This document shows positions 1 to 47,492 of a stretch of 47,492 nucleotides of DNA, piece by piece. This DNA comes from Herbidospora galbida (GTDB taxonomy: Bacteria; Actinomycetota; Actinomycetes; Streptosporangiales; Streptosporangiaceae). The position numbers and the translations under genes are program-made. The DNA lies in NCBI RefSeq assembly GCF_005233835.1, contig NZ_SZQA01000048.1:1-47492 (forward strand), written 5' to 3'. Numbering within the stretch: position 1 is the stretch's first letter; each line of letters begins with the position of its first letter. The notes under the pieces were generated by a model. It was not told the origin of the DNA. It was given only the letters and a program-made list of their open reading frames with translations, and searched no databases.

Positions 1-534
1 CAGCCGGGCGGTCGAGCGGCGGGCCAGCGCGGCGGTCGCGGCCGGGAGCAGCACCCCCGCGACTGCCAGCCCCGCCGCCAGCACCACCGCCGCCAGCGGC
101 AGCAGGAACGCGGCGATGACGACGGCCGTCACCCCCGTGACCAGCGCGGCGACGGCGGGAAGGAGGCACCGGACCAGCAGGTCCTGGACGGCGTCGGTGT
201 CGTCGACCATCCGGCTCAGCAGGTCGGCCCCCCGGTGGGAGAGCGGCCCGGCCGGGATGAGCGAGTCGTAGAGGCGCTCCCGGGTCGCCGCCTGCGCCCG
301 CAGCGCGACGTCGTGCCCCGACAGCCGCTCGGCGTAGCGGAAGACCCCGCGGGAGGTCGCGAACGCCCGGACCGCCACGATCGCCACCGACAGCGCGGCC
401 AGTTCGGGCTGCTGCGCGGCCCGGGTGATGAGCCAGGCCGCCGAGGCGATCAGCCCGAGCCCGGCCAGGTCGGCCGCCGAACCTGCCAGCGCGGCGATCA
501 GCAGCCGCCGGTTCCAGATCACCGAAGAGGTCAT
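1..534 (-). CDS. cydC: Thiol reductant ABC exporter subunit CydC (partial, N-terminal part)
   Basis: N-terminal membrane half of CydC, which pairs with CydD to form the ABC exporter that moves glutathione or cysteine to the outer face and is needed for cytochrome bd assembly. About 178 residues are present; the ATP-binding half lies beyond the left edge. The start ATG at 534 overlaps the cydD stop in a 4-base ATGA, so translation is coupled. Visible are an opening hydrophobic pair of helices (LLIAALAGSAADLAGLG), the CydC-typical stretch SRGVFRYAERLSGHD, then RGADLLSRMVDDTDAVQDLL. It is the last visible gene of the cydABDC operon. The assignment is firm because cydD precedes it. Confidence 0.93.
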   Translation of the reverse strand, partial: MTSSVIWNRRLLIAALAGSAADLAGLGLIASAAWLITRAAQQPELAALSVAIVAVRAFATSRGVFRYAERLSGHDVALRAQAATRERLYDSLIPAGPLSHRGADLLSRMVDDTDAVQDLLVRCLLPAVAALVTGVTAVVIAAFLLPLAAVVLAAGLAVAGVLLPAATAALARRSTARL

Positions 535-2132
535 TTGATCACTCCGTCGTCGACTCTGATCACCCGGTCGGCCAGGGCGATCATGGCCGGGCGGTGGGCG
601 ACGATCACCGCGGTGCGGCCCTCGGCCAGGGTGCGGGTGGCCTCGATGACCGCCGCCTCGCTGCGGCCGTCGAGCCGGGCGGTGGGTTCGTCGAGGAGCA
701 GCAGGCCCGCGTCGGGGCGGCAGAAGGCGCGGGCCAGGGCCAAGCGCTGGCGCTGGCCGGCCGACAGGTCGGCGCCGCGTTCGCCGATGACGGTGTCGTA
801 GCCGTCGGGCAGGTCGGTGACGAAGGCGTCGGCCTGGGCGGCGACCGCCGCGGCGCGGATCTCCTCGGGAGAGGCCGCGCCGTCGAGGGAGATGTTGCCG
901 GCCACCGAGGCGGCGAACAGGTGGGGGCGCTGCGGGACGAAGGCCAGCCGCCGCCGCCACTGGTCGAGGTCGAGGGTGGCCAGGTCGACGCCGCCGACCA
1001 GGACGCGGCCCTCGGAGGGGGCGACGAAGCCCAGCAGGAGGTGGAGCAGGGTGCTCTTCCCGGCCCCGCTCTCGCCGACCAGGGCGACCCGTTCGCCGGG
1101 CGCGATGGTGAGGGACACGTCGAGAAGGGCGGGGTCGTCGCGGCCGGGATAGCGGACGGTCACGCCCTCGATCCGGATCTCCGGCACCCGCTCGTCGACG
1201 GCCGCGGCGCGCGGGGCGGCCGGTTCGGCCCCTTCGAGCAGGGCGAAGGCCTGGTCGGCGGCGGTGACGCCCTCCATGGCCGCGTGGAAGCGGGTGCCCA
1301 TCGCGCGCAGCGGCAGGTAGGCCTCGGGGGCGAGCAGCAGCACGAGCAGGGCCGTCGTCAGGTCGAGCGACCCCGACAGCAGCCGCAGGCCGACCGGGAC
1401 CGCGACCAGCGCCAGCGACAGGGACGCGACGAGCTCGAGGACCAGCGACGACAGGAACGCCACCCGCAGGGTCTTCATCGTCGCCGAGCGGTGGGCCCCG
1501 GCCACGTCGTGGATGACGCTCGCCTGGTAGCGGGCCCGGCCGAACGCCCGCAGGGTCGGCAGGCCCCGGACCACGTCGAGGAAGTGGCCGCCGAGCCGCG
1601 ACAGGGCGGCCCACTGCCGCTCGGTCACCGCCTTGGTCGTCATGCCGACCAGCGCCCCGAAGATCGGGATCAGCGGCACCGTGACCAGCACGATCAGGGC
1701 GGTCGTCAGGTCGGCGGCGAACAGCCGGACGATCACCGCCACCGGCACCACGGCGGCGACGGCGATCGACGGCAGGTAGCCCGTCAGGTAGGGATCGAGC
1801 GCGTCGAGGCCCCGGCCGGTCAGCGTCACGAGTTCGCCCGAGCGGGTCTCGGCCGGGCTCATGCCCTGGAATCGGCGCAGCAGCCGGTGCCGCAGCTCCG
1901 ACTTCACCCCGCTCGCGGTGGCCCCGGCCGCCATGCCCTGGACCCAGCCCAGCGCGCCCCGGGCCGCGATCACCAGGGCCAGCCAGCCCAGCACGCCCAC
2001 GGCGAACCGCCCCGACAGCACCCCGGCCAGCAGTTCGGCCTGCACCAGGACCAGCAGCCCGGCCGCCACCGCCGCGCCCAGGCACACCATGAGGTGGCGG
2101 CGCGGCAGCAGCCGCACGAGACCTTTGTGCAC
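531..2132 (-). CDS. cydD: Thiol reductant ABC exporter subunit CydD
   Basis: Half of the CydDC heterodimeric ABC exporter. The membrane domain occupies roughly residues 10-285 and the nucleotide-binding domain 318-533. Visible are Walker A GESGAGKS (353-360), signature LSAGQ (456-460) and Walker B LLLLDEP (477-483). The start is GTG at 2132, ten bases after the cydB stop, preceded by a G-rich Shine-Dalgarno. At 533 residues it is close to family length. Order after cydA and cydB and before cydC is the classic actinobacterial arrangement, where the exporter matures the oxidase. Confidence 0.95.
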   Translation of the reverse strand: MHKGLVRLLPRRHLMVCLGAAVAAGLLVLVQAELLAGVLSGRFAVGVLGWLALVIAARGALGWVQGMAAGATASGVKSELRHRLLRRFQGMSPAETRSGELVTLTGRGLDALDPYLTGYLPSIAVAAVVPVAVIVRLFAADLTTALIVLVTVPLIPIFGALVGMTTKAVTERQWAALSRLGGHFLDVVRGLPTLRAFGRARYQASVIHDVAGAHRSATMKTLRVAFLSSLVLELVASLSLALVAVPVGLRLLSGSLDLTTALLVLLLAPEAYLPLRAMGTRFHAAMEGVTAADQAFALLEGAEPAAPRAAAVDERVPEIRIEGVTVRYPGRDDPALLDVSLTIAPGERVALVGESGAGKSTLLHLLLGFVAPSEGRVLVGGVDLATLDLDQWRRRLAFVPQRPHLFAASVAGNISLDGAASPEEIRAAAVAAQADAFVTDLPDGYDTVIGERGADLSAGQRQRLALARAFCRPDAGLLLLDEPTARLDGRSEAAVIEATRTLAEGRTAVIVAHRPAMIALADRVIRVDDGVIK

Positions 2133-2142
2133 CGAGCCCCCC

Positions 2143-2835
2143 TCAGAAGTAGGTGGGGACCGGCCCCTTCCCGAAGGCCCTCCACACCCAGATCTGCGCC
2201 CCGGCCATGACCGGGACGAACGGCAACACCATAAACGTCATGACCGTCAGGGTCGCCGACGGGGCCGCGTTGCCGACCACCGCTCCGGCGAACCCGACCA
2301 GCGGCACCAGCGCCGGTACGGCCGCCAGCGCCCCGGTGACCAGCGGAGATCCCCCGCCGGTCAGCCGCCAGTCGAGGAACCGCCGGCCGTGCAGCACGAA
2401 CAGGGCGGCGATGAGGAGGCCGTACAGGAGCCCGAACGGGAACGAGAACCCGGCCAGGCCGGCCAGGAACAGCCCCCAGGCCAGGCAGACGCCGAGCGAG
2501 CCGAGGGCGATGACCCACTCCCAGAAGGCGCGGGCGAACAGGCGGCGGCGGAACCACAGGCCCATGTCGCGCACCACCCACGAGACCAGCAGCAGCACCA
2601 CGGCGGTGTAGTTGGCGCTCAGGGCGTGCTCACACGCGGGGAACGCGCCGAACAGCACGCCCGCGACGGCGATCAGCCACACCTCGTTGGCCAGCACGAA
2701 CGGGCCGATGGCGCCGATCGCCCGGTCGCGGTCGGCGGTGACGGGCAGGAGCAGGCCGACGCCGAGGTCGAACCCCTCCAGGGCGAAGTAACCGATCAGC
2801 AGCAGCGCCAGGACGCCGAACCACAGGATCTCCAT
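2143..2835 (-). CDS. cydB: Cytochrome bd oxidase subunit II (CydB), compact form
   Basis: Membrane subunit of cytochrome bd, which pairs with CydA. The N-terminus has the CydB hallmark GYFALEGFDLGVG and ANEVWL. It is only 230 residues, whereas typical CydB is about 330-380. I count about seven hydrophobic segments instead of eight or nine, and the loss appears to be in the middle, since both the start and the closing helix (VLPFVPVMAGAQIWVW) are present. The frame is open with no sign of frameshift. The ATG at 2835 has an AGGAG six bases upstream and lies 9 bases after the cydA stop. A naturally compact subunit is more likely than a pseudogene. Confidence 0.88.
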   Translation of the reverse strand: MEILWFGVLALLLIGYFALEGFDLGVGLLLPVTADRDRAIGAIGPFVLANEVWLIAVAGVLFGAFPACEHALSANYTAVVLLLVSWVVRDMGLWFRRRLFARAFWEWVIALGSLGVCLAWGLFLAGLAGFSFPFGLLYGLLIAALFVLHGRRFLDWRLTGGGSPLVTGALAAVPALVPLVGFAGAVVGNAAPSATLTVMTFMVLPFVPVMAGAQIWVWRAFGKGPVPTYF

Positions 2836-2844
2836 CAGTAGCTC

Positions 2845-4014
2845 CTAGAAGGTCAGCGCGGGGGCGGGCGCGGCGGGGTTCTCGCCGAGCGCGATCTCGT
2901 GGGGGCCGCGCCGGATGATCCGCACGATCAGCACGTAGTTGGCCACCGTCAGCAGCGTCAGCACGCCCACGAATCCGGCGAACGACAGGATGATCTGGCC
3001 GCCGGTCAGCCCGGGGGTGATCGCGTCGGCGACCTTCAGCCGCTCCCAGATCATCCACGGCTGGCGGCCCTCCTCCCGGGCGATCCACCCGAGGATCGCC
3101 GCGACGAAGGGGAGGGGGGTGACCAGCACGATCAGCGGGTGGAGGAACCGCCAGCGCGGCGCCCACTTGACCACGATCACCAGCACCAGGGCGACCAGCT
3201 GGAGCAGGTGCCCGAGGAGGATCATCATGCCGAGGCCGAAGGCGGCCGCCGGCCGGTCGACGAACTTGTCGGGCTGGACGCTGGTCACCGGCCCGAACTG
3301 GGCGAACCCGAAGCCGACGACCATCATCGTGCCGGCGAACGAGGTCCAGATCCCCATCCGCATCGAGCGGGAGAAGAGCTCCTGGTCGGGGGTCCGGCGG
3401 AACAGGTGGTAGGCGCTCGCGCCCATCACCACGAAGCCGCCCACGGTCAGGCCGGCCGACAGCACGTGGGGCAGCGCCATCGACAGTGAGGGGTTGGTCA
3501 GCAGCGCCCCGAAGTCGTCGAGCCGCAGCACGTCGCCGTCGCGCACCGCCCCGGCCGGGTGCTGGAGGAACGAGTTGGCCACCATGATCCAGAAGGCGGA
3601 GGCGTAGGCGGTGATCGTGACCAGCCAGATCGTCGCGACGTGCAGCCACTTCGGCAGCCGGTGCCAGCCGAAGATCCACAGGCCGAGGAACGTGGACTCC
3701 AGGAAGAACGCGATCAGCGTCTCCAGCGCCAGCGGCGCCCCGAAGACGTCGCCGGCGTAGTGGGTCAGGCCGCTCCAGCTCAGCCCGAACTGGAACTCCA
3801 TCACGATGCCGGTGACGATGCCGAGCGCGTAGTTCGTCACGTAGATCTGCCCCCAGAAGCGCGTCGTGCGCTCGTCGAGGGTGCTGCCGGTGCGGGCGTA
3901 TCGGGTGTGCATGATCGCCACAAGGGGGGCCAGGCCCAGCGTGAGCACGACGAACAGGAAATGCAGGCTCCCCGTCACCGCGAACTGCAACCGGGCCAGG
4001 TCGAGGACGTCCAT
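2845..4014 (-). CDS. cydA: Cytochrome bd oxidase subunit I (CydA), short Q-loop form
   Basis: Haem-bearing catalytic subunit of the bd-type terminal oxidase, in the cytoplasmic membrane. Candidate haem ligands and proton-path residues are visible: His18, Glu98, Glu106, His183, Met263/264 and the conserved GRQPW (316-320). At 389 residues it is shorter than the usual 440-520. The missing part corresponds to the periplasmic Q-loop after about residue 240, where only VTSVQPDKF remains of the usual QP-K-AA-E region that binds quinol. The start ATG has AAGGAG seven bases upstream. It is the first gene of the cydABDC operon and is divergent from a PadR regulator. Electron donor use may differ from classical quinol oxidases; that is inference. 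Confidence 0.92.
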   Translation of the reverse strand: MDVLDLARLQFAVTGSLHFLFVVLTLGLAPLVAIMHTRYARTGSTLDERTTRFWGQIYVTNYALGIVTGIVMEFQFGLSWSGLTHYAGDVFGAPLALETLIAFFLESTFLGLWIFGWHRLPKWLHVATIWLVTITAYASAFWIMVANSFLQHPAGAVRDGDVLRLDDFGALLTNPSLSMALPHVLSAGLTVGGFVVMGASAYHLFRRTPDQELFSRSMRMGIWTSFAGTMMVVGFGFAQFGPVTSVQPDKFVDRPAAAFGLGMMILLGHLLQLVALVLVIVVKWAPRWRFLHPLIVLVTPLPFVAAILGWIAREEGRQPWMIWERLKVADAITPGLTGGQIILSFAGFVGVLTLLTVANYVLIVRIIRRGPHEIALGENPAAPAPALTF

Positions 4015-4030
4015 GGAAGGCTCCTTATGT

Positions 4031-4070
4031 CTGGCTACATATAGAGAGCCTACATGTAGACTGGCTACAT
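4031..4070. promoter_or_regulatory. Candidate PadR operators between cydA and padR
   Basis: The 80-base gap between the divergent genes holds three related elements: CTGGCTACAT at 4031-4040 and again at 4061-4070, and the perfect 10-base palindrome CTACATGTAG at 4050-4059. The first copy continues into an imperfect palindrome (CTACATATAG, 4035-4044). PadR dimers typically bind ATGT/ACAT dyads of this sort. The arrangement suggests the PadR protein controls both itself and the oxidase operon. Binding is inferred. Confidence 0.55.
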
Positions 4071-4094
4071 GCCGAACACGGTTAAGGTGAACTC

Positions 4095-4418
4095 GTGAAC
4101 CCCGACGCGCTCCGTGGGCATATGGACGCCCTTCTCCTGTCCGTGGTGGAGCACGAACCCCTCCACGGCTACGCGATCATCGAAGCCCTGCGGGAGCGGT
4201 CCGGCGGCGCCCTCGACGTGCCGACAGGGACGGTCTACCCCGCCCTGCGCAGGCTGGAGCGGGCCGGCTTCCTGGCCAGCGAATGGGCGACCGTCGGCGG
4301 CCGCAAGAGACGGACCTACCGGCTGACCGACTCGGGCCGGGCCGAACTGGCCGGGGAGCGCTCGGCCTGGAGCAGGTTCACCCGCGTGATCGGACGGGTC
4401 CTGGACCCGCAGACGTGA
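4095..4418 (+). CDS. PadR family transcriptional regulator
   Basis: Small (107 aa) winged-helix regulator. The sequence HGYAIIEALRERSGG, TGTVYPALRRLERAGFL and GRKRRTYRLTDSGRAEL matches the PadR domain almost from end to end, with no long C-terminal effector domain (subfamily 2 size). The start is GTG at 4095 with AAGGTGA just upstream. It diverges from cydA across a gap carrying ATGT/ACAT dyads, so it is the likely regulator of the bd oxidase operon. The ligand is unknown. It converges on the next gene with a 3-base gap. Confidence 0.9.
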   Translation: MNPDALRGHMDALLLSVVEHEPLHGYAIIEALRERSGGALDVPTGTVYPALRRLERAGFLASEWATVGGRKRRTYRLTDSGRAELAGERSAWSRFTRVIGRVLDPQT

Positions 4419-4421
4419 GCC

Positions 4422-5099
4422 CTACCGGCCCTTCGGGGCCGGGCCCGCCGTCCGCAGGCAGTGGGCCGCGCTCCAGAGCTTCCAGCCCCAGAACGACAGG
4501 CTCACCCACGTCGCCACCATGCCCGGGACGTAGTCGTCGAAGGCGGTCAGCACGTTCGCCGTCTCGGTCAGGGCCGAGGACAGCACCGCCATCAACGGAA
4601 GCTGGCACCACACCAGCAGGCCCAGCACCCAGGCCACCCGCCGCGACCGGCGGGTCCGGCGCAGCCGCCACAGCGCCACGCCCCCCGCGAGCCCGGTCAG
4701 GAGCTGCATGACGTCGACCGTCTTGGCCACCACGTCGAACCAGCCCGGCCGCATCGCGTAGCCGGGCCCCGCGGGGAAGATCTGCCAGAGGAACGTCCAC
4801 ATGAGCGTCAGCAGGGGCGTGCCGAGGAAGAGCAGCAGGGCCGTGTGACGGACCTGGACCGCGGTCAGCTCCTCCTGGAACTCCGGCGCCACCTCGGCGA
4901 CCGGGCCGAAGTCGGCCACCGCGCGAGCCTGCGCCTCCTCGGGCGACAGGCCCTCTTCCGCGTAGGCCTCGGCCGCGTCGCAGAGGCCGTCGCGGGCCTC
5001 GGCGAGGAGATCGCGTCTGGCCCGCCGGGGGCCTCGGAGCGTCTTGGCCAGCTCGTCGACATAGCCGTCGACGGTGGCCGTCTCGTATGCGGTGTCCAT
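4422..5099 (-). CDS. Permease-prefix-domain membrane protein
   Basis: About 225 residues from ATG 5099; an upstream in-frame ATG at 5138 would add 13 residues. The N-terminal 80 residues (VDGYVDELAKTLRGPRRARRDLLAEARDGL, then EEAQARAVADFGPVAEVAPEFQ) are a permease prefix domain (DUF1700-like HAAS), followed by four or five hydrophobic helices. Such proteins usually sit beside a PadR gene, as here, although here the two converge rather than form an operon. They are thought to act as membrane partners of PadR-controlled transport or stress functions. The exact role is unknown. Confidence 0.75.
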   Translation of the reverse strand: MDTAYETATVDGYVDELAKTLRGPRRARRDLLAEARDGLCDAAEAYAEEGLSPEEAQARAVADFGPVAEVAPEFQEELTAVQVRHTALLLFLGTPLLTLMWTFLWQIFPAGPGYAMRPGWFDVVAKTVDVMQLLTGLAGGVALWRLRRTRRSRRVAWVLGLLVWCQLPLMAVLSSALTETANVLTAFDDYVPGMVATWVSLSFWGWKLWSAAHCLRTAGPAPKGR

Positions 5100-5139
5100 G
5101 GTCGTTCGCCAGGCTATAGGGGGATCCGGGGACCTCACA

Positions 5140-6351
5140 TCAGGGCGAACCCTGGTCCGTCCCGGACGAATGCGCCCAAGTCCCGCCCTGCGTCACCGCC
5201 GGGCGGGGGTGCCGGTTCTGCTGCTGCTGGGGGGTGGACGACGAGAGCACCGCCGCCACCGCCACCAGGGCGAGCAGCGCCACCCACGACAGACGGCTGA
5301 AGAACGTGCGCCGGAAGGGCGGCCAGCTGAACCGCAGCTGCCGCCGGCCGCCGGGGCTGGTGGCGAACACGCAGTCGCGCAGCCGCAGCCGCTCGGCGTT
5401 CACCACGCCGGGCAGGTGGCAGCGGGTCAGGTCGGCGCCCTCGATCGTCAGGTCGTCGGCGTCGAGGCCGGCGATCGACAGGACCCTGATCGGGCCGCCC
5501 TTGCGGCCGACCTTCGACCGGCCCCGGCTGGTCAGGCCGGTCAGGTCGAGGTCGGCGTCGCCCGCGCGCACGGTCAGCCGGCCGAGCACCCGCGCCTCCG
5601 ACAGGTCGACCGGGCAGCCCGTGACGTGGAGCTCCACCGGGCCGCTGGCCCGCGCCTGGGTCAGCGCCAGGTGCCGGCCCACCACCGAGGGGGCCAGGAA
5701 CGCCTTCGCCCCGAACCTGACCGACTGGAACCCGGCCGCGCCCTCGAACGCGGTCTTCAGGAACGACACCGGACGCGAGAACCTGGCCCCGCGGAAGGTC
5801 GCGTCGCCGTGGAACCTGGCCAGGTCGAAGGAGCTGAACCCGTGGAACTCGGCCCGGCGGAAGGACGCCGAGCCGAAGCACGCCTCGCCGAAGAGGGCGT
5901 CACTGGCGACGGCGGACTCGTCCATCGAGAGGTGGCCGCGCACGCGGGAGCCGTACAGAGAGATCTCCCGGCCGAAACGCACGCCCTGAAATGAGACATT
6001 TCCCCTGAAACGGGTGTTGAAGAATGACGCGAGCGCCTCGAACCGGGCTTCGTCGAACGACGCGTCGCCGGTGAAAGTGACGTCGCCGAATCGGGCGGGG
6101 GAGCGGAACACGGCCTGGTCGAAACGGGCCCGGCCGACGATGTTCTCCATCGCGGCGAGAATCCGGTCGAGCAGCCCGGCGGGGAGGGTCGTGCCGCGCA
6201 GGTCGAGGGCCTGCCCCGGCGTCAGCGTGGCGAGGTGGGCTTCCAGTTCTTCGGCTTCCAGGTGGGTCAGGCAGCGGTTGTACGGCTGCCGCGCCACCCC
6301 TACGCAATCGGCGCTCGTGGCGCAGGTGCTCCAGGAAAGGAGTTGCCTCAT
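5140..6351 (-). CDS. Pentapeptide-repeat protein with C-terminal membrane anchor
   Basis: 403 residues. A Cys-containing N-terminal segment (WSTCATSADCVG, then NRCLTHL) precedes a long right-handed beta-helix built from A/F-x-F pentapeptides (for example ARFDQAVF, ASFDEARF, VSFQGVRF) from about residue 75 to 340. A single hydrophobic helix (WVALLALVAVAAVL) near 355-370 and a Gln/Pro-rich tail follow. No enzymatic motif is seen. The family is generally a binding or scaffold fold; some members protect gyrase, which I cannot claim here. The ATG lacks a Shine-Dalgarno; a TTGACA element about 50 bases upstream (near 6403-6408) could mark a promoter. Confidence 0.75.
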   Translation of the reverse strand: MRQLLSWSTCATSADCVGVARQPYNRCLTHLEAEELEAHLATLTPGQALDLRGTTLPAGLLDRILAAMENIVGRARFDQAVFRSPARFGDVTFTGDASFDEARFEALASFFNTRFRGNVSFQGVRFGREISLYGSRVRGHLSMDESAVASDALFGEACFGSASFRRAEFHGFSSFDLARFHGDATFRGARFSRPVSFLKTAFEGAAGFQSVRFGAKAFLAPSVVGRHLALTQARASGPVELHVTGCPVDLSEARVLGRLTVRAGDADLDLTGLTSRGRSKVGRKGGPIRVLSIAGLDADDLTIEGADLTRCHLPGVVNAERLRLRDCVFATSPGGRRQLRFSWPPFRRTFFSRLSWVALLALVAVAAVLSSSTPQQQQNRHPRPAVTQGGTWAHSSGTDQGSP

Positions 6352-6437
6352 GTCAAAGGCTTACCCACGATCGGCAATTCTTCCGGCCGTTTTCCGGCCC
6401 CCTGTCAAATGTGTCGTCGTTGACACCCTCGGAACGG

Positions 6438-6473
6438 AAAACGGCCCCGGACGTGTTCTTCCGGGGCCGTTTT
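6438..6473. terminator. Strong bidirectional hairpin terminator
   Basis: Perfect 13-base arms AAAACGGCCCCGG (6438-6450) and CCGGGGCCGTTTT (6461-6473) with a 10-base loop. T-runs are present in both directions. It lies directly after the small Cys-rich ORF on the minus strand. Confidence 0.9.
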
Positions 6474-6476
6474 CGC

Positions 6477-6566
6477 TCATTCGGTGCTCAACTGGGTGAT
6501 GCGCGGGGGGCGGAGGGTGCTGAGGATCTCGTCGCTGCAGTTACACGAGCCACAACCGGGGATCAT
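6477..6566 (-). CDS. Small Cys-rich peptide ORF (29 aa)
   Basis: A 29-residue reading frame starting MIPGCGSCNCSDE and ending TQLSTE, with Cys at 5, 8 and 10. The ATG at 6566 has AGGAGA placed seven bases upstream, and the stop is followed within a few bases by a perfect hairpin terminator, so the unit looks like a genuine independent transcript. It is divergent from thioredoxin across about 130 bases. The CGSCNC cluster could bind a metal or be a redox or modified peptide; no modifying enzyme is adjacent. I do not recognise the family. The evidence is the ribosome site plus terminator, not homology. Confidence 0.5.
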   Translation of the reverse strand: MIPGCGSCNCSDEILSTLRPPRITQLSTE

Positions 6567-6696
6567 GGAAGTCTCCTGCCGTCGTCGGGACGCGGGACGT
6601 ACCCAGGGGTGCGACCGGGCAACCTGACCGGCGTGATAGGCCTTGGAATGCGGCGCGACCCAATCGGGTTGCACCCCGAGAGGAAAGGAGTCGCGA

Positions 6697-7062
6697 GTGG
6701 CGACCATCGAGGTAACCGAGAGCAACTTCAACGAGATCGCCGACGACGGCATCGTCCTGCTCGACTTCTGGGCGGAGTGGTGCGGACCGTGCAAGTCGTT
6801 CGGCCCGATCTTCGAGAAGGCCTCGGCCAAGCACGAGGACATCAAGTTCGGCAAGATCGACACCGAGGCCCAGCCCGCCCTGGCCCAGGGGTTCGACATC
6901 ACCGCGATCCCGACCATCATGGCCATCCGTGACGGCATCGTGGTCTTCGCCCAGCCCGGCGCCCTCCCCGCCCCCGCCCTGGACGACCTGATCACCCAGG
7001 TCCGCGCCCTCGACATGGACGCGATCCGGGCCGAGATCAGCGCGGAGATCAACAAGAACTAA
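6697..7062 (+). CDS. Thioredoxin
   Basis: 121-residue thioredoxin fold protein, a general cytosolic disulfide reductase. The active site WCGPC is present (Cys29, Cys32), with the cis-proline segment AIPTIMAI and FWAEWCGPC context. The C-terminus is slightly longer than E. coli thioredoxin (AIRAEISAEINKN). The start is GTG at 6697 with AAAGGAG six bases upstream; the frame extends further up but without a ribosome site. It ends at a convergent terminator. A small Cys-rich peptide gene lies divergently upstream, a possible substrate or co-regulated partner (inference). Confidence 0.93.
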   Translation: MATIEVTESNFNEIADDGIVLLDFWAEWCGPCKSFGPIFEKASAKHEDIKFGKIDTEAQPALAQGFDITAIPTIMAIRDGIVVFAQPGALPAPALDDLITQVRALDMDAIRAEISAEINKN

Positions 7063-7076
7063 TCCGGCCAGACGAA

Positions 7077-7101
7077 AAAGGCCCCCGAACCGGGGGCCTT
7101 T
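7077..7101. terminator. Bidirectional terminator between thioredoxin and DAHP synthase
   Basis: Arms AAAGGCCCCCG (7077-7087) and CGGGGGCCTTT (7091-7101) around a 3-base loop, with A/T tails on both sides. It sits between two convergent genes and can serve both. Confidence 0.9.
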
Positions 7102-7114
7102 CGCGTGTCTGGGC

Positions 7115-8500
7115 TCAGTCGCCCCGGTAGAGCTCCGCGACCCGGAACGCCAGGTCGAGCGACTGCGACCGGTTCAGCCGGGGGTCGCAGGCCGTCTCGT
7201 AGCGCAGCGCCAGGTCTTCTTCGAGGATCTGGTGGCCGCCGCCGACGCACTCGGTCACGTCGTCGCCGGTGAACTCGATGTGGATGCCGCCGGGGTGGGT
7301 GCCCAGCGCGCGGTGCACCTCGAAGAAGCCGGTCACCTCGTCGAGGACGTCGTCGAGGCGGCGGGTCTTGAAGCCGCCGCTCGCCTCGAACGTGTTGCCG
7401 TGCATCGGGTCGCAGATCCACGTCACCACGGCGCCGCTCGCGGTCACCTTCTCGACCAGCGGCGGCAGGGCGTCGCGGACCTTCCCGGCGCCCATGCGGC
7501 TGATGAAGGTCAGCCGGCCCGGCTCGTTCGACGGGTTGAGCTTCTCGACCAGCGTCAGCGCCTCGTCGGCGGTCGTGGTCGGGCCCAGCTTGACCCCGAT
7601 CGGGTTGCGGATCTTGCTGAAGAACTCGACGTGGGCGTGGTCGAGCTGGCGGGTGCGCTCGCCGATCCAGACCATGTGGGCCGAGACGTCGTAGGGCAGA
7701 CCCGTGCGGCTGTCGATGCGGGTCATCGCGTGGTCGTAGTCGAGGATCAGGGCCTCGTGGGAGGAGTAGAACTCGACCGTGTGGAACTCCGCGGGCTCGG
7801 CGCCGCAGGCGCTCATGAACGCCAGCGCCTGGTCGATCTCCCGGGCCAGCCGCTCGTAGCGCTGACCGGCCGGGGAACCGGCCACGAAGTCCTGGTTCCA
7901 GGCGTGGACCTGCCGCAGGTCGGCGTAGCCGCCCTTGGTGAAGGCCCGCGCCAGGTTCAGCGTCACCGCCGAGGAGTGATAGGCCCGCAGGAGGCGGCCC
8001 GGGTCGGGCACCCGCGAGGCCTCGGTGAAGTCGAACCCGTTGACCATGTCGCCCCGGTAGGCGGGCAGCTCGACGCCGTCGCGGGTCTCGGTGTTCTTCG
8101 ACCGCGGCTTGGCGAACTGCCCGGCGAGCCGGCCGATCTTGACGACGGGCACCCGTCCGGCGTAGGTCAGCACGATCGCCATCTGGAGCAGCGTCTTGAT
8201 CTTGTTGCGGACGTTGTCGGCGGTGGCGCCGGCGAACGTCTCGGCGCAGTCACCGCCCTGCAGGACGAACGCCTCGCCGCGCGCGACCGCCGCCAGCTCG
8301 TCTTTCAGCCGGTCGCACTCCCCGGCGAAGACCAGCGGCGGCAAACCGCGCAACTCGGTGACCACATCGTCGAGCGCGCCGCGGTCGGGCCACTCGGGCT
8401 GCTGGGCGGCGGGCAGGTCACGCCAGGTGTCGAGGTTGAGTGCGCTCACGACATACGAGGTTATCGTTCCTCGTCCCGAGGACCGGCCTGCCATGTCCAT
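7115..8500 (-). CDS. Class II 3-deoxy-7-phosphoheptulonate (DAHP) synthase
   Basis: First enzyme of the shikimate pathway: phosphoenolpyruvate plus erythrose 4-phosphate to DAHP. The whole length is class II type: FVLQGGDCAETF, MVWIGERTRQLDHAHVEF, GVKLGPTT, RMGAGKVRDALPPL, DPMHGNTFEASGGFKTR and GGIHIEFTGDDVTEC. The ORF opens at ATG 8500, directly at the end of the upstream monooxygenase, giving 461 aa. The family usually starts near VSALNLDTWR, so the GTG at 8449 is the more likely start, although neither has a convincing Shine-Dalgarno. Nothing suggests pathway-specific duplication; it may be the housekeeping copy. Confidence 0.95.
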   Translation of the reverse strand: MDMAGRSSGRGTITSYVVSALNLDTWRDLPAAQQPEWPDRGALDDVVTELRGLPPLVFAGECDRLKDELAAVARGEAFVLQGGDCAETFAGATADNVRNKIKTLLQMAIVLTYAGRVPVVKIGRLAGQFAKPRSKNTETRDGVELPAYRGDMVNGFDFTEASRVPDPGRLLRAYHSSAVTLNLARAFTKGGYADLRQVHAWNQDFVAGSPAGQRYERLAREIDQALAFMSACGAEPAEFHTVEFYSSHEALILDYDHAMTRIDSRTGLPYDVSAHMVWIGERTRQLDHAHVEFFSKIRNPIGVKLGPTTTADEALTLVEKLNPSNEPGRLTFISRMGAGKVRDALPPLVEKVTASGAVVTWICDPMHGNTFEASGGFKTRRLDDVLDEVTGFFEVHRALGTHPGGIHIEFTGDDVTECVGGGHQILEEDLALRYETACDPRLNRSQSLDLAFRVAELYRGD

Positions 8501-9718
8501 TCAGTGAGATGAGCTGACGTGCTCGGGGAGGAATCCCAGCCCGATGGCGCGGCCGAGGAGGCGGCGTACCGGCGAAGGGATCTTGCGCACGGCGGCGCCG
8601 ATGGACCCCGCATCGGCGTCGCCTGCGAGGACCCGGGCGATGATCCGGTTCTGGATCTGCACCTGGACCGCCTGCGTCGCGGCCGTCGGATACCACCGCC
8701 GGCGGCGCAGTTTCGCCAGGAGAGAAGCCGGCACGGGGTCGAGCACCGGCCGCCGGTTCTCCTGCGCCCTGGCGAGGGGCCCGGCGAGGAGGTTCCCGGC
8801 CGCGATGGCGTCCTGGATCGCCAGGTTGATCCCGACCCCGCCGACCGGAGACATGGCGTGGGCGGCGTCGCCGATGATCAGCAGGCCCGGCAGATGCCAC
8901 TGCGGCAGCCGGTTGACGACCACGGTGAGCAGCTGGACGTCGCCGAAGGTGACCTCGCTCGTGTCGAGGTAGGGGAGGAGACTGGTGATGCTCGACCGGA
9001 AGTGCTCCAGTCCGCCCGCCTTGAGGTCGTCGAACCCGCCCTTCGGGATCAGGTAGGCCATCTGCCAGTAGTCGCCCCGGTTGAGCGACACCAGCGCCGT
9101 GCCCCGTCCCGGCCGCAGGAAGACGTCGTCGGGGTGCCCGTCGTGGCGCGGCAGCCGGAACCACAGCACGTCCATCGGCGCGCCGATGTCGACCGGCTCG
9201 AACCCGACGGCCGCGCGCAGATCGCTGTGCCGCCCGTCGGCCGCCACGGTCAGCGCGGCCCGGATCTCGGTCCGGACCCCGTCGGATTCGACCCTGACCC
9301 CGCGGACCGCCCCGTTCTCGCGGATCACGTCGACGGCCTTGTGCTCCATGAGCAGCCGGAAGTTCGGGTATTCGGCCGCCGCCGTGGTGATCAGCTTCAG
9401 GAAGTCCCACTGCGGCACCATCGCCAGCCGCCGATGCGGGCCGGGCAGGCCCCGGAAGTCGGCCACCGGGATGAACTCCTCGCCCGTGTAGAGGGCGAAG
9501 TAGTCGAACGAGCGGTGCGGGATGGCCTCGAACTCCTCCAGCAGCCCCAGCTCGTCGAGGACCTGGATCGTCGAGGGGTGGATCGTGTCTCCCCGGAAGT
9601 CGCGGAAGAAGTCGGCGTGCTTCTCCAGCAGCACGACCTCGACTCCGGCCCGCGCGAGCAGCAGCCCCAGCATCGCCCCGGCGGGCCCGCCGCCGGCGAT
9701 CACCACGGTGGTTTCCAT
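8501..9718 (-). CDS. FAD-dependent monooxygenase (aromatic hydroxylase family)
   Basis: 405-residue class A flavoprotein monooxygenase of the PheA/TfdB/UbiH-like fold, using NAD(P)H and O2 to hydroxylate an aromatic or similar substrate. The dinucleotide motif GGGPAGAMLGLLLARAG is at the N-terminus, a DG motif in VAADGRHSDLR, and the second FAD motif is IIGDAAHAMSPVGGVGINLAIQD. The start ATG at 9718 is preceded by AAGGGG; the frame continues 9 codons further but without support. It ends flush against the DAHP synthase ORF, suggesting co-transcription. The substrate is unknown. Confidence 0.88.
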   Translation of the reverse strand: METTVVIAGGGPAGAMLGLLLARAGVEVVLLEKHADFFRDFRGDTIHPSTIQVLDELGLLEEFEAIPHRSFDYFALYTGEEFIPVADFRGLPGPHRRLAMVPQWDFLKLITTAAAEYPNFRLLMEHKAVDVIRENGAVRGVRVESDGVRTEIRAALTVAADGRHSDLRAAVGFEPVDIGAPMDVLWFRLPRHDGHPDDVFLRPGRGTALVSLNRGDYWQMAYLIPKGGFDDLKAGGLEHFRSSITSLLPYLDTSEVTFGDVQLLTVVVNRLPQWHLPGLLIIGDAAHAMSPVGGVGINLAIQDAIAAGNLLAGPLARAQENRRPVLDPVPASLLAKLRRRRWYPTAATQAVQVQIQNRIIARVLAGDADAGSIGAAVRKIPSPVRRLLGRAIGLGFLPEHVSSSH

Positions 9719-9762
9719 ATTTCCCCTTCTACCCGAGCAATCCACGGGGCGGACAGCGGCGA

Positions 9763-10353
9763 ATGGGGTTTGTGAACGATGTCGTGCCCATATCCGTCAC
9801 GGGCCGCAGCCCCGAGCTCGACGAGCTGCTGACACTGGTCGCCCGCGGCGACGAGACGGCTTTCGAGCGTCTGTACGACAGACTGATCGCCTCGGTGTTC
9901 GGACTGATCCGGCGGGTCGTGCGCGACCGGGCCCAGGCCGAGGAGGTCGCCCAGGAGGTCATGGTGGAGGTGTGGCGCACCGCCGCCCGCTTCGACCCGG
10001 CCCGGGGGAGCGCCATGTCCTGGGTGATGACCGTGGCCCACCGGCGCGCGGTCGACCGGGTGAGGTCGGCCCAGGCCGCCTCCGACCGCGAGGACCGGGT
10101 GGCCCGGATGGGCGGCGAGGTCGCCTACGACCACGTGGCCGAGACCGTGACCACCCGGCTCGAAGGCGAACGCGTCCGCCGCTGCCTCGACGGCCTGACC
10201 GAACTGCAACGCCAGGCCGTCACGATGGCGTACTACGGAGGCTACAGCTATCCCGAGGTGGCCGGGCTGTTGAAGGTCCCCTTGGGGACCGTGAAGACGC
10301 GGATGCGCGACGGGCTGGTACGACTGCGAGACTGCATGGGGGTGGAACGGTGA
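9763..10353 (+). CDS. sigK: ECF RNA polymerase sigma factor SigK
   Basis: 196-residue ECF sigma factor. Region 2 (FERLYDRLIASVFGLIRRVVRD, then EEVAQEVMVEVWRTAARFD, MTVAHRRAVDRVR) and region 4 (LTELQRQAVTMAYYGGYSYPEVAGLLKVPLGTVKTRMRDG) are complete. Its stop overlaps the next gene, an RskA-type anti-sigma factor, in GTGA, the standard sigK-rskA pairing of actinobacteria. It presumably directs an envelope or redox stress regulon once RskA is released. Members of that regulon in this window cannot be identified. Confidence 0.92.
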   Translation: MGFVNDVVPISVTGRSPELDELLTLVARGDETAFERLYDRLIASVFGLIRRVVRDRAQAEEVAQEVMVEVWRTAARFDPARGSAMSWVMTVAHRRAVDRVRSAQAASDREDRVARMGGEVAYDHVAETVTTRLEGERVRRCLDGLTELQRQAVTMAYYGGYSYPEVAGLLKVPLGTVKTRMRDGLVRLRDCMGVER

Positions 10354-11069
10354 ACGACGAGATCCACACCCTTTCCGGGGCGTACGCCCTGAACGCCCTT
10401 CCATTGCGTGAACTGGGCGAGTTCGAGGGCCACCTGTCGAGGTGCGAGACCTGCACGATCGAGGTTCGCGGCCTCCAGGAGACGACCGCCCGCCTGGGCG
10501 TCGCGGTGGCCGAAGCGCCGCCCCGGGCCCTGAAGTCGCGGGTCATGGCCCAGATCGCCGAGGTCCGCCAGGAACCGCCCCTGATCGAGGAGCCGCCCGG
10601 GGAGCCCGAGGTCGTCGTCCCGCTGCGCCGCCGCTCCGGCCGGTGGGCCCTGGCGCTTGCGGCCGTCTCGGCAGCCGCGGCGGTGTCGATCGGCGTCGTC
10701 GCGGTCAACGAGATCCGTTCGCGCGACGCCTCGATCGAGGAGACCCGGAACCTGCTCGCCGCACCCGACGCGGTGGTCCGGAAGGTCGAGATGGTCGGCG
10801 GCGGGTCGGCGACGGTGGTGGCCTCGGAGACGTACGGGAAGGTGATGTTCACCTCCGAGCTGCCGGCGCTGGACGCGTCGAAGACCTACCAGCTGTGGAC
10901 GATCGGCGGCGAGCGGATCCGGTCGGCGGGGCTGGTCGACGGGGGAGGGGTCCGGACGGCGACGGTGGACCTGCCGGCGGGGACGGACCACTTCGGGGTG
11001 ACGGTGGAACCGGCGGGGGGCTCGCGGCAGCCGACGACGGAGCCGGTGATGCTCGCGAAGGTGGTCTGA
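10350..11069 (+). CDS. rskA: Anti-sigma-K factor RskA
   Basis: 239 residues from a GTG that overlaps the sigK stop. The N-terminal zinc-type anti-sigma domain has the HX3CX2C signature (His28, Cys32, Cys35 in HLSRCETC). One membrane helix lies at about 95-118 (WALALAAVSAAAAVSIGVV), and the C-terminal extracytoplasmic RskA domain contains TYQLWTIGGERIRSAG. It holds SigK at the membrane until regulated proteolysis. It ends 12 bases before the convergent NTPase gene, with no obvious hairpin between. Confidence 0.92.
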   Translation: MNDEIHTLSGAYALNALPLRELGEFEGHLSRCETCTIEVRGLQETTARLGVAVAEAPPRALKSRVMAQIAEVRQEPPLIEEPPGEPEVVVPLRRRSGRWALALAAVSAAAAVSIGVVAVNEIRSRDASIEETRNLLAAPDAVVRKVEMVGGGSATVVASETYGKVMFTSELPALDASKTYQLWTIGGERIRSAGLVDGGGVRTATVDLPAGTDHFGVTVEPAGGSRQPTTEPVMLAKVV

Positions 11070-11081
11070 CATCGATGATCT

Positions 11082-14000
11082 TCACTCCGCGGCGGGGGAC
11101 GCGGCGAACGGCCCCTGCCGGCGGATGCGATTGATCGTGTGCCAGGCCAGGTGCGGATCGGTGGCCAGCAGCAGGCGGGCCTCGGCGACGGCGTCGATCG
11201 GCCCGGGATCGGCGCGGAGCTTCTCCAGCGCGGGTTCCGGGCTTTCGACGAAGATCTGGATCAGCATCGCGAGCGTCGACAGGTAGGCGCGGGACTGGAC
11301 GACCACCGTCTCGTCCGCCTCCTGGTCCGTCAACGACTGATCGGCCAGCCGGTCGAGCTCGGCGGAGGTGAGCGGGACGTCGACGCACGTCGCCAGCCAT
11401 CGGGTCACCTCGGCCGCCTTCCGGTCGTCGAGCCGGGCGGCCACCCGCAGTTGCGCGGCGATGCTCGTCTCGAGGTCCCGGCGGATCAGGCGGGCCGCCA
11501 GCGTGCCCAGGTCGCCGTCTCCGTCGGCCGCGAGCACGGTCAGGTCGAGCACGGAACGGAGGAAGTCGCGGGGCACGCCGCCGGTCAGCGCGTGGCAGAG
11601 CCAGACGAACGGCAGCGGCAGGGGAACACTCCGCCGGACGAGCAGGTCGTGTGACTGACCGCTCCGCAGCGCCGGAATGCGGATGATCCGGTCGAAGGAG
11701 CTGTCGAAGGTGTTGCGCACGCCCAGGCTGCGCCGTTCGTAGCCGACGATGGCGTCCTCGGAGAGCGCGACGAGGAAGAAGCATCCGTGCACACCGAAGA
11801 TGACCTTGAGATCGTTGAGGAACCGCTCGGTCTCGTCGGCTGTGCCGATCTTGTCCAGCTCGTCGATCCCGATGATGACCTTGCCCTTGCGGTCCTGCCG
11901 GTCCAGGGCGATCTGGCCGAGCAGATCCCGGAGATCGGCCACCAGCTGCGGATAGCCGCGCACGTGCTCGGTCCGCTGGACGGCCGCCTGACGCGCCACC
12001 TTCGACCCGCCCGGCAGGCCGACCTCCCCGGAGTTGGTCTGGGTGACCGCCTCCAGGTAGCGCAACGAACGCAGATGCGCGCGGGCCGACACCTCCGAGG
12101 CGCTGGAGCCGAGCGCCTGCGGCGATCTACGGGCTCTGCGCCAGGCCACCGACAGTCCGACGAGGATCAGGGTCACGCCCCCCGCGCCGACCAGCGCCAG
12201 CGGGTTCCGCCCGGCCTCGGCCGTGACGGTTCGGAGCCAGTCCCAGAGCCAGGCGATCCCCAGCAGCGACGCCCCGACGAGGGCGGCCGCGAGCGGGATC
12301 GCCTCCAGCAGCCGGGCCCGCAGTGCCAGCCGGGGCGCGCGCTCCCTCGTCTCACCGGTGACCTGCTCGCACACGCGCAGGAACAGATGGGTGATGAACT
12401 CCTTCGGATCGTAGGCGGTCGGGGCGTGCACCAGCACGCAGAGGTGAGCGCCGCTCTGGGGCCGGTCGGGGGAGCAGATCCGGCGCAGCGTCGTGCTCTT
12501 GCCCGCCCCGCGCGCGCCGCTCAGCCCCACGCTCGCGCTGCCGTGCTGGACGATGACCTCCTCGAGGAAGTCGCTGGCCGTCGTGCCGACGAACTCGTCG
12601 ATCCTGCTCCACCGGCCCAGCCGTCCCGGATCGATGTCGGGGAGGGTGGTGGCCATGGCGTCGTGATCGTCGCCGAGTTCGGCCCTGATCAGCGGCAGCA
12701 GACCCTCCCGTACGAGGGCACGGACCCAGTCCTGGTGTGCCTGCTGCGCCGCCACCCGGAACCTCGCCAGCCCGGACGGCAACCGCAGCCAGGCCGCGGG
12801 GTCCGGGTCGGCCAGGATGGTCCGCACCCGCTGGGCGGGAGCGCTCACCCACCACATCAGCACCGAGAGAAGTGCGATCCCGAGCCCTGCCCACACCCCG
12901 GCCTGCGCCGCTTCCGCGACTCCCGAGGCTCCTGCGAGGGTGAAGGCCCAGGTGACGGCCAGCCCGCCGAAAAGGAGGATCGGCAGTGGACGGACCAGCA
13001 GCCGGCGCACCGCCCGGCCGCCGTCCCTCAGCCGCTCCCGGCGCTCCTCCGGCCGACCGGGGCCGGGCTTCCCGCCCAGGTCCCGGGCCCTGAGGAAGGC
13101 CGTCCAGACGAAGGTGGCCACGGAGGTCGCGGCGTAGCCCGCCGACGCGAGGCCCAACGTCGGGAGAAGCACGGCGGGCGACAGCCAGATCATGCCCGCG
13201 AGCCAGGCGGTCGCGGCACCCGCCCCCCACGCCAGCCACCGGTAGAGGTGCGCCGGATAGCTCCACACGGAGAGCCGGGCCGCCGCCACGAGGGCCTCAC
13301 GCGCCTTGACGTAGCGCTCATGGTGGAACTGCGCGGCGAGTTCGATCTCCTCGGCGTGTTCGTCCAGCAGCGGCAGGATCAGCTCGTCCGCCGCCTTGCG
13401 GCTTCTTCCCTGCCCAGCCCGGCCGAGCTTCAGCTGCACCTCCGGCAGGCCCATGGCCTCCTCCCGGACCTTCGTCCGGATGACGTGATCGATGCCGCCT
13501 GCTTCCGCCCCGATCGCCGACACGGTCACCTGGGCGGGATCACCGGTGGCCACTCCGTCGGCGAGGCCCTCGGCCGTCGTCGTGCGGAGGTCGTCGTCCA
13601 CATGGTCATCGAGGCCCGCCGTGCTGTCGCGGCTTGTCAGCAGGCCCTGGAACTCCAGTGCGCGGAATCGGTAGGCGGAACCGACGCGCCGGAGCAGGCC
13701 GTACCGTTCGGCCCGCTCCAGGAAGACCATCAACCGGAGGGGAGCCCTCCCTCGGACGCCGAGCAGCCCGACCGCCAGCAGATAGTCGAAGGCGGGCGTT
13801 CCCGGCGCGGCGGCGAAGCCGCTGACGAGGCCGAGCGCCAGCTTCACGTTCCAGTCGAGGCCGAGTCCCGGAAGTATCCACTGGAGGGCGGTCGCCAGGC
13901 CGACCGCGACGGCGTCTACGCCCACCACGAGTGCCAGGCCGCGGAGCAGTCCGCTGCGGACCTCGGCCCGCGGAGTGCTCGCGCCGCCGGTCGCGAACGG

Positions 14001-15368
14001 CGGGCGATGGACGCGCATCGTGGGCCGTCGCCTCGTGGTGGAGGCGATCCGGTACCCGCCCACCAGCGCGGCCGGCAGGAGGATCAGGGCGTCGCTCCAG
14101 GAACCCCACCATGTGCCCATGAGCACCGGGAGAGTCACGGCGAAGACCACCCCGGTGGCGGTGTACGCGCGAGGGGAGACCACTTCATGGAGCCGCCACC
14201 ACGCCAGCTCCTGTTGACCCGAGCGCATGTAACGGTCCAGGAAACGTAACCATCGCTTGGCCGCCGAGCCGTAGAGCCGCTCGAACGGCATCAGGGACCG
14301 CACATCCAGATAGCGGTCGAGCAGGTGGCGTTCGATGTCCGAGGAGGTGGGAAAGCGGGTGGAATCGAAGAGTTCGGCGGGATTCCCCTCGCCTGACTCG
14401 TAGACGTCGCGGAACAGCCCGAGCATGACGGGTCTGGCCAGCACCTCGGCCAACGGCCCGGTCCCGCCGCCGGACAGCGCTCCGACGACCTGGTCCCACC
14501 CCGAGTCGAACGGGGTGACCGCCGGGCGGATCTCGTCCAGATACTTCGCCACCGCCTGGGGCACGAGGGCCTGCGCCTCGACCACCAAGCCGTAGCCGCG
14601 TCGGTCGCCGAGCAGCAGGCGGCTGACCTGCCGGCTGTTCAGCGACCGGCTGATGATGATCAGATATTCACCCGGTGTCAACGCCTGCTCCAGCGCGTTG
14701 AACGCCAACCGCCTCCTCGACGGCGGGATTTCGTCGAAGCCGTCGAGAATGGGCAGAATCCGGCGGCGACCCACCAGCACCTTCGCCATGTCGGCGCCGA
14801 ATTTCTGGCCGGCGAGCCACGGATGATCGGCGAGGATCTGGGCGGCCAGCCAATCGTGAAACGGCTCCTTGTCCGGATCCCAGGAGTGGAGTCCGGTCAG
14901 GAAAGGCAATGGCCGGTCCTGGACATTGCGCTGGCCCAGCATGTGCAGCGCGAGCCGGATGGCCAGACTCGTCTTCCCCGAGCCGGGAGGTCCGGTGATC
15001 ATCATTCGATGATTGGGCAGCGACCAGAACGCCTCCGCGATGTGGAAGACGGAGGCGCCCCACACTTCTCCGTCGACCGTCCATCTGACCGGCAGTTCCA
15101 GCGATCCGGTGAGACCCGAGGCGACCGCGGTCGCGTGCCATTGCCGATGAACGGCTCTGGCGAGTTCCTGCTCCGCGTGTTTCGCCGAGTGGGTCCCGGC
15201 GTTGGATTGAAGCCGCAGGTCGTAAAGGATGGTCATCACGGCGAGGCCCAGTGAGAGATACCCCCACGACCAGGTCAGGCGCCCGACGGCGAAGATCTGG
15301 TTGACGGCCACCCCCGCGGCCACCAGCAGCGCCGCCATGGTGAGCATGCGGGCGATCGTCCTGTTCAA
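11082..15368 (-). CDS. Giant membrane protein with NACHT-like and KAP-like NTPase domains
   Basis: About 1,428 residues from a TTG at 15368 with GGGAG upstream; the frame is open to 15539 but that start lies inside a terminator. Two N-terminal helices precede a NACHT-type NTPase: Walker A GPPGSGKT (126-133), Walker B ILPILDGFDE (204-213) and a sensor strand YLIIISRS. A middle region of about 700 residues has several hydrophobic pairs. A second NTPase has Walker A GARGAGKS (951-958), a two-helix membrane hairpin at about 1020-1075, then Walker B VIIGIDELDK (1164-1173) and LVALSEDAIVGYERR. A membrane insert between Walker A and B is the mark of KAP NTPases, the family of the phage-exclusion protein PifA. 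The function is unknown; a defence or membrane-sensing role is inference. Confidence 0.8.
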   Translation of the reverse strand: MNRTIARMLTMAALLVAAGVAVNQIFAVGRLTWSWGYLSLGLAVMTILYDLRLQSNAGTHSAKHAEQELARAVHRQWHATAVASGLTGSLELPVRWTVDGEVWGASVFHIAEAFWSLPNHRMMITGPPGSGKTSLAIRLALHMLGQRNVQDRPLPFLTGLHSWDPDKEPFHDWLAAQILADHPWLAGQKFGADMAKVLVGRRRILPILDGFDEIPPSRRRLAFNALEQALTPGEYLIIISRSLNSRQVSRLLLGDRRGYGLVVEAQALVPQAVAKYLDEIRPAVTPFDSGWDQVVGALSGGGTGPLAEVLARPVMLGLFRDVYESGEGNPAELFDSTRFPTSSDIERHLLDRYLDVRSLMPFERLYGSAAKRWLRFLDRYMRSGQQELAWWRLHEVVSPRAYTATGVVFAVTLPVLMGTWWGSWSDALILLPAALVGGYRIASTTRRRPTMRVHRPPFATGGASTPRAEVRSGLLRGLALVVGVDAVAVGLATALQWILPGLGLDWNVKLALGLVSGFAAAPGTPAFDYLLAVGLLGVRGRAPLRLMVFLERAERYGLLRRVGSAYRFRALEFQGLLTSRDSTAGLDDHVDDDLRTTTAEGLADGVATGDPAQVTVSAIGAEAGGIDHVIRTKVREEAMGLPEVQLKLGRAGQGRSRKAADELILPLLDEHAEEIELAAQFHHERYVKAREALVAAARLSVWSYPAHLYRWLAWGAGAATAWLAGMIWLSPAVLLPTLGLASAGYAATSVATFVWTAFLRARDLGGKPGPGRPEERRERLRDGGRAVRRLLVRPLPILLFGGLAVTWAFTLAGASGVAEAAQAGVWAGLGIALLSVLMWWVSAPAQRVRTILADPDPAAWLRLPSGLARFRVAAQQAHQDWVRALVREGLLPLIRAELGDDHDAMATTLPDIDPGRLGRWSRIDEFVGTTASDFLEEVIVQHGSASVGLSGARGAGKSTTLRRICSPDRPQSGAHLCVLVHAPTAYDPKEFITHLFLRVCEQVTGETRERAPRLALRARLLEAIPLAAALVGASLLGIAWLWDWLRTVTAEAGRNPLALVGAGGVTLILVGLSVAWRRARRSPQALGSSASEVSARAHLRSLRYLEAVTQTNSGEVGLPGGSKVARQAAVQRTEHVRGYPQLVADLRDLLGQIALDRQDRKGKVIIGIDELDKIGTADETERFLNDLKVIFGVHGCFFLVALSEDAIVGYERRSLGVRNTFDSSFDRIIRIPALRSGQSHDLLVRRSVPLPLPFVWLCHALTGGVPRDFLRSVLDLTVLAADGDGDLGTLAARLIRRDLETSIAAQLRVAARLDDRKAAEVTRWLATCVDVPLTSAELDRLADQSLTDQEADETVVVQSRAYLSTLAMLIQIFVESPEPALEKLRADPGPIDAVAEARLLLATDPHLAWHTINRIRRQGPFAASPAAE

Positions 15369-15518
15369 TTCCGTCTCCCGGCGCCCCCCTATCCGCGTGC
15401 GTCGGCCATTGCCGGCATGAGGAGCATCAAAGAGGTTTCGCCCGATGGGCTTACTTCGTTTCAGGGAAAAAGAAAAGAGTGGTGTTTCCAATGTGTGGGC
15501 GATTTCGCCAGAAATGCC

Positions 15519-15556
15519 GAACGGCAGGGCATATTTCATAAATTGCCCTGCCGTTC
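15519..15556. terminator. Terminator after the APH-fold kinase gene
   Basis: Perfect 13-base arms GAACGGCAGGGCA (15519-15531) and TGCCCTGCCGTTC (15544-15556) with an A/T-rich loop, 8 bases past the kinase stop. The 150 bases between it and the NTPase start are locally A/T-rich and probably carry that gene's promoter. Confidence 0.85.
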
Positions 15557-15564
15557 GCGAGAGA

Positions 15565-16545
15565 TCAGTTCGTGAGGATGCCCAGCGCCCGGACCAGCCC
15601 CTCCGTCGCCCCGTTCCGGAGCCGGGCGTAGTCGGCCTCCGGATACTGCCGGGGCCCGTCCTCCACCAGCAGGATCAGGTACAGGTACGCCTGGTACATC
15701 GCGAACCGCACCCGTGACGTCGGGGTGAACCCCGCCCGCCCGCCGCCCTCCTGGTACCCCGCCAGCATCGGGTCGTCGCCGGTCAGGTCGGAGAAGATGG
15801 TCGGGGTCACGAAGTCGGCCAGCGGATCGCCCCAGAAGGCGCGTTCGTGGTCGATCAGGGCCTCGACCGTTCCGTCGGGGTTAAGGAACACGTTCCCCGG
15901 CCACACGTCGAAGTGGACCAGCGTGGGGGCCTGCACGTCGTCGAGGGCCGCCGCGTTGCGGTGGAAGGCGCCGACCAGGTCGAGGATCGTGGCCGGCAGG
16001 CGGGTCTCCCACTTCACGGCGTCGTCGAGGATCGCGCCGACCATCTTCAGGAACGCCTCGCGCCACGTCGCTCCGGTCAGGCCCGCGTAGGGGTAGCCGA
16101 ACGTGCCGGTGCCGGGGATGCGGTGCAGGGTGGCCAGGTGGGCGCCCATCTCGCGGCGGAGGGCGGCGTCGCGCGCGGGGTCGGGCGCCGCGCGGTTCCA
16201 CGGCGTGCCCGCCAGCGCCGACAGGATCAGCCAGTCGCCGCCGATCTCGGGGTCGTCGAAGCCCGCGTGGAGGAGCGTGGCCATGGGCAGGCCGGTGCCC
16301 TGGGCCAGGTGGTAGACCATGGCCTCGGTGCGCAGCAGGTCGCGCTCGTAGGTCAGCAGCGGCAGGTCGGGCGGCGGGCCGACCTTCAGCACGACCTGCG
16401 ACTCGTCGTCGAGGCCGAGGCGCCAGACGGCGTTGGCGAAGCCGTCGGGCAGTTCCTCGGCCGTCACGACGCCCGCTCCCAGGGCTCCGATGGCGAGCGC
16501 GTCGAGTTGGGCGGTCGTCAGGGACCGCTTCGTCTTGCTGTCCAT
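15565..16545 (-). CDS. APH-fold phosphotransferase (sugar or small-molecule kinase)
   Basis: 326 residues of the aminoglycoside phosphotransferase / choline kinase fold. Visible are a putative ATP-binding Lys54 (VVLKV), the catalytic loop HFDVWPGN (His211, Asp213, Asn218) and the metal-binding IDHERAFWGD that replaces the usual DFE-type segment. It follows the aldose epimerase by 6 bases, so the two form an operon with a perfect CebR operator upstream. The context suggests phosphorylation of a sugar or of the neighbouring natural product (self-resistance); the sequence does not decide. Start ATG 16545 has only a weak ribosome site. Confidence 0.82.
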   Translation of the reverse strand: MDSKTKRSLTTAQLDALAIGALGAGVVTAEELPDGFANAVWRLGLDDESQVVLKVGPPPDLPLLTYERDLLRTEAMVYHLAQGTGLPMATLLHAGFDDPEIGGDWLILSALAGTPWNRAAPDPARDAALRREMGAHLATLHRIPGTGTFGYPYAGLTGATWREAFLKMVGAILDDAVKWETRLPATILDLVGAFHRNAAALDDVQAPTLVHFDVWPGNVFLNPDGTVEALIDHERAFWGDPLADFVTPTIFSDLTGDDPMLAGYQEGGGRAGFTPTSRVRFAMYQAYLYLILLVEDGPRQYPEADYARLRNGATEGLVRALGILTN

Positions 16546-16551
16546 GACTCG

Positions 16552-17430
16552 TCAGGCCGCCGAGATGGTCCAGCTCGCCTCGTGCGTGTCGCCGGGCTTG
16601 AGGACGATCAGGTCGGTGCCGCTGTTGTAGGCGTCGGGCGGGCAGGTCATCGGCTCCACCGCGACGCCCTTGTAGCCCAGGCCCACGCCGTTGCAGACCT
16701 GGACCCACGGCAGGGACTCGTGGTCCCACGTGACGGCCACGCCGCCGCCGGGGCCGCTCACGACGACGCGGCCCTCGGTCAGGGCGGTGTACGCGTGGTC
16801 GATCGCGACCTGACCGAGCGCGTGCGCCTCGCGGAAGTCGTAGTCGGTGCCGTCGACCGCGACCAGCTCCGTGGGGGCGAGCAGCTCGTCGGTCAGGAAC
16901 ACCTTCCCCGCCGGGAGGGACAGCGTGTATTCGGTCACGTCGGGGCCGGCCAGCAGCCACGGGTGGGGGCCGCAGCCGTAGGGGGCGGCGGCCTCGCCGA
17001 TGTTCTCGGCCTTCAGCGTGGTCGTCAGGCCCGACTCGTCGAGGACGTACGTCGTGGTCAGGGCGAGCCGGTAGGGGTAGCCCTGGTGGGGCTCCAGCGT
17101 GTAGGTCATGACCGCCGACGAGCGGTGGTCTTCGATCGCGGTGAACTCCACGCACGACCAGTGGGCGTCGGAGACGAAGCCGTGCAGCGCGTGGCCCCGG
17201 TCGGGCTCGTTCACGGGGAGCTCGAAGCACTCGTCGGCGAAGACGTAGCGGGCGCCGACGACCCGGTTGGGCCACGGGGCGAGCAGGGTGCCGTTGTAGA
17301 ACTCGATCGGCCCGTCGACGGGGCGGCTCGGGATCAGGTCACGTCCTCCGTGCGTGAGGGCCGACACGGCGCCGCCGAGTTCGGTCAGCTCCGCGCGGTA
17401 GCCGCCGCCGAGGAGGGTGTACTGGGGCAC
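16552..17430 (-). CDS. galM: Aldose 1-epimerase family protein
   Basis: 292 residues from GTG 17430 (AAAGGA upstream). This is a galactose-mutarotase-like beta-sandwich that interconverts alpha and beta aldose anomers. Matching elements are LLAPWPNRVVGARY, GHALHGFV (active-site His), GCGPHPWL (second His) and the C-terminal GVAVEPMTCPPDAYNSG containing the catalytic Glu. It belongs to the actinobacterial GalM group. It is the first gene of a two-gene operon whose upstream region carries the 16-base palindrome GTGGGAGCGCTCCCAC, so control by CebR together with cellobiose uptake is likely. Confidence 0.88.
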   Translation of the reverse strand: MPQYTLLGGGYRAELTELGGAVSALTHGGRDLIPSRPVDGPIEFYNGTLLAPWPNRVVGARYVFADECFELPVNEPDRGHALHGFVSDAHWSCVEFTAIEDHRSSAVMTYTLEPHQGYPYRLALTTTYVLDESGLTTTLKAENIGEAAAPYGCGPHPWLLAGPDVTEYTLSLPAGKVFLTDELLAPTELVAVDGTDYDFREAHALGQVAIDHAYTALTEGRVVVSGPGGGVAVTWDHESLPWVQVCNGVGLGYKGVAVEPMTCPPDAYNSGTDLIVLKPGDTHEASWTISAA

Positions 17431-17513
17431 GGGGGGTGTCCTTTCTCCGAGAGACAAGGTCAAGGGTATGCGCCACGTGATCGGCCCAGCTCGGCAGCCT
17501 CCTGGCCACCCGA

Positions 17514-17529
17514 GTGGGAGCGCTCCCAC
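17514..17529. promoter_or_regulatory. CebR-type operator upstream of galM
   Basis: Perfect 16-base palindrome GTGGGAGCGCTCCCAC containing the 14-base CebR consensus TGGGAGCGCTCCCA, 84 bases upstream of the galM start and 46 bases past the end of the beta-glucosidase gene. The same 14-mer recurs three more times in this window beside operons related by function. Confidence 0.85.
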
Positions 17530-17574
17530 AACCTAGTGTGAATTGGGTTGATGAGTCAACGAAAAAGAGGCAGG

Positions 17575-18873
17575 TCACCGCAGTTCGCCGGTCTCGATGA
17601 GATTCCGGTACCAAAGGGCGCTGTCTTTGGGAATTCGCTTCTGCGTCTCGTAGTCGACGTGCACGATGCCGAATCGCTGGCTGTATCCCTCGGCCCATTC
17701 GAAATTGTCGAGCAGCGACCACACGTGATATCCCTCGACGTTCGCGCCCGCTTTCATGGCGCGGTGCATCGCGCCGATGTGGCCGCGCAGATAGCTGATC
17801 CGGTCGTCGTCGTGCACGCCGCCGTCGGCCGCGACGGCGTCGTCGGTCGCCAGGCCGTTCTCGGTGATGACGATCGGCACGCCGGGGTGGTCGCGGCTGA
17901 CGCGCAGCAGGATGTCGTGCAGGCCGTCGGGGTAGTCCTCCAGCCAGTTCGCCACCCTGACCGGGTGGCGGACGACGCGCCGCTGTTCGGCGTCCATGAA
18001 GAGCGGCGTGTAGTACTGCACCCCGAGCACGTCCACCTTCTCGCTGATGATCTCCATGTCCCCGTCCATGATCATGTCATGCCGGGTCATGGCCTCCTCC
18101 GGGTAGGCGCCGGTGAAGACCGGCTCCAGGTAGAGGCGGTTCTCGCGGGCGTCCTGGCGGCGCGCGGCCTCCTTCGCCCCCGGCGAGTCGTCGGCCGGGT
18201 AGGTGGGGTGCAGGTTCAGCGCGGGACCGATCCGGCGGCCGGGGTGCCGGTCGTGCAGGACGCGGGAGGCCAGGCCGTGGGCCAGCAGCAGGTGGTGGCA
18301 GGCGACCAGGGCGCGGTCGTCGTCGCGGACGCCGGGGGCGTGGATGCCGGTGCGGTAGCCGCAGTCGACGACGGTCTTCGGCTCGTTGATCGTGATCCAG
18401 TCACGGACGTGCAGGGCGTCGTACATGATCTCGGCGTATTCGGCGAAACGGTGGGCCGTGTCGCGGTTCTCCCAGCCGCCCTCGTCCTGCAGGGCCTGGG
18501 GGAGGTCCCAGTGGAACAGCGTGACCATCGGGCGGATGCCGGCGCCGACCAGGGCGTCGACCAGGCGCTTGTAGTAGTCGAGGCCCTTGAGGTTGGGGCG
18601 GCCGGCGCCCGTCGGCTGGACGCGCGGCCAGGCGATCGAGAAGCGGTAGCTCTCCAGGCCGAGCTCGCGCATCAGCTCGACGTCCTGCTCGAAGCGGTGG
18701 TACTGGTCGGCGCCCGGATCGCCGGTGTCGCCGTCCCGCACGTTTCCGGGGGTGGCGGCGAAGGTGTCCCACACCGACACCCCCCGGCCGTCCTCCTTGG
18801 TGGCGCCCTCCACCTGGAAGGCGGAGGTGGCCGCCCCCCAGACGAAGTCGCGCGGGAAGCGTACGGGCGTCAT
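17575..18873 (-). CDS. GH1 family beta-glucosidase (biosynthetic-operon copy)
   Basis: 432 residues from ATG 18873, which has GAGGAGAACC upstream. Family 1 retaining beta-glucosidase: acid/base Glu164 in TINEP, nucleophile Glu338 in ITENG, plus FVWGAATSAFQVEG and the aglycone-site end VWSLLDNFEWAEGY. It lacks a signal peptide from this start, so it is intracellular. It lies 74 bases after the E2 gene and is probably the tail of the NRPS operon. A second GH1 sits in the ceb operon. It may hydrolyse cello-oligosaccharides or deglycosylate the pathway product; both are inference. Confidence 0.92.
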   Translation of the reverse strand: MTPVRFPRDFVWGAATSAFQVEGATKEDGRGVSVWDTFAATPGNVRDGDTGDPGADQYHRFEQDVELMRELGLESYRFSIAWPRVQPTGAGRPNLKGLDYYKRLVDALVGAGIRPMVTLFHWDLPQALQDEGGWENRDTAHRFAEYAEIMYDALHVRDWITINEPKTVVDCGYRTGIHAPGVRDDDRALVACHHLLLAHGLASRVLHDRHPGRRIGPALNLHPTYPADDSPGAKEAARRQDARENRLYLEPVFTGAYPEEAMTRHDMIMDGDMEIISEKVDVLGVQYYTPLFMDAEQRRVVRHPVRVANWLEDYPDGLHDILLRVSRDHPGVPIVITENGLATDDAVAADGGVHDDDRISYLRGHIGAMHRAMKAGANVEGYHVWSLLDNFEWAEGYSQRFGIVHVDYETQKRIPKDSALWYRNLIETGELR

Positions 18874-18947
18874 GGTTCTCCTCGGTCGGTGTGCGGCGCA
18901 GGCGCCGGCGGCGCTGAGTGACATCAGCACAAATACACCACGACGCG

Positions 18948-20033
18948 TCACTCCAACCATCTGCGCGGTTCCTCCAGCAACCGCTTGACCGCTCCGAGGA
19001 AGAGCGCGGCGTCCCGGCCGTTCACGACGCGGTGGTCGAAGGCCAGCCCGATCCGCACCGTCTGGCGGACCATGAAACCTTCATCGCCCGGCTGGACCTC
19101 CTGCTGCGTCGAGGCCAGCGACAGCGCCGCCACGTGGCCGGGATAGATGATCGGGATCGCGAACTCCACGCCCGCCTCGCTGTGCAGGGTGACCGCGATG
19201 TTGGCGCCCTCCAGATCGCGTTCGCGGAAGCTGCCGCGCAGCGCGGTCATCCGGTAGTCCATGAGCTCGCGGGCCACCGCGTCGAGCGGACGCACGTCCG
19301 CGTCGCGGACGACCGGCACGAAAAGGCCCTTGCCCACGTCGATGGTGACCCCGACGTGCGACCCCTCCGCGAGGCGGATCCGGCCGTCGCCGAGCCAGGA
19401 GGCGAACAGGTGCGGGAACTCCGCCCGCTGGTCGGCCACCGCCTTGACCAGCAGCTCCGACAGTCCGATCAGGGTCCGGGCGTGCTTGGACAGGTCCCGG
19501 GTGAGCTTGGCGGTGTCGGTGACGTCGGCCTTGACGGCCGTGAACGCCGCCGGGATGGTCTGGTGCGACAGCACCACCACGTCGGCCGCCTGGCGCTGCG
19601 CCCTCGGCAGCGTGACGACCTCGCGCGGGTCGGCCAGCGACGCCACGTCCTCGGCCCGGACCACCTTCTTGCCGAGCGCGCGCACCCGGTCGAGCGGGAT
19701 GCCGTGCTGCTCGATGAGCGCCTGGGCCGGGCGGGTGATGACGACGTCGATCTCCCCGGACGCCAGCGGCGGCACCTCCGGGACGACCGGTTCCGCCACC
19801 TCGACCGCCGCGCCGATGGCGGCGATCAGTTCGCCCGGCGCGCAGTCGCCGGAATGGACCCGGATGACCAATGTCCCGTCCGCCGGACTTTCCAGTTCCT
19901 CCGCCGTCTTCGACGTTTCGATGACCACGAGCGGGTCGCCCTGTCTCACCTCCTGGCCGTCGGCCGCGAGCCATTCCACGAGGATGTAACTGTCATCGTT
20001 GTTGTTCAGCTTCGGAATGCGGAATTCGGTCAT
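18948..20033 (-). CDS. 2-oxoacid dehydrogenase E2 (dihydrolipoyl acyltransferase)
   Basis: 361 residues. Lipoyl domain 1-75 with the lipoylated Lys42 in IETSKT; a short peripheral-subunit-binding domain at about 105-140 (ITRPAQALIEQHGIPLDRVRALGKKVVRAEDV); catalytic acyltransferase domain to the C-terminus ending FDHRVVNGRDAALFL. The catalytic HxxxDG motif reads HRVVNG, Asn for Asp, a variation known in some functional E2s. The ATG overlaps the E1beta stop (ATGA). It transfers the acyl group made by E1 to CoA or, in this setting, perhaps to the discrete carrier protein. No E3 gene is present in the window. Confidence 0.92.
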   Translation of the reverse strand: MTEFRIPKLNNNDDSYILVEWLAADGQEVRQGDPLVVIETSKTAEELESPADGTLVIRVHSGDCAPGELIAAIGAAVEVAEPVVPEVPPLASGEIDVVITRPAQALIEQHGIPLDRVRALGKKVVRAEDVASLADPREVVTLPRAQRQAADVVVLSHQTIPAAFTAVKADVTDTAKLTRDLSKHARTLIGLSELLVKAVADQRAEFPHLFASWLGDGRIRLAEGSHVGVTIDVGKGLFVPVVRDADVRPLDAVARELMDYRMTALRGSFRERDLEGANIAVTLHSEAGVEFAIPIIYPGHVAALSLASTQQEVQPGDEGFMVRQTVRIGLAFDHRVVNGRDAALFLGAVKRLLEEPRRWLE

Positions 20034-21001
20034 GTGTTTATGGCTCTTCGAATGTCGGCGGGCTGGACGGTGCAGCGGGCCTCGAGATGCGCGGCCGTCG
20101 GGATGATCGAGTCGGGGGCCGAGATGTGCGTGATCGGCGCCGTCAGCCGGCCCCACAGCCGCTCGTGCAGCAGCCGGGCCACCTCGGCGCCCCAGGTGCC
20201 GCTGGCGGTGCCGTCCTCGGCGACGTGCACCCGTCTGGCCGCCGCGAGCACGTCGGCGACCGGGGTCACGTCGAGCGGGTGGAGGCGGGCGGGGACGAGC
20301 AGCGTACAGGCGATCTCGTCCTCGACCAGCAGGTCGCGCAGGGCGGCCAGGGCGCGGTCGGTGAGGCCGCCCGGGGCCAGCAGCACGTCCTCGGTGTCCT
20401 GCTCCGCGCGGATCACCGCCCAGCCGTCGCGCACCTCGAAGGTGTGCAGGCCGTCGCCGCCGCTCAGCATCGGCTTGGTGTAGAGGACCTTGTCCTCGAA
20501 GAACACCGCCGGGGTCCCGCTCGCGAAGATCTCGGTGAACAGCCGCGCGGCGTCGTGGAAGGGGCTCATCTCGTACACCGACAGGCCCGGGACGCCGATG
20601 AAGTGCTTCTGCAGGCTCTGGCTGTGCGTCGGCCCGTAGCCCCGGCGGCCGCCGGTGGGGAGGCGCACGATCAGCGGTACGTCCACCCGGCGGCCGTACA
20701 TGGCCGTCGACTTGGCCGCGAAGTTCACCAGCTGGTCGAAGGCCAGCGTGGCGAAGTCGCTGAACATGATCTCCACGACGGCCCGGTCGCCCGCCAGGGC
20801 CAGCCCGGCGCCGACGCCGACGATGCCCCCTTCGGACAGTGGCGTGGACATCACGCGCGGGCCGAAGCGGTCCGACAGGCCTTTGGTGATCTTGAACGCG
20901 CCGCCGTACGGATCGGAGACGTCCTCGCCCAGCAGGTGGACCGACGGGTCGTTCTCCATCAGCAGGTGCAGCGACCGGTTCAGGTGTTCGGCGACTCTCA
21001 T
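20030..21001 (-). CDS. 2-oxoacid dehydrogenase E1 beta subunit
   Basis: 323 residues of the pyruvate or branched-chain 2-oxoacid dehydrogenase E1beta family (transketolase pyrimidine-binding and C-terminal domains). Typical segments are LLGEDVSDPYGGAFKITKGL, TPLSEGGIVGVGAGLALAG, RLPTGGRRGYGPTHSQS and the closing TAPITHISAPDSIIP. Both ends are ATGA overlaps, with E1alpha before it and E2 after it. With E1alpha it performs thiamine-diphosphate-dependent decarboxylation of a 2-oxoacid and reductive acylation of the lipoyl arm. The substrate is unknown; placement behind an NRPS suggests a supply role for a starter acyl unit. Confidence 0.93.
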   Translation of the reverse strand: MRVAEHLNRSLHLLMENDPSVHLLGEDVSDPYGGAFKITKGLSDRFGPRVMSTPLSEGGIVGVGAGLALAGDRAVVEIMFSDFATLAFDQLVNFAAKSTAMYGRRVDVPLIVRLPTGGRRGYGPTHSQSLQKHFIGVPGLSVYEMSPFHDAARLFTEIFASGTPAVFFEDKVLYTKPMLSGGDGLHTFEVRDGWAVIRAEQDTEDVLLAPGGLTDRALAALRDLLVEDEIACTLLVPARLHPLDVTPVADVLAAARRVHVAEDGTASGTWGAEVARLLHERLWGRLTAPITHISAPDSIIPTAAHLEARCTVQPADIRRAINT

Positions 21002-21909
21002 GACCACTCCGACAGGGGCCGGGCCAGCACGTTCTCCACCGCGGCGTCGATGAACGCGCGCTCGATCTCCTCCAGAGCCGCGACCTGCGCGGGGAAGTCG
21101 CGCGCGTAGTGGGCGTACCAGTCGCCGGCGGCGGCCTCGGCCAGCTCGGCGGCGGTCCGGGTGTCGTCGCCCTTGCTGTGCGGGCCGGCCCGGTGGACCG
21201 ACACCTCGAACACCGCCGGGCGCTTGTCCGCGCGCACCCGCTCGACCAGCGGCGCGAGCTCGGCGCGGACCACGTTCACGTCGACCGACTCGACCCGGTG
21301 GTGCAGCACCCCGAACCCGGCGCAGCGGCCCGCGATCGACCCGGCCAGCTGCGCCGTGGTGGGGGTCGACTGGGCGATCCGGTTGTGCTCGACCACGACC
21401 AGCAGCGGGGCGCCCCACAGCTGGGCCATGTTGAGGGCCTCGTACACCGAGCCCTCACCCCAGGTGCCGTCGCCGATGTACGCGCACGCGATCCCGTCGC
21501 CGGTCCGCCGGTGCCGCAGCGCCACCCCGACCGCGACCGGGAGCGACTCGCCCTGGACGCCGGTCGACAGGAACCGCTCGTGGTAGATGTGCTGGCTGCC
21601 GCCCACCCCGTTGCAGAGCGCGCCCTCACGGCCGGTGATCTCGGCCAGCAGGGCGTGCGGCTCGTCGTAGCGGGCCAGGAAGTGGCCGTGCCCGCGGTGA
21701 TTGCTGAACACATGGTCTTTGGGCCGCAGCAGGGCGCTGACCGCGACCGGCACGTGCTCCTGGCCGAGGCAGGTGTGCGTGGTGCCGTTGAGGCGGCCCT
21801 GCTCGAACAGGCGCAGCAGGGCCTTCTCGAAGTGCCGGATCCGCAGCATCCGCGACAGGTCGGCTTCCGAGACGGGCGTCAGGGTGCGCTCCCGCACCGC
21901 TCCGATCAT
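20998..21909 (-). CDS. 2-oxoacid dehydrogenase E1 alpha subunit
   Basis: 303 residues from ATG 21909, which overlaps the glycosyltransferase stop. The thiamine diphosphate motif begins at GDG (146-148, in YIGDGTWGEGSVYEALN) and ends near Asn176 (VVEHN). Other family segments are HTCLGQEH, SNHRGHGHFLARYD and GVGGSQHIY. The length suits acetoin- or pyruvate-dehydrogenase-like E1alpha. It belongs to the chain of five ATGA-coupled junctions from the NRPS to E2, so it is made in step with the assembly line rather than as a housekeeping complex. Confidence 0.93.
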   Translation of the reverse strand: MIGAVRERTLTPVSEADLSRMLRIRHFEKALLRLFEQGRLNGTTHTCLGQEHVPVAVSALLRPKDHVFSNHRGHGHFLARYDEPHALLAEITGREGALCNGVGGSQHIYHERFLSTGVQGESLPVAVGVALRHRRTGDGIACAYIGDGTWGEGSVYEALNMAQLWGAPLLVVVEHNRIAQSTPTTAQLAGSIAGRCAGFGVLHHRVESVDVNVVRAELAPLVERVRADKRPAVFEVSVHRAGPHSKGDDTRTAAELAEAAAGDWYAHYARDFPAQVAALEEIERAFIDAAVENVLARPLSEWS

Positions 21910-23126
21910 GACTGGGACTCCTTCGCGCGGGCCGCCGCCAGCGCGGCCAGCGCGGCGAGGCGGCGGTTGGGGCGCAGGGCGGTCAGGTGGGCTTCCAGGG
22001 CGCCGGCGTCGAGCGAGCCGATGAAGTCGAGCGCGGCCTTCCTCGACCGGCGGGCCAGGTGGCGGTGCAGCGCCTCGTCGCCCGTCACGGGGTCGAGGGC
22101 GTTCAGCCACGGGCCGAGGTCCTGCGCCGGGACGACCGGGACGGGCCGGGCCTGGCCGACCGACTCGTAGCGCTCGATGCTGCGCACCGGGACGGAGTAG
22201 GGCACGCCGAGCTTGGCCTCCGACAGGCCACCGACGGCGCTGGCAATCACGGGCACGCCCCGGGCCATGGCCTCGACGCAGGCGTACCCGAAGGTCTCGT
22301 CCCAGAGCGAGGGCATGAGCAGGACCTTCGCCCGCGACAGGATGTCGTCGATGTCGTCGGAGGGCGGCCCGATCTCGATGTTGGGCCGCCGCTTGAGCTC
22401 GTCGAGGTCGTCGGCGGTGGTGCCCCAGGTCGGCACGGCCAGGAACCGGAGGTGCGGCCGCGCGTCGGCCAGGCCGAGGAGCACGCTGAGGCCCTTGTAG
22501 CCGCACGGGTTGATCATCGTGACCAGGTCCCCGGCGGGCAGCTCCGGCGGATCTCCGTAAATATGCGGATAAATCAGCGTGGACGAGATGTCGCCCCACT
22601 TCTGGAGGTACGTCCCGGCCGCCTGGCTCACCGCCACCACCGACGCCGCCAGCTTCACCATCCGGGTCCCGGCCGCGCTCGGATAGAACGCCCCGGGCCC
22701 GAACGGCAGCTGCTGCAGCGTGTGCGCCAGGTAGACCACCCGCTCGGGGGTCGCCCTGAGCGCCGCCCCGAGCACGATCAGCCCGGGGTCGTCCGACGGG
22801 ACCAGCGTCCAGTCGGGGGAGACCTCGGCCGCCACCTCGCCGATGCGCCTGGCGAGCAGGGACGCCCGGGTCACCACGTGCGCCCGCACCCCGTTGTACT
22901 CGTAGACCAGCACGTCGGGGGTGGCCGACGTCACCTCCGCGCCGAGACCCCTGAGATAGGTCACGTGGTCGTCGGTGGACGTCGCGCGCAGCGCTCCGCT
23001 CATCGGCGCCACGACGTGGCACTCGTGCCCGCGCGCCGCGAGCTGCTCCATCATGATCCGATTGGACTTGTTCGCCCCGCCGTGGCTGGGCAGGTGGAAC
23101 ATGTTCTGGGCGAGCAGGACTCTCAT
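21906..23126 (-). CDS. GT4-type glycosyltransferase
   Basis: 406-residue GT-B fold glycosyltransferase. The N-terminal acceptor half begins VLLAQNMFHLPSHGGANKSNRIMMEQLAARGH; the C-terminal donor half has the retaining EX7E motif in WDETFGYACVEAMARGVPVIASAVGG. It is coupled by ATGA overlaps to the carrier protein upstream and to E1alpha downstream, so it is part of the NRPS pathway. It probably transfers a sugar from a nucleotide donor to the peptide product or a carrier-bound intermediate; donor and acceptor cannot be read from sequence. Confidence 0.88.
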   Translation of the reverse strand: MRVLLAQNMFHLPSHGGANKSNRIMMEQLAARGHECHVVAPMSGALRATSTDDHVTYLRGLGAEVTSATPDVLVYEYNGVRAHVVTRASLLARRIGEVAAEVSPDWTLVPSDDPGLIVLGAALRATPERVVYLAHTLQQLPFGPGAFYPSAAGTRMVKLAASVVAVSQAAGTYLQKWGDISSTLIYPHIYGDPPELPAGDLVTMINPCGYKGLSVLLGLADARPHLRFLAVPTWGTTADDLDELKRRPNIEIGPPSDDIDDILSRAKVLLMPSLWDETFGYACVEAMARGVPVIASAVGGLSEAKLGVPYSVPVRSIERYESVGQARPVPVVPAQDLGPWLNALDPVTGDEALHRHLARRSRKAALDFIGSLDAGALEAHLTALRPNRRLAALAALAAARAKESQS

Positions 23127-23446
23127 GCGTTGTCGGAGAGCAGTTCGTTGATCTCGTCGTCCGACATGCCGTCGAGCTGCTTCAGCAGGGCGGCCAGCTC
23201 GTCGTCGTCCACGGCCGCGATCCGGCCCTGGTCGATCGCCTTGGACGCCTCCGCGACGGTGAACCCCGACGCGAACAGCACGTCGATGGGTAACTCGACG
23301 CCGAACTGCTCCTCGACCCTGGCCAGGAACTGGACCATCGTCAGCGACTGGCCGCCGAGTTCGAAGAAGTCGTCGTCGACCGACGGAGGGGCCTGGCCGA
23401 GCAGCTCGGTCCAGATCTCGGCGACGGCGGATTCGGTGGGGGTCAT
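23123..23446 (-). CDS. Discrete phosphopantetheine carrier protein (PCP/ACP)
   Basis: 107 residues. One carrier domain (5-75) with the phosphopantetheine attachment Ser34 in ELGGQSLTM, followed by an acidic helical tail (ELAALLKQLDGMSDDEINELL) of the kind that ends many NRPS proteins and may act as a docking element. It starts in an ATGA overlap with the NRPS stop. Because the NRPS already contains its own carrier domain, this free one probably holds a second building block, either the acyl group delivered by E1/E2 or an intermediate for glycosylation. No phosphopantetheinyl transferase is in the window. Confidence 0.92.
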   Translation of the reverse strand: MTPTESAVAEIWTELLGQAPPSVDDDFFELGGQSLTMVQFLARVEEQFGVELPIDVLFASGFTVAEASKAIDQGRIAAVDDDELAALLKQLDGMSDDEINELLSDNA

Positions 23447-26400
23447 GCGGAGGTTCCCTTCAGTTCTGCGAGACCGACCAAGTCGTCGGGTTCGGCGTCA
23501 GGGGTGTCCCGGTCGAAGTTCCGGAGCGCCCGGTGCCTCAGTGCGATCACGATCGTGACGGCCATGGCGAGGCCGCAGATCAGGTAGAGCAGGCCGATGC
23601 CGCGCCCCTCGCCGACGCCGATCACGGCGCCGACCGTCGAGGCGAGCGCGCCGTCCTCGCGCAGCAGCGGGACGAACACCAGCCCGGCCAGCCAGGCCTG
23701 CACGGCCAGGCCGATGGGCTGCGTCGACATGGCGAGCATCTGGTTGATGGCGATCACGCGGGCGTGGTAGCGCTGCGGCACCTTCGAGTGGATGATCGTG
23801 ATCCAGATGCCGTCGCTGATCGTCATGAACAGGGCCATCCCGGCCGCGCCCACCGCCACCAGCGGCAGCCACGGCCGCAGGCCCATCGAGAAGGCGAACA
23901 GCGCCACGACGGCCACGGCCGAGAGCATCCCGAACATCCGGCGGCGGCGCGGGCCGCCCCAGATCGAGATCACGAACCCGCCCGTCACCGCGCCGGCGGC
24001 GGCGACCAGGGCCACGGTCCCGGTGTCGCCCAGGTCGCCCATCGAGAGCACCAGCGGCGAGATCATCGTGAACGCGGTGAACAGGAAGAAGTTGACGGCG
24101 AACATGGTGATCGCCATCGCCCGCAGGCCCGGCCGCCGCCACAGGTAGCGGAAGCCGTTGCGGATCTCCGCGCCGACGCTCTCCCGCCGTGTCCAGGCCA
24201 TGGCCTTGGGGAACGGCGTGAGCAGGGTGACGGCGACGGCGAACAGGTAGCAGACGACGTTGGCGATCAGGATCCCGTTCAGCCCGATCGCGGCCAGCAC
24301 CCCGACGGCGAACAGCGGGACCATCAGGCGGCCGATCGCGTTGCCGAGCTGGAGCACGCCGCCGGCGTGGCCGAGATAGTGCTTGGGCGCCAGTTGCGGT
24401 ACGGCCGACGCCCAGGCCAGGCGTTGCACCGTCAGCGCCACGCTCAGCAGGATGAGGATTCCGTACAGCGCGGGCATCGGGAGGGTGTCGGTGAGCAGCA
24501 GCCCCAGCATGAGCGCCTGCAGCCCGAGGCAGGCGCCGTCGCCGATGAGCATCGCCCTGCGCCGGTCGCTGCGGTCGACCAGCGCGCCGACGAGCGGCGA
24601 GAGCAGCAGGCCGGGCACCAGGGCGATGATGGCGAACAGGCTGAACTGCAGGAGCGAGCCGGTCTTCAGGTAGGCCCAGATCGGGACCGCGAACTCGGTC
24701 ATGGCCGTGCCGACCATCGACACGGTCTGGCCGACGGCGACCCGCAGGAACCGGCCCAGCGTGGCCTCGACGGGCGGGGCCTCGCGGGAGACCGCCTCCT
24801 TGCGCCACGTCTCGGCGGCGTGCGGGCCGTCGAGGTCGGTGTGGACGGTGGTGATGATCCTCGCCAGTTCCCCGGCGCGGTAGCGGAGGAAGTAGTGGCC
24901 CGCCTCGTCGATCACCACGAGCGCCGTCGTCCTGGCGGTGACGTGCCAGTCGCGGTAGCGCTCCTCGTAGAAGTCGGTGATCGGGTCGCGGCTGCCGACG
25001 ATCGAGATGACCGGGGCGGTCAGCGGGGTCGCGCCCTCGTCGATGAGCTTGGTGAAGTAGGCCTCGCCCGCCTTGGCGTCGGAGCGCATGGTGGTGACGA
25101 TGCGCTCGACCTCCTCGCCGCCCAGGCCGTCGAGGTCGGCGCCGATGGCGCGCAGCCAGTTGGCCTCGGAGTTGTTGTTCCGCAGCCGGCGGTTGTTGAA
25201 GTAGTGCTTGTTCAGCAGGCCGCTCAGGCCCTTGGTCGGGACGGCGAACGGGAAGCTGCCGGCGATGTAGACGGCGTCGACCTCCCGGCCGGCCGCCTCG
25301 ACGCGGCGGGCGATCTCGGTCGTGAGGGCGCTGCCGACGCAGTGGCCGTACAGGACCAGCGGGCCCTTGACCTTGGCCAGGATCTCGGCGCAGATCTTCT
25401 CGGCGGCCTCGTCGAAGGGGAGGATCTCCTCGTCGACGCCGAGCTCGTGGCCGGGCAGGGCGACGGCCTGGAGCGCGACGCCCTTCGGCAGCGCCTCGGC
25501 GAGCGCCTGGTAGACGACCGCGCTGCCGCCGCCGTAGGGCACGCAGACCAGCGTCATCGTGGGGGCGGGCACCGGTGGGGTGAGGCGCACCAGCAGGCCG
25601 CCCGGCTCCTCGGCCGGGCCGTCGACCAGCGCGGCCAGCGCGGCGACGGTCCGGTTGGCCAGCGCGTCGACGACGCTGATCGGCTTGTCCGGCATCGTCT
25701 GGCGCAGCTTGGCGATCATGCGGATGAGCAGCAGCGAGTGGCCGCCCAGGGCCATGAAGTCGTCGTCGACGCCGATGGTCTCGACGTTGAGGACCTCTTT
25801 CCAGACGCCGGCGATGAGGAGTTCGGTCTCGGTGCTCGGCGCTCTTCCCGCGGAGGCGGTGACCTGGGGGAGGGGCAGGGCCTTGCGGTCGACCTTGCCG
25901 TTCGCGTTGAGCGGCATGCGGTCGAGCTCGGTGAAGACCACCGGGACCATGTACTCGGGGAGCCGGAGCGCGCAGTGTTCGTCCAGGCCCCGCACCGGTT
26001 CGGCGACCGGCACGTAGTAGGCCACCAGTCGTTCCTCGTGCACCGCCGCCACCGCGTCCCGCACGCCCGGATGGTCGAGGAGCGCGGCCCTGACCTCGTC
26101 CAGCTCGATGCGGTAACCGCGGATCTTCACCTGGTCGTCGAACCGGCCGAGGAACGCCACGTTGCCGTCGGGCAGCCAGAGGACCCGGTCGCCCGTCTTG
26201 TAGACGCGCTCACCCTCGAACTCCACGAACCGTTCGGCGGTCAGGTCCGGTCGGTTCATGTAGCCGCGGGTGACGCCGACGCCACCGACGTACAGTTCGC
26301 CCGGGACGCCCGCGGGGAGCAGGCGGCGGTGCGGGTCGAGAACGAACATGCGCATGTTGGGCAGTGGCGCCCCGATGGGGACGACCTCGTGGTGCTGCCG

Positions 26401-28773
26401 GTGGGTGACCGGGTAGACGCACGTGCCGACGGTGGCCTCGGTGGGGCCGTACTCGTTGATCAACCGTCCGGGGCCGAGGATCTCGAGCCAGCGGTCGGCG
26501 AGCGAACCGGGGAGGGCCTCCCCGGCCACGACGATCACCCCGGCCAGCGCGGCGGCGCGGGCGTCGTCGAGTTGGTGGCCCAGCACCTCCAGATGGCCGG
26601 GGGTGAGTTTGATGAAACTGAAGTCCTTGCCGCTGAGGAGCTCGCCGAGCTCGCCCATGTCGAAGTCCTGGTCGAGGACGGTCACGGCCTGGCCCGTCAC
26701 GAGCGGCGCCCACAGGTTGGGCACGACCAGGTCGAAGGCGACCGACCCGAGCAGCGGCGCGCCGCCCTCGCCCCGGGAGGCGAGCTCCTCGACGGCCCAC
26801 CACACGTGGTTGACCAGCCCCCGGTGGGTGACCTGGACGCCCTTCGGCTTCCCGGTCGAGCCCGAGGTGAAGATCAGGTAGGCCAGCCGGTCGAGGTCGG
26901 GCTCGACGTCGACGGGGGAGGTGTCGCCGTCGATCGAGGCGACCTCGACGACCGTGGGGCCGTCGAACCGGGAGAGGTACTTCCGCTCGGTCAGCACCAG
27001 CGGCGTGGCCGCCGTCTCGAGCATGTCGGCGATGCGCTGCGGCGGGAACGCCGGATCCATCGGCACGTACGCCGCCCCGGCCAGCCACACGCCCAGCAAC
27101 GACGCGATCAGGTCGGGGGAGCGGTCGAGCAGCACCCCGACCGTGCTCTCCGGCGTGACCCCCTCGGCGAGCAGCCGCCGGGCGATCTGGTTGGCGCGGG
27201 CGTGCAGCTCGGCGTAGGAGGTGTCCCGGCTGGCGAACCTGACCGCGGTCGCGGTGGACTCCCGGTGCTCCGCGAGCAACAAAGGGAGCGCTCTCTCTGG
27301 GTACGGCCGCGCCGAGTCGTTCCACGTCCCGAAGATCGTGTCCCGCTCCTCGGGGGTCACCAGGTCGAGCTCGGCCAGCGTGGCCGTCGGGTCGGCCGCG
27401 ATCTGGGCGGCGAGGTGGTGGTAGTGGCCGACCATGCGGTCGACGACGTCGTCGTCGAGCAGGTCGCGCCGGTAGGTGAAGTCGAGGCCGGTGACGTCGC
27501 CGTCGAGGTGGACGAGCAGCGACAGCTCGTAGCCCTGGTGGTCGACCTCGTGGTCCCAGATCGAGGCGGTCAGGCCGGGCCAGTCGCCGCGCTGGTCGCG
27601 GAAGCCGCGTAAGGAGAAGCTGACCGGCAGCTTCAGGCCGACCGCGTCGGCCAGCACCGACAGCGGCAGCTGGTTGCTCAGCGCGCCGCCGACCGCCGCC
27701 CGGATCCGCGCGGCGACCTCGGGGAACGTGGGATCGCCGGACAGGTCGCCGTGGATCGGCACCGCGTTCACGAAGCACCCGACGACGCCTTCGAGCTCGC
27801 GCCGCCGGCGCCCGCCGTTGGTGGTCGCCAGGGTGACCCCGTCGGCGCCCGTGTAGCGGGCCAGCAGCATCGAGAACAGCGCCAGCAGGGCGGTGAACGG
27901 CGTCGTGCCCGGCCCGCCGGCGGCCTGCAGCGCCGTGAGGGTGCCCGGGGCGAGCAGGCTCCAGTTCGTGCTGGTACGCCGCCCGCCGGGCACCGGCCGC
28001 TCACGGCGCACCGGCAGTTCGACCGACGGGGCGCCGTCGAGCGCGGTCCGCCAGTAGGCCGTGCGGCGATCGAGCGTCTCGGTGGTCAGCTCGGCCCGCG
28101 ACCAGGCGGCGTAGTCGGCGTACTGCACCGGCAACGCGGGCAGCGTGCCCGGCTCTCCGCCGAGCGCCTCCCGGTAGAGCGTGGCCAGCTCGTCGGCGAG
28201 GATGCCCATCGACCAGCCGTCGGCGGCGATGTGGTGGCACACGACCAGCAGGGCGTGCGACTCCTCGGCCAGCCGGATGAGCGTGGCCGCCACGACCGGC
28301 CCGTTCGACAGGTCGAACCGCCGGGTCACCGCCTCGGCGGTGATCTCCTCGGCGCGGTCGGGGCCGCCGTGGAACTCCAGCGGCATCGGGAACGGATCGA
28401 GGACGGTCTGCAGCGGTTCGTCGCCGTAAGCGGCCTGGTCGCCGGGGGTCGCGTAAACGGTACGCAGGCTCTCGTGTCGGGCGATCAGGGCGTCGAGGGC
28501 GGCGGTCAGCGCCGGGACGTCGAGCGGGCCGTCGAGTCGCAGGCCCAGGGTGGCGTTGGGGGCCGGGGACACGCCGTCGAGTTGCGCGCCGAGCCACATC
28601 TGCCGCTGTTCGAAGGAGCAGGCGAGGGGGCCCTGGTCGCGCGGGACGACGGGGATGGGGGATTTCGGACGCGCGGTGAGCAGGCGGGCGAGGGCCGCCT
28701 GACGCGCGGGGGAGAGCCCGCCGAGGGAGCTACGAGGCGCGGACTCGGGTGTGGAGGTGGACGTCACTGCCAC
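23443..28773 (-). CDS. Single-module NRPS fused to an MFS exporter (C-A-PCP-TE-MFS)
   Basis: 1,776 residues from GTG 28773 (AAAGG seven bases upstream; a TTG at 28800 is also in frame). Condensation domain about 50-460 with HHIAADG at 180-186. Adenylation domain 490-970 with FTSGSTGKPKG and the A10 lysine in NGKVDRK; my hand-read ten-residue pocket code is D-L-P-K-V-A-E-V-G-K, closest to Asn codes. Carrier domain with Ser1013 (LGGHSL). Thioesterase about 1070-1315 whose nucleophile elbow is GHCVG: Cys1145 replaces Ser, with Asp1263 (GSRDPIT) and His1293 (EAGHYF). The last 430 residues are an MFS transporter of about 12 helices. A perfect CebR operator lies 113 bases upstream. It makes and presumably exports a small acylated amino-acid product. 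Confidence 0.93.
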   Translation of the reverse strand: MAVTSTSTPESAPRSSLGGLSPARQAALARLLTARPKSPIPVVPRDQGPLACSFEQRQMWLGAQLDGVSPAPNATLGLRLDGPLDVPALTAALDALIARHESLRTVYATPGDQAAYGDEPLQTVLDPFPMPLEFHGGPDRAEEITAEAVTRRFDLSNGPVVAATLIRLAEESHALLVVCHHIAADGWSMGILADELATLYREALGGEPGTLPALPVQYADYAAWSRAELTTETLDRRTAYWRTALDGAPSVELPVRRERPVPGGRRTSTNWSLLAPGTLTALQAAGGPGTTPFTALLALFSMLLARYTGADGVTLATTNGGRRRRELEGVVGCFVNAVPIHGDLSGDPTFPEVAARIRAAVGGALSNQLPLSVLADAVGLKLPVSFSLRGFRDQRGDWPGLTASIWDHEVDHQGYELSLLVHLDGDVTGLDFTYRRDLLDDDVVDRMVGHYHHLAAQIAADPTATLAELDLVTPEERDTIFGTWNDSARPYPERALPLLLAEHRESTATAVRFASRDTSYAELHARANQIARRLLAEGVTPESTVGVLLDRSPDLIASLLGVWLAGAAYVPMDPAFPPQRIADMLETAATPLVLTERKYLSRFDGPTVVEVASIDGDTSPVDVEPDLDRLAYLIFTSGSTGKPKGVQVTHRGLVNHVWWAVEELASRGEGGAPLLGSVAFDLVVPNLWAPLVTGQAVTVLDQDFDMGELGELLSGKDFSFIKLTPGHLEVLGHQLDDARAAALAGVIVVAGEALPGSLADRWLEILGPGRLINEYGPTEATVGTCVYPVTHRQHHEVVPIGAPLPNMRMFVLDPHRRLLPAGVPGELYVGGVGVTRGYMNRPDLTAERFVEFEGERVYKTGDRVLWLPDGNVAFLGRFDDQVKIRGYRIELDEVRAALLDHPGVRDAVAAVHEERLVAYYVPVAEPVRGLDEHCALRLPEYMVPVVFTELDRMPLNANGKVDRKALPLPQVTASAGRAPSTETELLIAGVWKEVLNVETIGVDDDFMALGGHSLLLIRMIAKLRQTMPDKPISVVDALANRTVAALAALVDGPAEEPGGLLVRLTPPVPAPTMTLVCVPYGGGSAVVYQALAEALPKGVALQAVALPGHELGVDEEILPFDEAAEKICAEILAKVKGPLVLYGHCVGSALTTEIARRVEAAGREVDAVYIAGSFPFAVPTKGLSGLLNKHYFNNRRLRNNNSEANWLRAIGADLDGLGGEEVERIVTTMRSDAKAGEAYFTKLIDEGATPLTAPVISIVGSRDPITDFYEERYRDWHVTARTTALVVIDEAGHYFLRYRAGELARIITTVHTDLDGPHAAETWRKEAVSREAPPVEATLGRFLRVAVGQTVSMVGTAMTEFAVPIWAYLKTGSLLQFSLFAIIALVPGLLLSPLVGALVDRSDRRRAMLIGDGACLGLQALMLGLLLTDTLPMPALYGILILLSVALTVQRLAWASAVPQLAPKHYLGHAGGVLQLGNAIGRLMVPLFAVGVLAAIGLNGILIANVVCYLFAVAVTLLTPFPKAMAWTRRESVGAEIRNGFRYLWRRPGLRAMAITMFAVNFFLFTAFTMISPLVLSMGDLGDTGTVALVAAAGAVTGGFVISIWGGPRRRRMFGMLSAVAVVALFAFSMGLRPWLPLVAVGAAGMALFMTISDGIWITIIHSKVPQRYHARVIAINQMLAMSTQPIGLAVQAWLAGLVFVPLLREDGALASTVGAVIGVGEGRGIGLLYLICGLAMAVTIVIALRHRALRNFDRDTPDAEPDDLVGLAELKGTSA

Positions 28774-28885
28774 GGAGTGGCCTTTCTTTGAACGGTCCAA
28801 GGCAACCCGAAAAAGGCCGGCGCGATAAGCGCCATCCTAATGTTGCACTGAGTTGCAGAAACTTGCGGAACCCAATTAACCGTCA

Positions 28886-28899
28886 TGGGAGCGCTCCCA
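28886..28899. promoter_or_regulatory. CebR-type operator upstream of the NRPS operon
   Basis: Exact TGGGAGCGCTCCCA, identical over 14 bases to the two copies before cebE. It is 113 bases upstream of the NRPS GTG and about 420 bases from GT1, so it could control either or both directions. Confidence 0.85.
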
Positions 28900-28936
28900 C
28901 TGCACCCCCACAAGAGATTAATGGAACCTATTCGCC

Positions 28937-28952
28937 GCGCGCAAGTGCGCGC
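28937..28952. repeat. Palindrome GCGCGCAAGTGCGCGC
   Basis: Seven-base arms around a 2-base centre, within the NRPS-GT1 control region and 37 bases from the CebR operator. It may be a second operator or a hairpin; no matching factor is known to me. Confidence 0.35.
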
Positions 28953-29272
28953 CACGCCCCGTCGGGGAATGTCGGCTTACCCGCGAATTACCCATGAGTA
29001 AGCGAGCAGCCCTCCTTCACTCTGCTGTTGCGCAGGTCAGGCATCCGGAAGCAGGATAGTATAGAACTTAAAAAAAGTCACGACCATGAGTCTGCCCCAC
29101 AATCCCGGAGCACGGGAAGCGTCGTTCCATTATGCGGGATCACCGTTGACAGGAACATGTCGCTACTGCTTCTTTGGTTGCATTCCAGGACGGGCATCCG
29201 GGAACAAGAGAGCGCTTTCTCAGTCGGAGTATCACCCACCGGCCGCCACCGATGCAAGGGAACAGAAACTTT

Positions 29273-29333
29273 CATGCGCAACTCACTGTCAGCCGAAATT
29301 CCGGGCGCCGGGCGGGTGGCGTGCCGAGGATAA
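29273..29333 (+). CDS. Possible 19-residue leader peptide before GT1
   Basis: An ATG at 29273 with AAGGGA upstream opens a frame of 19 codons (MRNSLSAEIPGAG and so on) that stops at TAA 29331-29333, overlapping the GT1 start GTG by 13 bases in another frame. GT1 itself has only a weak ribosome site, so translation of this frame could prime it. This is a speculative call based on placement and ribosome site alone. Confidence 0.3.
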
Positions 29334-30541
29334 TCGCCGTCACCCATGGCACCGACGGCGACGTGATGCCCTTCGTCCGGCTCGGATCCGAACTCCGCCG
29401 CCAGGGCCATGAGGTGACCCTGATCACGCACGAGCCCTACCGCGCGGCGGCCGCCGGCCTCGACTTCACCGCGATCGACACGGCCGAGCAGTTCGCCCGC
29501 CACCAGGCCGACACCGCCCAGCTCATGGACACCCGCGGCGGCCTCGGCTGGCTCGCCTTCTACGAGCGCAACGGCCTGTTCGAGCAGCTCTCCTTCGAGG
29601 TCAAGGCCATCGCCGAACGGCACCAGCCGGGACGGACGGTCCTGGTCGGCCGGCACACCTCGGCCCTGTCGGTCCGGTTCGCCGCCGAGCTGCTCGGCTG
29701 CCCGGTCGCCTGGGTCGCGGTCTCCCCGATCCAGGTCATGGGCGCCCGCCTCGCGGCCCACATGTACGCCACCGAACTCGCCGAGGGCTTCCAGTCGGTC
29801 CGCGACGACCTCGGCCTGCCGCCCATAGCCGATTGGCATGGCTGGTTCGCCGGCGCCACGATGGACATAGGACTGTGGCCCCGCTGGTTCGACCAGGCCG
29901 GCGCGAAATCACCGGCCCGATTCGAACTCGCCGGATTCGCCGTGCCCGACGCCGCATCGCGGGAAACGTTCTCCGACGACGTCGTCGCCGATCGCCCGGT
30001 CCTGGTCTCGGGCGGCACCGGGCGCATGCTGAACGAGGCCTTCTACGCCTCCGCCCTGAAAGCGGTCGAGGGATTTCCGGCCGTGGTCGTCACGCCCTAT
30101 CCCGAATTGCTGCCCGCGCCGCTGCCCGACGGGGTGCGCTGGTTCGAACGGTTGCCGTTCGACCAGGTCGTACCGAAAGTCAGAGCGGTTGTTCACCACG
30201 GCGGCATCGGCACTCTCACCCGCGCGTTGATGGCAGGCACCCCGCAATTGGTGCTCGCCGACGGCGCCGACCGTCCCGACAACGCCGCCCGGCTCGCCAA
30301 ACTCGGGCTGGCACGATGGCTTCCGCCCGGGAAATGGCCCCAGGCGGGGGAACAGCTGCGCGACCTGCTCACATCGGGGGAGCGGCCGGCAGCACCGGAG
30401 GACCTCGATCCGTCGGCGGGCATCACGAAAGCGGCGGCCCTCGTTGCCTCGCTTCTCGGCCCGCCGCGCCCGGCTCGTCCCGTCCTCACGGAATCCCAGC
30501 GCGAAGCGCTCCGACGCCACCTCCGAAAAGGATCCCGATGA
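29321..30541 (+). CDS. GT1 (MGT/UGT-like) glycosyltransferase
   Basis: 406 residues from GTG 29321, chosen because the family begins at IIAVTHGTDGDVMPFVRLG; the frame is open further up without homology. GT-B fold glycosyltransferase of the natural-product type (macrolide, glycopeptide or sterol glycosyltransferases). The donor-binding region reads VVHHGGIGTLTRALMAGTPQLVLADGADRPDNAARL. It is translationally coupled to the oxygenase gene (ATGA). It diverges from the NRPS operon and probably decorates its product; a self-protection role, with the GH1 enzyme reversing it, is possible. Confidence 0.88.
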   Translation: MPRIIAVTHGTDGDVMPFVRLGSELRRQGHEVTLITHEPYRAAAAGLDFTAIDTAEQFARHQADTAQLMDTRGGLGWLAFYERNGLFEQLSFEVKAIAERHQPGRTVLVGRHTSALSVRFAAELLGCPVAWVAVSPIQVMGARLAAHMYATELAEGFQSVRDDLGLPPIADWHGWFAGATMDIGLWPRWFDQAGAKSPARFELAGFAVPDAASRETFSDDVVADRPVLVSGGTGRMLNEAFYASALKAVEGFPAVVVTPYPELLPAPLPDGVRWFERLPFDQVVPKVRAVVHHGGIGTLTRALMAGTPQLVLADGADRPDNAARLAKLGLARWLPPGKWPQAGEQLRDLLTSGERPAAPEDLDPSAGITKAAALVASLLGPPRPARPVLTESQREALRRHLRKGSR

Positions 30542-31440
30542 GCTGGCAACCCCATGAGTTACGCGGCGACGGCAGACCTCTGGCCGACTTCCTGCGCGAC
30601 ACCCCCGTCGACGACCTCCTGGTCGAGAAGAAGGCCCTGGTCTTCCGCGGCTTCGGCGTGACCGAGGCCTCCCTCGACGCGCCGATGGACCTGCTGCTGC
30701 CCAACCGGCTGGCCTACGTCCACGGCAACTCCCCGCGCACCAAGGTCGGCCAGAACGTGTACACCTCGACGGAGTACCCGGCCGAGTACACGATCTCCAT
30801 GCACAACGAGCTGTCCTACGCGGCGTCCTGGCCGTCGCGGCTGATGTTCTTCTGCGCCAAGGCCGCCGAGTCGGGCGGCGCGACGCCGGTCGTCGACGGC
30901 GTGACGTGGCTGGAGTCCCTCGACGCGCCGGTCCGGGAGGCGTTCGCCAAGGGCGTGCGCTACACCCAGAACCTGCACGGGGGGATGGGCCTCGGCAAGA
31001 GCTGGCAGGAGACCTTCGAGACCTCGGACACGAAGGCGGTCGAGGCCTTCCTCGACGCCTCCGCCGCCGAGTGGTCGTGGCGGCCCGACGGCGGGCTGCG
31101 GGTCAGCCAGGTCCGCCCGGCGACGACCCGCCACCCCGTCACCGGGGCGGAGGTCTGGTTCAACCAGTCCGACCAGTGGCACCCGGCCTCCCTCGGCGAC
31201 GAGACCGCGATGATGCTCGCCGAGATCATGCCGCCGGAGGACCTCCCGCAGTCGGTCCAGTACGCCGACGGCAGCCCCATCCCGCCCGACCATGTGATCC
31301 AGGTGCGCGACCGTGGCCTGGAGCACGCCGTCGACGTGAACTGGCAGACCGGCGACGTGCTCCTGATCGACAACGTGCTGGTCGGCCACGGCCGCCGGCC
31401 CTTCACCGGCTCCCGCCGGGTCCTGGTCGCGATGAGCTGA
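30538..31440 (+). CDS. Fe(II)/2-oxoglutarate oxygenase, TauD / SyrP / clavaminate-synthase-like
   Basis: 300 residues. The facial triad is H-x-E...H: His89 and Glu91 (MHNELSYAASWPS) and distal His284 (IDNVLVGHGRRPF), with Arg293/294 for 2-oxoglutarate. Glu in place of Asp is typical of clavaminate synthase and its relatives, including the beta-hydroxylases AsnO and SyrP that act on free or carrier-bound Asn or Asp. AAAAGGA lies upstream and the ATG overlaps the GT1 stop. Next to an adenylation domain with an Asn-like code, beta-hydroxylation of that residue is the natural guess (inference). Confidence 0.88.
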   Translation: MSWQPHELRGDGRPLADFLRDTPVDDLLVEKKALVFRGFGVTEASLDAPMDLLLPNRLAYVHGNSPRTKVGQNVYTSTEYPAEYTISMHNELSYAASWPSRLMFFCAKAAESGGATPVVDGVTWLESLDAPVREAFAKGVRYTQNLHGGMGLGKSWQETFETSDTKAVEAFLDASAAEWSWRPDGGLRVSQVRPATTRHPVTGAEVWFNQSDQWHPASLGDETAMMLAEIMPPEDLPQSVQYADGSPIPPDHVIQVRDRGLEHAVDVNWQTGDVLLIDNVLVGHGRRPFTGSRRVLVAMS

Positions 31441-31618
31441 CCCCCGAGTCGAGCAGCCGGTCCGGTCGGGAGAGCCGGGCCGGCCGCTTGGGGAACCGGC
31501 CATGGCGGCGCGACGCGCGGGGAGTTCGATCGGCACCAAGCGCCGTCACAAGTCAGCGCCAAGCCGTGATCGGCAGGCTCTTCGCAGACACCGGGTCAGC
31601 CGGTCTCGAGGAGGAGTC

Positions 31619-32056
31619 ATGTCGATGATCAGCAAGCGGTTCCTGGGCGCGGCCATCGTGGCGCTGGGCGTCTTCGGCGCCGCGACCCCCGCGCACGCGA
31701 ACCAGGAGTTCTACACCCTGAGCCTCTACGACGACGCGGGGTACGAAGGCGGGTGGCGGCACCTGATGACGCTCGTGTGGAACGAGCTCGGCCAGTTCTG
31801 GGTGCGCACCCAGATCTCCCACCCCGACCTCACCAGCTTCAGCGACAAGACCAGTTCGCTGACCAACTACGACTGGAACGCCTGGGTCGTCTACGACGAC
31901 AAGAACTACCGCGACCGCCACTACTGCATCCGGCCCGGCGAGACGGTGCCCAACCTCAGCTCGTCGCGCTGGAAGTTCAACGACAAGATCTCCTCGGCCA
32001 AGCGGCTGCAGAGCGCGAGCTGCGCGGGTTACCCGGCCTTCTTCACCACCGGCTGA
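31619..32056 (+). CDS. Secreted beta/gamma-crystallin-like protein (peptidase inhibitor I36 type)
   Basis: 145 residues from ATG 31619 with GAGGAG upstream. Sec signal peptide (KRFLGAAIVALGVFGAATPAHA, cleavage expected before NQEFY). The mature part of about 120 residues has the aromatic, Asp-rich pattern of crystallin-type folds (LYDDAGYEGG, SLTNYDWNAWVVYDDKNYRDRHYCI, KFNDKISSAKRL) and two Cys, likely a disulfide. Similar small secreted proteins in actinomycetes are annotated as I36 metalloprotease inhibitors. Its stop abuts the convergent cebR stop (TGATCA) with no spacer. A link to the NRPS genes is not shown. Confidence 0.75.
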   Translation: MSMISKRFLGAAIVALGVFGAATPAHANQEFYTLSLYDDAGYEGGWRHLMTLVWNELGQFWVRTQISHPDLTSFSDKTSSLTNYDWNAWVVYDDKNYRDRHYCIRPGETVPNLSSSRWKFNDKISSAKRLQSASCAGYPAFFTTG

Positions 32057-33076
32057 TCAGGTCGACGCCCTGATCACCAGGTGGGTGTCGAGGATGACCA
32101 CCGGCTGCTCCAGCGGCTCGCCGTTGATGCGGGCGACGAGGAGCTGCACCATCTGCCGGCCCATCGCCTCGGTCGGCTGGTGGACGCTGGTCAGCGGCGG
32201 CTCGGTGTGCAGGGCGACCTTCGAGTCTTCGAACCCGATCAGCGCGATGTCCTGCGGCACCGCGCACCCCCGCTCCCGCAGCACCCGCAGCGCGCCGACC
32301 GCCATCGGGTCGGAGGCCGCGAACACGGCGTCGAGCTCGGGGTGGCGGTCGAGCAGTTCGCGCATCGCCGTCGAGCCGCTCTCTTCGGAGAAGTCTCCGT
32401 AGGCGACGCGTTCGGTCAGGCCGGTCGCGAGGAGGGCGTCGCGGTAGCCGGCCAGTCGGTCGACACCCACGCCCATGTCCTGGGGACCTGCGATGGTCGC
32501 GATGCGGGTGCGACCCTTGCCGAGCAGATATTTGACCGCCTGCCGGGCCCCCGCCCGGTTGTCCATGTCGACGTAGCTGTAGGGGTTGAGCCCCACGGGG
32601 CGGCCACCGAGGACGGTGGGCACGCCCAGCTCTTCGAGACGTCCCGGCAGGGGGTCGGCGCCGTGGACCGAGGTCAGCAGGACGCCGTCGACGTGCTGCC
32701 CGGTCAGGTAGTGCTCCAGGCGGTCGTGTTCGTTGCGGTTCTGGGCCATGCTCAGAATCAGCTGCAGGCCCGTCTCGGCCAGCGCCGACCCGATTCCCCT
32801 GATCAGGCCGGCGAAGTAGGGCTCGTCGAACACGCGCTGCTCGGATTCCGACACCACCAGGGCGATGGTGTCGGTCCGGTTGGTGACGAGGGTGCGGGCC
32901 GCCCGGTTGGGGACGTATCCGAGCTCGTCGATCGCGAGCAGGACGGCGTCGCGGGCCTTCTCGCTCACCTTCGGTGAGCCGTTGATGACCCGTGAAACCG
33001 TTCCTCGCCCGACTCCGGCACGCGCGGCGACGGCTTCGAGCGTCGGTCTCGCGACCGAGCGGCGGTCCCCGTTCAT
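32057..33076 (-). CDS. cebR: LacI-family repressor CebR
   Basis: 339 residues. N-terminal LacI helix-turn-helix (RPTLEAVAARAGVGRGTVSRVIN) with the minor-groove hinge helix ending VPNRAARTLV, then a periplasmic-binding-protein-like sensor domain. It stands 27 bases after bglC in the cebEFG-bglC cluster, the same arrangement as Streptomyces, where CebR binds TGGGAGCGCTCCCA and is released by cellobiose or cellotriose. That exact sequence occurs four times in the window. No copy lies directly upstream of cebR itself, so it may be read through from bglC. Confidence 0.9.
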   Translation of the reverse strand: MNGDRRSVARPTLEAVAARAGVGRGTVSRVINGSPKVSEKARDAVLLAIDELGYVPNRAARTLVTNRTDTIALVVSESEQRVFDEPYFAGLIRGIGSALAETGLQLILSMAQNRNEHDRLEHYLTGQHVDGVLLTSVHGADPLPGRLEELGVPTVLGGRPVGLNPYSYVDMDNRAGARQAVKYLLGKGRTRIATIAGPQDMGVGVDRLAGYRDALLATGLTERVAYGDFSEESGSTAMRELLDRHPELDAVFAASDPMAVGALRVLRERGCAVPQDIALIGFEDSKVALHTEPPLTSVHQPTEAMGRQMVQLLVARINGEPLEQPVVILDTHLVIRAST

Positions 33077-33103
33077 CAGTCCTGCCCCCTCACCACGTTC
33101 AAG

Positions 33104-34540
33104 CTATTGTGCCGGACCCCGGAGGCCGCCGTGCCGGATGGTTTCGGCGTACCAGAGAGCGCTATCTTTCAGGATGCGCGTCTGGGTTGGGTAGTCCACG
33201 TACACTAGGCCGAATCTCTTGCCATAACCCCACGCCCACTCGAAATTGTCCATGAGCGACCAGGCGAAGTAGCCCTCCAGCGGCACGCCCGCCTCGATGG
33301 CCTGGTGGCAGACCCTCAGGTGGGTGTCGATGTAGGCCTGGCGTTCGACGTCGTGGATCGCGCCGTCGTCGGTGACCACGTCGTCGTAGGCGGCGCCGTT
33401 CTCTGAAATGTACAGAGGCACGGCGGGGTACTCGTCGCGCAGCCGGGTGAGGACTTCGAGCAGGCCGTTGCCGTCGACCTCCCAGCCCATGCCGGTGACC
33501 GGGCGGCCGCCGTTGACGAAGCCGACGTGCTCGTTGCCGGGCCACGCCGAGCCGCTGTCGGTGGGGGCCGCGGACGCCGACTTGGGGCCGCCCTCGGCGC
33601 CGGTGACGGTGAAGCGGCTGTAGTAGTTGATCAGCAGCATGTCGAGCGGCGCCGCGATCAGCTCCAGGTCGCCGTCCTTGATGTACTCCTCGGGCGCGAT
33701 CAGCGGCGTCAGGTCGTCGAGGACGTCCTGGGGGTAGCTGCCGCGCATGAGGGCGTCCAGGAAGAAGCGGTTCTGCATGCCGTCGATGCGGCGGGCCGCG
33801 TCGAGGTCGGCCTCGCTGTCGCTCTGGGGGCTGATCGCGTAGAGGTTGACGCAGCCGCCGATCCGCGTGTCGGTGCGCTGGGCCCGCATCGCCTGGACGG
33901 CCAGGCCGTGGGCCAGGTTCAGGTGGTGGGCCGCCTTGATCGACTCCGCCGGGTTCCGGCGGCCGGGGGCGTGCTCGCCCGAGGAGTAGCCGAGGAACGC
34001 CGCGCACCACGGCTCGTTGACCGTGGCCCAGTTGGCGACCCGGTCGCCGAGGGCGCCGTGCACGATGGCGGCGAAGTCCGCGAAGCGCTTCGACAGGTCG
34101 CGCGACGGCCACCCGCCTTCGTCTTCGAGGGTCTGCGGCAGATCCCAGTGGTAGAGCGTCACCCACGGCGAGATGCCGTAGGAGAGCAGCTCGTCGACCA
34201 GGCGCTTGTAGAAGTCGAGGCCCTTGGCGTTGACCTCGCCCTTGCCGTCGGGCTGGATCCGCGTCCAGGAGACCGAGAACCGGTAGGCGCTCAGCCCCAG
34301 GTCGGCCATCAGCCGCACGTCGTCGCGGTAGCGGTTGTAGTGGTCGATGGCCACCGAGGCGTCGTCGCCCTCGACGACCCGCCCGGGTTGCGCGACGAAG
34401 GTGTCCCAGATGGAACGGCCGCGGCCGTCGGCCGTGAGCGCGCCTTCGATCTGGTAGGCCGACGTCGCGCTGCCCCAGACGAAGCCGGTGGGGAAGACCA
34501 GACCAGGGGTGTCGATCTGGGTCTCTGTGTTCTGGGTCAC
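33104..34540 (-). CDS. bglC: GH1 beta-glucosidase BglC (ceb operon)
   Basis: 478 residues from GTG 34540, which overlaps the cebG stop in GTGA. Intracellular family 1 beta-glucosidase: acid/base Glu176 in TVNEP, nucleophile Glu380 in ISENG, with FVWGSATSAYQIEG and AWSLMDNFEWAWGY. It cleaves imported cellobiose and cello-oligosaccharides to glucose, which removes the CebR inducer. It shares overall layout with the other GH1 in this window, but the two differ throughout, so they are paralogues rather than a recent duplication. Confidence 0.94.
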   Translation of the reverse strand: MTQNTETQIDTPGLVFPTGFVWGSATSAYQIEGALTADGRGRSIWDTFVAQPGRVVEGDDASVAIDHYNRYRDDVRLMADLGLSAYRFSVSWTRIQPDGKGEVNAKGLDFYKRLVDELLSYGISPWVTLYHWDLPQTLEDEGGWPSRDLSKRFADFAAIVHGALGDRVANWATVNEPWCAAFLGYSSGEHAPGRRNPAESIKAAHHLNLAHGLAVQAMRAQRTDTRIGGCVNLYAISPQSDSEADLDAARRIDGMQNRFFLDALMRGSYPQDVLDDLTPLIAPEEYIKDGDLELIAAPLDMLLINYYSRFTVTGAEGGPKSASAAPTDSGSAWPGNEHVGFVNGGRPVTGMGWEVDGNGLLEVLTRLRDEYPAVPLYISENGAAYDDVVTDDGAIHDVERQAYIDTHLRVCHQAIEAGVPLEGYFAWSLMDNFEWAWGYGKRFGLVYVDYPTQTRILKDSALWYAETIRHGGLRGPAQ

Positions 34541-35430
34541 TCCTTGACCGCACCTTCCATGAGTCCGCCGATGATCTGGCGGCCGAAAAAGACGAATACC
34601 AGCAGAAGAGGAATGATCGAGACCGTAGTGCCCGCGAAGATGAGCACGTAATTGGTCGAATAACGGTCGTTCAGAGCCCTCAGCGCGACCTGCACAGTCG
34701 GATTGTCCGGCGTGAGCACGATGAGAGGCCAGAGGAACTCGTTCCAGATCAGCATGAACGTCTGGATCGCCAGCACGGCCATGCCGGGCCGGACCGCCGG
34801 CACCGCGACGTTCCACCAGATGCGCAGGGTGCTCGCGCCGTCGACCCGCGCGGCCTCGACCAGTTCTCGCGGTACGGCCTGGCGCGTGTACTGCGTCATG
34901 AGGAACACCCCGAAACCGTTCACCAGGAACGGCAGGATGACCGCCTTGAGGGTGTTCGTCCAGCCCAGCGTCACCATCATCTGGTAGAGCGGGACGATGC
35001 CCATCTGCTGCAGCGGCACCATCATGGTCAGCACGACCGACAGCAGCAGCAGGTTGCGGCCCCTGAAGGTGAGTGAGGCGAACGCGAACCCGGCCAGGGT
35101 CGAGATGATCACGATGCCGATCGTCACCGTGCAGGCGATGATGATCGAGTTGATGATGCCCGTCATGAAGTGGGCGTTCTCGGCCTCGAAGACGGCCCTG
35201 ATGTTCTCGCCGAGGTTGCCCGCCGGGAGGAGCGGCGGCGGCATGCTGTGCGCGTCCTCGTTGGTGCGGGTCGCGATGACGATCATCCAGTAGATCGGGA
35301 AGATCGACAGGAAGATGGCCAGGCCCAGGCTCGCCTTGGTCAGGACGGTCGCCCTGAACGGGTCGAGCCGCGAGGTGCCGGCCCCCGTGGGGCGCGGGGC
35401 CCGGGGCGCCCGATGTGTGATCGTCGTCAT
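34537..35430 (-). CDS. cebG: Cello-oligosaccharide ABC transporter permease CebG
   Basis: 297 residues, MalG-type permease of the CUT1 family, six predicted helices. The cytoplasmic coupling loop is EAARVDGASTLRIWWNVAVPAVRPG. It pairs with CebF to form the membrane channel. ATG 35430 overlaps the cebF stop (ATGA) and GGGAGA lies upstream. The ATPase (MsiK in Streptomyces) is not in the window and is normally encoded elsewhere. Confidence 0.92.
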   Translation of the reverse strand: MTTITHRAPRAPRPTGAGTSRLDPFRATVLTKASLGLAIFLSIFPIYWMIVIATRTNEDAHSMPPPLLPAGNLGENIRAVFEAENAHFMTGIINSIIIACTVTIGIVIISTLAGFAFASLTFRGRNLLLLSVVLTMMVPLQQMGIVPLYQMMVTLGWTNTLKAVILPFLVNGFGVFLMTQYTRQAVPRELVEAARVDGASTLRIWWNVAVPAVRPGMAVLAIQTFMLIWNEFLWPLIVLTPDNPTVQVALRALNDRYSTNYVLIFAGTTVSIIPLLLVFVFFGRQIIGGLMEGAVKE

Positions 35431-36401
35431 CGTGATCTCCCGATGCCGCGGACGATGGCGAAGTTGATCAGCGCGGTGATCATGATGAGCAGGAACAGGA
35501 TCCAGGCCGCGGCCGCGGCGTAGCCGTACTGGAAGTCCCGGAAGCCCTCCTTGACGATGAACATGGCCACCGTCTGGAACTGGCCCGTCGTGCCGCCCGT
35601 CATCAGGCCGGCGCCGAACATCACCGGCTCGGCGAACAGGGTGAAACCGCCGATCGTCGAGACGATGACGGTGAAGATGATCGTGGGCTTGAGCAGCGGG
35701 ACCGTGATGCCCCAGAACTGGCGGCGCGGGGAGGCGCCGTCGATGGCGGCGGCCTCGTAGAGGTCCTTGGGGATCGTCTGCATCGCGGCCAGGTAGATGA
35801 TCGCGTTGTAGCCGGTCCAGCGCCAGTCGATCATCGTGGCGATGGCGATCCACGACGACCACTTCTCGTTCTGCCAGTGGATCGGGTCCACCCCGAACGC
35901 GCCCAGCACCCAGTTGACCAGGCCGTAGTCACGGCCGTACAGCTGGGTGAAGACGACCGCGACGGCGACCACCGAGGTGATGAGCGGCGCGAGCACGCTC
36001 AGCCGCAGCACCAGCCGGCCGCGCAGTTTCTTGTTCAGTGCGTTGGCCAGCAGCAGCGCGAGCAGCAGCTGCGGCACCGTCGCGATCACGAAGATGCCGA
36101 CGGTGTTGAGCACCGAGTTCCAGAACTTGTCGTCCGCCAGCAGCTCGGTGTAGTTCTCCATGCCGATGAACGTCTTGTCGCCGGCGAGCTGCCAGTCGTG
36201 CAGCGACACCCAGGCGGTGAAGATCAGCGGGAAGACGCCGAAGATCGCGAACAGGATGAAGTAGGGCGAGACGAACAAATAGGGAGTGGCCCGCAGGTCC
36301 AGCCAGGACCAGAATCTCCGGCCGCCCGGCGGCCGCGCGTGCCGCCGGGGCCCGGGTGGCACCGTGCGGGTCCGGGAGCCCGCGTCGACGCTGAGGCTCA
36401 T
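35427..36401 (-). CDS. cebF: Cello-oligosaccharide ABC transporter permease CebF
   Basis: 324 residues from ATG 36401 (AAAGG upstream); the open frame extends 29 codons further through the hairpins and is not coding. MalF-type CUT1 permease with the EAA loop YEAAAIDGASPRRQFWGITVPLLKPT. A basic Pro/Arg-rich N-terminal tail precedes the first helix (YLFVSPYFILFAIFGVFPLIF). It is separated from cebE by 97 bases with two strong hairpins, which should lower its expression relative to the binding protein. Confidence 0.92.
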   Translation of the reverse strand: MSLSVDAGSRTRTVPPGPRRHARPPGGRRFWSWLDLRATPYLFVSPYFILFAIFGVFPLIFTAWVSLHDWQLAGDKTFIGMENYTELLADDKFWNSVLNTVGIFVIATVPQLLLALLLANALNKKLRGRLVLRLSVLAPLITSVVAVAVVFTQLYGRDYGLVNWVLGAFGVDPIHWQNEKWSSWIAIATMIDWRWTGYNAIIYLAAMQTIPKDLYEAAAIDGASPRRQFWGITVPLLKPTIIFTVIVSTIGGFTLFAEPVMFGAGLMTGGTTGQFQTVAMFIVKEGFRDFQYGYAAAAAWILFLLIMITALINFAIVRGIGRSR

Positions 36402-36420
36402 CGTCAACCTTTCGTGGAAG

Positions 36421-36482
36421 GAGCGGCCGGGGGGATCCGGCCGCTCAAGTGAGTGACCGGCCCCTCGGTGCAGGGGCCGGTC
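36421..36482. promoter_or_regulatory. Tandem hairpins between cebE and cebF
   Basis: Two perfect inverted repeats in the cebE-cebF gap: GACCGGCCCCT (36455-36465) with AGGGGCCGGTC (36472-36482), and GAGCGGCCGG (36421-36430) with CCGGCCGCTC (36437-36446). In the mRNA they follow the cebE stop and precede the cebF start. No U-run follows, so partial attenuation or protection against 3' decay is more likely than full termination, giving excess binding protein over permease. Confidence 0.75.
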
Positions 36483-36498
36483 GGGCACGGCCGGGGGG

Positions 36499-37839
36499 TC
36501 AGCCCGCGGCCTTCACGCCCTCCTCCACGAATCGGGTCCAGGCCTCGTCCCACTTGACCGAGCCCTGGTCGGCGCCCACGAGGACCTCCTCGACGGCGGC
36601 CTTCACCTGGGCGTGCTTCTCACCGAAGAACACCGGGGCCAGCTTCGCGACCGAGGCGGCGAAGATCGGGCCGCTCGGGGCGTCGTTGAAGTAGGCGTTC
36701 TTCGCCTCGGCGACGGTCGGGTCCTGCTGCGCCGGGATGGCGCTCGGGAAGTTGCCGCCCTCCTTGAACGCCGCGACCTGGCCGTCCTTCCCGGTCAGGA
36801 AGTTGAGGACGTCGGCGGCCTCCTTCGGGTGCTTGCTCTGCGACGGGACCATCAGCCACGAGCCGCCCCAGTTGCCGGAGCCGCCGGGCACCGCCGCGAC
36901 GTCCCACTTCTTCGCGTTGGACTCGCCGGAGGTGCCGGAGATCACGCCGAGCATCCACGAGGGGCAGCCCATGGTGGCGAAGCCACCCTTCTGCATCGCG
37001 GTGTTCCACTCCTCGCTCCAGGAGCGGAGCTTGGCGGTCAGGCCGGCGGAGCTGAGCGACTGCACGTAGTCGAACGCGGCCTTGACGCCCGGGTTCTTGT
37101 CGACCACGAGGGCCTGGTTCTTGTCGAAGTAGTAGAGGCCGCCGTTCTTGCCGGCCTCCTGGGCGAGCACCGAGTTGTACACGGTGTTGGCGCCGTCGAC
37201 GAAGCCCGCGTCGGGGACCTTCGCCTTGAACTTCTTGCCGACCTCGAGGTAGTCGTTCCACGTCGGCCAGAGCTTGGAGACCTCGTCGCGGTTGGTCGGC
37301 AGGCCGGCCTTCTCGAACAGGTCGGTGCGGTAGCACATGGCCATGCCGCCGATGTCGGTGCCGAGGGCGAACAGCTTGCCCTCGGTGTTGACGCCCACGT
37401 CGTACTTGAACGCGGGGTAGTCGGCCTTGCGGCTGTCGAGGCCGTACTGGCCGAGGTCGGCGAAGTACTGCGGGCGGGCGGCCATGAGGCCCATCGCGCC
37501 CTCGTCCATGGCGATGATGTCGCCGGCGCCGCTGCCGGCCTCCAGCCACTGGAGGACCTGCGGCAGGTAGGTGTCCTCGAACCGGTCCGTCAGGTTGACG
37601 TACTTGACCTGAACGTTCGGGTTCGCGGCGTTCCACTGGGCCACGGCGTCGTCGTAGGCGAAGTTCTCGCCGCCGCCGAAGGTGTTCAGTGTGATCTCGA
37701 TCTTCTCGGCAGGGGCCGCGGAGCCGCCCGCACTTGGTGCCGCTGCGGGTGCCTCGTCGCCGCCGCAGGCAGCGGCCGTCAAGGCCAGCGTCCCTGCGGC
37801 CACGGCCGCGAGCACACCGCGGCGCGTGTTGTTCATCAT
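36499..37839 (-). CDS. cebE: Cello-oligosaccharide-binding lipoprotein CebE
   Basis: 446 residues. Lipoprotein signal with NTRRGVLAAVAAGTLALTAAAC, lipidated Cys25, and a twin-arginine pair that may route it through Tat. A Gly/Pro/Ala-rich linker precedes a family 1 solute-binding fold (EITLNTFGGGENFAYDD, then AGDIIAMDEGAMGLM, GGSWLMVPSQSKHPKEA). It captures extracellular cello-oligosaccharides for CebFG. Two perfect CebR operators lie 78 and 208 bases upstream, followed further up by a terminator that isolates it from the nitroreductase. Confidence 0.92.
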   Translation of the reverse strand: MMNNTRRGVLAAVAAGTLALTAAACGGDEAPAAAPSAGGSAAPAEKIEITLNTFGGGENFAYDDAVAQWNAANPNVQVKYVNLTDRFEDTYLPQVLQWLEAGSGAGDIIAMDEGAMGLMAARPQYFADLGQYGLDSRKADYPAFKYDVGVNTEGKLFALGTDIGGMAMCYRTDLFEKAGLPTNRDEVSKLWPTWNDYLEVGKKFKAKVPDAGFVDGANTVYNSVLAQEAGKNGGLYYFDKNQALVVDKNPGVKAAFDYVQSLSSAGLTAKLRSWSEEWNTAMQKGGFATMGCPSWMLGVISGTSGESNAKKWDVAAVPGGSGNWGGSWLMVPSQSKHPKEAADVLNFLTGKDGQVAAFKEGGNFPSAIPAQQDPTVAEAKNAYFNDAPSGPIFAASVAKLAPVFFGEKHAQVKAAVEEVLVGADQGSVKWDEAWTRFVEEGVKAAG

Positions 37840-37916
37840 TCCGGACCCCTCTCAGGTGGTTCCCGAATCTGTGACAGAAGGTGGGCTCCCGGCCGATCCC
37901 CGACTGCTCAGCAGGT

Positions 37917-37930
37917 TGGGAGCGCTCCCA
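37917..37930. promoter_or_regulatory. CebR operator 1 upstream of cebE
   Basis: Exact TGGGAGCGCTCCCA, 78 bases before the cebE ATG. Confidence 0.92.
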
Positions 37931-38046
37931 CGAAGAGTCCACTATGGGCAACGCACCCGTCAATATGCCGAAACCTAACTGTTACTCCTGTAACGGTTAG
38001 AGGCGTAGAAATGGACATGAATCGACAAAAAGTACATACCCGCAGT

Positions 38047-38060
38047 TGGGAGCGCTCCCA
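38047..38060. promoter_or_regulatory. CebR operator 2 upstream of cebE
   Basis: Second exact TGGGAGCGCTCCCA, 130 bases from the first (centre to centre), a spacing that could allow looping between bound repressors. Confidence 0.9.
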
Positions 38061-38076
38061 GTTCATACAGCACAAA

Positions 38077-38106
38077 GTGGCCCATCTCACTGTGGAGACG
38101 GGCCAC
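38077..38106. terminator. Hairpin after the nitroreductase gene
   Basis: Twelve-base arms GTGGCCCATCTC (38077-38088) and GAGACGGGCCAC (38095-38106) with one G-T pairing and a 6-base loop, 14 bases past the nitroreductase stop. It separates that gene from cebE. Confidence 0.75.
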
Positions 38107-38111
38107 TGGTG

Positions 38112-38125
38112 TGGGAGCGCTCAGA
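38112..38125. promoter_or_regulatory. Degenerate CebR-like site at the nitroreductase stop
   Basis: TGGGAGCGCTCAGA matches the CebR operator at 12 of 14 positions and contains the nitroreductase stop codon. It lies upstream of the two perfect sites and may be an auxiliary site or chance. Confidence 0.35.
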
Positions 38126-38726
38126 CGGTGGTCACGGCCTCGTGAAGGTCGAGGCGGGGGCTGCGGGCGTACCAGGCGTCCGGGCCGGGCCTGCCGATGT
38201 TGACCACGGCGAGCACCTCGTGCCGGCCCTCCGGGAAGAACTCCTTCTCCAGGGCGGCCTTGTCGAATCCGGCCATCGGCCCGGCGGCCAGGCCGTGGGC
38301 GCGCACGCCCACGATGAAGTAGCCCACCTGCAGGGCGCCGTTGAACCGCGCCGACTCGACCCGCTGGTCACGGTCGGCGAACGCGTCCTTCGCGCCCGGG
38401 AAGTGCGGGAACGTCCTCGGCAGGTGCTCGTGGAATTCGACGTCGGCGGCCAGGATCGCGACCAGCGGGGCGGCTGCCGTCTTCGCCTTGTTCCCCGGTG
38501 ACATGTGGTCGACCAGCCTGGCCCGCGCTTCGGGGGAGCGGACGTAGACGATGCGCAGCGGCTGGGTGTTCATCGCGGTCGGGCCCCACTTGATCAGGTC
38601 GTAGATCGCGTGCGCGGTCTCGTCGGAGACGGGCTCGTCGGTGAAGGTGTTGGCCGTCCGTGCGGCGCGGAAGAGCAGGTCCTGGCCCGTGACGTCGAGG
38701 GCGCTCTGGGTTGTCATGGCACTCAT
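38121..38726 (-). CDS. Nitroreductase family protein (malonic semialdehyde reductase RutE-like)
   Basis: About 201 residues. FMN-dependent nitroreductase fold: FRAARTANTFTDEPVSDE, YDLIKWGPTAMNTQPLRIVYVRS (FMN phosphate and ring contacts) and the closing VVNIGRPGPDAWYARSPRL, the pattern of the RutE/HadB group that reduces malonic semialdehyde or related enals with NAD(P)H. The start is uncertain among ATG 38738, 38726 and 38717; none has a clear Shine-Dalgarno. It follows a MarR gene on the same strand, the likely regulator. Confidence 0.85.
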   Translation of the reverse strand: MSAMTTQSALDVTGQDLLFRAARTANTFTDEPVSDETAHAIYDLIKWGPTAMNTQPLRIVYVRSPEARARLVDHMSPGNKAKTAAAPLVAILAADVEFHEHLPRTFPHFPGAKDAFADRDQRVESARFNGALQVGYFIVGVRAHGLAAGPMAGFDKAALEKEFFPEGRHEVLAVVNIGRPGPDAWYARSPRLDLHEAVTTV

Positions 38727-38774
38727 GTTGCCCAACAACCTTCTGCTCGTGCAATATCTTCCCGTGCAATCAAT

Positions 38775-39236
38775 TTATTCGGCCAGGACTTCCTCGAGCC
38801 GGGCCAGTGCCCGCCGCAGCGTCTCCCGCTCGACGGCCGACAACGGGGCCTCGAAGTGGCGGTCGACGACGCGTACGTGCACGTCGACGGCGCGCAGGAA
38901 GATCTCCGAAGCCTCGTCGGTGGGCCGGATCAGGGTCACCCGGCGGTCGCCGTCGTGGCGGCCCCGGGTGACCAGCCCCGCCTTCTCCATCCGGTCGAGC
39001 AGCCGGGTCATCCCCCCGCTGGTCAGGGTCAGGTCGAGGGCGTTGATCGCGGTGCAGGCGCCGTGGTCGCGGTAGAGCCGCAGGAGCACCTCGAACATCA
39101 CGTGGCTGATCCCGACCTCCTCCTGCAACGCCCTGTCGATCAGGCGTTCCAGCGCGGTGGCCGACCGGATGAGGTGCCCGAAGCCGGGGCTCAGCCGATC
39201 ACATGCGGCGCGTTCTGGGGTCGGGGTCCGATCCAT
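38775..39236 (-). CDS. MarR family transcriptional regulator
   Basis: 153 residues from ATG 39236, which has AGGAG at good spacing; upstream codons in the frame are not family-like. Winged helix region: EVGISHVMFEVLLRLYRDHG, ALDLTLTSGGMTRLLDRMEKAGLVTRGRHDGDRRVTLIRPTDEA. Its first 46 bases overlap the 3' end of the sulfatase gene in another frame. It lies just upstream of the nitroreductase on the same strand, so it probably controls that gene in response to a phenolic or oxidant ligand. Confidence 0.9.
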   Translation of the reverse strand: MDRTPTPERAACDRLSPGFGHLIRSATALERLIDRALQEEVGISHVMFEVLLRLYRDHGACTAINALDLTLTSGGMTRLLDRMEKAGLVTRGRHDGDRRVTLIRPTDEASEIFLRAVDVHVRVVDRHFEAPLSAVERETLRRALARLEEVLAE

Positions 39237-40720
39237 TGCACTCCTGACGGGGGGAAATCTGAGCGTTCGCCCAAAATCGTATCGGCGACCCGGCAGCCCG
39301 CCCCCGAGCACGCGTGCAGCGCGGCCAGCCGGCCCGACAGACCGGCGACCAGTGCCGGGTCGGCGGTGGCGGCCAGGTTGGTGAGCTGGTGCGGGTCGCT
39401 GATCATGTCGTACAGCTGGCGCTCGCCGGTGGCGTACTCGACGTAGGCGTGGGTCTCGGTGCGCAGCGCCCGGTAGGTGGGCGGGCAGCCGGGAGCGTAG
39501 TCGGGCTTGTCGAACTCCACCAGCACCGCGTCACGCCACGGCACCCGCCGGCCCTGCAGCAGCGGGACCAGCGACCGGCCCTCGACGAAGCCCGGCACCT
39601 GCGCGCCGGCCAGCTCGGCGAAGGTCGGGCCCAGGTCGACCGTCGAGCCGAGCGAGGTGTCGACCCGGCCGGCCTGCACCCCCGGCCCGCGCACGATCAT
39701 CGGGACCCGGATGTCCTCCTCGTAGGGCGTCGTCTTCCCCGACCGCAGGCGGTGCTGCCCCAGGTGGAAGCCGTTGTCCGAGCCGAAGAAGATGTAGGTG
39801 TCGTCGAGCTTCCCGGCCTGCTCCAGCGCCGAGACGACCGTGCCGACCAGGTCGTCGAGGCCCGCCGTGGAGCGCAGCCGGTCGCGGTACATCTGGTCGA
39901 TGTTGCGCTTGACCCGCTTCGACATGCGCCCGCGCTGCTGCACCCAGAGCGGCTCGGCCGACACGTCCTCCTGGTTGTAGGACGGGGTGCGCGGCGCCTT
40001 GACCCCCTCGAAGGCGTCGGCGTGGCGCGGCGCGTGGTTGGCCGGGCGGTGCGGCGCGGTCGGCGACAGGTAGAGGAAGAACGGGTCGCTGCGGCTGACG
40101 AACCCGGCGGCCTTCTGGGCCAGCACGTCGGTCAGATAGTCCTCCGGCTGCTCGCCGCGCTCGACGATGATGCCGTCGTCGTTGAGGGCGTAGCCGTACT
40201 CGCGGTAGAGGTTGGTGACCGGGACCGCCCATTCGTCCCAGCCCGGCGGGATGTAGGTGCGCGGCACCTCGGGGCTCGGATACTGGTTCAGGTACTTGCC
40301 GAACAGGGCCGTGCGGTAGCCCGCGGCCTTCATCCAGGTGCCGATCGTGCTCTCCTCCAGCGGCTTGAACCGGGGGAAGCCGCCGCTGGGGAAGCGGTTG
40401 CTGGTCACGCCGTGGCTGTGGATGTACTGCCCGCGCAGGATCGACGAGCGCGACGGGCAGCACCACGGGTTCGTCACGTAGAAGTGGGAGAACGTGGTCC
40501 CGCTTGCCGCCAGCCGGGAGATGTTGGGGAACCGGTGGAGGTCGGCCGTGTCGAGGTCGTCGGCGAGGATGAAGACGACGTTCGGAGGAGCCTTCACGGA
40601 CGCCTTCGCGGGCGCCTTCGGGTTCGACTTCGCCGTGGCCGGCGTGATGGTCAGCGGCGCCGCCAAGAGGGCCAAGGCGAGGCCGAAGGTGAGACTCCTC
40701 TTCAACATGAGGCAGATCAT
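39191..40720 (-). CDS. Secreted type I sulfatase
   Basis: About 509 residues. Signal peptide (SLTFGLALALLAAPLTITPATA) then an alkaline-phosphatase-superfamily sulfatase. Metal site ILADDLD; formylglycine motif CCPSR in NPWCCPSRSSILRGQY, where the first Cys of C-x-P-S-R is converted by a formylglycine-generating enzyme not seen here. The C-terminus has FFGSDNGFHLGQHRL. Possible starts are ATG 40750, 40720 or 40708, with no strong ribosome site. The end overlaps marR by 46 bases. It probably releases sulfate from extracellular sulfated glycans or esters. Confidence 0.9.
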   Translation of the reverse strand: MICLMLKRSLTFGLALALLAAPLTITPATAKSNPKAPAKASVKAPPNVVFILADDLDTADLHRFPNISRLAASGTTFSHFYVTNPWCCPSRSSILRGQYIHSHGVTSNRFPSGGFPRFKPLEESTIGTWMKAAGYRTALFGKYLNQYPSPEVPRTYIPPGWDEWAVPVTNLYREYGYALNDDGIIVERGEQPEDYLTDVLAQKAAGFVSRSDPFFLYLSPTAPHRPANHAPRHADAFEGVKAPRTPSYNQEDVSAEPLWVQQRGRMSKRVKRNIDQMYRDRLRSTAGLDDLVGTVVSALEQAGKLDDTYIFFGSDNGFHLGQHRLRSGKTTPYEEDIRVPMIVRGPGVQAGRVDTSLGSTVDLGPTFAELAGAQVPGFVEGRSLVPLLQGRRVPWRDAVLVEFDKPDYAPGCPPTYRALRTETHAYVEYATGERQLYDMISDPHQLTNLAATADPALVAGLSGRLAALHACSGAGCRVADTILGERSDFPPSGVQWIGPRPQNAPHVIG

Positions 40721-40913
40721 TGCCACTGTTACACCTGCGAAAACGTACATTTAGCAGCGGATCGTACACGTTACGTAGTTGATTCTCCCAACCGGTTGCA
40801 CCGTTCTAACGCCTCCGGGACAGTGACTCGTATGAGATCCGGGGGTTCACGTATTCGGCTGTTCACCCGTCGTTCCCTGTCCTGTTGCGATCGGCGGCTA
40901 CCGTGAGCCCGTC

Positions 40914-41906
40914 GTGAACGGGTCCATGGAGAGTTCTGCGAGTAATGGCGGTTCGTCCGTCGCGTGGGTCGAGTCCCCGCTTCAGCTGCTCTGCGTCATC
41001 GAGGCGCAGCACGCGGGTCTGCTCGGCGACGACGCCGTCGTCGTGCCGCGTTCGGGCCTGCCCGCGCTTCGGCTGACCCGCAACGAGATCTCCCGGCTCG
41101 CGCTGCCCGACGGGCTGAGCTTCGCCGAGCCGTCGGCGAAGATGCCCAAGCCCGGCCGGTCGTGGGCGGTCGGCGACGCCTTCTCCGGCCGCGTCCAGCT
41201 GAGCCTCCTGACCTCTCCGGTACGCCGGCTGCTGCTCGTCGACGACGGGCTGGCCACCATCCGGCTCCTCGAACTGCTCGCCGAGCGCCGCCCGCTGCTG
41301 CGCGCCCGCGCCGTGCCGGGCGCCGCGCGCACCGCCATGGGGACGGTCGCCGGGGTGCGGCTGCGCCGCCTGGCCCGCCGGGGCCGCCTCACCGTCTTCA
41401 CCGCGCTGCCGGTGCCCGACGACGTCGCCGACGCCGTCCGCGCCCTGGGCGCCGCCGTCGTCAAGCACGACTTCCCGTGGCTGCGCAGCCAGCCCGGGAG
41501 GCGTCCGCCGGCCGAGAAGACGGTCGTGCTGGGCACCTCGCTGGTGCGCAACGGGCTCATCCACCGCGAGGCCTACGTGAAGTGGCTGACCGGGCTCGAC
41601 GAGCCGGTCGCCTACTACCCGCACCGCCGCGAAGACCCCAAAGACCTCGACCGGGTCCGCCGCATCGACGGCGTCACGGTCTACGAGAGCGGCGCCCCCG
41701 CCGAGATGACGCTGCGCGACCTGCGGCCCGGTCAGCGGGTGCTGAGTCTGCCGTCGACGGCGGTCACTTCTCTCCGTATCCTGCTGCGGGCACGCGGCGT
41801 CTCGGTGGAGACGGTCGACGTGCCGGACGAATGGTGGACCGCCTCGGCGGGTCCGTCGCTCCGCTCCCACCTCCAGCTTTTCGCACACGAAAGAGTCGCT
41901 CCTTGA
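40914..41906 (+). CDS. Putative polysialyltransferase-like / GT52-like glycosyltransferase
   Basis: 330 residues from GTG 40914; an ATG at 40926 is also possible. The N-terminal AWVESPLQLLCVIEAQHAG resembles the opening of GT52 and alpha-2,8-polysialyltransferase-like proteins, and the later VVLGTSLVRNGLIHREAYVKWL and VAYYPHRREDPKDLDRV fit the same GT-B fold. It is probably involved in a sialic-acid-like or other acidic surface glycan, but no sugar synthase gene is nearby. It overlaps the next gene (TTGA). The assignment is moderate. Confidence 0.6.
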   Translation: MNGSMESSASNGGSSVAWVESPLQLLCVIEAQHAGLLGDDAVVVPRSGLPALRLTRNEISRLALPDGLSFAEPSAKMPKPGRSWAVGDAFSGRVQLSLLTSPVRRLLLVDDGLATIRLLELLAERRPLLRARAVPGAARTAMGTVAGVRLRRLARRGRLTVFTALPVPDDVADAVRALGAAVVKHDFPWLRSQPGRRPPAEKTVVLGTSLVRNGLIHREAYVKWLTGLDEPVAYYPHRREDPKDLDRVRRIDGVTVYESGAPAEMTLRDLRPGQRVLSLPSTAVTSLRILLRARGVSVETVDVPDEWWTASAGPSLRSHLQLFAHERVAP

Positions 41907-43102
41907 TCCGCGTTTTCGCCGTGGCCGATTCCGACTCCTACCTGAAATGGGCCGCGGGGCTCGTCGCAGGGGCGCCCGGCGACTGGAAGCTCGAACTCGC
42001 CGTGGTGCGCACCCCCATCGCGCCCTCGGAGTCGCAGATCGCCGCCGCCGTGAGCGGCACCCGCTTCCACGACGTGCCGACGCTGGGCGCGCGGGCGCTG
42101 CGCAAGGCCGCCGAGCGGTTCCGGCCCGACGTGATCCTGGTGTCGTGCACCGGCCCGGTCGTCGACGCGCTGGTCAGCGAGATCCTGGCCGGGCTGAAGC
42201 CGCGTCCCGTGTTCGTCACCGGCCTGCCGGGCATCTCGGTCCCGGCGACCGAGAAGGCCTGGATCTACCGCAGCGGCTGCGACCTGTTCATCCTCCACTC
42301 CGGCCGCGAGGTGCGGGAGTTCGGCGAGATCGCCCAGCGGCTCGGCGGCGGCGGCCAGGTGGCGCTGGCGCGGCTGCCCTACCTCGACCTGACCGGCCAC
42401 CCCTCGGCCGGCGAGACCCGCGACCGGGTCGTGTTCGCCACCCAGGCCAAGGTGCCGGTGAGGCGCGACGACCGCGAGAGCGTGCTGCTGGCGCTGAAGG
42501 CGCTCGCCGAGGCCCGGCCCGACCTGCGGGTGGTCGTCAAGCTGCGGGCCCGCGACGACGAACGCCAGACCCACAACGAGAAGCACCACTACGAGCGGCT
42601 CTGGAACACCATGGCCGCCGAAGGCCGGGTCCCGGCCGGCCTGCTGTCGTTCGAGGCCGGGCCGATGCACGAGCACCTGGCCCGCGCCCACGGGTTCGTC
42701 ACGGTCTCCTCGACGGCGGCGCTGGAGGCCATCGCCCAGGGCGTGCCGCTGCTCGTGCTGTCCGACTTCGGGGTCAGCGCCGAGATGATCAACCTGGTGT
42801 TCGAGGGCTCCGGCTCGCTCGGCACGCTCGACGACCTCGCCAAGGCCGACTTCCGCACCCCGACCCCCGAGTGGTGCGCGGCCAACTACTTCCACGAGGC
42901 CGCCCACAACGACTGGGCCCTGCGCACCCTCGCGCTCGTCGAGGCCGCCCGCGCGGGCACCCTGACGCCGTCGTCGTCGCTGCTCGACGGCCCCCAGCAC
43001 GCCGCCGCCCGCCGCCGCGCCCGGCTGCGCATCGAGGTGCCGCCCAAGGTGCTCCGCTACGGCTACCGCGCCAAGAAGAAGATCCGCAAGCTGCTCAAGT
43101 AA
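41903..43102 (+). CDS. DUF6716-type putative glycosyltransferase
   Basis: 399 residues from a TTG at 41903 that overlaps the previous stop. The N-terminus IRVFAVADSDSYLKWAAGLV and the body (FVTGLPGISVPATEKAWIYRSGCDLFILHS, VSSTAALEAIAQGVPLLVLSDFGV) match the actinobacterial DUF6716 putative glycosyltransferases. The second half looks like a GT-B donor domain with the HEHLARAHGFVTVSSTAALEA region. It ends with a very basic tail (RAKKKIRKLLK) that could bind membranes. With the preceding gene it probably forms a two-gene surface-glycan operon. Confidence 0.75.
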   Translation: MIRVFAVADSDSYLKWAAGLVAGAPGDWKLELAVVRTPIAPSESQIAAAVSGTRFHDVPTLGARALRKAAERFRPDVILVSCTGPVVDALVSEILAGLKPRPVFVTGLPGISVPATEKAWIYRSGCDLFILHSGREVREFGEIAQRLGGGGQVALARLPYLDLTGHPSAGETRDRVVFATQAKVPVRRDDRESVLLALKALAEARPDLRVVVKLRARDDERQTHNEKHHYERLWNTMAAEGRVPAGLLSFEAGPMHEHLARAHGFVTVSSTAALEAIAQGVPLLVLSDFGVSAEMINLVFEGSGSLGTLDDLAKADFRTPTPEWCAANYFHEAAHNDWALRTLALVEAARAGTLTPSSSLLDGPQHAAARRRARLRIEVPPKVLRYGYRAKKKIRKLLK

Positions 43103-43107
43103 CGAGC

Positions 43108-43141
43108 CCCCGTCACGGCGCGTGCGCATCCGTTGACGGGG
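43108..43141 (+). terminator. Possible terminator after the DUF6716 gene
   Basis: Inverted repeat CCCCGTCA (43108-43115) and TGACGGGG (43134-43141) with an 18-base loop and a following ATTTGTT. It is weaker than the other terminators in the window. Confidence 0.45.
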
Positions 43142-43193
43142 ATTTGTTCCGGATGACATCGATCGGCAACGGCCCGCTCATGCACTGAGGGGC

Positions 43194-44471
43194 ATGAGAG
43201 TCGACGGTTCGGCCCACCCCGTGGTCGTGATCGGCGGCGGCCAGGCCGGGTTGTCGATGAGCCACTGTCTGACCCGCCTGGGCGTCGGCCACGTCGTGCT
43301 GGAGCGTGGCCGGGTCGGTGAGTCGTGGCGCTCCCGGCGCTGGGACTCCTTCTGCCTGGTCACCCCGAACTGGCAGTGCGACCTGCCCGGATACCCCTAC
43401 GCGGGCGGCGATCCCGACGGCTTCATGGTCAGGGAGGAGATCGTCGCCTACCTGGAGGGGTACGCCGCCTCGTTCGCGCCGCCCGTCGCCGAACGCGTGA
43501 CGGCCACCCGGCTGACCGCCGTCGAGGGCGGGTTCGCCGTCGCCACCGACCGGGGCGTCGTCACCGCCGGGCAGGTGGTGGTCGCGACCGGGCCCTACCA
43601 GACGCCGGTGGTGCCCCGTCTGGCCGAGCGGCTCACCGTGCCGTCGCTGCACTCCGACGCCTACCGCGCCCCGGCCGATCTGCCCGACGGGCCGGTGCTC
43701 GTCGTCGGGAGCGGGCAGTCGGGCTGCCAGATCGCCGAAGACCTGTTCCTGGCGGGGCGGACCGTCCACCTCGCCGTCGGGACCGCGCCCCGGGTCGCCC
43801 GCCGCTACCGGGGGCGCGACGTGGTCGAGTGGCTCGACCTGATGGGCCACTACGACCGGCCGATCACCGAGTTCGACGACCCGGACGCGGTGCGGGCCCG
43901 CGCCAACCACTACGTGACCGGACGCGACGGCGGACGGGACATCGACCTGCGGGCCTTCGCCCTTCAGGGGATGCGCTTACACGGGCGGCTCACCGGGATC
44001 ACCGGGGGCGTTCTCGAGTTCGCCGACGACCTGGCGGCCAACCTCGACCACGCCGACGCGGTGTCGGAGGGCGTGAAGGACTCCGTGGACGCGTACATCG
44101 CCTCGAACGGGATCCCGGCCCCCGTCGAGGAGCGCTACGTCCCGGTCTGGCGGCCGCCGGCGGGTACCTCGACGGTCCGCGCCGAGGAGATCGCCTCGGT
44201 CGTCTGGTGTACGGGCTTCCGCCGCGACCACTCGTGGATCAGGGTCCCCGTGTTCGACGGGACCGGCTACCCCGCCCACACGCGCGGGGTGACGCGCTGG
44301 CCCGGTCTCTACTTCCTCGGCCTGCCCTGGCAGCACACGTGGGGCTCCGGCCGCATCGTGGGGGTCGGCCGCGACGCCGAGCACCTCGCCGGGCACATCT
44401 CCGCCCACCTCGCCGGGCGGGCTCCTTCGGCCTCCGGTTACCACGTCCACCCCGAGTTATTGGGGACGTGA
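43194..44471 (+). CDS. MSMEG_0569-family flavin-dependent oxidoreductase (Nit1C-like cluster)
   Basis: 425 residues. FAD motif VVVIGGGQAGLSMSHCL at the N-terminus, NAD(P) motif VLVVGSGQSGCQIAEDL near 165, and the flavin-monooxygenase-like WRSRRWDSFCLVTPNW. It is of the family found in the conserved nitrilase (Nit1C) clusters of actinobacteria, proteobacteria and cyanobacteria, linked to cyanide or nitrile nitrogen use. A short AGGGG sits two bases before ATG 43194. Its stop overlaps the next ATG, and it is the first gene of a tight five-gene run to the window edge. Confidence 0.85.
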   Translation: MRVDGSAHPVVVIGGGQAGLSMSHCLTRLGVGHVVLERGRVGESWRSRRWDSFCLVTPNWQCDLPGYPYAGGDPDGFMVREEIVAYLEGYAASFAPPVAERVTATRLTAVEGGFAVATDRGVVTAGQVVVATGPYQTPVVPRLAERLTVPSLHSDAYRAPADLPDGPVLVVGSGQSGCQIAEDLFLAGRTVHLAVGTAPRVARRYRGRDVVEWLDLMGHYDRPITEFDDPDAVRARANHYVTGRDGGRDIDLRAFALQGMRLHGRLTGITGGVLEFADDLAANLDHADAVSEGVKDSVDAYIASNGIPAPVEERYVPVWRPPAGTSTVRAEEIASVVWCTGFRRDHSWIRVPVFDGTGYPAHTRGVTRWPGLYFLGLPWQHTWGSGRIVGVGRDAEHLAGHISAHLAGRAPSASGYHVHPELLGT

Positions 44472-45286
44472 TGATCCGAGACGCCCATCGCCACCTGGGG
44501 ATCCTGCCCGCCCACCCCTTCTACGGCGGGCCGCCGGTCCGGCCCGACGTCGGCGCCCGCGCCACCATCGCCGAGCTCCTGCGCGACCTCGACCGCGAGG
44601 GCACCGAGCGGGCGCTGGTGATCCCCAACTACGGCGTGCCCGACCCGGCCGTCGCCTTCTCCTTCAACGACCTCTGCGTCGAGGCCGCCGTCCGCGACGA
44701 CCGCATCCGGGCCGGGCTGTGGGTCTCGCCGCTGCCCGCCGACGAGGCGCGCACGCTGGCCGCGCTCGCCCTCGCCAGCGAACCCGGAGTCCGGGCGCTG
44801 AAACTGAGCTTCCTGCTCGGCGGACGCCCCGCAGACCCCTCCTGCCGGGCGCTGCTCGACCGCATCTTCACCGTCGCCCGCGACGGGGATCTGGTCGTGC
44901 ACGTCCACACCTCGCCCGGGGCCGCCTCCGACGTCGACGAGATCGCCCACCTGGTCGAGCGGTACGGCGACGCCGTCGCCATCCACCTCGTCCACTTCGG
45001 CGGCGGCGCGTCGGGCCACATCAAGCTCGCCGGGTCGCGGTTCTTCGACTGGATCGCGGCCGGCAAGCGCGTCTACACCGACCTCTCCTGGGCCATCGGG
45101 TTCGCCCCGCGCTGGCTGGCCCAGGAGATCGACCGGCGCGGCCTCGGCCACGACCGGCTGCTGTTCGCCAGCGACGAACCCTGGGGCGACCACCCCGGGG
45201 AGCACGCCCGGCTCAGCGCCGCCGTGGGGGACGGCGAGCTGGCCCGGCTGGTCTTCCACGACACCTTCGAAAAACTTTATGGATAG
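44471..45286 (+). CDS. Amidohydrolase (amidohydrolase_2 / ACMSD-like)
   Basis: 271 residues, TIM-barrel metal-dependent hydrolase. Metal ligands are expected at His6 and His8 (DAHRHLG), further His in VVHVHTSP and HLVHFGGG, and the Asp of FASDEPWGDHPGEH. The ATG overlaps the oxidoreductase stop (TGATG) with GGGG upstream. Amidohydrolases are not a fixed member of the Nit1C cluster as I know it. It occupies the cluster while no nitrilase is seen between the next two genes, so it may replace or feed the nitrilase step (inference). Confidence 0.82.
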   Translation: MIRDAHRHLGILPAHPFYGGPPVRPDVGARATIAELLRDLDREGTERALVIPNYGVPDPAVAFSFNDLCVEAAVRDDRIRAGLWVSPLPADEARTLAALALASEPGVRALKLSFLLGGRPADPSCRALLDRIFTVARDGDLVVHVHTSPGAASDVDEIAHLVERYGDAVAIHLVHFGGGASGHIKLAGSRFFDWIAAGKRVYTDLSWAIGFAPRWLAQEIDRRGLGHDRLLFASDEPWGDHPGEHARLSAAVGDGELARLVFHDTFEKLYG

Positions 45287-45311
45287 CTGCCCTCAAGACA
45301 GGAGCCCGGAA

Positions 45312-45824
45312 ATGACCGAACTGACCGAGCTGGAGCAGGCCAGCCTCACCGAGATCCCCCACCCGTCGCTGCCCGACGGGTCGAGCCTCTACGGCGAGAC
45401 GAAGGTCTTCCCCGACTACAAGGCCGAGGACGGCGAGACGTACTTCACGCTGGTGCACGGCATCGCGCACGAGTCGTCGGTCAGCTTCGTGGCGATCCTC
45501 CAGGCGACCCGGGCGCTCCGGAAGGGCTTCGAGTCGGCCATCTACTTCTACGGGCCAGGATCTTTGAACTGCCTGGCCACCCGCGGCTTCCCCACGACCG
45601 GCAACTCGGCGTTCCCCGGCGAGCACAACATCAACAACTCGCTGAAGACGTTCATCGCCGAGGGCGGCAAGGTGTTCTGCTGCCGGTTCGGGCTGTCACT
45701 GCACGGCGCGCGCGAGGAGGACCTCATCGAGGGGGTCATCCCGACGCACCCGCTCGACGTGCAGGACGCGCTGATCCATTACTCCCGCAAGGGCGCCGTC
45801 ATCAACTCGACGTACATGTTCTGA
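45312..45824 (+). CDS. MSMEG_0572 / Sll0783 family nitrogen-starvation protein
   Basis: 170 residues from ATG 45312 with AGGAG upstream. It is close along its whole length to the Sll0783/MSMEG_0572 family (FYGPGSLNCLATRGFPTTGNSAFPGEHNINNSL; FCCRFGLSLHGAREEDLIEGVIPTHPLDVQD), which is induced by nitrogen starvation in cyanobacteria and is always found with the radical SAM and GNAT proteins of this cluster. The fold resembles DsrE-like proteins; its biochemical role is unknown. It overlaps the radical SAM gene by one base. Confidence 0.9.
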   Translation: MTELTELEQASLTEIPHPSLPDGSSLYGETKVFPDYKAEDGETYFTLVHGIAHESSVSFVAILQATRALRKGFESAIYFYGPGSLNCLATRGFPTTGNSAFPGEHNINNSLKTFIAEGGKVFCCRFGLSLHGAREEDLIEGVIPTHPLDVQDALIHYSRKGAVINSTYMF

Positions 45825-46882
45825 TGGCCGACCGCGTCTCGACCCGCGTCGACGTGGCCATCCGGGGGGTCCGGCTCGACGCGCCCGTACGGCGGACCGG
45901 AGGCGCCGGTCCGTCGGACGACGGGCACCTGCTCGTCGACGGCGCCAACGCGGCGCTGCCCCTCGACCCCGCCAGCCCCTACGTCGTCCGCGACGGGCGG
46001 CTCTACCTCGGCGGCACCGACATGGGCGTGGCCGTCCGGGCCGTCCGCCGGCCCCGGTTCTACGACCTGACCACGGCCGACGGGGTGCCCTACGAGAAGA
46101 TCGCCAAGCTCCACGGGGCCGACGTGCTGGCCACGACCGTGGTGCAGACCTGCGTGCGGTACGCCGAGGAGGAGCGCTGCCGGTTCTGCGCCGTGGAGGA
46201 GTCCCTGGCCTCCGGCGCGACCGTGGCGGCCAAGACGCCCGCGCAACTCGCCGAGGTGGCCGCCGCGGCGGTCCGGCTCGACGGAGTGCGGCAGATGGTC
46301 ATGACGACCGGGACCACGTCGGGCCCCGACCGGGGGGCGAAGGTGCTGGCGCGGTCGGTCCGGGCCGTCCTCGCGGCGGTGCCGGAGCTGCCGGTCCAGG
46401 TGCAGTGCGAGCCGCCCGCCGACCTGGCCTGGATCGCGGAGCTGAAGCGGGCCGGGGCGCACGCGATCGGGATCCACGTCGAGTCGCTCGACGACGCGGT
46501 CCGGCGGCGGTGGACGCCCGGCAAGGCCCGCACGCCGCTCGCCGACTACTGGGCCGCCTGGGACGAGGCGGTCCGTGTCTTCGGCCGCAACCGGGTCTCC
46601 ACCTACCTGCTGATCGGGCTGGGGGAGTCGGCGGACGAACTCGTCGCGGGCGCCTCCGAGCTGATCGCGCGCGGCGTCTACCCCTTCGTGGTGCCCTACC
46701 GGCCGCTCGCCGGGACGCTGGGGCGGCGCGACGGCGTACCGGCGCCGTCGGGAGAGCTGGTCGGGGACGTGACCGAACGCGTGGCCGCGATGCTGCGCGG
46801 CGCCGGGATGACCGGCGCCGAGCAGGGCGCCGGATGCGCGGCCTGCGGCGCGTGCAGCGCCCTGGCGACGGCGGGCGGGTGA
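45824..46882 (+). CDS. MSMEG_0568-family radical SAM protein
   Basis: 352 residues. The candidate 4Fe-4S/SAM site is Cys110, Cys119, Cys122 (CVRYAEEERCRFC), a CX8CX2C spacing instead of the common CX3CX2C. Motifs of the radical SAM barrel follow (VMTTGTTSGPDRG, IGIHVESLDDAVRRRW, STYLLIGLGES). A C-terminal CAACGAC (Cys338, 341, 344) could hold an auxiliary cluster. In the Nit1C cluster this protein follows the nitrilase; here it follows the Sll0783-like gene directly. Its reaction is not established. Confidence 0.9.
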   Translation: MADRVSTRVDVAIRGVRLDAPVRRTGGAGPSDDGHLLVDGANAALPLDPASPYVVRDGRLYLGGTDMGVAVRAVRRPRFYDLTTADGVPYEKIAKLHGADVLATTVVQTCVRYAEEERCRFCAVEESLASGATVAAKTPAQLAEVAAAAVRLDGVRQMVMTTGTTSGPDRGAKVLARSVRAVLAAVPELPVQVQCEPPADLAWIAELKRAGAHAIGIHVESLDDAVRRRWTPGKARTPLADYWAAWDEAVRVFGRNRVSTYLLIGLGESADELVAGASELIARGVYPFVVPYRPLAGTLGRRDGVPAPSGELVGDVTERVAAMLRGAGMTGAEQGAGCAACGACSALATAGG

Positions 46883-47492
46883 CCGGCGTGACCGGCGTGG
46901 CATCGGTCTGCGACGTCCTGCTCACCGGCTCGCCCGGGCCCGCCGCCGCGCGCCCGCTCGACGTGCCCGCGCTGCTCGGGGCCGGGCTGATCGGGCGCGA
47001 ACCCGCCCGGTTCGTCGTCGAGGCGACCGCCGACCGCGGCTGCCTGTACGCCTACCGGCTGCTCCGCCGGCGGGTCTTCGTCGAGGAACAGGGCCTGTTC
47101 GAGGACGACGACCTGGACCACCGCGACGAGGATCCGCGCACCGTCGTCCTGGTGGCCCGCGACGCCGCCGGGGTCGTTTTGGGCGGGGTGCGGCTCGGGC
47201 CGGAGGACGACGGGCCCGACATCGGCTGGTGGCGCGGCTCGCGGCTGGTCGTCGACCCGGCGCTGCGCGGGGCTCCCGGGGTGGGGCCCGCGCTGGTCCG
47301 GGCGGCGTGCGCGTTCGCCGAAGAGGCCGGCGTGCTGCGCTTCGAGGCCGACGTGCAGGAGCGGGCCGTCCCGCTGTTCACCCGGCTCGGGTGGCGGCCG
47401 GTCCGGGCCCTGCGCGTGGCCGGGCGGCCCCACCACACGATGCGGTGGCCCATCGGGCGGCTGGCCCGCGCCGCCGCCGGGAAGGCCGCGCT
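46879..47492 (+). CDS. MSMEG_0567 / Sll0786 family N-acetyltransferase (partial)
   Basis: GTG at 46879 overlaps the radical SAM stop; about 204 residues are present and the right edge cuts the gene. GNAT fold: YRLLRRRVFVEEQGLFEDDDLDHRDEDPRTVVLVARD, the acetyl-CoA loop in GAPGVGPALVRAACAFAEEAG, and RLGWRPV. This is the usual next gene after the radical SAM protein in the nitrogen-starvation/Nit1C cluster. The full family protein often continues with further domains or is followed by an AIR-synthase-like gene, both outside the window. Confidence 0.88.
   Translation, partial: MTGVTGVASVCDVLLTGSPGPAAARPLDVPALLGAGLIGREPARFVVEATADRGCLYAYRLLRRRVFVEEQGLFEDDDLDHRDEDPRTVVLVARDAAGVVLGGVRLGPEDDGPDIGWWRGSRLVVDPALRGAPGVGPALVRAACAFAEEAGVLRFEADVQERAVPLFTRLGWRPVRALRVAGRPHHTMRWPIGRLARAAAGKAA

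Follow-up and report, generated by a model that had tools for sequence, protein, structure and literature searches.

A candidate CebR operator directly behind the predicted promoter of an NRPS operon in Herbidospora galbida and its recurrence on related NRPS lineages

Introduction

The closest described counterpart of the locus analyzed here is the thaxtomin system (txtR/txtA/txtB) of Streptomyces scabiei, in which the regulator family and the consensus are the same and an NRPS pathway is likewise switched by cello-oligosaccharides, according to the sections consulted of PMC8914351, PMC12527672, and PMC5332605. In these sections the thaxtomin sites are imperfect (cGGGAGCGCTCCCA, gGGGAGCGCTCCCA), lie 786–900 nt upstream or within txtB, and act through TxtR. 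Thaxtomin is, in the extracts of the literature consulted, the sole biosynthetic cluster for which direct CebR control has been shown. Most other cellobiose-responsive clusters of S. scabiei looked CebR-independent, and three cryptic clusters with no predicted site were up in a cebR mutant (both from excerpts of PMC8914351); rotihibin NRPS proteins, in the extracts at hand, displayed no dependence on cebR in this organism.

The CelR/CebR regulon, as presented for Thermobifida fusca CelR in the excerpts of Anderson et al. 2012 (PMC3377646), has the same operator, recognition helix, and cellulase and ceb operon targets as found here, and includes LacI/protein-kinase pairs among its targets, as does the present genome at contig C51. 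The excerpts also place CelR sites near pyruvate dehydrogenase-related genes in Streptosporangium roseum and suggest secondary metabolites as a potential target; an NRPS beside those sites, paired divergent promoters, and cross-genus conservation, all found here, are not named in them. We infer that the S. roseum pyruvate dehydrogenase-linked sites probably belong to the same cluster family as the one described below.

A third point of reference is scleric acid. Its account (PMC6335953, in excerpt) describes SclQ1-4 as E1α, E1β, E2, and a carrier protein, each a separate protein and all next to an NRPS, an arrangement also seen here, and proposes that SclQ1-4 and QncN/L/M turn a ketose phosphate into a carrier-bound glycolyl unit; CebR is unmentioned in the excerpt. 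Among the matches listed in the open-licence literature, we recognized no description of CebR control of these NRPS clusters.

Results

The window analyzed is the 47,492-nt stretch that constitutes the whole contig C60 of the 8.31 Mb genome of the soil actinomycete Herbidospora galbida. An initial annotation had placed an exact 14-mer at 28886–28899, 113 bases upstream of an NRPS gene, with two exact copies before cebE. Pattern search of the window confirmed all three and disclosed four exact copies of TGGGAGCGCTCCCA in total (28886, 17515, 37917, and 38047), the last two being those before cebE and the one at 17515, before an aldose epimerase gene, being absent from that annotation. The likely start codon of the NRPS is the GTG at 28773, which is preceded by a AAAGAAAGG stretch and agrees with the upstream alignment, and the gap to the operator measures 112 bases. 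Matches to TGGGAGCGCTCCCA with at most two mismatches number six in the window versus 0.51 expected (100 shuffles, largest 2). Genome-wide, the 14-mer occurs exactly at 15 places and with one mismatch at two, versus two places at ≤1 mismatch for the reversed pattern in the same genome. Two-mismatch versions lie at 38112–38125, within the DNA that precedes cebE, and at 31799–31812, inside a small frame adjoining CebR.

A conserved promoter (TTGCGC-18-TAATCT) is predicted directly upstream of the NRPS operator, and the flanking DNA diverges (Table 1). The operator stands, relative to its promoter, about where lac O1 does; with the promoter as predicted, a repressor in this position would cover the bases transcribed first and act by blocking. 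A second NRPS of the genome, 44%-identical and located on contig C36, carries the same operator, and its promoter (TTGCCC-17-TAGCCT) likewise ends 15 nt before it. Relatives also show a CebR site close to the epimerase start. In a set of 19 operator sites that were hand-picked, several of them related and the cellulase sites outside the test, the pattern TTG[AC]NN-16..19-TANNNT, defined after the sequences had been viewed, ends 1–15 nt before the operator in 16 (shuffle rates 0.001–0.018 each) and is unmatched in three (cebE proximal, G033 C37, and G034). The possibility that a known structured RNA precedes the NRPS was checked with an Rfam scan of the window, which gave no hit at gathering thresholds.

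The thaxtomin precedent invoked by the initial annotation therefore needs qualification: an NRPS pathway is indeed under CebR there, but the txt sites are imperfect, non-canonical, and positioned far upstream of txtR/txtA and inside txtB, whereas a perfect site here stands 112 nt before the core NRPS gene, directly after the predicted promoter. The arrangement in Herbidospora is accordingly the more direct one.

Table 1 Coordinates of operators, predicted promoter elements, and genes in the window
Feature	Position	Strand	Basis or remark
CebR/CelR-type operator TGGGAGCGCTCCCA, perfect palindrome, of NRPS operon	28886–28899	.	Exact match and upstream alignment
Predicted −10 element TAATCT of NRPS promoter	28915–28920	−	Ends 15 nt before operator; within invariant block TTAATCTCTT
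Predicted −35 element TTGCGC of NRPS promoter	28939–28944	−	Spacer to −10 of 18 nt
Second exact CebR operator, epimerase/APH unit	17515–17528	.	1 nt after predicted −10
Predicted −10 TAGGTT of epimerase/APH unit	17530–17535		Promoter pattern
Predicted −35 TTGACT of epimerase/APH unit	17554–17559		Promoter pattern
NRPS, C-A-PCP-TE with fused MFS exporter	23443–28773	−	Pfam, sequence, alignment; start codon inferred
Carrier protein (PCP/ACP) as a separate polypeptide, with intact GGQS serine motif	23123–23446	−	Overlaps NRPS end
Family 4 glycosyltransferase (GT4)	21906–23126	−	Pfam
E1α, thiamine-diphosphate enzyme, pyruvate dehydrogenase type	20998–21882	−
E1β, transketolase-type pyrimidine and C-terminal domains	20030–20995	−	Start approximate
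E2-like lipoyl/acyltransferase protein	18948–20156	−	True start probably further in
GH1 β-glucosidase, last gene of presumed first transcription unit	17575–18960	−	TIGR03356 above cut-off
Aldose 1-epimerase	16552–17430	−	Pfam; GTG start at 17430 suggested by homologues and a ribosome-binding site
APH-type phosphotransferase	15565–16545	−	Pfam
Divergent GT28/EryCIII-like glycosyltransferase	29315–30541	+	Start approximate
CebR (LacI family), recognition helix AGVGRGTVSRVINGS	32057–33076	−	Best PDB match 5ysz
GH1 β-glucosidase of ceb operon	33104–34816	−
CebF/CebG-type permeases	34537–36488 (35427–36488 and about 34537–35400)	−
CebE-type sugar-binding protein	36499–37839	−
CebR operator proximal to cebE	37917–37930	.	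Exact match
CebR operator distal to cebE	38047–38060	.	Exact match

The genes from the NRPS to GH1 overlap or nearly touch (NRPS/carrier protein by 4 bases, carrier protein/GT4 by 4, and E2/GH1 by 13 in the listed frames), so that they are probably carried on one transcript. E1α, E1β, a lipoyl/acyltransferase E2, and a carrier protein are encoded together with the NRPS. Judging from the protein families, the E1/E2/carrier set would use a ketose phosphate to make and load a C2 glycolyl unit, which the NRPS would join to an amino acid; our best guess at the product is a small glycolyl-aminoacyl compound, probably glycosylated. The single amino-acid-activating module has a specificity code read as DLPKVAEVGK, which we take, with low confidence, to be Asn/Asp-like. 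Its thioesterase carries the nucleophile motif GHCVG with Cys as nucleophile; Cys is common among the aligned NRPS relatives, three of which (G088, G063, and G021) have GHS instead. At the position of the acyltransferase motif, usually HRxxDG, the E2-like protein has DHRVVNG and is possibly adapted for transfer to a carrier protein. The likeness to the Scl cassette and to the quinocarcin cassette QncN/QncL/QncM is one of gene layout as described in the literature, and the present locus differs in its C-A-PCP-TE-MFS NRPS, two glycosyltransferases, GH1, epimerase, and CebR site.

Beyond the operon, a class II DAHP synthase and an FAD monooxygenase are encoded at 7115–9745. Both are also found near epimerase/APH in L213, L214, L215, L219, and L220, and the DAHP synthase alone in L218; this neighbourhood may reflect synteny or form part of the cluster. 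A large NACHT/STAND-type NTPase (11082–15539) adjoins the cluster; among the loci of seven named relatives, some of which end nearby, it is matched in L051 only (49%). Pfam analysis of 29 proteins of the window showed two regulators, CebR and an ECF sigma factor (9763–10353); no AraC/TxtR-type activator was found in this set.

Site conservation in related genomes was borne out. NRPS relatives are present in six named Herbidospora species (90–96% identity) and Acrocarpospora catenulata (75%), and the exact site is kept in 10/10 NRPS orthologues first examined, spanning three genera (seven Herbidospora including the window, A. catenulata, G084, and G070), as well as before the NRPS in two orthologues opened later (L213 and L214). 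It is still kept in H. solisilvae (G005), where cebR is not a close neighbour of the NRPS but some 22 kb distant. When nine upstream regions were aligned, invariant columns made up 41%, and the 15-column run formed by the operator was among the two longest. Since G084, G033, G169, G207, and A. catenulata share one genus code, this alignment spans two genera, and G070 adds the third. The longest invariant run, of 17 columns, falls in a block CGTGACTTTTTTTAAGT at 29056–29082 on the minus strand, with ATACTAT nearby, in 9/9 upstream regions. Restricted to the Herbidospora rows of the same alignment is a GCAAG/GCAAC repeat every 10 bp after the operator, which we take to be a MalR-like motif and a candidate second sugar input.

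A second view of the switch came from the E1α genes, which were searched for in 297 genomes of the family and examined at the 30 best-scoring loci. Twelve are of the window's type, with E1α inside the operon and no site within about 1.5 kb, and 18 (18 genomes, five genera) display paired CebR sites, perfect on the E1α side and with one mismatch on the other. Six of these 18 (L058 and L216–L220) were opened wide, and there the other side is an NRPS of the same family, transcribed from a divergent promoter. Pairwise identity falls to as low as 46%, with mainly the operators and −35/−10 elements kept; L195 departs on the E1α side. The operators are 197–199 bp apart in 16/18 pairs, for which reason repression by looping between them was considered, and then set aside. 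The copy on the NRPS side is consistently imperfect, which suggests a weaker, tuned CebR lock on that side. Twenty further, lower-scoring E1α loci, hand-picked from the remainder of the list and covering ~4 kb each, beyond which operon promoters could lie, contained no CebR site (0/20); a carrier protein was present in 12 and an NRPS match in 10 within the stretch fetched. CebR sites do lie near two E1α genes of the list that fall outside the 30, those of G034 C15 and G056 C56.

These loci bear on the alternative that the CebR-bound operator serves sugar catabolism through GH1, the epimerase, the APH-type kinase, and E1/E2, with the NRPS as a passenger of the operon. GH1 and the epimerase do suit cellobiose use, E1/E2 can also be read as catabolic, and in G033 (L212, 9555–9722) the NRPS is reduced to a ~56-codon remnant while the operator and the downstream carrier protein, GT4, E1/E2, GH1, epimerase, and APH genes stay, which means that the operator may have functions besides NRPS control. 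However, the C36 NRPS has the operator yet no E1/E2 match in 20 kb around it; at the 18 paired loci the promoter facing away from E1α bears its own CebR site and, in the six opened wide, is an NRPS promoter; carrier proteins (12) and NRPS matches (10) also recur among the 20 further loci; and a biosynthetic role of such E1/E2 cassettes has been published for scleric acid (PMC6335953, in excerpt). We therefore regard the catabolic alternative as unlikely, and direct control of the NRPS pathway as the preferred explanation.

The regulator that would exert this control is encoded close by: the ceb operon (cebE, two permeases, GH1, and CebR) lies on the minus strand 3–9 kb from the NRPS operon. 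CebR matches PDB entry 5ysz, which we take to be T. fusca CelR, with an E of 5e-124, and the stretch AGVGRGTVSRVINGS is identical in both. The genome encodes 34 LacI-type helices that pass the Pfam cut-off, and GRGTVSR is found in that of CebR alone. Across the 27 related genomes holding the NRPS places examined, a CebR orthologue is present in 25, all with an identical GRGTVSR helix (25/25), and exact sites total 295 versus one for the reversed control; the two genomes without an orthologue have 0 and 1. The correspondence is imperfect, as G075 encodes a CebR orthologue whose helix is identical yet contains zero exact sites.

Recognition of the site by a LacI-family regulator other than CebR was entertained because there are so many such helices in the genome (34) and because exact 14-mers lie just upstream of the LacI genes at C51:184221 and C23:34287. 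The helices of these two proteins differ (GVSPATASRV and GVSKGAVSYA), with GRGTVSR in CebR only; the genomes devoid of CebR (2/27) are nearly devoid of sites, as given above; and two LacI paralogues on C31 and one on C45 (helix RATVSR) are found near copies of a different palindrome, GAGAGCGCTCTC. With all 34 helices over the cut-off read and CebR the sole match, this possibility was rejected as very improbable. A LacI-type palindrome, AGAAAGCGCTCTCT, is also present at 29207–29220 near the GT28 gene, with GAGAGCGCTCTC in the Acrocarpospora and G084 alignment rows; copies of the AGAAAGCGCTCTCT/GAGAGCGCTCTC motif are clustered near the C31 and C45 paralogues and also flank the NRPS cluster of C36, which suggests a second sugar regulator beside CebR.

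The 14 exact sites of the genome other than the one at the NRPS include eight that serve cellulases or cebE. Cellulase starts account for 6/15 sites overall (three GH6, two GH9, and one GH48, proteins with CBM2 domains), cebE for 2/15, and NRPS genes for another 2/15 (C60 and C36). One site precedes the LacI/protein-kinase pair and another has a LacI gene on one side and a family 5 solute-binding protein on the other; the remaining single sites are found before the epimerase, where an MscL channel frame begins, and before a gene without a Pfam match. This distribution is that of an ordinary CebR/CelR regulon that has taken in NRPS operons.

Recurrence was assessed at 54 related NRPS places selected from the best-scoring list, with lower partial matches outside the selection. 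A site (≤1 mismatch, 600 bp upstream) is present in 23, at least one being exact in 20, and 31, many of them in CebR-bearing genomes and one with 23 bp available, have none within 600 bp upstream. The window's genome itself holds two NRPS paralogues without the operator, on C24 and C95; the C95 cluster, with no CebR site in the 18 kb examined, served as a negative control. By type, the site is found in 7/7 C36-type Herbidospora genes and 0/7 C24-type genes, all of the latter in CebR-bearing genomes; C24-type genes of G002, G003, G005, and G006, typed by identity to the query and by company, entered the site check and not the trees, from which G076:C401 (23 bp upstream) was excluded too. On quick LG+G4 trees of 50 and 58 proteins, which have long branches, site presence requires five changes versus shuffled means of ~17 and ~20, with 0/500 shuffles as low; the trees show five state changes, not which of them are gains. 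Operator-bearing genes fall into five groups (C60 type, C36 type, G088/G063/G021, G034, and G056 with relatives), and the operator was likely gained independently across NRPS lineages, losses being the less likely reading. The initial annotation had anticipated an independent case of a peptide locus in another actinomycete; the peptide locus stands, and rather than a single case it is a pattern in several genera of one family. That the palindrome is there by chance or hitch-hiking, with no effect on the NRPS, might be read from the 31 siteless relatives, including the seven C24-type genes, and was rejected as hardly credible given its enrichment in window and genome, its invariance amid diverging flanks in the NRPS upstream and operator-pair alignments, its placement after a predicted promoter, and its recurrence in five lineages.

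Discussion

Operator identity, promoter-adjacent position, conservation, a unique recognition helix, and recurrence all fit direct CebR control of the NRPS, a reading supported at the level of sequence comparison. In the mechanism we propose, CebR would, when cello-oligosaccharides are lacking, occupy the beginning of the region transcribed from the NRPS promoter (operator at ~+9 to +22) and would thereby block one operon encoding the NRPS, carrier protein, GT4, E1α, E1β, E2, and GH1, while the second operator would block an internal promoter of the epimerase and APH genes. Cellobiose imported by CebEFG would release CebR, so that cellulases, cellobiose uptake, and the biosynthetic operon would come on together. 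We consider it very probable that CebR directly represses this glycolyl-loading NRPS pathway and that cello-oligosaccharides lift the repression; the 14-mer at 28886–28899 as a functional CebR operator is part of that explanation, whose likelihood applies to it as a whole. That CebR controls the NRPS operon of the window is predicted with high confidence. The finding of the initial annotation was right, and understated.

What sets the present peptide clusters apart from those in the literature extracts consulted is that perfect operators follow closely on their predicted promoters, and do so in several genera. Genomes with these NRPS clusters have CebR sites that mark cellulases as well, as shown for the genome of the window. 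These comparisons suggest that relatives have kept or rebuilt a cellulose-sensing switch on related clusters, by which a plant sugar would turn chemistry on. The prediction that follows is cheap and specific: the product should appear on cellobiose feeding or upon loss of cebR. How frequently polymer breakdown is wired to specialised metabolism also becomes testable through genome scanning. More broadly, we give an even chance to the proposal that CebR is a common elicitor-sensing lock on a glycolyl-peptide class in Streptosporangiaceae, with cellulose breakdown triggering a metabolite for defence or signalling that derives in part from the consumed sugar; if this is true, these silent clusters would have a general elicitor in cellobiose.
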